From positions 1 to 46,516 of the forward strand of contig JACQES010000106.1 in assembly GCA_016200495.1 (NCBI GenBank): DNA of 46,516 bases, read 5' to 3'. Under the pieces are notes generated by a model. It searched no databases. It was not told the DNA's origin and saw only the letters and a list, made by a program, of their open reading frames with translations. Numbering within the stretch: the first letter of the stretch is position 1; each line of letters begins with the position of its first letter. Shown piece by piece: positions 1-46,516 of the stretch. Origin of the DNA: Gemmatimonadota bacterium. GTDB taxonomy: Bacteria > Gemmatimonadota > Gemmatimonadetes > Gemmatimonadales > Gemmatimonadaceae. The translations under genes were made by a program, and so were the position numbers.

Positions 1-1
1 C

Positions 2-169
2 GCCTACGGCCTTGCACACGCGGCGGTGCGCGTCCCGATCGGCGGCGTCGAGTGGACCTTGCAGGTGCGCAACCTGTTCGACCGTCGGTATCGCGAGCTG
101 GTGGCCGGGTCCATCGTCTCGCCCGGGCAATCACGGAGCGTGAGCCTCTCGGCCCGCGTCGTCCTCTAG
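2..169 (+). CDS. TonB-dependent receptor, C-terminal fragment
   Basis: This is the last 55 residues of a protein that begins before the window. It reads as alternating beta-strand sequence and contains LQVRNLFDRRYRE, the typical penultimate strand motif of TonB-dependent outer-membrane receptors (V-x-N-L-F-D-x-x-Y). It ends in a hydrophobic strand (SVSLSARVVL) suited to BAM recognition, although the final residue is Leu rather than the common Phe. The protein would sit in the outer membrane and import a siderophore, cobalamin or oligomeric substrate; the plug and substrate loops are outside the window. Its TAG stop overlaps the TAG stop of the convergent kelch gene inside one CTAG. The family call is good; the substrate is unknown. 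Confidence 0.75.
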   Translation, partial: AYGLAHAAVRVPIGGVEWTLQVRNLFDRRYRELVAGSIVSPGQSRSVSLSARVVL

Positions 170-1305
170 CGCACCGGACACCCCAACGCCCAGGCCGTCA
201 CCTCGTCCGACACCCGCTGCCCGGCGCGCATCCCGCCCACGAGCCACGCGTTCCCGTCCACGATCGCCATGCCGCGGAGGTCCATCGTCGCGGCGGGCGC
301 CTCGTGCTCGCGCCACCACGTCCGTTCCGCCGCCTCGAACGACAGCACCTGCGCGGTGGGCGCGGAGGGGTGCCCGTCGTAGCCGAAGCCGTCGTAGTTG
401 TACGCGTTGTCCGTGCCCCCGGCGAGATAGAAGCGCCGTCCGCACGCGCCGATCGCGGCGCGGTAGCGCGCGGGGCCGGGGTGCGGGCTCATGCGACTCC
501 AGCGGATCTCGGCGGGATCCTTCGGGTTGATGGCGCCGAGCCAGGCCTGAAGCGTGAGTGCGTACTTCTCCTTGCCGCTCACGCGACGCGCGCCGTCGAC
601 GACGAGAATCTCGTCGCCGAGCACGCCACCCGCGCCCCCGAACACCTGCACGCCGGGAAAGGGGGTGCCGCGCGTCCAGCGATTGGTCGTCGGGTTGTAC
701 CACTGCACGTCGTTGACGTTGTCGGTGTCGTGCCAGCCGCTCACGATCACGATGAGCGAGTCGTGCCAGACGCCGCCCATGGCATCGTCCACGGCCACTG
801 GCATCGGCGCGCCCGCACGCCACCGTCGGCCCGCCGGGTCCCAGATGTCGACGCGCGGCAGCGACGTCTCGTGGCCGACGGAGTCCACCGTGTAGCCGCC
901 AAGGAGGAACACGCGTCCCTTCACCCCGAAGGCCAGCGCGGCCAGCCGCCCCGACGCGCCCGGCACCGGCGGCAATTCGCGCCAGCGCGACGCGCCGCTC
1001 GGCAGGTGGAAGGCCCGCCGCGTGATCCCGCGCCATGACTTGGTCGAGTCGACGCCGAGCATCGAGTACACCCCCGCGCCGGGCCCGCGGGCGATCGTGG
1101 CCACGGCGTTGTTGGTCACCGGCACCGGGAGCCCGGGCGCGTCCACGCGCGTGGTCGAGGGCGGTTCCTGCGCGGTGGCCCTCGCGGCAGCGCTCATGGG
1201 GAGCAGCACCAGCGCCGCGACGGAACCCGTGGTCGCCGCGAGTTTCCGCGCGAGCGACGAGCCGGCGCGGCCTCCACGCACGGGCCTCTCGTGGCGGGAA
1301 CTCAT
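166..1305 (-). CDS. Secreted kelch-repeat beta-propeller protein
   Basis: A protein of 379 residues. The first 45 residues hold several Arg/Lys, a hydrophobic stretch (VAALVLLPMSAAARA) and a likely cleavage site near ATAQ, so export to the periplasm is likely. The remainder shows repeated kelch blades with the double-glycine and W/Y pattern (FLLGGYTVDS, FYLAGGTDNAYN, AWLVGGMRAG), enough for a propeller of about six blades. Kelch propellers usually bind proteins or glycans, and some are sialic-acid mutarotases or sugar oxidases. No catalytic residues stand out here, so no activity is assigned. The ATG overlaps the stop of the upstream ABC transporter (ATGA), so translation is probably coupled. 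It is the last gene of the four-gene minus-strand operon. Confidence 0.8.
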   Translation of the reverse strand: MSSRHERPVRGGRAGSSLARKLAATTGSVAALVLLPMSAAARATAQEPPSTTRVDAPGLPVPVTNNAVATIARGPGAGVYSMLGVDSTKSWRGITRRAFHLPSGASRWRELPPVPGASGRLAALAFGVKGRVFLLGGYTVDSVGHETSLPRVDIWDPAGRRWRAGAPMPVAVDDAMGGVWHDSLIVIVSGWHDTDNVNDVQWYNPTTNRWTRGTPFPGVQVFGGAGGVLGDEILVVDGARRVSGKEKYALTLQAWLGAINPKDPAEIRWSRMSPHPGPARYRAAIGACGRRFYLAGGTDNAYNYDGFGYDGHPSAPTAQVLSFEAAERTWWREHEAPAATMDLRGMAIVDGNAWLVGGMRAGQRVSDEVTAWALGCPVR

Positions 1306-3194
1306 GCTCCCGCCAGGCCGGCGTCCGCCTCCATCGCCGGCGCGTGCGCGTCGCCGATCGCCGGCGCGTGCGCGTCGCCGATCGCCGACGCGTCCTCCTC
1401 GGCGTCCACGCTGTCCGCCAGCTGCTGCCGCCGCAGCAGCGCCCAGTAGCGCCCCTTCTGCGCCAGCAACGCCTCGTGCCGCCCCTGCTCGACCACCCGC
1501 CCGCCGTCGATCACGAGGATGTGGTCCGCGTCGCGGATCGCGCTGATCCGGTGGCTCGCGATCAGCGCCGTGCGCCCCGCGAACGCCTCGCGCAGCCCGC
1601 GCAGGATCTCGGCCTCGGTGTGCGTGTCCACCGCGCTCAGCGCGTCGTCGAGCAGCACGATGCTCGGGTGCCGCGCCAGCGCCCGCGCGAGCGCCGCCCG
1701 CTGCTTCTGCCCGCCCGACAGGTTGATGCCGCGCTCGCCCAGCTGCGTCCGGTAGCCGTCGGCGAAGCCGCGTACCGTCTCGTCCAGCTGCGCCATGCGC
1801 GACGCCCACGTCACCGCCTCGGCCGCGCTCGCCGCCGCGTCGTCCTCGAGCCCGTAGCGGAGGTTCTGCTCGATGGTCTCGGAGAAGAGCAGCGACTCCT
1901 GCGGCACCATGCCGATCTCGCGGCGGAGCGCGGCCAGGTCGCACTGCGCGAGGGGGACGCCGTCCACGAGGATCGTCCCCTCCTGCGGGTCGAAGAAGCG
2001 CGGCACCAGGTCGAGCAGCGCGCTCTTCCCCGCGCCGATCGCGCCCACGATGCCGAGCGTCTGCCCGGCGGGGAGCGTGAACGACACGTCGCGAAGCACC
2101 CAGCGCGGCGCCTCGCCGTCCTTGACCGGGTAGTGGAACCCCACGCCGCGGAACTCGATCGTGCGCCCGCCGTGGGCGCGCGCGGGCAGCGCCACCGGTT
2201 CGCTCGGCGTCGTCACCTGCGGCTCCGCGTCGAGGATGTCCAGCAGCCGCGCCATGCTCGCCGCGCCGCGCTGGAACAGGTTGATCACCCAGCCCAGCGC
2301 GATCAGCGGCCAGGTGAGCATGCCGAGGTAGATGCCGAACGCGACGAAGTTGCCGATCGAGATCGTCCCCGCGAGCGCGAGGCGGCCGCCCAGCCCGAGC
2401 ACGATCACCGCGCCCAGCCCCGCGAGCAGCGTGAACATCGGGTGCATGAAGCCGTTGAGTCGCGTGAGCGCCATGTTGCGCCGCAGGTACTCCTCGCCCA
2501 GCGCGGTGAACCGCGCCACCTCGCTCGCCTCCTGCCGGTAGGCGCGCACCACGCGCGACCCCGCGAGGTTCTCCTGCGCCCGCGTGCTCAGCGTGCTGTA
2601 GTGCTCCTGCACCGCCTCGAACCGGTCGTGCACCTTCTTGCCCAGGCGCACCATCATGACCGGGATCGCGAGCGCCGGCAGCACGGCGAGCCCCGCGAGC
2701 GTGAGGTCGATCCGCGACATGCACCAGAGCGCGAAGAGCCCGCCGAAGACGGTGTTCGCGAGGTACATGATCGCCGGCCCGGCCGCCATGCGAACCGCAC
2801 CGAGGTCGTTGGTGAGTCGCGCCATGATGTCGCCCGTGCGCATGCGCGCGAACCAGTTGGCGTCGAGCACCAGCAGCCTGGCGAACAGCGCGTTCCGCAG
2901 GTCGTACTCCACCCAGCGCGAGAGCCCGTTCATCATCTCGCGCATGAGGTAGCGGAGCGCGCCCGTGCCCAGCGTCACAGCCACCATCACCGCGCCGATC
3001 CGCCACGCCTCGGCCAGCGGATGTCCCGCGCGCAGCCCGTCGAGTCCCTTGGAGAGGAGCGTCGGGATCGCGCTCGCCGACGCCGACGCGATGATGACGC
3101 AGACGAGCCCGCCGAACAGCTGGCCCCGGTACGGCCGGTAGTACGGGAAGAGCCGCGCGAGCGTGCGCAGCCCGACGGCGCGGGGCGTCTCCAC
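1302..3194 (-). CDS. ABC exporter half-transporter (MdlA/MsbA type)
   Basis: A 630-residue fused membrane plus ATPase half-transporter. Residues 1-310 are the six-helix exporter domain. The ATPase follows: Walker A GAIGAGKSA (about 384-392), signature LSGGQKQRA (492-500), Walker B IVLLDD (512-517), D-loop SAVD and switch His548 (ASHRIS). The residue after the Walker B Asp is Asp517 instead of the catalytic Glu. That is the MdlA-like pattern of one partner in asymmetric heterodimeric exporters, yet no partner gene lies beside it. The substrate may be a lipid, drug or peptide and cannot be read from sequence. The GTG start immediately follows the stop of the gamma-glutamyltransferase gene. The C-terminus carries a duplicated eight-residue segment (AIGDAHAP twice). 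Confidence 0.93.
   Translation of the reverse strand: METPRAVGLRTLARLFPYYRPYRGQLFGGLVCVIIASASASAIPTLLSKGLDGLRAGHPLAEAWRIGAVMVAVTLGTGALRYLMREMMNGLSRWVEYDLRNALFARLLVLDANWFARMRTGDIMARLTNDLGAVRMAAGPAIMYLANTVFGGLFALWCMSRIDLTLAGLAVLPALAIPVMMVRLGKKVHDRFEAVQEHYSTLSTRAQENLAGSRVVRAYRQEASEVARFTALGEEYLRRNMALTRLNGFMHPMFTLLAGLGAVIVLGLGGRLALAGTISIGNFVAFGIYLGMLTWPLIALGWVINLFQRGAASMARLLDILDAEPQVTTPSEPVALPARAHGGRTIEFRGVGFHYPVKDGEAPRWVLRDVSFTLPAGQTLGIVGAIGAGKSALLDLVPRFFDPQEGTILVDGVPLAQCDLAALRREIGMVPQESLLFSETIEQNLRYGLEDDAAASAAEAVTWASRMAQLDETVRGFADGYRTQLGERGINLSGGQKQRAALARALARHPSIVLLDDALSAVDTHTEAEILRGLREAFAGRTALIASHRISAIRDADHILVIDGGRVVEQGRHEALLAQKGRYWALLRRQQLADSVDAEEDASAIGDAHAPAIGDAHAPAMEADAGLAGA
1333..1380. repeat. 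Exact 24-bp tandem duplication inside the ABC exporter gene
   Basis: Two identical 24-bp units lie head to tail (1333-1356 and 1357-1380), followed by the first part of a third degenerate unit. The length is a multiple of three, so the reading frame is kept and AIGDAHAP is repeated in the flexible C-terminal tail after the ATPase domain. This is consistent with replication slippage in a tolerant tail. Confidence 0.9.
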
Positions 3195-5018
3195 CTAGTG
3201 CGCCACCGCGCCGCCTTCGCGGCGCGGTTCGGGCACGCCCTGCCACCGGCCGTCCAGCCGGAGGATTCCCATCGCGTTCACGATCGCGTCCGCCTCCTCG
3301 AGCGCGTGCCCCTTGGCGGCGAGCGAATCGCGCACCGCCTTGCTGAAGCCGTTCCGCTCCACCTGCAGCCGGTCGGGCCACGCCTGGTGGTGGATGCGCG
3401 GCGCGCGCAGCGCGTCGGCAATCCCCATCCGATGCTCGAGCACGTTGAACACGATCTGCGTGACGGTGGTGCTGATGCGCGAGCCGCCCGCCGCGCCCGC
3501 CGCCATGAACGGGGTCCCGTCGGGCGCGGCCACGATCGTCGGCGTCATGCTCGAGAGCATCCGCTTCCCGGGCTGGACCGCGTTGCGCTCGCCCATCACC
3601 AGCCCGGACAGGTTGGGCCGGCCGGGCGCGGCCGCGAAGTCGTCCATCTCGTCGTTGAGCAGGAACCCCGCGCCCTTCACCACCACCTTGCTCCCCATCA
3701 GGTCGTTGATCGTCGTGCTGGTCGACACGATCATGCCCGATCGGTCCGCGGTGATGTAGTGCGTCGTGTGCTGTCCTTCCACGGGCGACAGCGTCGCCGG
3801 CGACGGGGTCGCGCGCGCGAGGTCGATCGACGCGCGGAGCGAATCGGCGTGCCCCGGCGCGAGCAGGGCCGCCACGGGCACGCGCACGAAGTCGGGGTCG
3901 GCCACGAGCGTGTTGCGCTCCACGTACGCGCGCCGGAACGTCTCGGCCAGCAGGTGCACCGCGCTCGATGAGCCGAAGGGCGGCATCGGCGTCACGCCGC
4001 TCATCACGTTGAGCGTCTCGAGCATCACGATGCCCCCGGCCGACGGCGGCGGCATCGTCACGATCTCGAATCCCTTGTAGTGCCCGCGCAGCGGCTCGCG
4101 CCAGACGGCCTGGTAGCCGGCGAGGTCGCGCTTCGTGATGATGCCGCGGCCCCGCTGCATCTCCGCCACCAGCAGGTCGGCCGTCTCTCCCTCGTAGAAC
4201 TCGCGCGGCCCGCGCTCGGCGATGCGCGCCAGCGTGCGCGCCAACTCCGGTTGCCGCAGCGTGTCCCCCACGCGGAGGGGCGTGCCGTCGGCGCGGAAGA
4301 AGCGCTCGCCGTTCCACGGCTTGAGGTACGTCTCCGTGCGCGCGATGACGAGGCTCAGCATCGAGTCCACCACGAACCCCTGCTCGGCGATCCGGATCGC
4401 CGGCGCGATCACGCGCGCGAGCGGCATCGTGCCGAAGCGCCGCTGCGCCTCCGCGAGCCCCGCCACCGACCCCGGCACCCCCGAGGCGAGATGTCCGTGC
4501 CGGCTCCGAAGCGGGTCGGCCTTGCCGTCGGGCCCGAGGAACATGTTGCGCGTCGCCGCAGCCGGCGCCGTCTCGCGGAAGTCGAGCGCGTACGCGCGCC
4601 CATCGCCCAGGCGGATGACCATGAAGCCGCCGCCCCCCAGGTTCCCCGCGATGGGGTGCGACGCCGCGAGCGCGAACCCCGTCGCCACGGCGGCGTCCAC
4701 CGCGTTGCCGCCCTCGCGCAGGATCTCGTCACCGGCGCGGCTCGCGTCCATAGAGTTGGAGACGACGATCGCCTCCGGTCCCTCGGCCACGCGCCCCTGC
4801 GCGCTGAGCCGCCACTCGGGCGGCGCCACGAGCGGCTCGCGCGGATCCGGCGCGAACACGCGCGGGATCGGGCGTGCGACGCTTGCCTGCGCCACCGCGC
4901 CGGGCGACGGCGGCGACGCGGCCTCCGACGAGGGTCGTGCGCACGCCGCGAGCGCCGCGAACCCGAGTGCCGCGAGCCTGCGCACGCGACGCCCGGCGCG
5001 TGGCGCGCCCTCAGTCAC
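3195..5018 (-). CDS. ggt: Gamma-glutamyltransferase, lipoprotein
   Basis: A 607-residue Ntn-hydrolase that cleaves or transfers the gamma-glutamyl group of glutathione and related peptides. The family autoprocesses at a Thr that becomes the nucleophile. Here that Thr is Thr418 in GQHTTHYITAD, matching the TTHYS site of characterised enzymes. Other family marks are GNAVDAAVA (105-113), GNLGGGGFMV, LNDEMDDF, the SSMTPTIV loop and GAAGGSRI. The N-terminus has a basic head and the lipobox LAAC with Cys26, so the enzyme is probably a lipid-anchored periplasmic protein rather than a soluble one. The GTG start overlaps the end of the barrel gene by 8 bp, and the stop abuts the ABC exporter. It probably works in periplasmic glutathione or gamma-glutamyl-peptide breakdown. 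Confidence 0.95.
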   Translation of the reverse strand: MTEGAPRAGRRVRRLAALGFAALAACARPSSEAASPPSPGAVAQASVARPIPRVFAPDPREPLVAPPEWRLSAQGRVAEGPEAIVVSNSMDASRAGDEILREGGNAVDAAVATGFALAASHPIAGNLGGGGFMVIRLGDGRAYALDFRETAPAAATRNMFLGPDGKADPLRSRHGHLASGVPGSVAGLAEAQRRFGTMPLARVIAPAIRIAEQGFVVDSMLSLVIARTETYLKPWNGERFFRADGTPLRVGDTLRQPELARTLARIAERGPREFYEGETADLLVAEMQRGRGIITKRDLAGYQAVWREPLRGHYKGFEIVTMPPPSAGGIVMLETLNVMSGVTPMPPFGSSSAVHLLAETFRRAYVERNTLVADPDFVRVPVAALLAPGHADSLRASIDLARATPSPATLSPVEGQHTTHYITADRSGMIVSTSTTINDLMGSKVVVKGAGFLLNDEMDDFAAAPGRPNLSGLVMGERNAVQPGKRMLSSMTPTIVAAPDGTPFMAAGAAGGSRISTTVTQIVFNVLEHRMGIADALRAPRIHHQAWPDRLQVERNGFSKAVRDSLAAKGHALEEADAIVNAMGILRLDGRWQGVPEPRREGGAVAH

Positions 5019-5682
5019 GATTCCCGAACCCGTAGCGGATCCCCACGCGCGTGGACCACTGCGTCCCCGCGCCGCTGAAGCCGCCGCCCGCGAAGATGCT
5101 CGTGTACTCCTGCACCACCTCGAACTGGAAGATGTTGCTCGTCGCGAAGGCGACGCCGAATCCCGCCGACGTGGTGAACACGGTGCGGTCGGGCGCGATG
5201 GATGCGCCGTTGGCGTGCGCGTCCGAGAGCCGCAGCCCGCCGATCGCGAGCTCGGCCACCGGCCACGTGCCGCGCCCTGATCCGCCGGACCGGTACGCCA
5301 GCTGGTAGTGCTGGAACGACGCCGAGGCCTGGCACGTCGTGGGGCAGGCGCCGAGCGCCGTCGTGCTCACCACCATCGCCGGGTTGCTCCACGTGACCGT
5401 GGCGCCCAGCGTGACCCCCGAGCTCATCACCTTGTCGATGGACACGCGGTAGCCCATCACGCTGTTCACGTTCCACCCCGCGTTGCGCGAATCGTCGCGG
5501 AAGCTCGTCGCGTTGAGGAACGACACTCCGCCGCCGATGAAGTTGCCCGGCTCGGTGCTGTACGTGGGAAGCGAGAGGATCTGCGCCGGCAGCAGGCGCG
5601 GCAGGAACGCCAGGACAAGGAGGGCGATCGGACGGTGCACGCGAGCGGGCTCCGATGGGCGGGAAGGGGCCCGGCGCCGCAT
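5011..5682 (-). CDS. Outer-membrane beta-barrel-like protein
   Basis: About 223 residues from the ATG at 5682. An upstream in-frame ATG at 5715 would add 11 residues and place an unusually long head before the signal. The start at 5682 leaves a basic segment, a hydrophobic core (IALLVLAFLPRLLPAQ) and a cleavage site before ILSLPTY. The mature part is rich in Gly, Ser and aromatic residues in alternating patterns (FIGGGVSFLNA, VTLGATVTWSN, WSTRVGIRYGFGN), typical of a small outer-membrane barrel of 8-10 strands. One Cys pair (ACPTTCQA) could form a disulfide. It heads the ggt-ABC-kelch operon. The specific function is unknown; a porin-like or structural role is an inference. Confidence 0.7.
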   Translation of the reverse strand: MRRRAPSRPSEPARVHRPIALLVLAFLPRLLPAQILSLPTYSTEPGNFIGGGVSFLNATSFRDDSRNAGWNVNSVMGYRVSIDKVMSSGVTLGATVTWSNPAMVVSTTALGACPTTCQASASFQHYQLAYRSGGSGRGTWPVAELAIGGLRLSDAHANGASIAPDRTVFTTSAGFGVAFATSNIFQFEVVQEYTSIFAGGGFSGAGTQWSTRVGIRYGFGNRD

Positions 5683-5815
5683 CGCCCGTGGCGACGTGGG
5701 GGGCGTGCGTGGCACGCCTCGAGGGCCTCCGGTAACTTACCCGCACGGTCGTGGCCATCACAGGCACGGCGCCCTCCCCGTCGCCTGCCGCGCGCGCACC
5801 CTGAGATCCGACGCC
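5683..5815. promoter_or_regulatory. Divergent intergenic region with a short palindrome
   Basis: This gap separates the minus-strand barrel operon from the plus-strand murQ operon. It contains GGTAACTTACC (5731-5741), a perfect five-base inverted repeat around one base. Read in either direction it provides a TAnnnT hexamer (TAACTT or TAAGTT), so it could be a shared -10 region or a small operator. No convincing -35 box was found, so this is a weak call. Confidence 0.25.
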
Positions 5816-6748
5816 GTGCCTCCCGCGCTCGATCCCCGCATCACCGAGCACCGCAATCCGCGCACCGCGGGCATCGACCTCGCGTCGCCGCTCGAGATCG
5901 TGGACCTCATGAACGCCGAGGATGCGCGCGTGGCCGCCGCCGTCGCCACGCAGCGCGAGCCGGTGGCGCGAGTCATCACGCTGGTCGAAGCGGCCTTCCG
6001 CGCCGGCGGTCGGCTCTTCTACGCGGGCGCGGGCACGAGCGGTCGCTTGGGCGTCCTCGACGCGAGCGAGTGCCCGCCCACGTTCGGCGTCGAGCCGACC
6101 ATGGTGCAAGGCATCATCGCCGGCGGCCTGCCCGCGCTCACGCGCTCGCAGGAAGGCGCCGAGGATCGCCCCGAAGATGGCGCCGCCGCGATCGACGCCG
6201 CCGGGCTGAACGCGCACGACGTGCTCGTCGGCATCGCCGCCAGCGGCACCACCCCCTTCGTCCGCGGCGCGCTCGCGCGCGCACGCGCCCTGGGTGCCAG
6301 GACGGCCATCCTCGCCTGCACGCCGCCGCCCGCGGACCTCGTCGCCGCGGTGGACGTCGCGATCGTTCCTGTCACGGGCCCCGAAGTCGTCACCGGCTCC
6401 ACGCGCCTCAAGGCGGGCACGGCCACCAAGCTCGTGCTCAACATGATCACGACGGGCGCCATGATCCGCGTCGGCAAGACCTTCGGCAACCTGATGGTGG
6501 ACCTCAAGGCGTCGAACGCCAAGCTGACCGACCGCAGCGAGCGCATCGTGATGGAGGTCTGCGCGCTCGACCGCGATGGCGCGCGGGCCCTGCTCGCGCG
6601 TGCTGGCGGCCTCGTCAAGCGCGCCATCGTCATGCACGCGCTCGCGCTCGATGCGGCGCAGGCCGACGACGCGCTCGCCAGGGCGGGCGGCGTCGTGCGC
6701 CGCGCCACCGGGCAGGCGCCGCCCCCGGTGGCGCCCGAGCGGGCGTGA
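5816..6748 (+). CDS. murQ: N-acetylmuramic acid 6-phosphate etherase
   Basis: A 310-residue SIS-fold enzyme that removes D-lactate from MurNAc-6-phosphate to give GlcNAc-6-phosphate in cytoplasmic cell-wall recycling. Nearly the full family pattern is visible: TEHRNPRTAGID at the start, YAGAGTSGRLGVLDASECPPTFG (residues around 65-90, containing the conserved catalytic Glu), IIAGG, EGAEDRPEDG with the second conserved Glu, GIAASGTTPFV, NMITTGAMIRVGKTFGNLMV and NAKLTDRSERI. The frame stays open upstream, but homology begins at the GTG at 5816, which was chosen. The stop overlaps the GTG of anmK (GTGA), so the pair is translationally coupled. The product of AnmK is the substrate of MurQ, which explains the linkage. 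Confidence 0.96.
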   Translation: MPPALDPRITEHRNPRTAGIDLASPLEIVDLMNAEDARVAAAVATQREPVARVITLVEAAFRAGGRLFYAGAGTSGRLGVLDASECPPTFGVEPTMVQGIIAGGLPALTRSQEGAEDRPEDGAAAIDAAGLNAHDVLVGIAASGTTPFVRGALARARALGARTAILACTPPPADLVAAVDVAIVPVTGPEVVTGSTRLKAGTATKLVLNMITTGAMIRVGKTFGNLMVDLKASNAKLTDRSERIVMEVCALDRDGARALLARAGGLVKRAIVMHALALDAAQADDALARAGGVVRRATGQAPPPVAPERA

Positions 6749-7878
6749 GCGGCCCCGTGAAGTCGCTCATGATCGGCCTGATGTCGGGCACCTCGCTCGA
6801 CGGCATCAGCGCCGCCGTCGTGCGCTTCAGCGAGCCGCCGCTCGCCGCCCAGCTCGTCGGCTACGTGCATCGCCCGTACTCGGCCGCCGAACGCGCCGAA
6901 CTCGAACACGCCATGGCCGGTCGCGCCACGATGGCCGAGCTCACGCGCCTCGACTTCACGCTCGGCGAGCGCCTCGCGCAGGCCGCCATCACCGCCATCG
7001 CCGAGGCCGGCGTCGCGCGCGCCGACGTGGGCGCCATCTGCTCGCACGGGCAGACGCTCTGGCACGAGCCGCGCGTCGCCACCTGGCAGGCGGGCAACGC
7101 GGCCGTCATCGCCGAGCGCGTCGGCGTGGATGTCATCAGCGACTTCCGCGTGCGAGACATGGCCGCGGGCGGCGAGGGCGCGCCGCTCGTCCCCATCGCC
7201 GACGCACTGCTCTTCAGCGGCACGGACTGGCGCGCGCTGCTCAACCTGGGCGGCATGGCCAACTTCACCGTCGTGCCTCCCGGTGGCGCGCTCGAGGGGG
7301 TGCGCGCCATGGATACGGGGCCCGGCTGCGCCATCATCGACCTGGTCGCGCGTCGCGCGGCGCCCGCGCTCCCCTACGACACCGACGGCGCCCTCGCCCG
7401 CGCCGGCACCGCCGTCGAGCCCGTCGTGCGTGCGCGCCTCGCCGACCCGTGGTTCGCGCTCGAGCCACCGAAGACCACGGGTCGCGAACGGTTCGGCGCC
7501 GGCTACGCCGAGCAACTCTGGACCGACTGCATGGCCGCGCAGCCCGGTTGCACCCCGGCCGACGTCGTCGCCAGCGCGGTCGCCATCACCGCGCGGTCCA
7601 TCGCCCACGCGCTCGATCGGTTCGTGGCCGAGCCGGTGTCCGAGGTCGTCGCCTCAGGCGGTGGGGCCAGGAACCCCGCCCTCATGGACGCGCTCGCCGC
7701 CGCGATCGCCCCGCGCCGCCTCGTGCCCTTCGACACCCTCTTCTTCGAGGGCGAAGCCAAGGAAGCGGTCGCGTTCGCGCTCATGGGCTGGCTCCACCTG
7801 CAGCGCCGTCCCGGCAACGTCCCCGGCGCCACCGGCGCGCGCGGCCCACGCATCCTCGGCACCCATACCCCCGCATGA
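6745..7878 (+). CDS. anmK: Anhydro-N-acetylmuramic acid kinase
   Basis: A 377-residue ASKHA-fold kinase that opens the 1,6-anhydro ring of anhydro-MurNAc while phosphorylating it, giving MurNAc-6-phosphate. The N-terminal MIGLMSGTSLDGISAA is the family's ATP-binding signature. Also present are ICSHGQTLWHEP, WQAGNAAVIAE, SDFRVRDMAAGGEGAPLVP with the catalytic Asp region, LNLGGMANFT, DTGPGCAIID, VASGGGARNP and the C-terminal GEAKEAVAFALMGW. The length is normal for the family. The GTG start at 6745 overlaps the murQ stop, and the TGA at the end overlaps the ATG of the next gene. It acts in the cytoplasm directly before MurQ. Confidence 0.96.
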   Translation: MSGPVKSLMIGLMSGTSLDGISAAVVRFSEPPLAAQLVGYVHRPYSAAERAELEHAMAGRATMAELTRLDFTLGERLAQAAITAIAEAGVARADVGAICSHGQTLWHEPRVATWQAGNAAVIAERVGVDVISDFRVRDMAAGGEGAPLVPIADALLFSGTDWRALLNLGGMANFTVVPPGGALEGVRAMDTGPGCAIIDLVARRAAPALPYDTDGALARAGTAVEPVVRARLADPWFALEPPKTTGRERFGAGYAEQLWTDCMAAQPGCTPADVVASAVAITARSIAHALDRFVAEPVSEVVASGGGARNPALMDALAAAIAPRRLVPFDTLFFEGEAKEAVAFALMGWLHLQRRPGNVPGATGARGPRILGTHTPA

Positions 7879-9344
7879 ACGTCCAGCTCGCCGAACTCCT
7901 CGTCCCCGCCATTCCGTGGCGCGAGAAGGAGGGCTTTGCCCCAGCCAAGGCGCTGGTGGACAAGGCCCTCGCGCTCGGCGTCGGCGGCTTCCTCATCGAG
8001 GGCGGCGAGCCCGAGGCGCTCCGCACGCTCACGCGCGACCTGCGCAAGCGGAGCAAGACGCCCCTGCTGATCGCGAGCGACATGGAGCGCGGCGCGGGGC
8101 AGCAGGTCACGGGCGCCACCGGCCTGCCCCCGCTCGCCGCGCTCGCATCGCTCGGTGACGCCGACGCGATCCGCCGCGCCGCGCGCCTCACCGCCAAGGA
8201 AGCGCGCACCCTCGGCATCAATTGGTTGCTCGCCCCCGTCGCCGACCTCGACATCTCGCCCGAGAACCCGATCGTCGGCACGCGCTCGGCCGGCGCCGAT
8301 CCCGCGGTGGTCGCGCAGATCGTGCGCACCTGGATCGAGGCGTGCCAGAGCGAGGGGGTCCTCGCGACCGCGAAGCACTTTCCCGGGCACGGCCGCGCGC
8401 TCACCGACTCGCACCTCATGCTCCCGCGCGTGGACGCCACCGAGGACGAGCTGCGCGAGACCGACCTGCTCCCTTTCCGCGCCGCGATGGACGCGGGGGT
8501 CGCCGCGCTCATGACGGCGCACGTGGCGTATCCGCTGCTCGACCCGAGCGGCGCCCCCGCCACCTGCTCCAAGGACCTGATCGCGGGCATGCTTCGCACC
8601 GCCTTCGGCTTCGACAACCTCCTCGTGAGCGACGCGCTCGGCATGGCCGGCGTGCTGGAAGGAGCCACCGAGGGTGAGGCCGCCGTGATGGCTGCCACGG
8701 CCGGGTGTGACCTGCTGCTCGCCCCGCAGGACCTCGACGGGACGCTCGCGGCGCTCACCGCCGCGCTCGACGAGCACGTGATCGACGGCGCCGCGGTGCA
8801 GCGCGCGCTCCGCCGCCGGCGGAAGTGGGCGCAGTGGGCGTCGTCACCCGACGACTTCCGCAAGCCCAGCACCGCCGACATCCAGTGGGGGATGCAACTC
8901 ACCGACCGCGTCATCCACATCGGCCGCGGCATGCCGCCGCTCGTGCGCGCGCCGCTCGAGATCGCCGTCGTGGACGACGATGCCGACGCCGCCACGCGCC
9001 CGAGCCGCGAGCCGCTCTTCGAGTCGCTGCGCGCGGCCGGCGTGCAGGCACGGCAGGTCGAGGCGCCGACGCCGAGCGCGCGCTCGACCTTCGTGATCGC
9101 GCTCTACGGCGAGGTGCGCGCGGGGAAGGGGCGCACCGGCTACACCGAGGCCACGCTCCAGCGCGTGGACCAGTTGAGCCTCCTCGCGCGCAAGAGCAAC
9201 CGCGAGGCGATGATCTTCCAGTTCGGCGACCCGCGCTGGATGCGCAGCATCCCCGGCGACCTGGCCGTGGCGTGCGCGTGGGGCGGGGAAGCGGGGATGC
9301 AGGCGGCGGCAGCGCGCTGGCTCGTGCTGCGTCGCGGTCGCTGA
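7875..9344 (+). CDS. nagZ: Glycoside hydrolase family 3 beta-N-acetylhexosaminidase (NagZ-like)
   Basis: 489 residues. The GH3 barrel shows LIASDMERGAGQ, the KHFPGHG motif starting at Lys167 followed by TDSH (the His/Asp general acid pair of NagZ-type enzymes) and SDALGM with Asp253 as the expected nucleophile. An additional C-terminal part of about 150 residues resembles the second alpha/beta domain of longer GH3 enzymes of the Bacillus NagZ kind. There is no signal peptide, so it is probably cytoplasmic. The known family role is cutting GlcNAc from GlcNAc-anhydroMurNAc(-peptides), which delivers the AnmK substrate. The ATG overlaps the anmK stop (ATGA). The symbol rests on motif and context; a general beta-hexosaminidase is the alternative. 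Confidence 0.88.
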   Translation: MNVQLAELLVPAIPWREKEGFAPAKALVDKALALGVGGFLIEGGEPEALRTLTRDLRKRSKTPLLIASDMERGAGQQVTGATGLPPLAALASLGDADAIRRAARLTAKEARTLGINWLLAPVADLDISPENPIVGTRSAGADPAVVAQIVRTWIEACQSEGVLATAKHFPGHGRALTDSHLMLPRVDATEDELRETDLLPFRAAMDAGVAALMTAHVAYPLLDPSGAPATCSKDLIAGMLRTAFGFDNLLVSDALGMAGVLEGATEGEAAVMAATAGCDLLLAPQDLDGTLAALTAALDEHVIDGAAVQRALRRRRKWAQWASSPDDFRKPSTADIQWGMQLTDRVIHIGRGMPPLVRAPLEIAVVDDDADAATRPSREPLFESLRAAGVQARQVEAPTPSARSTFVIALYGEVRAGKGRTGYTEATLQRVDQLSLLARKSNREAMIFQFGDPRWMRSIPGDLAVACAWGGEAGMQAAAARWLVLRRGR

Positions 9345-9372
9345 CACGCGGCATCGCCCACGTCACCCCGTC

Positions 9373-9388
9373 GCCGCGAATTCGCGGC
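9373..9388. terminator. Possible bidirectional terminator hairpin between nagZ and the FHA-protease gene
   Basis: GCCGCGAATTCGCGGC is a perfect 16-bp palindrome in the 56-bp gap between two convergent genes. It can form a six-pair GC stem on either transcript. There is no T tract, so it could be a stall or Rho-assisted site, or simply chance in a GC-rich gap. Confidence 0.35.
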
Positions 9389-9400
9389 GCCACGCGCTGA

Positions 9401-10834
9401 CTACCGGGCCAACTCCGCGTTGAGCCGCGACGCGGGCACCGCGTACACGATGCGCCCCTGCGCCTCGGTCGGCCCGCCGTACACCACCCCCACCACGTAA
9501 CCGCGCGCGTCGAATACGGGGCTCCCGCTCGATCCGTGCGTCGCGTACGCGTCGATCTGGGTCAGTCGGTCGAGGATCTTGCTCACCGTGCCCGGCACCA
9601 GCGACGCGCTCGCGCGGATCTTGAGTCCCGTTCCCTCCTGCGCGGCATCCGTCCCGAGCGGGAAGCCGATGAGCGCCACCGGGCCGCCGACTTTCACGTC
9701 CTCGCCCGCGGCCGCCACCCCCGCCACCACCGGGAACGGCCCCGGCCGGTCGATCTGCAGCACCGCGAGGTCGTCCTCCCCCTCGTTGGTGCGCAGCAGG
9801 TGGGCCGGCAGCCAGTTGGTCGTCTCGTTGAACAGCACCGCGATCCGCGTCGGCGAGTTCATCGCGCCGTCGCGCACCGCGTGCCGGTTGGTCACGATGA
9901 TCCCCTTCTCGTTCACGCAGAACCCGGTCGCCGCCGAGCGCGACCCGTCGGGCATCTCCACGATCAGCAGCGCCACCGCCTTGCCGCTCTTCTCGTTGAT
10001 GCTCGAGAAGTCCACCTTGGCCGCGTCCATCACGAGCCGGCCGCGGCGCTGCTGGTCCTCCAGGTCCTTCTTGAGTTTTTCGACTTCCTCGCTCGACCCG
10101 CCCTTGTCGAGGCGGTCGCGCAGCTGCTGGTTCTCCGCGCCGAGGCGGGCCAGGATCGTATCGAGGCCGCCCTGCTTCCCCTTCTGTGCCGCCATCGCCT
10201 GGGTCATCGCCGCCGTCTGCGCGTCGAGCTGCGCCTGCATCAGCGCCACGACCTTGTCGGCCTGCGTGCGGCCGTACGCGTAGGCACCGATCACGGCCAG
10301 TCCCAGCACGCCGACCACCGCCACCATCGTGCGCTGCAACTTGGCCGTGCTCTTCTCGACGGCCGCCTCGATCCGCATCTGCGTCGAACGGGGCGCCGGC
10401 GCGCCGGCCTGCTCCCCGCGGGAGGGCGTCGCGCTTCCACCCGCCGCGGCGGCTCCGCTCGCGCCCGGCGCCTTGATCCCGCTCGACACGCGCGTCGCCG
10501 GGGCCGGCGCATCGGGGCGCGCACGCCCCGTCCCGCCGATCACCGCCTGCGGACCATGCTCGCCGAAGCTCACGACGTCGCCGTCATAGAGTTCGGCGGC
10601 GTCCTCGAGGCGCGTGCCGTTGACGAAGGTGCCGTTGGTGCTCCCCACGTCGCGCAGCACCACGCGGCTCCCGATCACCACGATCTCGGCGTGACGCCCC
10701 GAGACGTCGATGTCCTGCTGCGCGTCGAAGCGGAGGTCGCAGTCCGGCGCGCGCCCGACGGAGATCATCGCCTGGCCGAACGTCAGCGTGCGCCCGGCGA
10801 GCGCACCCGTGCGCACCGTCAGCGCCAGGGACAC
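9401..10834 (-). CDS. Membrane-anchored FHA domain-trypsin-like serine protease
   Basis: 477 residues. An N-terminal FHA phosphothreonine-binding domain (about 20-95) has the key VGR (26-28), SGRHAE (45-50) and STNGT (65-69) motifs. A Pro/Ala/Gly linker, one membrane helix (about 170-187) and a charged coiled coil (about 190-270) follow. The rest is a trypsin-fold protease with the triad His318 (TNRHAV), Asp355 (EDDLAVLQ) and Ser436 (HGSSGSPV), as in DegP/HtrA-type enzymes but without a PDZ domain. The topology implies a cytoplasmic FHA sensor coupled to a periplasmic protease. It is the last gene of the kinase/phosphatase operon, one base after the phosphatase stop, so it is probably controlled by threonine phosphorylation from that operon. 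The start is GTG. Confidence 0.9.
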   Translation of the reverse strand: MSLALTVRTGALAGRTLTFGQAMISVGRAPDCDLRFDAQQDIDVSGRHAEIVVIGSRVVLRDVGSTNGTFVNGTRLEDAAELYDGDVVSFGEHGPQAVIGGTGRARPDAPAPATRVSSGIKAPGASGAAAAGGSATPSRGEQAGAPAPRSTQMRIEAAVEKSTAKLQRTMVAVVGVLGLAVIGAYAYGRTQADKVVALMQAQLDAQTAAMTQAMAAQKGKQGGLDTILARLGAENQQLRDRLDKGGSSEEVEKLKKDLEDQQRRGRLVMDAAKVDFSSINEKSGKAVALLIVEMPDGSRSAATGFCVNEKGIIVTNRHAVRDGAMNSPTRIAVLFNETTNWLPAHLLRTNEGEDDLAVLQIDRPGPFPVVAGVAAAGEDVKVGGPVALIGFPLGTDAAQEGTGLKIRASASLVPGTVSKILDRLTQIDAYATHGSSGSPVFDARGYVVGVVYGGPTEAQGRIVYAVPASRLNAELAR

Positions 10835-10835
10835 G

Positions 10836-12035
10836 CTACCCCTGCCGAAGCTTCGTGAACGCGAGCACCGCGAGCGCGACCACCACCGCCACCGCGGCCC
10901 AGAACATCACGCCACGGCCGCCTTCGCTCGCCGCAGGCTCGGCCGGCAGCTTCTTCATCGCCGGAATGCTCTTCGGGGTCGGCCGGTTGGCCTCCTCCTC
11001 GCTGATCACCGGCATTCCCGTCACCGGTGTCGGCGCCATCGAGTCCACGCGCACCGTTGGCGTCGGCACCTCGGCCGTCATCGTCACCGGATCCTCCACG
11101 GCGCCGAGCGGCATGGTGGCCCGCGCATCGCCGCTGAACCGGTAGTTGCGGTGCCCCACCGCATCGCCGTCCGCCGCGTGCTCCAGCCCCTCGCCCTCGA
11201 AGCGGGCCGCCACCACCGTGATGTTGTCCGGGCCCCCCGCCTCGTTCGCGAGGTCGATCAGCTTCTTGCAGAGCTGCACCAGGTCGGTGTGCGCCACCAC
11301 CGACTCGGCGATCTGCTCCGTCCGGACCTGGCCACTCAGGCCGTCCGAGCACAGCACGAGCGTGTCGCCCTTCCGCACCTGCTGCACCGTGAGGTCCACC
11401 TTGATGTTCGCCTCGGGCCCCAGCGCCTGCAGGATGATGTTGCGGCGCTCGCTCATCTCCGCCTCTTCGGGCGTCAGCTCGCCGGCCTCGACGAGCTTCT
11501 GGATCAGCGACTGGTCCTTGGTGATCTGCCGGGCCACCCCGTCCCGGATCAGGTAGGCGCGGGAATCCCCCACCTGCGCCACGTACAGCGAGTCCCCCAG
11601 GATCCCGGCGATCGTCGCCGTCGTGCCCATCCCGCGGTGTTCCGGATGCTCGAGCGCGTACTGGTGGATCTTCTGGTTGGCCGCCTCCGTGGCCCCCTTG
11701 ATCGCGGCGGCGAACCCGTCGGCTGACCGTTCCGGGAGGCTGATCCACCGCTTCCGCATCTCGGCCAGCACCACCTCGGTGGCCATGGCGGAGGCGATCT
11801 CGCCGGCGGCCGCGCCCCCCATCCCGTCGGCGACCATGAACATCGTGCCATGGTGGCCGAGCACGTGCCGGCGCACCTCGGGCTGCAACGTGGCGTTGTC
11901 CGTCGTCAGGTCCGCGACGACGAACGCATCCTCGTTGTGCTCGCGCGTGCGCCCGACATCGGTCCGTCCGAAGACGTTGACGATGATGTCGTTCGCCGAG
12001 TCGCTGCCGGGCGTGGGGCCGTCCGGGAGGGTCAC
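10836..12035 (-). CDS. PP2C-family Ser/Thr protein phosphatase with C-terminal membrane anchor
   Basis: A 399-residue metal-dependent phosphatase. PPM motifs are in order: GRTREHNEDAF near the N-terminus, FMVADGMGGAAAGE with the metal-binding Asp/Gly, GMGTTAT, AQVGDSRAYL, LCSDGLSG and GGPDNITVV, which carries the final metal-binding Asp. The catalytic domain ends near 265. A Pro/Thr-rich linker follows, and one membrane helix (FWAAVAVVVALAVLAFT) lies at the very C-terminus, so the catalytic domain faces the cytoplasm. Such phosphatases reverse the action of PknB-type kinases, and the adjacent kinase gene supports that pairing. The start is GTG. It lies 81 bp downstream of the kinase stop and one base before the protease start. 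Confidence 0.93.
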   Translation of the reverse strand: MTLPDGPTPGSDSANDIIVNVFGRTDVGRTREHNEDAFVVADLTTDNATLQPEVRRHVLGHHGTMFMVADGMGGAAAGEIASAMATEVVLAEMRKRWISLPERSADGFAAAIKGATEAANQKIHQYALEHPEHRGMGTTATIAGILGDSLYVAQVGDSRAYLIRDGVARQITKDQSLIQKLVEAGELTPEEAEMSERRNIILQALGPEANIKVDLTVQQVRKGDTLVLCSDGLSGQVRTEQIAESVVAHTDLVQLCKKLIDLANEAGGPDNITVVAARFEGEGLEHAADGDAVGHRNYRFSGDARATMPLGAVEDPVTMTAEVPTPTVRVDSMAPTPVTGMPVISEEEANRPTPKSIPAMKKLPAEPAASEGGRGVMFWAAVAVVVALAVLAFTKLRQG

Positions 12036-12116
12036 GAGGTGGGGCGGGTACGGGGGTGCGGGTGGCCTAGCGGTCGCAAAGGTGCCACCGGGCAGGGCGG
12101 GGGGGAAGGACGTGGG

Positions 12117-13761
<1,645 letters not shown>

Positions 13762-13765
<4 letters not shown>

Positions 13766-14838
13766 AGGCTCTCCACGCGCAGCATCTGGTCGCCGAGGAG
13801 CACGCGGCTCCCCTTGTTGAGCTGGCGCTCGCCGCGCACGGCCACGGCCACGCCGTTCCGGCTTCCCGCGTCCTGCACGTAGAAGTCGGAATCCTGCGAG
13901 TTCACCTCGGCGTGCCGTCCGCTCATCGTCTGGTCGTAGGGGAAGACCCAGTCGCCGTTCTCGCGCCCGACGCGGATGTTGCGCCCCGGCGAGAGGTGCA
14001 GCGTGTCCCGTACGGATCCGTCGCCGCGAAGTTGCGCGAGCACCGCCACGTCGGCGTTCGGGATCAGCGAGCCGAGGCGCCGCGTCTGGTCGGCCTCCGG
14101 CGGGTGCGGACCCGGGTAGCCCAGGCGGCGGAAGCGCAGCAGCTGCGACCCGATCAGCATCACGTCGCCGTCCATCAGCCGGTGCGGCGCGTCGAGGAAG
14201 ACCCACGTGCCGTTGCGCGAGCCGAGGTCGCGCACGAAGAGCTTGCCGTCGCGGTGCGACACCTGCGCGTGGAGCGGCGAGAGGAACACGTCCTCGCTGA
14301 AGCGGATGTCGCCGTCGTTCCGCCCCACCGTCGTCTCGGGCCGGTCGAGCACGAAGCTCTGCATCACCTCGCCGTCCTCGGCCAGCAGCGCGAGCTTGGG
14401 GCCCGACACCGAGCCGCGCAGCGAGAAGACCGCCGTCTGGGCGGGCCCGGCGGTGGCCTGGTCGATCGGCGCGTCGGTCTTGGTGCCGCAGCGGGCGCAG
14501 AACTTGTCGCCCATCCGGTACCCCGAGCCGCACACCTTGCACGAGGGGCCGGTGGCGACGTTGAACCCCGTCGGCTTGCCGCAGAGGGGGCAGAAGGGGA
14601 GTGTCGCCCCGATCTGCCGCGCGCACGAGGGGCAGGGGAGCACCGCGCCCGAGGAGCGCGGGACCCCCACCATCTGCCCGCCCGGCTGGCTCGCCATGCC
14701 CGGTGCCCCCGCGGCTGGCGACGGGGACCGGACGGCCGGAATGACGCGTGCGACCGACGGCGTCAGGGGCTTGCCGCAGTCCTGGCAGTGCTTCGAATCC
14801 GGCTCGTTCTCACGGCCGCAAAACGCACACTTCAGCAC
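13762..14838 (-). CDS. Zinc-ribbon and double-FHA domain protein
   Basis: 358 residues from the GTG at 14838; the frame is open 24 codons further upstream but without homology or an RBS. It starts CAFCGRENEPDSKHCQDCG, a double CxxC ribbon. Two more ribbons follow (CPSCARQIGATLPFCPLCG and CKVCGSGYRMGDKFCARCG), so it has three zinc ribbons in a row. Two FHA domains follow. The first has TVGRNDGDIRF, SPLHAQVSH and GSRNGTWV; the second has RVGRENGDWVF, SGRHAEVNSQ and GSRNGVAV. FHA domains bind phosphothreonine peptides, so this is likely a cytoplasmic scaffold or substrate for the adjacent kinase. It is the first gene of the operon, and its stop overlaps the kinase GTG. No enzymatic domain is visible. 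Confidence 0.9.
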
Positions 14839-14881
14839 GCGGATGGGTCTCGGGACGTGGGGGGCACGTAACGGTCCGGCG

Positions 14882-14910
14882 AATATAGGAATCGGGGCGG
14901 GGGGCAGCAA
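14882..14910 (-). promoter_or_regulatory. Candidate sigma70-type promoter of the FHA/kinase operon
   Basis: On the minus strand TTGCTG (14905-14910), a 17-base spacer and TATATT (14882-14887) form a fair -35/-10 pair. The -10 box matches TATAAT at five of six positions in an otherwise extremely GC-rich gap. Transcription would begin near 14875, about 37 bases before the GTG start of the first operon gene. The assignment rests on pattern only. Confidence 0.5.
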
Positions 14911-14981
14911 CGCAAGTTGGTGCGCCCTTGGGTACTAAGCGCTGGACCCGCGCCACCGTGGGCGCCCCGGCGACCCCCGGT

Positions 14982-14987
14982 TAGAAT
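14982..14987 (+). promoter_or_regulatory. Possible -10 box of the amidase gene (leaderless start)
   Basis: TAGAAT matches the sigma70 -10 consensus at five of six positions and lies only six bases before the ATG at 14994. A transcript started from it would begin at or next to the start codon. There is no convincing -35 box 17 bases upstream and no Shine-Dalgarno sequence before the ATG, so both the promoter and the leaderless reading are tentative. Confidence 0.3.
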
Positions 14988-14993
14988 CGAGCA

Positions 14994-16925
14994 ATGCGCC
15001 TTCTTGGACGGTATGGAGCGGCATTGGTCACGGGCCTGGCAGCCTGCGCCGGGGGCACCCCGACCCCCGCCACGGTCCCGAGCCCCGCGGCGCCTGCGGC
15101 GCAGGGGGTCACGCGCGCACCGGAGCCGCCCGTCGAGGTGGTGCCCATCATCGCGCCCCCGCTCCCCGCCATTCCGCGCGTCACGGGCCCGCTGGCGCTC
15201 CGGGTCACGTATCCGCAGCCCAACCAGCAGCTCACCGCGCGCGACTCGAACTTCATCTTCGGTTCGGTCGGCTCGGGCGACGCGCAGCTCACGATCAACG
15301 ACGTGCCGGTCAAGGTCGAGCCCAACGGCGCCTTCATTGGCTGGCTCACCGTGCCTCCCGGGACCCCCGCGCGCACCGGCAATCCGACCGCGAGCTACCG
15401 CCTGGTGGCCGTCAACGGCGCCGACACCGCGCGCCTCACGCTCCCCGTGCGCGTGCCCGCGCCGCGCGTCGAGCTCAGCAACGCGGGCAAGCTCGAGATC
15501 GATGCCGGATCGGCGAGCCCGAAGGGGACGATGCAGCTCCCGGCGCACGAGGCGGTCACCGTGCGCGTGCGCGCCCCCACCAACGCGACCGTCTTTGTCC
15601 GGGACAGCGCCGGCACAGTCTTTCCGCTCGTGAACGGCGCGCGCCTCGGCCAGCTGCGCGGAATCATCGGCTTCGACTCGACCGGCTGGGGCGGCGACGT
15701 GCCCGCGCGCGCCCTCGCTTCGCCCAAGGCTCGGCTCGTCGTCACGCGCGATCGCGACTCGGTCACCGTCCCGCTCGCGACGGTGAAGATCCTCCCCGAC
15801 GACGACCTCCAGCTTGGCGCCCTCAAGGCCGCCCCCGGCATCGGCGGCGACACCGACGCGGCCGTCGTCGTGCGCCCCACCGCCGGCGGCACCTATCGCT
15901 GGATGATGTTCCCCGGCACGACGGTGCCCATCACGGGCCGCATCGGCACGAGCGTGCGCGTGCGCCTCGACAAGCAGCTGGACGCGTGGGTGGAAGACGG
16001 CGACATCACGCCGCTGCCGAGCGGCACGGCGGCGCCCAAGCGCACGACGGGGACGATCCGGGTGCGCGAGTCCTCCGAGTGGACCGACGTGATCGTGCAG
16101 GTGATCGACCGGCCGCCGTATCACGTGAGCGAGGACGGGCGGCAGCTCGTGCTCACCCTCTATGCGACCACGGGGGCAAGTGAGAACGTGATCGTCCCCT
16201 CGGGCGACCCGTTGGTGAAGAGCGTGCGCTACGACCAGCCCATGAGCGATCGCACGCGCATCGTCGTGGACTTGAAGGACGATCCGTACGGCTACCAGGT
16301 GCTCTGGAACGGCACGAGCGTCGTGCTGCGCATCCGGCGCTGGCCCGCCGTGGACGCGCAGCAGCCGCTCCGCGGCCTCACGATCGCCGTGGACCCCGGC
16401 CACCCGCCCATCGGCTCCACGGGCCCGACCGGCCTCTACGAAGGCGACGCGACGTTGATGGTGGCCGAGCGGCTCAAGGCGCAGCTCGAGGCCCGCGGTG
16501 CGCGCGTGTTCATGACGCGCACCACCAGGGACGCGGTGCCCCTCAACGACCGTGCCCCCATGGCGCGCCAGCAGAACGTGCACGCGTTCGTGAGCGTGCA
16601 CCTGAACGCGCTGCCCGATGGCGCGAACCCGTTCGTCAACCGCGGGAGCGGGAGCTACTACTACTTCGCGCACTCGCAGCCGCTCGCCACGCTGGTACAG
16701 AAGGGCCTCGTCGCCCGCATGGGCCTGCGCGACGAGGGGGTCATCTACCAGAACCTCGCCGTGGCGCGGAACCCGTGGTTCCCGGCCATCCTGTGTGAGG
16801 GGGCATACATCATGCGTCCCGACCATGAGGCGGCGCTCCGCATGCCCGAGTTTCAGGAGGCGTATGCGCGCGGTATCGCGGAGGGGGTCGAGGCGTATTT
16901 CCGGGGGCGGGCGGGCACGCGGTAG
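14994..16925 (+). CDS. N-acetylmuramoyl-L-alanine amidase (Amidase_3), lipoprotein
   Basis: A 643-residue zinc amidase that cuts the bond between MurNAc and the stem peptide. The signal has a lipobox (GLAACAGG), predicting a lipid-anchored periplasmic enzyme. A Pro/Ala-rich linker follows, then several beta-rich regions including an AMIN-like segment (about 355-455) that may bind peptidoglycan. The Amidase_3 domain occupies about 465-640. Zinc ligands are His470 (DPGHPP), Glu483 (LYEGD) and His536 (SVHLNA), and catalytic Glu602 is in ILCEGAYI. The N-terminal extension is longer than in AmiC. The gene is divergent from the FHA/kinase operon. A role in cell separation or wall turnover, feeding the recycling genes upstream, is an inference. 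Confidence 0.93.
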   Translation: MRLLGRYGAALVTGLAACAGGTPTPATVPSPAAPAAQGVTRAPEPPVEVVPIIAPPLPAIPRVTGPLALRVTYPQPNQQLTARDSNFIFGSVGSGDAQLTINDVPVKVEPNGAFIGWLTVPPGTPARTGNPTASYRLVAVNGADTARLTLPVRVPAPRVELSNAGKLEIDAGSASPKGTMQLPAHEAVTVRVRAPTNATVFVRDSAGTVFPLVNGARLGQLRGIIGFDSTGWGGDVPARALASPKARLVVTRDRDSVTVPLATVKILPDDDLQLGALKAAPGIGGDTDAAVVVRPTAGGTYRWMMFPGTTVPITGRIGTSVRVRLDKQLDAWVEDGDITPLPSGTAAPKRTTGTIRVRESSEWTDVIVQVIDRPPYHVSEDGRQLVLTLYATTGASENVIVPSGDPLVKSVRYDQPMSDRTRIVVDLKDDPYGYQVLWNGTSVVLRIRRWPAVDAQQPLRGLTIAVDPGHPPIGSTGPTGLYEGDATLMVAERLKAQLEARGARVFMTRTTRDAVPLNDRAPMARQQNVHAFVSVHLNALPDGANPFVNRGSGSYYYFAHSQPLATLVQKGLVARMGLRDEGVIYQNLAVARNPWFPAILCEGAYIMRPDHEAALRMPEFQEAYARGIAEGVEAYFRGRAGTR

Positions 16926-16968
16926 CCAGGTTGCGCGCAGGTCGACGTCATCCGCCTGAAGAGCTTTG

Positions 16969-17081
16969 ACCACCGAGCACACCGGGCACACCGAGGAGAG
17001 CGGCACACAAGACCACCGCAAGTCAGCAGCTGTGCGACTCCTCCTCCGATCGTTCTCTGTGTGCCCGGTGTGCTCGGTGGT
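16969..17081. repeat. Large inverted-repeat element (23-bp arms, 67-bp loop)
   Basis: The segment 16969-16991 is the exact reverse complement of 17059-17081. The arms consist of short ACC/GCACACC-like units, and the inner flanks continue with imperfect pairing (GAGAG against TTCTCT). The element fills the gap between the amidase and the carbonic-anhydrase-like gene. It has no coding potential of its own. It resembles dispersed palindromic (REP or BIME-like) elements, could form a strong cruciform or RNA stem, and may serve as the amidase terminator. Confidence 0.75.
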
Positions 17082-17137
17082 AAACCGCTCGTGAACTTCG
17101 GCGCCCCGCCGCGACCTCACCACATAACGCGCCAGCC

Positions 17138-17653
17138 ATGCCGTACTTCCATCCAACGAGCTTCATCCACCCCCTCGCCATCGTCATCGGCGACGTCACC
17201 CTCGGCAGCCGCGCGAGCGTGTGGCCCTCGGCCGTGCTCCGCGGTGACGGCGACGTGATCGTGGTCGGGCCCGACACGAACGTGCAGGACGGCGCCATCC
17301 TCCACGTCGACCCGGGGCTCCCGCTCTCGATCGGCGCCCGCGTCACCATCGGCCACCGTGCCATCGTGCATGGGGCGACCATCGAGGACGACTGCCTCGT
17401 CGGGATGGGGTGCATCATCCTCAACCGGGCCGTGGTGGGCGCGGGATCGGTGATCGCCGCGGGCGCCGTGGTCCCCGAGGGGATGGTCATCCGGCCAGGC
17501 TCGGTGGTCATGGGGGTGCCCGCCAAGGTCACGTCGAGCGTGGACGACGCGATGCGCGAGCGCGTGCGGAAGAACGCGCAGTCGTACGTCGCGCTGCAGG
17601 CGCGGCATCGCGCGGGGGAATTCGTCACGCACTCGCCGTCCGCGGCGCGGTGA
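17138..17653 (+). CDS. Gamma-carbonic anhydrase-like left-handed beta-helix protein
   Basis: 171 residues with hexapeptide repeats typical of the left-handed parallel beta-helix (IVIGDVTLG, ASVWPSAVLRGD, TIGHRAIVHGATI). The three metal-binding His of the gamma class are present: His56 (AILHVD), His73 (TIGH) and His78 (IVHG). The conserved LRGD and NVQDG segments are also present. The family includes active zinc/iron carbonic anhydrases as well as YrdA/PaaY-like proteins of unclear or thioesterase function; the sequence alone does not separate these. It has no signal peptide, so it is cytoplasmic. It stands alone downstream of the inverted-repeat element. Confidence 0.9.
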   Translation: MPYFHPTSFIHPLAIVIGDVTLGSRASVWPSAVLRGDGDVIVVGPDTNVQDGAILHVDPGLPLSIGARVTIGHRAIVHGATIEDDCLVGMGCIILNRAVVGAGSVIAAGAVVPEGMVIRPGSVVMGVPAKVTSSVDDAMRERVRKNAQSYVALQARHRAGEFVTHSPSAAR

Positions 17654-17892
17654 CGGGCCGCCCGCGCGCCCAGTGGCGCGACCGTGACGTTACCCGCCGC
17701 CCCCTCGCCCCGTCTTCTTCCTGCCGCCGCTCACGTGCCAGCGAGCAAGTGGGCGGCGTCCAGCGCGGGTCACGGCAGCGTCACGCGCCCCCTGTCCGCG
17801 GAATTGGTCGCAGTTCGCATCAAAGTTCGTAACGAGTTGATACGAAAGGGGTTGTCAACGCCCGAATTCGCTGGCGCGAAGGTGTGTGAGGT

Positions 17893-18016
17893 CGCGTCAG
17901 CATCGGCGCACCAACCCTAGGGATGAGGCCCGGTGGAGTTCGTGAACGGCCCGCTCATTCGTGATGTTGATTTCGTAACTCGCATGCTGGCAAGGAGATA
18001 ACCGACGGCTGGCGCG
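17893..18016 (+). promoter_or_regulatory. Structured nrdJ leader resembling a cobalamin riboswitch aptamer
   Basis: The segment is closed by a long stem. Bases 17893-17901 pair with 18008-18016 (nine pairs, one G-U), and after a small internal loop 17903-17906 pair with 18002-18005. Inside, GGTGGAGTTCGTGAACGG followed by CCCGCTCATTCGTGATG resembles the conserved GGTGNAANTCC...CCCGCNACTGTGA core of cobalamin riboswitches. AAGGAGATAACC just before the closing strand resembles the B12 box (AGGAGACC). Nested pairing between GATGA and TCATT and between GGCC and GGCC supports folding. An intrinsic terminator lies 29 bases further on, before a B12-dependent enzyme. The B12 box is imperfect, so a divergent cobalamin class or another nrdJ-associated RNA is possible. 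Confidence 0.55.
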
Positions 18017-18045
18017 GTTTCACGAGCGCCCCTAAGCTTACCGCC

Positions 18046-18076
18046 CGCTTCGGAATCAACCCGGAGCGTCTTTTTT
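18046..18076 (+). terminator. Intrinsic terminator in the nrdJ leader (attenuator)
   Basis: CGCTTCGG (18046-18053) pairs with CCGGAGCG (18061-18068) around a seven-base loop, with one G-U pair, and is followed directly by TCTTTTTT. It lies 50 bases upstream of the nrdJ ATG, so it would stop leader transcription before the gene. A competing pairing of GCGGT (18014-18018), at the end of the aptamer stem, with ACCGC (18040-18044) offers a possible switching link. Confidence 0.7.
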
Positions 18077-18126
18077 CGGTACTGTTACGAGTGCCCCCCC
18101 GCTCAACGCTCCAGGAGAGACGCCTC

Positions 18127-20697
18127 ATGGCCGTGACCTCGACCCCCCCGAACATCCCAGCGACGCTGAGCAAGAACGCGCGGACCGTCCTCGAGAAGCG
18201 CTATCTCGTGAAGGACAAGTCGGGGAAGCCGGTCGAGACTCCGGAGGAGATGTTCTGGCGCGTGGCGACGGTGGTCGCCGAGGCCGATCGCCGGTATGGC
18301 GCGACGGACGCGCAGGTGGAGGCCAAGGCGGCGGAGTTCTACGCGCTCATGACGCAGCGTCGCTTCGAGCCCAACTCGCCGACGCTCATGAACGCCGGCC
18401 GTCCGCTCGGGCAGCTGTCGGCGTGCTTCGTGCTTCCCGTGGAGGACGCGCTCTCGAACGGCAGCAACGGCATCTACGACACGCTGCGCTCGATGGCGCT
18501 CATCCACCAGAGTGGCGGCGGCACGGGGTTCAGCTTCTCGCGCCTGCGCAGCAAGGGGAGCATGGTGCGCTCGACGACCGGCGTGGCGAGCGGCCCGGTG
18601 AGCTTCATGAAGCTCTACGACGCGAGCACGGACGCGGTCAAGCAGGGCGGCACGCGTCGCGGCGCCAACATGGGGATCCTGCGCGTGGATCACCCGGACA
18701 TCATGGAGTTCATCGCCTGCAAGGAAGACCTCACGCAGATCGTGAACTTCAACATTTCCGTGGGCGTGACCAACGCGTTCATGGAGGCCGTCAAGACCAA
18801 CTCGACGTACGACCTGTATGACCCGAGCCTCAAGCAGGTGACGGGCCAGGCGAACGCGCGCGAGGTGTGGGACAAGATGATCATGGGCGCGTGGCGCACC
18901 GGCGAGCCCGGGGTCTTCTTCATTGACGAGGCCAACCGCTACAACCCCGTGCCGCACCTCGGGAGCTACGAGGCCACGAACCCCTGTGGCGAGCAGCCGC
19001 TGCTCCCGTACGACGTCTGCAACCTCGGCTCGGTCAACGTCGGCCTGTACGTCAAGGACGGCGTGATGGACTGGGAAGCGTTCCGCGCCGACATCCGGCT
19101 CTCGACGCACTTCCTCGACAACATCATCGACGTCAACAAGTACCCGCTGCCCGAGATCGACGCGCTGAGCAAGCGCATCCGTCGCATCGGGCTCGGCGTG
19201 ATGGGCTTTGCCGACATGCTCGTGCGCCTCGGGATCCCGTACGACAGCCCCGAGGGCGTCGAGATGGGCCGCAAGGTGATGGAGTTCCTCGACGTCGAGG
19301 GGAAGAAGGAGTCCGAGCGCCTGGCGAGCGAGCGCGGGCCGTTCCCCGAGTGGGCGCGGAGCATCTGGGGCCCCGACGAGACGTGCGCGCGCGATGCGGC
19401 GGGTAAGCGCATCAGCCCGATGCAGATGCTGCGCAACTGCAACGTCACCACCGTCGCCCCCACCGGCACGATCAGCATCATCGCCGGCTGCTCGAGCGGC
19501 CTGGAGCCGCTCTTCGCCGTCGCGTTCATGCGCAACCAGGCCGGCGTCAAGATGCCGGACGTGAACGAGGACTTCGTGGACGTCGCCAAGCGCGAGGGGT
19601 GGTTCTCGGAGGCGCTCATGGAGCGCATCGCGACCACGGGCAGCGTCAACCAGCCCGAGGTGCCCGAGCGCTGGCAGCGCGTGTTCAACACGGCGAACAA
19701 CATCGCCCCCGAGTGGCACATCCGCATGCAGGCCGCGTTCCAGCAGCACTGCGACTCGGCGATCAGCAAGACGACGAACTTCAGCTACACCGCGACCCTC
19801 GAGGACGTGCGCGCGATCTACGAGCTCGCCTACGAGATGAAGTGCAAGGGCGTGACCGTTTACCGGGACGGCAGCCGCGACAACCAGGTGCTGAGCACCG
19901 GCGCCACGGAGCAGGCCGCCAAGGTCCGCGAGGAAGTGAAGGCCACGGGCGGCACCGGCGAGTTCCCCGCGCTGGCCGCGACGCTCAATGCGGATGGCAC
20001 GGGCGGCAAGCGCGAGATCGGCGAGCTCAAGGGGACGATCGCCGAGAAGGACGCGGAGATCGAGCGGCTCAAGAAGCAGCTGTTCGACAGCGAGAGCGAG
20101 AACCTGCAGCGGCGGAAGAAGCGCGCGCGCCCGGACAAGCTCCGCTCGATGAGCATCCGGAAGGAGACGCCGCTCGGGACGATGTTCACGCACATCTCCG
20201 AGGATGACCGCGGGCAGCCGTTCGACGTGTTCATCAATCTCGGCAAGGCCGGCGGCTCGGCCATGGCGGATGCGGAGGCCATGGGGCGGCTGATCTCGCT
20301 GGCGCTGCGGAGCGGGATTCCGCTGCAGGAGGTCGTGCGGCAACTGCGTGGGATTTCGTCGGATCGCGCGGTGGGCCTTGGGCCGAACAAGGTGCTGTCC
20401 GTGCCGGACGCCATTGGTATTGCGCTTGAGGAGTGGTGGCGCGAGCGGCAGGGGGTGCAGCAGGAGTTGCCTGGGGTTGGTGGCGTTGGGGCCGCTCCCA
20501 GCGTGCCGGCGTCAGAGACTGTGTCGAAGCCGGTCTCTGTGAGTCAGCGCGGGGGGGAGGGGGCGCAGGCGCAGCTGTTCTCGGATAACACTGAGGCGCA
20601 GACGTTCATGGGGACGTGCCCGGACTGTGGGTCTGGGTTGGAGTTCGCGGAAGGGTGTGTGAAGTGTCATGTGTGTGGGTTCTCTGAATGCGGGTGA
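18127..20697 (+). CDS. nrdJ: Adenosylcobalamin-dependent (class II) ribonucleotide reductase
   Basis: 856 residues from the ATG at 18127, which has AGGAG nine bases upstream; the frame is open to 18091 without an RBS. The enzyme reduces ribonucleotides to deoxyribonucleotides without needing oxygen. Visible marks are EPNSPTLMNAG, Cys100 in LSACFVLPV, GGGTGFSFSRLR, GGTRRGANMGIL, the active-site NPCGE (Asn285, Cys287, Glu289) and APTGTISIIAGCSSG. After about residue 590 come a charged coiled coil (about 635-665), a TSCPD-like domain (FINLGKAGGSAMADAEAMGR) and a C-terminal zinc ribbon with four CxxC-type pairs (CPDCG, CVKCHVCG). The length and the extra C-terminal domains suit long NrdJ forms. 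The leader suggests cobalamin control. Codons in the last 80 or so residues are less GC-rich. Confidence 0.96.
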   Translation: MAVTSTPPNIPATLSKNARTVLEKRYLVKDKSGKPVETPEEMFWRVATVVAEADRRYGATDAQVEAKAAEFYALMTQRRFEPNSPTLMNAGRPLGQLSACFVLPVEDALSNGSNGIYDTLRSMALIHQSGGGTGFSFSRLRSKGSMVRSTTGVASGPVSFMKLYDASTDAVKQGGTRRGANMGILRVDHPDIMEFIACKEDLTQIVNFNISVGVTNAFMEAVKTNSTYDLYDPSLKQVTGQANAREVWDKMIMGAWRTGEPGVFFIDEANRYNPVPHLGSYEATNPCGEQPLLPYDVCNLGSVNVGLYVKDGVMDWEAFRADIRLSTHFLDNIIDVNKYPLPEIDALSKRIRRIGLGVMGFADMLVRLGIPYDSPEGVEMGRKVMEFLDVEGKKESERLASERGPFPEWARSIWGPDETCARDAAGKRISPMQMLRNCNVTTVAPTGTISIIAGCSSGLEPLFAVAFMRNQAGVKMPDVNEDFVDVAKREGWFSEALMERIATTGSVNQPEVPERWQRVFNTANNIAPEWHIRMQAAFQQHCDSAISKTTNFSYTATLEDVRAIYELAYEMKCKGVTVYRDGSRDNQVLSTGATEQAAKVREEVKATGGTGEFPALAATLNADGTGGKREIGELKGTIAEKDAEIERLKKQLFDSESENLQRRKKRARPDKLRSMSIRKETPLGTMFTHISEDDRGQPFDVFINLGKAGGSAMADAEAMGRLISLALRSGIPLQEVVRQLRGISSDRAVGLGPNKVLSVPDAIGIALEEWWRERQGVQQELPGVGGVGAAPSVPASETVSKPVSVSQRGGEGAQAQLFSDNTEAQTFMGTCPDCGSGLEFAEGCVKCHVCGFSECG

Positions 20698-20779
20698 GGT
20701 GACCCCGCTAGACCGTCTGCCCTAGGGTATTTGACGACCTAGGCGCGGCGGGTGCAGCATTGGCCTCGGACGAGGCAGC

Positions 20780-20811
20780 GCGGCCCAGTCCCCAGGAGGG
20801 GGCTGGGCCGC
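20780..20811 (+). terminator. Strong hairpin downstream of nrdJ
   Basis: GCGGCCCAG (20780-20788) pairs perfectly with CTGGGCCGC (20803-20811). After one bulged T, four further C-G pairs continue towards a five-base loop. It lies 83 bases after the nrdJ stop. There is no T tract, so it is a likely 3'-end hairpin or Rho-dependent end rather than a classical intrinsic terminator. Confidence 0.55.
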
Positions 20812-21167
20812 ACGTTGCACTCAGACTTTGATCCCACACGAAGTGTGCGAGCCGCGACGCGTCCTTGCATGCGTAAGGCAACACACATGCTCCCTAGCGC
20901 TCGCACGCACGAGCGAGTTGTCAGTCGCGAAGGTAGCGCCCAGCACGCGTAAGACAGTTGGGGAAGCAGGCGGACTAGCACGACATGGAATCGAGCGAAC
21001 GACGAGACACTCCGACGACCTGGTGCTTTCGAGTACCATTTTCCAGCGCACCGGTTCACGTGCAAAGTATCGATTGTCAAGAATCGCCGACGCAGCGCGA
21101 CTCGAGCTGACTTTCAGAGGCGTCACGCGAAGCGACAAGACCGGGACGACTACAACTGTAAATTGCG
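20812..21167. other. Gene-free spacer at the left edge of the low-GC island
   Basis: No supported gene was found here. Base composition drops visibly compared with the flanking core genes. Small hairpins exist (for example CACAC-GAA-GTGTG), but no recognisable tRNA, att site or RNA family was seen. The promoter of the symporter operon should lie near its right end; TACAAC and TGTAAATT shortly before the ATG at 21168 are weak candidates. Confidence 0.4.
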
Positions 21168-22691
21168 ATGCTCTCGTCAATAACAATTCTCATCCTGCTC
21201 ATCGTATCGATCGCCTTCTTTATCGGGGCCGTGCGACATGGGCGCGCCCGTGATGGACTCCAAGGATACTTCTTGGATTCGGGCCGACTCGGACGCACTC
21301 AGTTCGTGGGAAGCCTAGTGGCGGCGAACCTGTCTCTCGGCAACATGGTATTCGTCTGCGGTGTGTGGGGCTATGCCTACGGATTGCAGGGCGTTGCATG
21401 GCTGGCGTTGAGCATGCTTATGCTCACGGCCGGCTTCGTGCTCATCGCGCGTAGACTGAAAGCGTACGTCGAGAATCGGGAAAACGATGGTACTCTACAC
21501 GAGTTCATCGCCAGCCCGTTCCAGGAACATGCGGACGCCGCCGCACTCGTTCGCATGACGTCGTCGATTGTGACGGTGATTACGCTCGTGTTGGTGACCG
21601 CTCTTGAAGTACATCTCGCCGCAGGTATTCTCGCTACACTCTCGAACGGTGCCATTCAAACGGCAACGGCGTTTATCGGACTGATGGTCGCCGTCGCGTT
21701 GTACTGTGCGTACGGAGGCTTTCGGAGCGTTGTGTATACGGACCTGTGGCAGGCCACCCTATGCGTACTGTCGGTGCTCGGCCTGATAGTCGCATTGGTC
21801 GCCTCAGGTCTAGGGTGGGACGAACTCGCGAATCTGCAACGGAGCGCCGCCTTCGTCTCGCCCAGCATTGCTGATGTCACCGGACTGATGTTCTTGTGCT
21901 TCGCGTGGCTATTCGTGACGATGGACCAGTGGCAGCGTGCGTGTGCGAGTCGGAGCTTGGAGATCACGCGTTCGGGTACCATTGCTGGTGGCATGATTCT
22001 CGTCGCCGTTGTCGCAGCGTACGGCCTCCTGGGCGCATTGGTGCGAACATTTCTCGAACCGCACTTGCCTGGCGCGATCGCATTCTGAGGCGGAACGGCA
22101 CCAATCGCAGACCTGCGCGCAGTCGCGTCCTTCGGCGGCGCTGCGATTCCGCTCACCGCATTCTTCCTGGTTGGGCTGATTCTTGCTGCGCTGTCAACTG
22201 CGGACACATTTATCGTAGTTGCCGCGCATTCCATCGCCGCGGACTTGCTGGTGCCCTTGGGAGTGAAGAAAGGATGGGCATGGCTCTCGCGTGAGTACAT
22301 GGCCGACGCAGGGCGAGTCCTTGTGATGGTCATCACTGGGGTGGTCGTGGTCGCATGGCTGCTGCTCTTCGGCTCGGGAGCGATGAGCGACCCTCTTTCT
22401 GCGTTTTACGTGCTCTATTGCGGCCAGTTTAGTCTGTTCGCTGCGGTCGTCTTGGCTGCACTCAAGCGGAGAACAAGCGCAGGTGCAATCACTCTAGGTA
22501 TCGTGACCGCAGTAGGCGTCTCCGGACTTATCGGAACGCTTGCGATACAGCGCAGCGCCACAGGAAGCACCCAACTCCTAGGATTGAAGCCGCAGGAGTT
22601 GCTGGCCCTACTGCCCGTAATTCCCGCTGCTGTCGCGGCACTGCCTATCGGCGCGGTAGCTATGTCACGAAGACTGAGGAGAGCGCGATGA
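21168..22691 (+). pseudogene. Sodium/solute symporter (SSS family), interrupted by an in-frame TGA
   Basis: The frame codes for a 507-residue multi-pass membrane protein, apart from one TGA at 22086-22088 after residue 306. Upstream are LSLGNMVFVCGVWGYAYG-like helices and a hydrophobic segment pattern of the APC-fold SSS family. Downstream the same frame continues without shift through ILAALSTADTFIVVAAHSI, which matches the family hallmark helix (STADS near the sodium site). Such proteins couple solute uptake to sodium. A one-base change of TGG (Trp) would explain the stop. No SECIS-like clue or Sec gene is visible, so selenocysteine is unlikely. Its last codons overlap the ATG of the next gene (ATGA), pointing to a once functional operon. 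The substrate is unknown. Confidence 0.8.
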
Positions 22692-23176
22692 CCGCTTTCG
22701 TTGGTGACTCGATCATGGCAGTTCACGGCCAGGGTGGTGAACAGGCTGCCTGGCTGATCGCCATCTTCGTGCTCGGCTTCTCGTTCCTGGTGCGATTTGC
22801 GTGGGAGTGGTACGCGCGTTCTTGCGAACGCGATGAGCAGTCCACGCGACGAGCGGATTTTCAACGAGACTTGAGGGAGACAACGCGACTCGTGGGCGCC
22901 ATCGTCTACGGCCTAGTTATGGCTGTGGCAGGTGGGCTCGTCGCACTCTCGGCCGCCGCCGCAGTGCATGCGTGGGTGCCCATCGCGCTCACGTTCGACG
23001 GACATGCCGTAGCCGCAGTGGCTCTCTTCGCGCTCGGCGCGTGGGCTCACGTTCTGGCGCGATTCTTCGTCGCGAACTACGGTGATTCGCAGCCTCAGGA
23101 CGATGCGATGCGAAAGCTATTCGGCTTCCTAGGAGCGAGTCAGAGCCCACGGGATGAGCGAAAGGAGTCGACCTAG
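22688..23176 (+). CDS. Small membrane protein of the symporter operon, family not recognised
   Basis: 162 residues with about three membrane helices: WLIAIFVLGFSFLVRFAWEW (about 22-41), LVGAIVYGLVMAVAGGLVAL (about 68-87) and AVAAVALFALGAWAHVLARF (about 107-126). A charged cytoplasmic segment lies between the first two, and a polar C-terminal tail follows the third. No catalytic motif was found. The ATG overlaps the symporter stop (ATGA), and its end overlaps the methyltransferase start by 23 bp, so it is translationally coupled to both and may be an accessory subunit of the transporter. That role is an inference from position only. Confidence 0.65.
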   Translation: MTAFVGDSIMAVHGQGGEQAAWLIAIFVLGFSFLVRFAWEWYARSCERDEQSTRRADFQRDLRETTRLVGAIVYGLVMAVAGGLVALSAAAAVHAWVPIALTFDGHAVAAVALFALGAWAHVLARFFVANYGDSQPQDDAMRKLFGFLGASQSPRDERKEST

Positions 23177-24017
23177 ACTTGCGACTGCTCGAATGAGAGG
23201 ACTGTCACTCACCGCGCTCGCATTCGCCGAGGCGCGCGCGCAATCTGGCGCAATGGCTTTGTGCGTGCCCTTGGGTCTGCCGGAGCGCCGACTGGCACGT
23301 CGACTACTTCTTCGCCTTCGACGGGCCGGGTACGAACATGCCTCTGTCGAGATGGAGACAAGGAATCACTACTTCGATGCCGAAAGAGAAAAGTTCCTTA
23401 AGCGGTTTCCCTCCGCCGTCGAAGTCGCCGTAGCGCCAGGTCTCGTCGAGTACGCTTCGACGCGAAGGAAGCGGCCAGCATTAAGGTATGAAATTGATGC
23501 GGCTGAGATTCTCGCCCGACGGCAGGCATGGTGGAACACCATTCCCTATCTTGCAGCCCTTCCAACCAGGCGCTGCGGAGGAGATATCAATCTGGCGGCG
23601 GATCGAGGGTTGATACTGAAAGACTGGCTCAAGTGGAGTGCAGCGCGCAATCGGCCTCTGCTAGTTGTCGCGGAGGGCATTAGCTACTACCTATCGGTCC
23701 GGGCGTGGGCGGAACTTATTGGGGGCTTACTCCGGTCCACCTCAGAACCATCATGCCTCCTCTTCGATCACTGGATTCCCGCGTGCAGAGAGAGCCGAGC
23801 CCTGTCGCTGTATCGCTCAGTGCTTCGCCGAGAATTCGATGCGACGCCGCGACTGCGATGCGCGAATACGCGCGCATTCGTGCCACGCGCATTTGCATTG
23901 CGAAGGAGCACCATGTCGCGCGAGTTGGCGCTAGACTGTTTCGAGGATACCGTAGTTGATAGTGAGGCGGAGAGTTGGTTACTAGAGCGATACGTAACGG
24001 CTAGCCGCGGATGGTGA
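23154..24017 (+). CDS. Leucine carboxyl methyltransferase-like (TcmP/PPM1) SAM methyltransferase
   Basis: 287 residues; a second in-frame ATG at 23193 would remove 13 residues, and the family-like sequence begins there (LSLTALAFAEARAQSGA). The protein follows the LCM/TcmP pattern: an early Arg-rich helix, a strand ending VEVAVAPGLVEYAS where the family has the SAM-binding glycine loop, RYEIDAAEILARRQAWW (family: D-x-P-E-V-I-x-x-R) and LLVVAEGISYYLSV, the typical 'AEGLLMYL' strand. The glycine loop is poor, so cofactor binding should be tested. Such enzymes methylate carboxyl groups of small molecules or protein C-termini. It is the third gene of the symporter operon in the low-GC island. The substrate is unknown. 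Confidence 0.7.
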   Translation: MSERSRPRLATARMRGLSLTALAFAEARAQSGAMALCVPLGLPERRLARRLLLRLRRAGYEHASVEMETRNHYFDAEREKFLKRFPSAVEVAVAPGLVEYASTRRKRPALRYEIDAAEILARRQAWWNTIPYLAALPTRRCGGDINLAADRGLILKDWLKWSAARNRPLLVVAEGISYYLSVRAWAELIGGLLRSTSEPSCLLFDHWIPACRESRALSLYRSVLRREFDATPRLRCANTRAFVPRAFALRRSTMSRELALDCFEDTVVDSEAESWLLERYVTASRGW

Positions 24018-24081
24018 GAGTGGAGTGACGGACCGGCGGCCCACGCTCGGGACCGGATGGGTGGCTAGGAATCGACCTGGC

Positions 24082-25182
24082 ATGAGTGGCGGAGGAGGTC
24101 CCAAGAAGCGGACGCGATCCGATTCACGAATGAGCAGTTCGATAGCGTGTTGCACGCAGCCGCCGGCGGGACGAGGGTACGCTATGTCAGCGAGCGCTAC
24201 GGGATCACGGAGACGAGCTTCCTTCGGTGGCGCGCCACGTGAGGCGGGATGCAGAAGGCTGAGATCCGGCGCCTGAAGAGGCTTTGGTGCGAGAGTCGCC
24301 GACTCAAGAAGCTCGTGGCCGACCTGAGCCTCGACAAAGCGATGTTGAAAGAGGTGGCGGGGCGCAGCTGGTGACGACCAAGGCGCGAAGGGCCGCCGTC
24401 AGCTAACAGGCCACCTCCCACCCCGTCAGCCAGCGCCGCGCCTGCCGTGTGACGGGCATGGCGCGCTGGCGCTGGCAGCACGTTTCCCGACCTGCGAGCG
24501 ATGCCCCGCTGGCGGCCGCCCTGCGCGCCAAAGCGGCCGATCACCCCGGGTGGGGTACCGCCGCGTGGGCATTCTGCTGGCGCGTAACGGGTGGCGCTTC
24601 GCTCACAAACGGCTCCGGCGCGTGTACCGTGTCGAAGACCTGCGCCCGCGGAAGTCGGAGCGGCGCAAGCAAGTCAGCGCGGCGCGCGTTCCTCGGCGCG
24701 TCCACGCGGGCCCGAGTTTGCAGTGGACGTTTGACTTCACTAGCGACGCCTTCGCGACGGGACGGACGTTCTGGATGTTGAGCGTCGTCGACGAGTGCGC
24801 GCGCGAGTGTTTGGCGTTGCACGTGGACGCGTCGTTGCCCCGTGCGACCGTCGCCCGCGTCCTCGGCGAGCTTGCGCTGGCGCGGCGCGCCCCGTAGCGC
24901 GTGATTCTCGACAACGGTCCCTAGACGATTGCGAAGGCCCTGGACGTCAAGGGGATGCACGCGGGGTCGAGCTGGCGTTCACGCGCCGGGGCAGGCCCAT
25001 GGACAACAGCCACCTGGAGAGCTTTCACGATAATGACAGCGACGAGTGCCTCAGCTTTCACTGGATCGTGAACCTGCCAGACGCACGACACCTGAGCGCA
25101 GCGTGGCGGGAGGGCTGCAACACGGTCGGGGCGTACCGAGTCCTAAGGAACCGCTTGTGGGCGGAGTTCGCACTACTCTGTG
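24082..25182 (+). mobile_element. Decayed IS3-family insertion sequence
   Basis: Pieces of both transposase frames survive in order but in different frames. OrfA starts at the ATG at 24082, shifts, and continues as RFTNEQFDSVLHAAAGG with a helix-turn-helix (YVSERYGITETSFLRW) before a TGA. Then 24249-24374 encodes RLKKLVADLSLDKAML, the OrfA leucine-zipper end. OrfB pieces include GYRRVGILLARNGW, WTFDFTSDAF with the first catalytic Asp, VILDNGP with the second Asp (flanked by two TAG stops) and MDNSHLESFHDNDSDECL with the catalytic Glu. At least three shifts and several stops make it non-functional. Terminal inverted repeats and a target duplication could not be placed confidently. Confidence 0.8.
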
Positions 25183-25439
25183 AGCTGGATCATGGGCTCG
25201 AGCCAGCCCTCACCCCCCAGCCTCACCAGCTCGCTCGCTCCGGTTCGAAACCCACGTCTATTCGTGCCTTTCAAACCACGCGAGACGCGATAGAACACGG
25301 GCTGCTACGTGGTCTACCACCGACAGTCAATAGGTCATCCGCCCTATCGTCTGGTTGCCTCGCGCGAATCAATGTTGCCACCTTCAGACACTCGGCGAAA
25401 GAGCATCTTGCGAACTGAAGGGCGCGGAGACCCAAGCGT

Positions 25440-26087
25440 ATGATGGGAGCGATGATGGGAAACTCAAAGAAACCTAAGGACGGACTCGACCAACTCATCG
25501 AGTTTGTGCGGAAGTTTCGCACCTTGCTCATCGGGCTGGGCTCCATCGTAGGTCTGGGCTTTGGATGGGGATACGCTCAAGGCTACTTCACCGACAAGGA
25601 AGTGCAGCGTCTGCGCGACGAAAACACCAGACTTCTTGTGCGCAACGCCGAACTGCGTACGTATCAAAGCCGACTAGACTCTGTGCGCGCGCTTCGGCCT
25701 GACAGCACAAGAAGGGCGCTTGGAGGCGTGATCTGTCCTGACCGACCAAACACGAACGCGCGGCAAGTATGCGATGCCATTCGTCGAGGAGCCGATTCAG
25801 TGTGGACCGACCGTCCTCCGGAGGCACGGACACGCTACGTACGCGCGAACGAGGAGTGGTCGGCTGCCGTCGGGCACGTTCTCGCAGCCATTCGTGCATC
25901 GGACCCAACGAGACAGAACACTCGATTGCAGTTGATTGCTACGCATCTGGTGGCCCTAGCGGATGAGCTACGAACCTCAGACGCTCGAGACTATCCGAAC
26001 GATCCGCGCCATCCCGAATGGCGAAGTGCGGCCGAGGAGATTGAGGCGGATATTGCCACTCTCAAAGGGTTGGCCTGTCGTCGATAG
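25440..26087 (+). CDS. Membrane-anchored coiled-coil protein, unknown function
   Basis: 215 residues; in-frame ATGs at 25443, 25452 and 25455 also precede the first conserved-looking segment. GGGAGCG before 25452 is a better ribosome-binding site than anything before 25440. A short charged N-terminus is followed by one hydrophobic segment (LLIGLGSIVGLGFGWGYAQG, about 29-48) and a coiled coil (KEVQRLRDENTRLLVRNAELR, about 53-73). A helical Arg/Ala-rich domain with two Cys (ICPD, QVCDA) follows. No family was recognised. It lies between the two IS3 remnants in the low-GC island and has no operon partner. Confidence 0.6.
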   Translation: MMGAMMGNSKKPKDGLDQLIEFVRKFRTLLIGLGSIVGLGFGWGYAQGYFTDKEVQRLRDENTRLLVRNAELRTYQSRLDSVRALRPDSTRRALGGVICPDRPNTNARQVCDAIRRGADSVWTDRPPEARTRYVRANEEWSAAVGHVLAAIRASDPTRQNTRLQLIATHLVALADELRTSDARDYPNDPRHPEWRSAAEEIEADIATLKGLACRR

Positions 26088-26233
26088 GCTAGACGGAAGG
26101 CCTGGAGTGGCACAGATGACTGCCCCCCCCCCGCATGCGACCACATACGGGGACCGAGGGGCTTGAGTCCGTGATATCTTCTCCAGTGCGACTCCAATTT
26201 TGCCACCCGTGGGATGCGAGGCCAAATTGTCGA

Positions 26234-26333
26234 GGGCCTGGTCCCCCGAATCTCCAGCAGCCGTCACCGCGAGTCGATCAACTGGGCCTGGTCCCCCGAT
26301 TCTCCTCCAGCCGTCACCGCGAGTTGATCACCC
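26234..26333. repeat. Two tandem 50-bp repeats beside an IS3 remnant
   Basis: Units 26234-26283 and 26284-26333 begin GGGCCTGGTCCCCCGA and GGGCCTGGTCCCCCGA, share CCAGCCGTCACCGCGAGT or near-identical blocks, and differ at about eight positions. They lie directly beyond the 3' end of the decayed transposase, so they may be a duplicated terminal region of that element. Confidence 0.8.
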
Positions 26334-27141
26334 GGACGGTCCGAGGTTCGAAGATGCCAGCCCGTCGATGGACGGCCGGCGGTTGGAGCCCCAGCGTCGT
26401 GTGGAGCCGGTGATCGTTGTAGTCCTGCCGCCACGCCTCGAGGATGACCTGCGCCTCGGCGAGAGAGGCAAACTAGTGTCGCGAGAGACACTCTCGCCTG
26501 AGGCTGCCGTTGAAGGCCTCGCAGGCGCAGTTGTCCACGGGCTTCCCTGGCCGACTGAAGTCGGGTTGCACGTGGTTCCAGTAGGCCCAGTGGTCCAGGG
26601 CCTGCGACGTGAACTCGGTGCTGAAGATGCGAATGGTCCGCCCGTCGGCGAGCGTATCGTGCATGAAGTCCATGGCCCAGCACTGCTTCAGCGCCGTCAC
26701 CACGGTCCCCCCGACGCGCTGCAGGACGGCGCGCCGGCGGCGCGGACGTCGCGGCTTCAGCTGCAGTCCTTCGGCCTTGTACAGGCGATGGGTCTTCTTG
26801 TGATTGATCGCCCAGCCCTCGCGCCGGATGAGCACGTGGAGCCGCTTGTGGCCAAACGCCGGCCGCGCCTGGGCCAGCTCGCGCAGCCGGGCCCGCAGTG
26901 GCTAATCCTCGGCCTTCCGCGACCGGTACCGCACCATCGAGCGCTCCACGCCCAACGCCCGACAGGCGCACCGCTCGCTCAGCTGGAACGCGTTCCGCGC
27001 CCAGCGGACCGCCGTGCGGCGATCGGCCGGGCTCAAGATTCTATTCCCACGTCCTCGCGCAGGATCGCCTTGTCCAGCGTCAGGTCGGCGACGACCTGCT
27101 TGAGCCGCCGATTCTCGTCCCGGAGCTGCTGCATTCGGCGA
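26334..27141 (-). mobile_element. IS3-family element remnant with internal deletion and stop
   Basis: Read on the minus strand from 27141, the OrfA end MQQLRDENRRLKQVVADLT with LDKAILREDVG is followed by the OrfB start (AVRWARNAFQLSERCACRAL). A coding piece (26473-26835) then carries WAINHKKTHRLYKAEGLQL, AMDFMHDTLADGRTIRIFST and, without a gap, EFTSQALDHWAYWN, DFSRPGKP and EAFNGSLRRECL. In intact relatives about 60 residues including the second catalytic Asp lie between FST and EFTS, so that part has been deleted. A TAG follows ECLSRH, after which FASLAEAQVILEAWRQDYND continues in frame. The OrfA start is missing at the junction with the gene at 27162. The element is inactive. Confidence 0.8.
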
Positions 27142-27161
27142 AAGTGTCTCCCTATCGGAAT

Positions 27162-28427
27162 TCACCGTACGCGAGTTCCGACAATACGGACAAGTGGGCT
27201 CCCGAGGGGTCCGTCGTCCCCGACGAGCCCATTGATGCCGTTCAGCCGTAGGTGCATTAGTCCTGCACCGGGCGCCCGCAGGCCACCGCGAGCAGAGGCT
27301 TCGCGCTGGGCACTCCACCAGATCGAGAGCGACGAGCCGTTGCTTGCGCCAGCTAAGCCCGTGCGAATCTCGTCTACCCGGTCGTCAGCGAACACGAGTA
27401 TTTGAACGGGCGACGTACCGGTGGGGCCCACAGGGTCGACTGTGAGGAGCGCGCGCGCGCCTCCCGGAAGCCGCAGCCGCCACCTGCCGACCAGCTGCGC
27501 GCTTGCACTGGCGATGGGGGAGATGGGTGCTGGTGGAGAGCCGGCTTGGAGGAGGCGCTCTAGCTGCGCCCGAAGCGGGGAACCGGCGGGCAGGAGGTCC
27601 AATTCTCGACGCGCCGCGATCAGCAGCGAGTCGGCGAGCTTCGCATTGCCTAGGTCTCGTTCTTGCGTGCTCCAGACTCTGAGGTCGTCCGTCCTCAGAT
27701 AGCGTGCATACGCGTCCGCCCGTCCATCGAGATCCATTAAGGCCGCTCTCCAGGCGATGCGACCCGCGGCAGTATCTGGATCACCCGGTTGCAAGGCGTT
27801 CATGGCGATGCTGCGGTGAACGTTCGAACGCGCTAAGGAACCGCGCGCTCCGGCAAGGCCCCGCGCAAGAACCTCTGCGGCGCGAGACCCATTGGCGTCG
27901 AGCGCCAGCTGCTGGCCGAACAAGACGAAGTACATCGAAGGAACGTGCGCGCCAACGGCGTCGATGAGCCGATCAATGTCCTCGATAAGAAGCTGGCGTC
28001 GCGCATTGAACGCGCTGTTCAGGCGGGCCTGCAGCGACACGTTGTTCGCCGTCCGCTCCGCTACCTCCTCCCATTCCGTCTGCAGTTGCGCGAGCGAGGC
28101 GATCTCCTGTCGCAGAAGCGCCACCTGAGCGGCAACGGCAGCGTCTGCGCGTTCCATGTATTGATGACGCAAGGCAAGCAAGCTGAAGAGCGTCGAGATC
28201 GTCAATGCTACCACGCTCATCACGTCTGACGGAGTGCGGTACCATGGACGGCTGCGCTTGGTCGCCTCAATCTGCAGCGCGTCAACCTGCCCGCGAAGCA
28301 GCGCGATCTCGTCCGCGTTGGCGTGACTAGAAGGCGGTGGCAGCGGCTCCGGGCGCGGGTGCGGAGCGGGTGTCGGCGTCGGGAGCGCTGCGGGCGCTGG
28401 TGACGATGCGCCGGGGTCTGGTATCAT
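27162..28427 (-). CDS. Pro-rich membrane protein with coiled coil and C-terminal beta domain, unknown
   Basis: 421 residues. The N-terminus is a Pro/Ala-rich tail (about 1-36) and a short coiled coil (DEIALLRGQVDALQIEA). One membrane helix follows (VMSVVALTISTLFSLLAL, about 69-86), then a long helical region (about 90-300) with coiled-coil character. The C-terminal domain (about 310-421) looks like a small beta-barrel or lipocalin-type fold (VGRWRLRLPGGARALLTVDP, QILVFADDRVDEI, LMHLRLNG). No family was recognised. The stop lies about 20 bp from the truncated IS3 element, so the 3' end may mark an insertion or deletion boundary. The gene is 387 bp downstream of the giant membrane protein gene on the same strand. 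Confidence 0.6.
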   Translation of the reverse strand: MIPDPGASSPAPAALPTPTPAPHPRPEPLPPPSSHANADEIALLRGQVDALQIEATKRSRPWYRTPSDVMSVVALTISTLFSLLALRHQYMERADAAVAAQVALLRQEIASLAQLQTEWEEVAERTANNVSLQARLNSAFNARRQLLIEDIDRLIDAVGAHVPSMYFVLFGQQLALDANGSRAAEVLARGLAGARGSLARSNVHRSIAMNALQPGDPDTAAGRIAWRAALMDLDGRADAYARYLRTDDLRVWSTQERDLGNAKLADSLLIAARRELDLLPAGSPLRAQLERLLQAGSPPAPISPIASASAQLVGRWRLRLPGGARALLTVDPVGPTGTSPVQILVFADDRVDEIRTGLAGASNGSSLSIWWSAQREASARGGLRAPGAGLMHLRLNGINGLVGDDGPLGSPLVRIVGTRVR

Positions 28428-28814
28428 GCGCAGAGACGAGGTGAGAGATGGGCCTTGAAGACGCTTGGGCCGTGCGCGGGAGAGCGGAAGGGACAGGCGA
28501 ACGAAGCCACGGTCGATAGAGCGCGTGAATGTTGGGCGGCCCGGCTATCCTTCCTCGGCGCCGAGTGCGAAGGGCCGCGCCGCGCTGTGCGCGCGAGGAC
28601 ACCCTGCTAACAACTGTTCACGCGAGAGGAGACATCGTAAGTCTGGAAAGTGAGGAGTCCGCGCCGCAGCGTGGTTGGCGGAAGCAAGCAAGGAACGACC
28701 GGCGCAGTCCTCCGATGTCGGAGGCGACGACGACGCGAACGTTGGGCGTCGCCATCCAGCGCCGTTGGGACAACGCGCGTGTCCAGAGCGGTCAGGTGCA
28801 TTGCGATGCGACGA
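28428..28814. other. Gene-free spacer with attC-like ends
   Basis: No supported gene. On the minus strand GCCCAACGTTCGCG (from 28747) and GCCCAACATTCACGCG (from 28537) are near-identical and match the RYYYAAC core with adjoining L-type sequence of integron attC sites. GCGTGAACAGTTGTTAGC (ending 28606) resembles the opposite end but fails the GTTRRRY rule at one base. This is a weak resemblance; no integrase gene is present in the window. Confidence 0.2.
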
Positions 28815-31800
28815 TCAGTGCCCCAACGAATGCAACACCGGCGTCAGCCACGCAAACACCGCCGCCCGCGCCTCCGGAAACTCCCACGAAATGATCGTGC
28901 CAATCGGTACGAGGATCAGCGCCAGGGTCTGCAGGACGAACCCCGCCTCCCAGGTCAGCTTGTCCGGGTCCGTACCGGTCAGCTTGCTGAGCACTCGGTC
29001 GCGATTGAGGCCGATAAGCGCCGCGACGAAGATGCTCACGGTGGCCGCCATGATGACCACGAGCGTCACGCGCGCGGGCACCTGACCCTCGAACGGATAG
29101 CTCACCAGGAGCGCCGCAGCGAGGATCATCCCGCTCAGGCAGAATAGGAAGAAGCGACGCACCTGCGAGATGCGGGCGCTGAGATCTGCAGCGACGAGGA
29201 GCGACAACAACGTCGCGGAGATCGCGCGGACTCCGACCGGGACGTCGGACGCGTCCTCGGCCGTACCGGCGGCGGACGACGTGGAGACCGCGGGCGCCTG
29301 TGCCGGGGCGGCGGGCGTCGTCGCGTCCAGTTCAAGTAACAGCGAGGTGACAAGCGCCCGATTCGCGGGCGAGTCATCGCTCAGCCGCGGACGCGCCGGC
29401 TTGGGGGGAACGGGCGTCTCAGTTGATTCGGCCGAACCCGCTGCGACGCCGCGAGCGGACAGGGCGGTCGCGAGTGCTTGCGGCAGCGTTGAACGGGCGG
29501 TGACAATCGCGCCACCCTCTGAAGACTGCAGGAGCGCGTGGAGACGATACGCCTGCGTGAGGGTCAGGCGGGCGAGTTCGGTTCCCGAATCCTCGCGAAC
29601 CGCATCGGGACGGAGGGTGGCGCGCGCAGCGCGAGGCAACGCCACGAGATGCCGGAAGGTACCCGACGCGGCAAAGCGCCCGAGGAAGCGATTGAACTCG
29701 TATACCAGACGGGCGGCACGCAATCCGTCCAGGGTCAGGACGAGCAGCACCGACACCACGGCCAGCGCCACCAGCTGGACGACGGATACGCGCGCCCATG
29801 CCTCCGAGAAGGTCAGTGCCGCCGGCACGAATCCGATCTGGAGCCAGAGGGCGACGGCCAGGGCGAGGACGGACAGCAGCACGATGCTGCCGATCTGGTC
29901 CGTTGGCCCGAGCGTTTCGCACAGGAGCGTCCTTCGATGCGACTTGAGGAGCGACTTGAGGTCTGCCGGCGGTGGCCCCGACCCTGACGCCAGGCACTCG
30001 GGGAAGGCCCGCGCGCGCGACAATCGGCGCAGGCGCGAGATGTTGAACGAGGACCACAGCGCTCCCACCAGGCATGCCAGCATCACGGGCACGAAGATGG
30101 AGCCCCCGGACGCGAGGTGACGCGATTGCTCCGCGAAGACATGACGCGAGGATGGCGATAGCCGCGTCACGGCGCCCATCAGCCAGAGCGCGGCGGCCGA
30201 GCTCGCGCCCATGACGACGAGCATCACCGTGACCCAGCCTAGCGACCGGTAGCGCAGCGCTCCCGTGACCTCGAAGCTGCTCCCCGTGGCGCGGGCGGGC
30301 ACGGCCGACCACCAGGCCTTCGTGTCCATCACCACGGCGACGAGCCCCGGTGCAACGGGTGCCAGGAGCATGAAGAGGAGCCAGGCCAGCCCAATGCCGA
30401 CCGTCACGGCGCCACCCACTTCGCCCCGGCTCATGGGCAGCGGGCTCATGACGTCCATGGCAAAGAGCGCGATCAGTGCCATGATGGTGCCGACGCAGAA
30501 CCCGCGACCGAGCAGGTAGGCGCGCCGCTCGAGCTGGTGGGCGCAGAAGGCGTCGCGCTCCGGGGTGCCCGCCATGTCCATGGTGGTCGCGCGCCTCCTG
30601 TCTTCGGCGTCCCGGTCGAGCCCCGCGGCCTTGCGCCAATCGGAGAAGAGCGCGTGCGCGAGCGTGCCGGCCGCGAACAGGAGAAGGAGGCGCAGCAGGA
30701 TCGGCGTGTGCGAGTCCCCCTCAGGGGGGCTGTAGTCCGTGGGCTGGCGCAGCCGTGCGAGACTGTCGGACCACATCAGGGCAGCGTCATCCAGCGTGCG
30801 CCTGCGGAAGAGCGGGACGAACGAGCCGCGGCCAACCATGAGCGCCCAGATGGGCGGACGAGCGCAGACGCGATCCGCCTGCACCACGTCGCAGTAATCC
30901 ATGGAGCGACCCGTCCGATCCAGGAGGAACACGGTCGCGTTGAACGCGCCTTCCGCCTCCTCGCTGGCGAGCAGGACGTGCGAGATGGGCGTGCGCTCGG
31001 CGGACCACGGCCACTCCTCAGATTCCGGCAGGAGCGGGTAGGTCCCCACGAGCAGGGTGCCCCGCATGGACTCATTCACGTCGGCGTGCAGCAGGAGCCG
31101 GTTGAGTCCTCCCTGGCTGATGAACTGCACGTCCCGGAGGCGACGACGCAACTCGACCGACAGGAAGATGTAGTCGCGCGCGTCGGTGGCCACGATGACG
31201 ACCGCGCGGACCTGCTTCGCGCGCAGCAGCTCCGCGAGATCATCGAGGGCGAGGCTCACCGACGCCGGCGTGAGCTCGGACAGGGCGGCAGGGTCCGTCC
31301 AGCCGCCGTTTCCGCCGTTCAGTGGCAGCGCGACGCGGGCGCGGCTTGGCTGCAGCCCCGGGAGCGGAGCCGCTCCCTCGCGCGTGGACTCGGACGACAT
31401 CTCGCGCAGGGAGGAGATGTGCAGCGGGAAGCGAACCTGAAGAAACCGAGGACCGCGATCCTCCCCGCGCGCGGTTCGAGCGGACGCGGATGCGGCTGGC
31501 CCCGCCGGTTGACTCGGGTCACCCGGCCTCGTGCTGGTGTCGGATTGCTCTCCATGGGAGGGATTCACCGCGCTGTCGAGCGCGGCAATGGCGCCACCGC
31601 CGAACTGTGTCGAACTCTCGACGAGGTACGCCACCTCCGACTCGTCAACGCCAAGGCGTGGCAGCACGAACTCGCGCAACGTCCGGCTCAGCGCCTCGGT
31701 CGAGTGCACGGTGGTGAATGCGTTGACGGACGCGTAGCGCTGCTTGAGGGCATCCGCGCGGAGCATCGCGAACGCCGAGGAGCCCGAGGCGGAGCCGCTC

Positions 31801-32579
31801 ACGATCATGACGTCGGGCCTGGGCTGGCAGGCATCCTGCGCGCTGGCTGCCAGCAGGGCGGCGCTGAGCGACCAGTCGCCCCCGGAAAATGCGGGCCCCA
31901 GCACGCGCAGCTTGGCGTCGTCCGCTCGCCGGTAGGGCGCGTCAGTGTGGTGAACCAACGCATGCTCCTCGCTCAGCGCCTCGGCGAGCGCCCGGGAGTC
32001 CGCGCCCGACGTGGGCAATTCGGGCACGAGGTAGACCAGCACGAGGGACACCGACGTGAGCGTCGCCGAAACCTCGCGGTACAGCATCGCGCCCAACGGC
32101 GCAGGCGGGATGGACGCGGCCTTCGACGCGTCGCGAGATCCGGCACCGGCGCTCGAGTCGTGGAATGCGCTCACGTCGAACCGGTCGAGGCTCAGGTGTG
32201 ACGCTTCGAGCGCCGCCCGGATGGCCTCGACCTCGTTGTCGTAGGCAAACCGCTGTCGAATCTCCCGCGGGTCGGGCACCATGGCCACGATGACACGCAG
32301 GCGCACGGCGCTTCGATCGAACGCCGTGCCGGCGAAGAAGCGCTCGAGCAGTCGATGGCCGATCCGGCAGTCGCGCTCGGGTCGCGCCTTCGCCTTGGTG
32401 TCGAGCGTGACGCCGGACAGGCGCGCATCGCACGGCACGTCGGGCGACGCGGACGCATGCAGCACGTGCTGTGGCCTTGACGATCCGTCGGAGGTCGTGG
32501 GTGCTCGCTCGCGCGGAGTGATGGCGAGAAGTCCGAGCAGGAAGGCGAGGGCGCCCTGCGCCGCATTGCGAATGTCCAT
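28815..32579 (-). CDS. Giant multi-pass membrane protein with large extracytoplasmic domain, unknown
   Basis: 1254 residues from the ATG at 32579. That start has GAGG five bases upstream and opens with a signal-like helix (AAQGALAFLLGLLAI). The frame is open to an ATG at 32696 without an RBS. About 580 residues of alternating strands and helices follow, with periplasmic-binding-protein-like segments (LRVIVAMVPDP, VSLVLVYLVPELP, PDVMIVSGSASGSSA, VRAVVIVATDARDYIFL). About ten membrane helices come next (first ILLRLLLLFAAGTLAHAL, last FVLQTLALILVPIGTII). Polar loops include a roughly 170-residue cytoplasmic or periplasmic segment rich in Pro, Ala and Thr before the last three helices. No enzyme motif was found, so a receptor or sensor role is only an inference. 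It is divergent from the metallopeptidase. Confidence 0.75.
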   Translation of the reverse strand: MDIRNAAQGALAFLLGLLAITPRERAPTTSDGSSRPQHVLHASASPDVPCDARLSGVTLDTKAKARPERDCRIGHRLLERFFAGTAFDRSAVRLRVIVAMVPDPREIRQRFAYDNEVEAIRAALEASHLSLDRFDVSAFHDSSAGAGSRDASKAASIPPAPLGAMLYREVSATLTSVSLVLVYLVPELPTSGADSRALAEALSEEHALVHHTDAPYRRADDAKLRVLGPAFSGGDWSLSAALLAASAQDACQPRPDVMIVSGSASGSSAFAMLRADALKQRYASVNAFTTVHSTEALSRTLREFVLPRLGVDESEVAYLVESSTQFGGGAIAALDSAVNPSHGEQSDTSTRPGDPSQPAGPAASASARTARGEDRGPRFLQVRFPLHISSLREMSSESTREGAAPLPGLQPSRARVALPLNGGNGGWTDPAALSELTPASVSLALDDLAELLRAKQVRAVVIVATDARDYIFLSVELRRRLRDVQFISQGGLNRLLLHADVNESMRGTLLVGTYPLLPESEEWPWSAERTPISHVLLASEEAEGAFNATVFLLDRTGRSMDYCDVVQADRVCARPPIWALMVGRGSFVPLFRRRTLDDAALMWSDSLARLRQPTDYSPPEGDSHTPILLRLLLLFAAGTLAHALFSDWRKAAGLDRDAEDRRRATTMDMAGTPERDAFCAHQLERRAYLLGRGFCVGTIMALIALFAMDVMSPLPMSRGEVGGAVTVGIGLAWLLFMLLAPVAPGLVAVVMDTKAWWSAVPARATGSSFEVTGALRYRSLGWVTVMLVVMGASSAAALWLMGAVTRLSPSSRHVFAEQSRHLASGGSIFVPVMLACLVGALWSSFNISRLRRLSRARAFPECLASGSGPPPADLKSLLKSHRRTLLCETLGPTDQIGSIVLLSVLALAVALWLQIGFVPAALTFSEAWARVSVVQLVALAVVSVLLVLTLDGLRAARLVYEFNRFLGRFAASGTFRHLVALPRAARATLRPDAVREDSGTELARLTLTQAYRLHALLQSSEGGAIVTARSTLPQALATALSARGVAAGSAESTETPVPPKPARPRLSDDSPANRALVTSLLLELDATTPAAPAQAPAVSTSSAAGTAEDASDVPVGVRAISATLLSLLVAADLSARISQVRRFFLFCLSGMILAAALLVSYPFEGQVPARVTLVVIMAATVSIFVAALIGLNRDRVLSKLTGTDPDKLTWEAGFVLQTLALILVPIGTIISWEFPEARAAVFAWLTPVLHSLGH

Positions 32580-33225
32580 CCGGGCCTCGGCGTACCGCGG
32601 CAGCGACCGCGTCCTCGAGAGCATCCGGGAGTAGTGGAGCGTGGCGGCGTCGTCACCCCTCACCTTCTGCCGGACGGCACTCCGCGCGATGCGCATTGGA
32701 ATCGCGCCACCACGGCGCCACGCGCGGAGTGATGGGCCGATACGCTAGGGTGCCTCCCCGCCACGCGCAAGGATTGACGCGATGCCATGGGGCAAGACGC
32801 GTGGATGACATGACAGCGCGCGACGGGGAGTCAGTCCCGTACGATGTCGCATTATCACACCACAATGTCGCGAATCGGCCCTATCGTCTCGCTGCCCTTG
32901 CAGCGAGGGTTGCTCCCTCTGGGTGCGTCTGCGCGACGATGTGCGTCCGCCCGTCCATGGCACGCTCATGCGAAGCTCGGGACGCCGAGGCCTCCCGCGC
33001 TCGTGGAGGCCCCATGACAACACCGCGACGCGCCTCGACGCGACATGCACGCACAGGGCCGTGCCGCCGGTGTGAGCCGAGTCCCCAGAGGCCCGAGGCC
33101 CTCGGCATGCAGTCGCGCGAGCAGGAGCTCGCCGGGCCGCGCACCGCCTTGACTGAGTCATTCCCGCGTGTGACAGCGCCGTTACTCCGGGACTACAACC
33201 GCACTGTCTCCCCAGGACGTGTGAC
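32580..33225. other. Divergent spacer between the giant membrane protein and the metallopeptidase
   Basis: No supported gene. It should hold both promoters. It includes a perfect hairpin, CTCGCTGC (32888-32895) with GCAGCGAG (32900-32907) around CCTT, and a relatively AT-rich stretch near 32850-32868 (ATTATCACACCACAATG) that could be a promoter zone. No -35/-10 pair was convincing. Confidence 0.35.
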
Positions 33226-34101
33226 ATGACCGCCCGCAAACGTGCTCGCTCCGCACCCTCGAAGGCCGTCGAGAGGCCACAGCCGATTGCCTGCGTTCCG
33301 CGGAGGCTCTCCGAAGATCTCCGCATTCGGGCCGCCGAGATCGCCCAGGAACAGAATCCCGCCAATGCGGCGCTGCTGCACCGCGTGCGCGCGGCGGTGC
33401 CGGGCGTGGAGCTGCATCCGGCGCGTGCGGCGCTCCTCATCGCGAACTATTGGCCCACGCACACGGTCAACCTCACCGTGGGCTTCCTCGACGGCGACGC
33501 GCCGTCGGCGCTGCAGCGGCGGATCCTCGCGCACATGAACGCGTGGAACAAGACCGCGAACGTGCGATTCACGCTCGCGCGCGCGGGGGTGCGACCGCAG
33601 GTGCGCATCACCTTCCGCGACGGTAACTGGGGCGGCTACTGGTCCTACGTCGGTACCCAGATCCTCGCCATTCCCGCCCACGAGCCGACGATGAACCTGC
33701 AGGGGTTCAACGTGATGGACATGCCCGAAAGCGAGTACCGGCGCGTGGTGCGCCACGAGACCGGCCACACGATGGGATTCGTGCACGAACACATGCGGCG
33801 CGAGCTGGTGGCGCTGATCGACGTGGAGAAGGCGATCAAGTTCTACGGCGAGACGCAGCACTGGACGCCCGAGGAGGTGCGCCAGCAGGTGCTGACGCCC
33901 ATCGAGGAAGGATCGGTGCGGGGGACGGCGCATGCCGACCCGAAGTCCATCATGTGCTACCAGATCCCGGCCGAGATCACGACGAACCACAAGACGATCG
34001 TGGGCGGGCTGGACATCGACGCGAGCGATTACCGGTTCGCGGCCACGATGTTCCCGCGGGCGAAGGCCAAGCAAGCGGCCAAGAAGAAGAAGAAGAAGTA
34101 A
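33226..34101 (+). CDS. Astacin-like zinc metallopeptidase (metzincin)
   Basis: 291 residues. The zinc site is HETGHTMGFVHEH, with His177, Glu178, His181 and His187 fitting HExxHxxGxxH. Met243 in DPKSIMCY is the Met-turn (astacins have SIMHY). An upstream TVNLTVGFLDGDAP and NVRFTLA pattern matches the start of the astacin fold. There is no signal peptide, so the enzyme would be cytoplasmic or exported by another route. The C-terminus is a poly-lysine tail (AAKKKKKK). AGGA lies 11 bases before the ATG. The next gene starts 91 bp downstream. Metzincins normally degrade or activate extracellular proteins; a leaderless form is unusual and suggests a role linked to its neighbours. Confidence 0.85.
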   Translation: MTARKRARSAPSKAVERPQPIACVPRRLSEDLRIRAAEIAQEQNPANAALLHRVRAAVPGVELHPARAALLIANYWPTHTVNLTVGFLDGDAPSALQRRILAHMNAWNKTANVRFTLARAGVRPQVRITFRDGNWGGYWSYVGTQILAIPAHEPTMNLQGFNVMDMPESEYRRVVRHETGHTMGFVHEHMRRELVALIDVEKAIKFYGETQHWTPEEVRQQVLTPIEEGSVRGTAHADPKSIMCYQIPAEITTNHKTIVGGLDIDASDYRFAATMFPRAKAKQAAKKKKKK

Positions 34102-34192
34102 CAGGAGAAGGGGACCCCCAGCGCAGCGACGGGCGACGTGGCTCGCCGTTGCACGATGCACCGCGAAGCACGTTTCCACGCGCACCACTCCG

Positions 34193-35983
34193 ATGCCGAC
34201 CATCAAGCGCACGTCCGGGATCCAGATCACGCTTCCCACTGGGGGTGCCCTCTGGTCGCCACCACGGCAGGCCTCGACGCGCTCCACGACTCGTGGCCGC
34301 GCCCGCAGGCCCACCGCGCAGGCCGCGCCCGGCGCCGGCGGGCTGGGTGACCACTTCGCTGCCGCGCTGGGACGACAGGACCTGAACCTCGTGGATACGA
34401 TTCCGGTGCGGCTGCCACCCGGCCCATCGCCGGTGCGTGGCGCGGGGCGGGGAAGGCGTCGCGCCGGCGCAGCCGCCGCTCCGGTCGGACCGGGGCCTGA
34501 GCTGTCGCTCGACGTGGACCTGGGCCCCGACGAGCACGCCGTGATCTTGGTCGAGCAGGACGGCGCCTGGTCGTGGCACGTGGCGCATGCGACGACCAAC
34601 CAGCGTGCCCCCGGGCGATCGGGACGTCCGGGTGCCGCGGCGGCGCCGCAGACGGTGCGGCGCTCGCAGCACTTCACCATCGCCGTGGCGCACCCGCGGA
34701 AGCGGGTGCCGACCAAGGGAGGACCGCGTGGGGCTGCGGCCGGACTGATGGACTTCCTGCCCGACCTGATCGCGCGGGTCTTCAAATTCGTCGCGAAGCC
34801 GGTGATCGGCGCCGTGATCTCGCATCTCGAGCGGAACGTCAGCTCCGGACTGGTCCAGTTGGCCTCGCCGGATCCCGCCACCTGGAAGCACCTGGCCGAT
34901 GACGAGCAGCCCGACCTGTCCGGCGTGAAGGGGCGTGCGCCTCGCGTTTTCCTGTTCGTGCATGGCACGTTCAGCAGCACCGTGGGAGCGTACGGCTCCC
35001 TGTATGCGACGGACGCCGGGAAGCGGTTGCTCGCGCGCATCTTCGCGGAATACGATGTGGTGCTCGGGTTCGACCATCCGACGCTGAGCGTGTCACCCGC
35101 CGTCAACTCGAAGGCGATGCTGGGCCGCCTGGAAAAGATCGACTGGCCCGCACCGCCCGAGATTGACGCGCTGATGCACTCGCGCGGGGGCCTGGTCTAC
35201 CGCGCACTGGTGGAGTACGACCTCCCGAGTGCCGGCTCGTTCAAGCCGACCATGAAGAACGCCGTGTTCGTCGCGTGCACGCACCAGGGGACGGTGCTGG
35301 CCCAACGCAAGAACTGGGACGCGTTCATCGATCGCTACACCAACCTTGCGGCGGCGGCCTGTCAGGCGATCAGCCTGTTCGCCGCCGCCGCCGTGGTCGC
35401 CAAGATCGTCAACGGCATCATCCAGGGGCTCGGCGCGCTCGTGAAGGCCCTGGCCATCTCCGCGCTCGACGACAACGACGTTCCCGGACTCGAGGCGATG
35501 GACCCGTCGGGCGCCTTCATCGGCGAGATCAACTACCCGCAGCCGGACGAGCCCGAGCCCGGGAAGATCAAGTACTACGTCGTGACGTCCGACTTTGACG
35601 TCGGCGCGCAGACGGCCGACGGACAGCCCCCGGCGATGAGCCCGACGATCGTGAACAAGCTGCTCGACGGCGCCGTGGACCAGCTGTTCGCCGAGGCCAA
35701 CGACCTGGTGGTCAATACGACGTCCATGTCGGCCATCGAGCCGTCACGGCCGGGGTTTGTGACGGGGACGCTTGCGTACGGCACCAACAGCTCCGTGCAC
35801 CATTGCAACTACTTCGTGCAGCCGAAGGTGGTGAAGAACCTGCTGGGGTGGTACGGGCTGGACGGTGGGAAGACGGGCGATGGACCTCGCGGAGACGCAG
35901 CGGCGACGCCACGCAGGGCAACGCGCACGGGCAAGGCTCGGTCAGGCGAGAAGCACCGCAGGCCGTCGCGGCCGAGGAAGTAG
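34193..35983 (+). CDS. Alpha/beta-hydrolase-like protein with long N-terminal extension
   Basis: 596 residues from the ATG at 34193; the frame is open further upstream but overlaps the metallopeptidase. The first 200 residues contain a Pro/Arg/Ala-rich linker. A lipase-like core follows: VFLFVHGTFSSTVGAYGSL with His257 in the oxyanion HG motif, ALMHSRGGLVYRALVEY with nucleophile Ser330 in H-S-R-G-G, and FVACTHQGT with a plausible catalytic His. The normal G-x-S-x-G elbow is altered to H-S-R-G-G, a pattern I recall from a family of uncharacterised bacterial hydrolases (possibly DUF7379). A hydrophobic patch (ISLFAAAAVVAKIVNGIIQGL, about 396-416) may contact membrane. There is no signal peptide. 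It is probably co-transcribed with the metallopeptidase. The substrate is unknown. Confidence 0.75.
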   Translation: MPTIKRTSGIQITLPTGGALWSPPRQASTRSTTRGRARRPTAQAAPGAGGLGDHFAAALGRQDLNLVDTIPVRLPPGPSPVRGAGRGRRRAGAAAAPVGPGPELSLDVDLGPDEHAVILVEQDGAWSWHVAHATTNQRAPGRSGRPGAAAAPQTVRRSQHFTIAVAHPRKRVPTKGGPRGAAAGLMDFLPDLIARVFKFVAKPVIGAVISHLERNVSSGLVQLASPDPATWKHLADDEQPDLSGVKGRAPRVFLFVHGTFSSTVGAYGSLYATDAGKRLLARIFAEYDVVLGFDHPTLSVSPAVNSKAMLGRLEKIDWPAPPEIDALMHSRGGLVYRALVEYDLPSAGSFKPTMKNAVFVACTHQGTVLAQRKNWDAFIDRYTNLAAAACQAISLFAAAAVVAKIVNGIIQGLGALVKALAISALDDNDVPGLEAMDPSGAFIGEINYPQPDEPEPGKIKYYVVTSDFDVGAQTADGQPPAMSPTIVNKLLDGAVDQLFAEANDLVVNTTSMSAIEPSRPGFVTGTLAYGTNSSVHHCNYFVQPKVVKNLLGWYGLDGGKTGDGPRGDAAATPRRATRTGKARSGEKHRRPSRPRK

Positions 35984-36122
35984 AGCGGTCGCCGACAGCG
36001 TATCTGTTCCAGGCCCGCGTTCGGCCGGTCGGCATTGCGTCGATAAGGACCGCGTTGCGAACGAGCGTCCGCGGGAGCGGGCGCTCGTCGCCGGGGAGGC
36101 CGTGCAGAAGCATATTCCGCTC

Positions 36123-37019
36123 ATGCACCGCCTCCTCGACGGCGCCTCCGGCACCGAACTCACCCGCCGCGGACACGACATCTCCGACGCCCTCTGGGCT
36201 GCGCGGCTCCTGCTCGACGCGCCCGAGGCGATCACGGCCGTGCACCGCGACTACTTCGACGCGGGCGCGGACGTGGTCACCACCATGAGCTACCAGGCCT
36301 CGCGCTCCGGCTTTGCCGCGCGCGGCGTCTCGGCGGACGAGACCGACGCGCTGCTCGCCAGGTCGGTGGAGTTGGCGCGGGCGGCGGAGCGTGCGTATCA
36401 CGAGGCGAGCGGCTCGACCCGCCCCACCTTCGTCGCCGCCAGCATCGGCCCCTACGGCGCCACCTTGGCCGACGGCTCGGAGTTCCACGGCGAGTATGGC
36501 CTCACCGAGGACCAGCTCTTCGAATTCCACCGCGAGCGTCTCCCGGTGCTCTGGGCGGCGGGGCCGGACTTCCTGGCGTGCGAGACGATCCCGTCGGCGC
36601 TGGAGGTGCGGGCGATCGTGCGGGCGCTGCGCGAGGTGCCCGCGGCGCGGGCGTGGGTGAGCGTGCAGTGCCGGGACGCGGGGCACACGGCGTTTGGGGA
36701 CGACGTGACGGCGCTGGCGGCTTCTATAGAAGGGGAGCCGCAGGTGATCGCGCTGGGGATGAACTGCCTGCCGCCGGAGCGGGTGGCGGGGCTGGCGCGG
36801 CGGATGCGGGCGGGGACGTCCAAGCCGCTGCTGGCGTACCCGAACTCGGGCGAGCTCTGGAACGCGGAGACGCGCGGGTGGGACGGCGCGCCCACGGCGC
36901 GGCGGCTGGCGGACTGGGTGGCGGAGTTCGAGGCGGCGGGAATCTCGTGGATGGGGGGATGCTGCCGGACGACGCCGTCCGACATCGCCGAGGTGGCGCG
37001 GGTGATCGGGCGCGGCTGA
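36123..37019 (+). CDS. mmuM: Homocysteine S-methyltransferase (MmuM-like)
   Basis: 298 residues from the ATG at 36123; a GTG at 36102 in the same frame is possible but has its purine tract only two bases away. The protein transfers a methyl group from S-methylmethionine or SAM to homocysteine, giving methionine. The zinc-binding Cys are present: Cys215 (GMNC) and Cys280/Cys281 (GGCCRTTP). LLDGASGTEL, SYQASRSGFAARG, SIGPYGATLADGSEF and LACETIPS all match MmuM closely. It acts in the cytoplasm. Its stop directly precedes the GTG of the RDD protein, so the two are coupled. Confidence 0.94.
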   Translation: MHRLLDGASGTELTRRGHDISDALWAARLLLDAPEAITAVHRDYFDAGADVVTTMSYQASRSGFAARGVSADETDALLARSVELARAAERAYHEASGSTRPTFVAASIGPYGATLADGSEFHGEYGLTEDQLFEFHRERLPVLWAAGPDFLACETIPSALEVRAIVRALREVPAARAWVSVQCRDAGHTAFGDDVTALAASIEGEPQVIALGMNCLPPERVAGLARRMRAGTSKPLLAYPNSGELWNAETRGWDGAPTARRLADWVAEFEAAGISWMGGCCRTTPSDIAEVARVIGRG

Positions 37020-37592
37020 GTGGTGCGGGGCGGGGAGGAGTCCGCGAGGGCGCCGGAGACGCCCGCCGCTGCGAGCGCCGTCGCTTCGCGTGCGGTCACG
37101 GCGTCACAGGTGGCCGAGCCGAGGGCGGAGACCGAAGAGATGCGCATCGCGTCGCGCGGGCGGCGACTGGTCGCCGGGCTGATCGATGTGGCGCTGCTTC
37201 CGGCGGTGGCGGTGCTGGGGCTCGACTGGACATCGGTGCGCGAAGGCATCCCCACCCTGATCGTGGGCGGCGCCATTCTCCTCTGGTGGGCCGCCACGCT
37301 CGGCTTCTGGACCGACGGCCGGTCGGTCGGCAAGTGGCTCCTCGGCCTGCGTGTGGTCAACGGCGCGGGTCGGCCGCTCGGCTTTCTGCGCATGATGGTG
37401 CGCGAAGTGGTGGGGAAGCTGGGCTCGGGGCCGACGCTCGCGCTTCCGCTGGGATGGATCCTCGTGGATGCGGACCGGCAGGGACTCCACGACAAGCTGG
37501 CCGCCTCGTACGTCGTGGATGAGGCGACCGGTCCTGTGCGACGCGTTGAGGAGAAGCTCGCTAGCCGAGCATCGTCGCCTGGCGGCGCATAG
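37020..37592 (+). CDS. RDD family membrane protein
   Basis: 190 residues. After a polar Ala/Glu-rich N-terminus of about 45 residues comes the RDD domain: ASRGRRLVAGLIDVALLP holds the family Arg and Asp, FWTDGRSVGKWLLGLRVVN is the central conserved block and DADRQGLHDKLAASYVV is the C-terminal Asp signature. Two to three membrane helices are predicted. RDD proteins are poorly understood; some are linked to sodium-proton antiport or envelope assembly. The GTG start follows the mmuM stop without a gap. An internal ATG at 37140, next to the domain, is an alternative start. Confidence 0.85.
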   Translation: MVRGGEESARAPETPAAASAVASRAVTASQVAEPRAETEEMRIASRGRRLVAGLIDVALLPAVAVLGLDWTSVREGIPTLIVGGAILLWWAATLGFWTDGRSVGKWLLGLRVVNGAGRPLGFLRMMVREVVGKLGSGPTLALPLGWILVDADRQGLHDKLAASYVVDEATGPVRRVEEKLASRASSPGGA

Positions 37593-37612
37593 GGGTGGGG
37601 AGGGGAATCAGC

Positions 37613-37648
37613 GCGAATCGCCGCGAATCTGCGCGGATCGCCGCGACC
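37613..37648. repeat. Period-10 GC-rich repeat in the spacer before the hybrid kinase
   Basis: Units GCGAATCGCC, GCGAATCTGC, GCGGATCGCC and GCGACC follow each other with a ten-base period. They lie in the 302-bp spacer 37593-37894, which otherwise shows no supported gene. The block resembles dispersed short repeats seen in high-GC genomes, but no second copy was found in this window. Confidence 0.5.
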
Positions 37649-37894
37649 AGGGGCCGACGAGGCCTGACGCAGCGGACACGACCGCGTCCGCGGACGCTCC
37701 CCCTGGTAGTTCCACCGTTGCAGCCGATACCGGGGAAACGTGGGGGTTGATGTCAGGCACGACCCTACCCCCCACCGCCAGCCGACCCCGTGCCCCCGGC
37801 CACCCCTCGCGCGTCAATCTGTAGCGTTTCTCGACAGCGCAGGCCCTCGCAGGGGATCATCGCCGGCTCCCCGCCGCACGTCCGCCGCCACTCC

Positions 37895-40800
37895 ATGCAC
37901 TCAGGCTCCGCACAACGCGCGACACCCCTCGGCGCCGCCCGTCGGTGGATCATCGAATCGGTGCTCTTTGCCGCCGTGGCCGCCTTGGGCTACGCGATGG
38001 TGCAGTCGGCGGGCGCCGCGGCGATCTGGTGGCCGCCCTCGGGCGCGGCGATCGCGTGGTTGTTCAGTCGCAAGCGACGCGAGTGGGGGCAGGTGCTGGT
38101 GCTCGCCTTCCTCATCCGACTGGGCGTCGCCGCGACGTTGGGGCGCTCCACGGGACTCTCGGCGCTCGTCATCGCGGGGTCGCTCGCGTCGAACGTGGTC
38201 GCGGCCCTCGTGCTGCAGCGCCTGCTCGCAGGGCGCACGCGGCTCGCCGAACCGTACGACGTGATCTCCCTGGCGGGCGTGGCGCTCTTCGTCGCGGGGC
38301 CGCTGGCAGCGGCGTGGGCGGCGCTCTATCGCGCCGCGCTCGCGGGGGGCGACCTGGTCTGGTGGTCGCCCGTGCACTGGGCGATGGGCGACGCCGTGGG
38401 CGTGGTGCTCGCGGGCCCCTTCCTGCTCACGCTCAACGACGCGGTCGCGTGGTGGAAGCGGAGCTCGCTCGCGTGCCGTCTCGAGCTGCTGGCGCTCCTC
38501 CTCGTCACCTTCGTGGGTGCGTGGCAGGCGCTCTACTCGCCGCTCGACGAGAGCGAGTTCCGTCGCCCGCTGCTCGGCCTCCTGCTGCTGCCGCCGGTGT
38601 GGGCGGCGCTCCGCATCGGGATCTTCGCCGCATCGTGGACGCAGGTGATCATCGGCGTGATCGGGGCGCGTGGGCTGATCGTGGGCGCCGGGGTGATCAT
38701 GGCGCTGCCGTCGTCGCACGACCGGCACGTGCTGCTCTTCCAGGTCTACGAGCTGGTGCTGGCGCTCGCATCGCTGCTCATCGCCGCGGCGTTCGAGAGC
38801 CAGCGCGCGGCGCTCGCCAAGGTGCGCGAGAGCGAGGCGCAGTTCCGGCGGCTGGTCGACGACGCGCCGGTGGCGCTGCTGGTGGAGCACACGGCGCGCG
38901 CGGAGCGGCCGTACCTCAACCCGCGGCTCGTGGCGTTGCTGGGGCCCGCGCCCGCCGACGGCGACCTCGAGGCGTGGTGGGACCGCACGGGGGTGATGCC
39001 CGCGGTGCGCGCGGCGCTCGACGAAGCGGCCGAACACTTCGGCACGCAGTCGTATGCGGGAGTCACGACGGACCTGCTGGGGAGCGACGGCGCGACGCGC
39101 CACGTCGAACTCAACGTCTCGATCGCGGGTGACCGGCGCATCACCGCCTTCACCGACCTGACCGAGCGCACGCGCCTCGAGGCCGAACTGCGCCAGGCGA
39201 CCAAGCTCGAGGCGCTCGGCACGCTCGCGGGCGGCGTGGCGCACGACTTCAACAACCTATTGGGCGCGGTGCTGGGGAACCTCGCCCTGGCGCAGCGTTC
39301 GCTGGGGCAGCCGTCGGAAGCGCTCGCGCTGCTGCGCGAGGCGGAACGGGCGGGACAGCGCGCGACGGCGGTGGCGCGGCAGATCCTCACCTTCAGCCGA
39401 CGCGAGAACGAGGCGCGGCACGTGGTGACGCTCGGGCCGGTGCTGCACGAGGCGGTGTCGATCCTGCGCGGGGCGGCGGGACCGGGGGTGCGCGTGGAGG
39501 TGCACGAGGGGAACGACGTGCCGACGGTGTGGGGCGACACGACGCAGCTGCACCAGCTGATCGTGAACCTTGGCACCAACGCGCTGCACGCGATGCGCAC
39601 CACGGGGGGCACGCTCACGGTGGCGCTCGACGCGGTGACGGTGACGTCGGCCGACCTGCGGCTCGGGCGCGGGCAGCGCGAGGGACGCCACGCGCGGCTC
39701 GTGGTGCGCGACACGGGGCACGGCATGCCGCCCGAAACGCTCGAGCGCGTGTTCGAGCCGTTCTTCACGACCAAGGCGCTCGGCGAGGGCACGGGACTCG
39801 GGCTCGCAGTGGTGCACGGCGTCGTGCGCGGCCACGATGGCACGATCATGGCGACGAGCGCGCCGGGGGCGGGCGCGTCGTTCGAGGTGCTGATTCCCGC
39901 GGCGGTCACGCCGGTGTCGGTGCCGATCATCACCGAGGCCGAGGCGCCGACGGCGCGCGGGCTCCGCGTGCTGGTCGTGGACGACGAGCATTCACTGGCG
40001 CGCCTGGCCGAGCGGGCGCTCCAGCGCGCGGAGTGCACCGTGACGTCGCTGACCAGCGCGGGGGACGCGCTCGCGCTGCTCACCGCGCACGCCGACGAGT
40101 TCGACGTGCTCGTGACGGACCTGACGATGCCGGAGATGTCGGGGCTCGAGCTGGTGGCCGAGATGCGGAAGGTGCGCGTGGACCTGCCGGTGCTGCTCGT
40201 GTCGGGTTACTCGGTGATGCTCACCGAGGAGCAGCTCGAGGTCGAGGGGATCGCGGCGGTGCTCTCCAAGCCGTACTCGCCCGACGAGATTTCCCGCGTC
40301 CGCGACACGCGCGGCCTGGCCTTCCTGGTGACCGACATCCGTAGCGATTCCCCTGACTCGACGACCCAGCGCTGGGTCGTGGAGACGATCCTGTTCACGG
40401 CGGTCGCCGCGATGGGCTATGCGCTCGTCACGCGGCCGGGCGAGCCTGCCGTGTGGTGGCCCGCCACGGGCGCCGCCGTGTCGTGGTTCTTCAGCCGCTC
40501 GCGGCGCGACTGGCCGATCGTGTTCGCGCTTGCGGTGACGATGCGGCTGCTGATCGTGACCACGATCGGGAACCGCGATCCGCTCGCGATCGTGACCGTC
40601 GTGGGGTCGGTGGGCACCAACCTGGTCGCGGCGTACGTGCTGCAGAGGGTGCTCGCCGGGCGCCGTCGCCTGGCTGAACCGTACGACGTGGTGCGCTTCA
40701 CCGCCGTCGCCGTGTTCGTCGCCGGGGCGCTGTCGGCCGCGTTCGCGGCCGTGTACCGCATGTTCGAGGGCGGGGAGTCGCTGCGCTGGTGGTCGTCGCT

Positions 40801-42646
40801 CCACTGGATCATGGGCGACGCGCTCGCCGTCGTGGTGCTCGGTCCGTTCCTGCTCACGTTGCCGTACGCCGGCCAGTGGTGGCGTCGCGCGAGGGCCCGC
40901 CGGCGGTTCGAGGTGGTGGCGCTGTGCGCGCTGGTGCTGGGCATGATCTGGACCGTGAGCGTCGCGACCCCCGACGTGGCCGAGGTGCGCCGGCCGATCC
41001 TCGGCCTCGTGCTGTTGCCCATGCTCTGGGCGGCGCTGCGCGTGGGAAGCTTCGCCGTGACGTGGCTGCTCCTGATCGTGACGTTCGTCGCGGGGCGCGG
41101 CCTCGTGGCAGGCTCGGGGGTGTTCGCGGCGCTCCCGGGGCCGCACGAGCGGCACGTGCTCCTGTTCCAGACGTACTCGCTCGTGCTCGCGTTCGCGACG
41201 CAGCTGGTGGCCGCGGCGTTCGAGAGCCAGCGCTCGGCGCTCGCGCTGGCGAGACGCACGGAATCCAAGTTCCGCCGCCTGGTAGACGACGCCCCGGTGG
41301 CGCTGCTGGTGGAGCCCGTGCTGGGGGGCGAGCCGCCCTACCTCAACCCGCGCCTGGTGACCCTGCTGGGCGCGCTGCCCGAGCCGGGAGGGCTCGAGGC
41401 GTGGTGGGAGCGCGCGGGGGCGACCCGCGCGGTGCGCAGCGCGCTGGGCTCGACCGCCCTGCAACCGGGCGCGCATGCGCCCGTGGCCGCAGACCTGCGC
41501 GACGCGACGGGGGCCACGCGCCACCTCGAGCTGCACGTCTCGCTCGCCGGCGACAGCCGGATCACGGCGTTCACCGACCTCACCGACCGGCTCCGCCTCG
41601 AGGGCGAGCTGCGGCAGGCCAACAAGCTCGAGGCGCTCGGCACGCTCGCGGGCGGCGTGGCGCACGACTTCAACAACCTGCTCGCGATCGTGATCGGGAA
41701 CCTGGCGCACGCGCAGAAGAGCCTCGACCGGCCGGTCGAGGCGCGGGCACTGCTCGCCGAGGCGGAGCGCGCGAGCCAGCACGCGGCGGGCGTGGCGCGA
41801 CAGATCCTGACCTTCAGCCGGCGCGACAGCGAGACGCGGCAGCTGGTGCGCCTCGCCTCGGTGATGCAGGACGCGGTGACGCTGCTGCGCGCCTCGGCTC
41901 CCACGCGCGTGCCCGTGGAGATGCACGTGGCGCGCGACCTGCCACCGGTGCTCGGCGACGCGACCCAGCTGCACCAGGTGATCGTGAACCTCGGCACGAA
42001 CGCGATCCACGCCATGCGCGAACAGGGCGGAACGCTGCAGATGTCGCTCGACGCGCTCGAACTCACCGAGGCCGACGTGCGCGCGGGGCGCGGCCAGCGG
42101 CAGGGGCGCCACGTGCGCCTCGTGGTGCGCGACTCGGGGCACGGGATTCCTCCGGCGACGCTCGAGCGGATCTTCGAGCCGTTCTTCACCACCAAGCCGC
42201 TGGGCGAGGGGACCGGGCTCGGGCTCGCGGTGGTGCACGGCGTGGTGCGCGGGCTGGGCGGCACGATCACGGCGTCGAGCACGGTGGGGGTGGGCACCAC
42301 GTTCGAGGTGCTCGTGCCGGCCACCGAATCGCCCGAGGCGACGCCGGTGCCGTCCGTGCGGGTGCGACCAACGGCGCGAGGGATGCGCGTGCTGATCGCG
42401 GACGACGAGCGCGCGCTGGTCCGGATTGCCGAGCGCACGCTCACGCGCGCGGAGTGCCGCGTGGTGGCGGTGACGAGCTCGGCCGAGGCGCTCGAGAGGC
42501 TGCGCGCCGACCCGGACGGGTTCGACGTGCTGGTGACGGACCTGACGATGCCCGGGATGGACGGCCTCGAACTCGCGGCGGCGATGCGCGAGGTCAAGGC
42601 GGACCTCAAGGTGCTGCTCGTGTCCGGCTACTCGGCCATGCTCTAG
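37895..42646 (+). CDS. Tandemly duplicated MASE1-PAS hybrid histidine kinase in one frame
   Basis: 1583 residues from the ATG at 37895; the frame is open to a GTG at 37790. Two complete copies of one architecture follow each other at a fixed 807-residue period: an eight-helix MASE1-like sensor (IWWPPSGAAIAWLFSR, VWWPATGAAVSWFFSR), a PAS-like domain (FRRLVDDAPVALLVE twice), HisKA (GGVAHDFNNLL; His450, His1257), HATPase (NLGTNA, DTGHG or DSGHG, GEGTGLGLAVVHG) and REC (Asp742, Asp1549). No stop separates them; a GTG at 40328 could start the second copy on its own. Copy two ends at a TAG (42644-42646), before the REC Lys. The same frame then continues to 42745 with LPKPYMPDDLV, so the TAG truncates the receiver. 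The signal sensed is unknown. Confidence 0.9.
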   Translation: MHSGSAQRATPLGAARRWIIESVLFAAVAALGYAMVQSAGAAAIWWPPSGAAIAWLFSRKRREWGQVLVLAFLIRLGVAATLGRSTGLSALVIAGSLASNVVAALVLQRLLAGRTRLAEPYDVISLAGVALFVAGPLAAAWAALYRAALAGGDLVWWSPVHWAMGDAVGVVLAGPFLLTLNDAVAWWKRSSLACRLELLALLLVTFVGAWQALYSPLDESEFRRPLLGLLLLPPVWAALRIGIFAASWTQVIIGVIGARGLIVGAGVIMALPSSHDRHVLLFQVYELVLALASLLIAAAFESQRAALAKVRESEAQFRRLVDDAPVALLVEHTARAERPYLNPRLVALLGPAPADGDLEAWWDRTGVMPAVRAALDEAAEHFGTQSYAGVTTDLLGSDGATRHVELNVSIAGDRRITAFTDLTERTRLEAELRQATKLEALGTLAGGVAHDFNNLLGAVLGNLALAQRSLGQPSEALALLREAERAGQRATAVARQILTFSRRENEARHVVTLGPVLHEAVSILRGAAGPGVRVEVHEGNDVPTVWGDTTQLHQLIVNLGTNALHAMRTTGGTLTVALDAVTVTSADLRLGRGQREGRHARLVVRDTGHGMPPETLERVFEPFFTTKALGEGTGLGLAVVHGVVRGHDGTIMATSAPGAGASFEVLIPAAVTPVSVPIITEAEAPTARGLRVLVVDDEHSLARLAERALQRAECTVTSLTSAGDALALLTAHADEFDVLVTDLTMPEMSGLELVAEMRKVRVDLPVLLVSGYSVMLTEEQLEVEGIAAVLSKPYSPDEISRVRDTRGLAFLVTDIRSDSPDSTTQRWVVETILFTAVAAMGYALVTRPGEPAVWWPATGAAVSWFFSRSRRDWPIVFALAVTMRLLIVTTIGNRDPLAIVTVVGSVGTNLVAAYVLQRVLAGRRRLAEPYDVVRFTAVAVFVAGALSAAFAAVYRMFEGGESLRWWSSLHWIMGDALAVVVLGPFLLTLPYAGQWWRRARARRRFEVVALCALVLGMIWTVSVATPDVAEVRRPILGLVLLPMLWAALRVGSFAVTWLLLIVTFVAGRGLVAGSGVFAALPGPHERHVLLFQTYSLVLAFATQLVAAAFESQRSALALARRTESKFRRLVDDAPVALLVEPVLGGEPPYLNPRLVTLLGALPEPGGLEAWWERAGATRAVRSALGSTALQPGAHAPVAADLRDATGATRHLELHVSLAGDSRITAFTDLTDRLRLEGELRQANKLEALGTLAGGVAHDFNNLLAIVIGNLAHAQKSLDRPVEARALLAEAERASQHAAGVARQILTFSRRDSETRQLVRLASVMQDAVTLLRASAPTRVPVEMHVARDLPPVLGDATQLHQVIVNLGTNAIHAMREQGGTLQMSLDALELTEADVRAGRGQRQGRHVRLVVRDSGHGIPPATLERIFEPFFTTKPLGEGTGLGLAVVHGVVRGLGGTITASSTVGVGTTFEVLVPATESPEATPVPSVRVRPTARGMRVLIADDERALVRIAERTLTRAECRVVAVTSSAEALERLRADPDGFDVLVTDLTMPGMDGLELAAAMREVKADLKVLLVSGYSAML

Positions 42647-42818
42647 CGCGAGAAGCTCGACGCCGGCGGGATCACGGCGGTGCTGCCCAAGCCGTACATG
42701 CCGGACGACCTGGTGCGCGCGGTGGCGAAGCTCAGCAACAACTGAGGCGCGGGGCCGCGCGCGCGTCGCTTGCGGCGCGATGCGTGGTGGGAGGCGCGGC
42801 CGTGCGACGTGCCGCGCG

Positions 42819-43250
42819 CTACGCCGCGCCCTGGTTGCCGCTCAAGTTGGCGCAGCCCGCGACCGGTCCCGTGCCGGCGGTGCCGGCGCGGATCACGACA
42901 TGGAACGGGCCGTCGTCGGGCAGGTCGAGGATGACCTCCTCGGTGGCCTTGCCGCGGCCGTTCTCGTCGAGCCGGGCGATGGCAGGCGCCACCACGGGCA
43001 CCTGCTCGCGCTCGTCGCCGCAGCGGCCGCGCCAGAGCTGGAAGGCGTGCTCCGCGCCCGGCACGCCGCGCGCGAGGCGCAGCACGAGGAAGGCGCGGCC
43101 GGGGACGTCCGGGAAGAGCTCGGCGATGCCCCGCACGGAGGCCGAGGCGGTGGCGGGCTCGATCGGGCCGACGAGGATCTGCAGGCTATCGGTGCGCGCG
43201 CTGAAGAGCGCGAATTGGAGCAGGGTGACGGCGTAGGTCAGTGGCAACAT
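42819..43250 (-). CDS. Small secreted protein, unknown function
   Basis: 143 residues from the ATG at 43250, which has GGAGG five bases upstream; a longer frame to 43355 lacks an RBS. A hydrophobic N-terminus (MLPLTYAVTLLQFALFSA) suggests export or anchoring. The remainder is beta-rich with two Cys (GRCGDE, AGCANL) that could form a disulfide and a C-terminal FHVVIRAGTAGTGPV segment that recalls secreted beta-sandwich proteins. No family was recognised. It is convergent with the hybrid kinase and divergent from tldD. Confidence 0.6.
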   Translation of the reverse strand: MLPLTYAVTLLQFALFSARTDSLQILVGPIEPATASASVRGIAELFPDVPGRAFLVLRLARGVPGAEHAFQLWRGRCGDEREQVPVVAPAIARLDENGRGKATEEVILDLPDDGPFHVVIRAGTAGTGPVAGCANLSGNQGAA

Positions 43251-43588
43251 GCTGGCCTCCCGGCGCGTGCGCCGGCGTACGGGTGGTGCTGCTGGCGGGG
43301 TGATGCGGCGCAAGCGCCGACGAGCGGTGGTGCGACCAACGGGTGGGCGCGACATTGCGCTCGCGCCCTCACCCGGAATACGCCGCAGGGGAACCGGTGT
43401 TAGCAGGTTCCACGCTGTGCTCGTGCTAAGCGCGCACAGCGGAGTGCTCCGGATGGACGTAGCTTGGTGACGGCGCGCACCCTGGCCTCACGCGGGGACG
43501 GTGGAACCCGGGAACCCGGGAACCCGCCTCCCGATGGCGCGCCGCCTGATCGCTGCGCCATACCCACCCCCCACCCGTCTCGTCACCG
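43251..43588. other. Divergent spacer upstream of tldD with a 3 x 8-bp repeat
   Basis: No supported gene. GGAACCCG is repeated three times head to tail at 43503-43526. Further left, GCTGTGC and GCACAGC form an inverted repeat within the region 43415-43445, overlapping a TTAGCA/TGCTAA pair. Either could be an operator of tldD or of the small secreted protein gene, but no promoter pair was clear. Confidence 0.35.
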
Positions 43589-45178
43589 ATGACCACCACG
43601 CGCCGAGAGTTCGTCGCGACTTCCGCTGCCGTGGCAGCGGGGCTCGCCCTGGGACCGTCGCTGCTCAGGGCCGCGCCACCCGACCTGGCCGCGCCGGGCA
43701 CCGATCCCTTCGAGGAGGATCTCGCGAACGAGGCGCTCGGCGCGGCGCGCGACGCGGGGGCGAGCTACACGGACGTGCGCATCGGGCGTTACCGGCGGCA
43801 GTTCGTGGCGGCGCGCGAGCGGCAGGTGCAGGCGGTGAGCGACACGGAGTCGTACGGCATCGGCGTGCGCGTGCTGGTGCAAGGGAGCTGGGGGTTCGCG
43901 GCGACGAGCGAGCTGTCGAAGGCCGGGGTGGTGGCCGCGGCGCGCGAGGCGGTGGTGATCGCGAAGGCCGCGCGCGCCGTACAGCGACGGCCGGTGGAAC
44001 TGGCGCCCGTGAGCCCGATCAAGGGGACGTGGATGACGCCGGTCAAGCGCGACCCGATCGACGTGCCGATCGAGGACAAGGTGGCGCTGCTGCTCGCGGC
44101 CAACGAGGCGGCGCTCAAGGTGCCCAAGGTGCGCTTCGCGAACAGCGGCATGGCGCTGCTGCGCGAGGTGAAGACGCTGGCGACGAGCGAGGGGACGCTC
44201 ACGACGCAGACGTTCATCCGCGTGGGCCCGACGTTCAGCGCGACGGCGATCGGTGGCGGCGAGTTCCAGCAGTACAACGAGGAGCTGGCGCCGCGCGGCT
44301 CGGGGTGGGAATACATCGAGTCGCTCGACATGCCGGGAAACGCGGCGCGCTGGGCGGGGCTCGCGGCCGAGAAGCTCGGCGCCAAGTCGGTGGAGCCGGG
44401 GCGGTATGACCTGATCCTCGACCCGACCAACCTCTGGCTCACGATCCACGAGTCGGTCGGGCACCCGACCGAGCTGGACCGCGCGACGGGGCAGGAGGCG
44501 AACTACGCGGGGACGAGCTTCGTCGCGCCGCCGGAGAAGGTACTGGGCAAGCTCAAGTACGGCACGCCGCTCATGACGATCCGGGCCGACCGGCTGCAGG
44601 CGGAGTCGCTCGCGCGGTGCGCGTGGGACGACGAGGGGGTGCCGGCCGAGCAGTGGAACGTGATCGAGAAGGGGATCTTCAAGGATTACCAGACGACGCG
44701 CGAGCAGGCGGCGTGGATCTCGAAGCTCACGGGAGTGAAGAAGTCGCACGGCTGCTCGTTCGCCGACTCGTGGAGCTCGGTGCAGTTCCAGCGGATGCCG
44801 AACATCTCGCTCCTGCCGGGCGACAAGGACATCGGGATGGACGACATCGTGGCGGCGACGGATCGCGGGATCATCGTGAAGAACCGCGGGTCGTGGAGCA
44901 TCGACAACCAGCGCTACAACTTCCAGTTCTCGGGGCAGGTGTTCTACGAGGTGAAGGGCGGCAAGATCACGGGGATGCTCAAGGACGTGGCGTACCAGAG
45001 CACGACGCCGGTGTTCTGGAACGCGATGGACATGATCGGCGGGAAGAAGTCGTACTGGCTGGGCGGCACCTTTACGGACGGCAAGGGGGAACCCGGCCAG
45101 GTGAACTCGGTGAGTCACGGCTGTCCGCCGGCGCGCTTCCGCGGCGTGAACATCCTGAACACGGGGAGGGCGTCGTGA
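43589..45178 (+). CDS. tldD: TldD-like metalloprotease subunit with Tat signal
   Basis: A 529-residue member of the TldD/PmbA family of zinc peptidases, which act as TldD-TldE heterodimers on unfolded peptides and on modified peptide antibiotics. The N-terminus, TTTRREFVATSAAVAAGLAL, is a twin-arginine signal (TRREFV), so this copy is exported, unlike E. coli TldD. The zinc motif HESVGH begins at His287. Later come NYAGTSFV, the loop SIDNQRYNFQFSG and HGCPPARF, which carries a conserved Cys. The stop overlaps the ATG of tldE (TGATG), so the two subunits are translationally coupled. Confidence 0.92.
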   Translation: MTTTRREFVATSAAVAAGLALGPSLLRAAPPDLAAPGTDPFEEDLANEALGAARDAGASYTDVRIGRYRRQFVAARERQVQAVSDTESYGIGVRVLVQGSWGFAATSELSKAGVVAAAREAVVIAKAARAVQRRPVELAPVSPIKGTWMTPVKRDPIDVPIEDKVALLLAANEAALKVPKVRFANSGMALLREVKTLATSEGTLTTQTFIRVGPTFSATAIGGGEFQQYNEELAPRGSGWEYIESLDMPGNAARWAGLAAEKLGAKSVEPGRYDLILDPTNLWLTIHESVGHPTELDRATGQEANYAGTSFVAPPEKVLGKLKYGTPLMTIRADRLQAESLARCAWDDEGVPAEQWNVIEKGIFKDYQTTREQAAWISKLTGVKKSHGCSFADSWSSVQFQRMPNISLLPGDKDIGMDDIVAATDRGIIVKNRGSWSIDNQRYNFQFSGQVFYEVKGGKITGMLKDVAYQSTTPVFWNAMDMIGGKKSYWLGGTFTDGKGEPGQVNSVSHGCPPARFRGVNILNTGRAS

Positions 45179-46390
45179 TGCCGCGCTCCCGGATGCATGA
45201 CGCGGCCCACGCCGCGCTGGCGCCGCACTCGCTGTTCGCGGCGGGCCGGCCGGAGATGACGGAAGCGGAGGCGCGCGCGCTGACGCAGCGCGTGCTGGCG
45301 ATGTCCTCGGCGGACGGCGTGCGCGTGAACGTCAACTCCAGCTGGCAGGGGAACACGCGCTTCGCCACGAGCGAGATCACGACGTCGGGCGGGATCACCG
45401 ACACGACGGTGAGCGTGAGCGTGACGCTGGGGAAGAAGCGCGCGTCGGCGAGCACCAACGTGCTCGACGAGGCGTCGCTCCGGCGCACGGTGGCGCTGGC
45501 GGAGACGCTGGCGCGCCTCAGCCCCGACGATGCGGAGCTGATGCCCGAGCTGGGCCCGCAGCAGTACGCCGCGGTGCAGGCCTACAACGACGCAACGGCG
45601 GGGCTCGCGCCGGACCAGCGCGCCAAGGCGGTGCAGGCGCTCATGACCGCCGCGGGCGCGCAAGGCCGTCGCGAGCCGCAACCCGCAGGCGATCGAGCCG
45701 GGGATGTACACGGTGGTCCTCGAGCCGCAGGCGGTGGCCGACATGATTCCCGCGCTTGCGGGGTCGCTCAACGCGCGCCAGGCCGACGAGGGGCGGAGCG
45801 CGTTCAGCAAGAAGGGGGGCGGCACGCGCGTGGGCGAGCAGATCGCCGACCCGCGCGTGACGATCCTGTCGGATCCGGCGGACCCGGAGCTGCTCACGAC
45901 GCCGTTCGACGGCGAGGGGCTGCCGGTGCCGCGCCGCGTGTGGATCGAGAACGGCGTGCTCAAGGAGCTGTCGTACTCGCGCTACTGGGCCGACAAGCAG
46001 GGGAAGGCGCCCACGGGCGGCGGCGGGGGCGGTGGTGGCGGTGGCGGCTTCGGGGTTCCCGGCGGCCTCAAGATGGTCGGCGGATCGAAGAGCACGGCCG
46101 AGCTGATCGCGGGGACGGAGAAGGGGATTCTCGTCACGCACATGTTCTACATCCGGCCGCTCGACCAGCGCACGGTGCTGCTCACCGGGCTCACGCGCGA
46201 CGGGACCTTCCTGATCGAGAAGGGGAAGGTGACCAAGGCGCTCAAGAACTTCCGCTGGAACGAGAGCCCGCTGCTGATGCTCAACCGCGTCGAGGAGATC
46301 GGGCAGGCGGAGCGGACGGCGCGCGGGCAGGTGATGCCGGCGCTCAAGATCAAGGACTTCAACTTCGCGTCGCTGTCGGACGCGGTGTAA
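45178..46390 (+). pseudogene. TldE/PmbA-like subunit with a +1 frameshift
   Basis: The ATG at 45178 overlaps the tldD stop. The first frame encodes LTQRVLAMSSADGVRVNVN, FATSEITTSGGITDTTVSV and LPDD-like family segments up to ALMTAA near 45653. One extra G in the GGG at 45654-45656 then shifts the frame. The continuation ARKAVASRNPQ runs through GMYTVVLEPQAVADMIP, FSKKGGGTRVGEQ, VWIENGVLKELSYSRYWA, a poly-Gly stretch, AELIAGTEKGILVTHMFYIR and NRVEEIG to 46390. Removing one base restores a protein of about 403 residues. TldE normally lacks the zinc site, and here no HExxxH is seen. It has no signal peptide of its own. The shift may be real or an assembly error. Confidence 0.85.
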
Positions 46391-46414
46391 GCGCCTTCGC
46401 GGCGCACGAAACGA

Positions 46415-46447
46415 CGACGGGCCGGCGCGCGGTGCGCCGGCCCGTCG
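46415..46447 (+). terminator. Strong hairpin downstream of tldE
   Basis: Fourteen perfect base pairs (CGACGGGCCGGCGC at 46415-46428 with its complement at 46434-46447) surround a five-base loop, 24 bases after the tldE stop. No T tract follows on the plus strand. It lies between genes that appear convergent, so it may end transcripts in both directions. Confidence 0.65.
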
Positions 46448-46466
46448 CGCATTCAGGCGGTCCGCA

Positions 46467-46515
46467 TCAGCCCAGCCAGGTCAGCGCCTGTATCTCGACC
46501 GCGTCCGGCACCTCG
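46467..46515 (-). CDS. Possible C-terminal fragment of a gene entering from the right
   Basis: On the minus strand a frame reads EVPDAVEIQALTWLG and stops at TGA (46467-46469). The residue pattern is plausible for coding sequence, and the strong hairpin sits just beyond it as expected between convergent genes. Fifteen residues are too few to assign a family. Confidence 0.3.
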   Translation of the reverse strand, partial: EVPDAVEIQALTWLG

Positions 46516-46516
46516 T

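What the first reader, a model, noticed from the sequence alone, without database searches (positions are those of the whole stretch)
37895..42745. Whole hybrid histidine kinase duplicated in tandem within a single reading frame
Two full MASE1-PAS-HisKA-HATPase-REC units repeat at an exact 807-residue period, with phosphorylatable His450/His1257 and Asp742/Asp1549. No stop separates them. The copies have clearly diverged in the sensor region but much less in the kinase core, so the arrangement is not a trivial assembly repeat. A fused 'double' hybrid kinase could sense two signals and cross-phosphorylate in cis.
Basis: seen in the sequence. Interest (0 to 1): 0.7.

Follow-up and report, generated by a model that had tools for sequence, protein, structure and literature searches.

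The report
Two sensor kinase genes run together
A Gemmatimonadota bacterium has two neighbouring copies of a membrane sensor-kinase gene that read as one long gene because the end of the first copy is missing; both copies have lost the end of their receiver domain, so this looks more like a recent, possibly decaying gene merger than a new kind of sensor.

Summary
The core observation holds. One frame, ATG 37895 to TAG 42646 (1583 aa), carries two MASE1-(PAS)-HisKA-HATPase-REC units at an 807-residue period, with H450/H1257 and D742/D1549 where stated.

The units come from a duplication in this lineage (c1 and c2 are sisters). Copy 2 keeps a GTG start (40328) homologous to the start of a separate kinase gene in the same genus (G001 gene B). 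In G001 two kinases (A, B), probably at the same place, are separate genes. In the fused frame REC1 does not end like a receiver: all 105 comparison tails have V/I/L/M at one helix-5 position, here it is Arg. AlphaFold2 gives a 6-residue helix 5, against 18 in gene B. No other REC-to-MASE1 fusion was found in the order or class.

Best reading: two tandem EspC-like hybrid kinase genes merged when the 3' end of copy 1 was lost, with both receivers damaged. Whether the fusion is real in the cell or a sequence error is unresolved. The architecture (HK1RR1HK2RR2, 'TRTR') is rare but published.

The parts
37895..42646 (+). Fused open reading frame, 1583 codons plus TAG
   Evidence: the stop-to-stop frame also allows an upstream GTG at 37790
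37895..40327 (+). Copy 1 (c1): MASE1-(PAS)-HisKA-HATPase-REC
   Evidence: Pfam; EspC-like end to end
37961..38806 (+). MASE1 domain of copy 1 (residues 23-304)
   Evidence: PF05231, 5.1e-21
39215..39412 (+). HisKA of copy 1, phospho-acceptor His450 at 39242-39244
   Evidence: PF00512, 3.9e-8; HDFNN motif
39533..39901 (+). HATPase_c of copy 1
   Evidence: PF02518, 4e-22
39968..40291 (+). REC1, phospho-acceptor Asp742 at 40118-40120; helix 5 broken at its 3' end
   Evidence: PF00072, 5e-20
40292..40327 (+). Join: end of REC1 that no longer resembles a receiver tail
40328..40331 (+). GTGA: probable original GTG start of copy 2, overlapped by a TGA in the +1 frame
   Evidence: start homologous to G001 gene B; sequence
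40328..42646 (+). Copy 2 (c2): MASE1-(PAS)-HisKA-HATPase-REC, cut by TAG
   Evidence: Pfam
40391..41233 (+). MASE1 domain of copy 2
   Evidence: PF05231, 6.2e-24
41636..41833 (+). HisKA of copy 2, phospho-acceptor His1257 at 41663-41665
   Evidence: PF00512, 3.8e-6
41954..42325 (+). HATPase_c of copy 2
   Evidence: PF02518, 5.1e-24
42389..42643 (+). REC2, phospho-acceptor Asp1549 at 42539-42541; truncated
   Evidence: PF00072 positions 1-80 of 111
42644..42646 (+). In-frame TAG that ends the fused frame inside REC2
42647..42745 (+). Severed end of REC2 with the conserved KPY, up to the original TGA
   Evidence: conserved with G001 gene B

Best explanation
A MASE1-PAS-HisKA-HATPase-REC hybrid kinase gene (EspC-like) was duplicated in tandem in this lineage (supported by the trees). 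The 3' end of copy 1, meaning most of REC helix 5 and the stop codon, was then lost by a small deletion or a frameshift, so its frame now runs straight into copy 2 at copy 2's own GTG start (the joined state is shown in the assembly; the event is inferred). Copy 2 has lost the end of its receiver to a TAG (shown). If translated through, the product is a membrane protein with two intact transmitters and two damaged receivers; it would work like TodS or the EspA/EspC pair, with a His phosphorylating a linked receiver Asp or an outside response regulator (inferred). I judge it a recent merger with partly lost function, perhaps still making copy 2 from its own start, rather than a selected two-signal sensor.
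For: c1 and c2 are sisters with 97-98 support in sensor and kinase trees, G001B next. Copy 2's GTG start matches the start of gene B (VTDIRS/VTDHRS). REC1's tail is outside the range of 94 natural tails and its predicted helix 5 is 6 residues against 18 in gene B. REC2 is cut by TAG while the sequence after it is still recognisably receiver. Copy 2's kinase core evolves faster: 42 against 10 unique residues, chi2 19.7. Tandem MASE1 hybrid kinases are separate genes in G001 and G034, and no REC-to-MASE1 fusion was found in 288 genomes of the order or 394 of the class. The neighbouring second TldD gene is also broken. Tandem duplication plus fusion of hybrid kinases has been reported in Stigmatella (PMC4603909).
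Against: No reads or second genome of the species confirm the join or the TAG. All four catalytic motifs of both transmitters are intact, which decay would erode in time. GC at third positions stays high to the TAG and beyond, as for a working gene. The source of the 30 bases before the GTG could not be traced.
Confidence: 0.52

Rival explanations
1. Artefact: two ordinary tandem hybrid kinase genes that overlap by a few bases. A base-level error in the draft assembly near 40285-40328 joins them, and the TAG is an error or a minority variant.
For: A TGA overlaps copy 2's GTG in the +1 frame (GTGA), like the ATGA overlap of the tandem pair in G034. One-base frame changes near 40298-40304 can give a receiver tail of natural score (best of about 255 tried). 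With 70% GC a shifted frame stays open over 20 codons with probability about 0.68. Three breaks lie within about 5.5 kb near the contig end.
Against: Thirteen other genes (about 17 kb) of the contig align in one frame with relatives, so base errors look rare; needing two independent ones here is unlikely. Most single-base changes do not give a good tail.
Confidence: 0.28
2. Functional double kinase: the fused chain is selected, two MASE1 sensors feed one protein, and phosphate passes in cis between the units, TodS-like, with the cut REC2 leaving a transmitter-receiver-transmitter layout.
For: Both transmitters keep H, N, G1 and G2 motifs. TodS is a transmitter-receiver-transmitter kinase with a His-Asp-His-Asp relay (PMC4321377). 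HK1RR1HK2RR2 proteins exist in 60 species (PMC4558063). The faster change of copy 2's kinase could be specialisation.
Against: REC1, the relay step, has lost helix 5. No relative carries the fusion. No response regulator gene was recognised beside it.
Confidence: 0.17

Closest known systems
EspC of Myxococcus xanthus (NCBIfam NF052574) and its partner EspA
   Same: Each unit aligns with EspC from end to end (copy 1: model 6-775 of 785, E 1.3e-84; copy 2: 7-740, E 4.4e-79). EspA phosphorylates its own receiver and that of EspC (PMC4320627), so two hybrid kinases working as a pair is precedented.
   Different: Scores 285 and 266 are far below the family cut-off of 1200. EspA and EspC are separate proteins; here two copies of one type are in one frame.
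HK1RR1HK2RR2 / 'TRTR' hybrid kinases, including the tandem-fused TRTTRT protein STAUR_6958
   Same: Two transmitters and two receivers in one chain; 90 proteins in 60 species (PMC4558063). [quoted passage not shown]
   Different: Here the whole unit including the membrane sensor is repeated, REC1 lacks most of helix 5 and REC2 is cut by TAG. None was compared by sequence.
TodS / TmoS of Pseudomonas
   Same: Transmitter-receiver-transmitter in one chain with two sensor regions (PMC4321377).
   Different: TodS has no membrane part and its units are not a whole-gene repeat; it has a known partner regulator TodT.
Fungal dual histidine kinases (such as Cryptococcus Tco2)
   Same: Two kinase modules in one protein (PMC4965123).
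   Different: Eukaryotic group of separate origin.

Membership tests
Hybrid histidine kinase (each unit) | HisKA with phospho-acceptor His, HATPase_c with N, G1, G2 boxes, in one chain with REC | tested here: met
   Pfam above cut-off for HisKA, HATPase_c and REC in both copies; motifs invariant in alignment
Hybrid histidine kinase (each unit) | Complete receiver: acceptor Asp and conserved Lys, five helices | tested here: not met
   Copy 1 has Asp and Lys but helix 5 is cut to 6 residues (control); copy 2 has Asp but loses the Lys to TAG
HK1RR1HK2RR2 (TRTR) double hybrid kinase | Two transmitters and two receivers in one open frame | tested here: inconclusive
   One frame with T-R-T and a truncated second R; the join itself is not confirmed by reads
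HK1RR1HK2RR2 (TRTR) double hybrid kinase | A single translated polypeptide | not testable with these tools
   Copy 2 keeps a probable own start GTG; needs protein size
EspC equivalog (NF052574) | Score above the curated cut-off of 1200 bits | tested here: not met
   284.9 and 266.5 bits
EspC-like architecture | MASE1-PAS-HisKA-HATPase-REC in this order over about 785 residues | tested here: met
   End-to-end model alignment, Pfam order; the PAS part only by homology
TodS-type kinase | Soluble PAS-HK-REC-PAS-HK | tested here: not met
   Two MASE1 membrane domains
TodS-type kinase | His-Asp-His-Asp phosphorelay | not testable with these tools
   Needs a phosphotransfer assay

The most novel reading that the evidence does not exclude
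A whole-gene tandem duplication and fusion has made a natural membrane double hybrid kinase in which two MASE1 sensors feed one chain, and loss of both receiver ends has turned self-contained hybrid kinases into a two-input kinase that signals to an outside regulator.
Probability: 0.15. Interest if true: 0.5.

Novelty: new member of a known kind. Interest (0 to 1): 0.27.

Why it matters
If the fusion is real it is a young example of how multi-kinase chains can arise: duplicate, lose the gene boundary, trim the receivers. The probable ancestral start and the severed receiver end are still readable. If it is an error, it shows how easily GC-rich tandem genes can appear fused in draft genomes.

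Tried and rejected
Assembly repeat: rejected, the copies are only 72-77% identical in DNA. Recoded TAG: no support; kinase-like matches elsewhere in this genome show in-frame TGA as well as TAG, so no single reassigned stop is indicated, but this was not tested further. Origin of the 30 nt before the GTG from the leaders of c1 or B or the tails of c2, A or B: no alignment clearly beats shuffles. Partial gene conversion of the sensors, suggested by the identity pattern: not needed, since trees group c1 with c2 in both sensor and kinase and the pattern follows from a faster c2 kinase. A first tail profile with 7 tails was too small and was replaced. A first tree run printed nothing and was repeated. 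The genome-contig scan brought mostly kinases of other phyla; among 137 kinase-bearing frames in the loci then fetched, only the window's own frame (seen in overlapping loci) holds two kinases.

Full report
WHAT IS THERE. The window is contig 233 of a 431-contig draft genome, 86% complete. One frame runs from ATG 37895 to TAG 42646, 1583 codons. Pfam finds two copies each of MASE1, HisKA, HATPase_c and Response_reg. The HDFNN motif sits at residues 450 and 1257, an exact 807-residue period. The copies are 59.5% identical (MASE1 50, PAS region 63, kinase core 68, REC 62) and their DNA is 72-77% identical, so this is a diverged duplication and not an assembly repeat. Third-position GC averages 0.95 and stays high through the join.

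The frame does not run to 42745. A TAG at 42644-42646 ends it inside REC2, just after SGYSAML and before the conserved Lys-Pro. The rest of the receiver lies beyond the stop in the same frame and ends at a TGA (42743-42745). Pfam's REC match in copy 2 covers only positions 1-80 of 111. The PAS domain is not detected in either copy; it is inferred from G001 gene B.

THE JOIN. Copy 2 begins with GTG ACC GAC (VTDIRS) at 40328. Gene B of the same-genus genome G001 begins GTG ACC GAT (VTDHRS), so this GTG is probably copy 2's old start codon. From the REC1 Lys-Pro to that GTG there are 20 codons, the median length of a natural receiver tail, but the sequence is not a receiver tail. At helix-5 position 11 all 105 comparison tails have V, I, L or M, and here it is Arg; the helix-5 score is -8.7 against a minimum of 1.6 among 94 tails. 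AlphaFold2 on REC1 plus the join, with 42 sequences, gives a confident receiver (pLDDT mostly above 90) with helix 5 only 6 residues long, after which confidence falls to about 44. Gene B's receiver, folded with essentially the same set of receivers, has an 18-residue helix 5. So REC1's own end is gone. The origin of the 30 bases before the GTG could not be traced. Copy 1 could instead have ended in another frame: a TGA overlaps the GTG (GTGA), and a one-base frame change near 40298-40304 can give a tail of natural score, though that is the best of about 255 alternatives. A frameshift (real or an error) and a small deletion both remain possible.

RELATIVES. In G001 a 4.8-kb contig carries two such kinases, A and B, as separate genes about 65 nt apart. 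One end of that contig and the start of the contig with the TldD orthologue (92% identical) share a 23-nt repeat, and the gene order after the repeat matches the window. A-B therefore probably sit at the same place; this is an inference, because the repeat occurs more than once. In G034 two adjacent MASE1 hybrid kinases are separate genes with a 4-nt ATGA overlap. G002 has a single kinase beyond the TldD pair. No match runs from REC into MASE1 in any of 288 genomes of the order or 394 of the class (the two sets overlap, and only the best 5-7 candidates per genome were scored). In trees c1 and c2 are sisters (97 for MASE1, 98 for PAS-HK-REC), with G001B next and G001A outside for PAS-HK-REC. 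The duplication is therefore most likely specific to this lineage, and G001 A/B are not one-to-one counterparts of c1/c2. Copy 2's kinase core has changed about four times as much as copy 1's (42 against 10 unique residues, chi2 19.7), while the sensors have changed about equally.

IS THE SEQUENCE RELIABLE? Thirteen genes (about 17 kb) with orthologues in G001 or G002 align in one frame. The exception is the second TldD gene, close to the kinases, which lacks about 223 nt out of frame relative to G001 and G002. So base errors look rare, but three breaks (join, TAG, TldD deletion) lie within about 5.5 kb. That fits local gene decay or a poorly assembled contig end; no reads were available to decide.

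MECHANISM. Each unit resembles Myxococcus EspC end to end, though below that family's cut-off. EspA is reported to phosphorylate its own and EspC's receiver (PMC4320627). A chain with two transmitters could do the same in cis, or work like TodS, a transmitter-receiver-transmitter kinase that uses a His-Asp-His-Asp relay (PMC4321377). Both transmitters here keep their catalytic motifs, but REC1, the relay step, is damaged and REC2 is cut. I therefore favour a recent merger with partly lost function over a selected double sensor. What is shown: the joined frame in the assembly, the TAG, the damaged receiver ends. What is inferred: the event, translation through the join, and any phosphotransfer.

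NOVELTY. HK1RR1HK2RR2 proteins are rare but listed (90 proteins, 60 species; PMC4558063), and tandem duplication plus fusion of hybrid kinases is reported in Stigmatella (STAUR_6958; PMC4603909). That survey lists Gemmatimonadetes among phyla without the related HKRRHK2 type, so the phylum may be new for such chains. This is at most a new member of a known kind.

Noticed in passing
window 45091-46390, gap near 45656-45663: The second TldD/PmbA gene lacks about 223 nt, out of frame, compared with both G001 and G002, so it is split into two frames.
   Followed up: partly
L051 (G002:C16) 9294-12323, minus strand: In G002 the related single kinase, with an extra PAS-like stretch, lies downstream of the TldD pair, not upstream as in the window; the window's contig ends just after TldD2, so a further kinase could lie beyond.
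   Followed up: no
G001 contigs C60 (L050) and C55 (L170), contig ends: A 23-24 nt repeat sits at the ends of both contigs and again inside C55, probably a dispersed repeat that broke the G001 assembly at this locus.
   Followed up: no
window 41636-42325: Copy 2's kinase core evolves about four times faster than copy 1's while keeping its catalytic motifs; relaxed constraint or specialisation.
   Followed up: partly
window 42819-43355, minus strand: A 178-aa minus-strand frame between the kinases and TldD has DNA similarity in G001 (67% over 305 nt) but no Pfam match.
   Followed up: no
L181 (G034:C94), reverse strand 3825-8905: An independent tandem pair of MASE1 hybrid kinases in another genus of the family, separate genes with an ATGA overlap.
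   Followed up: partly
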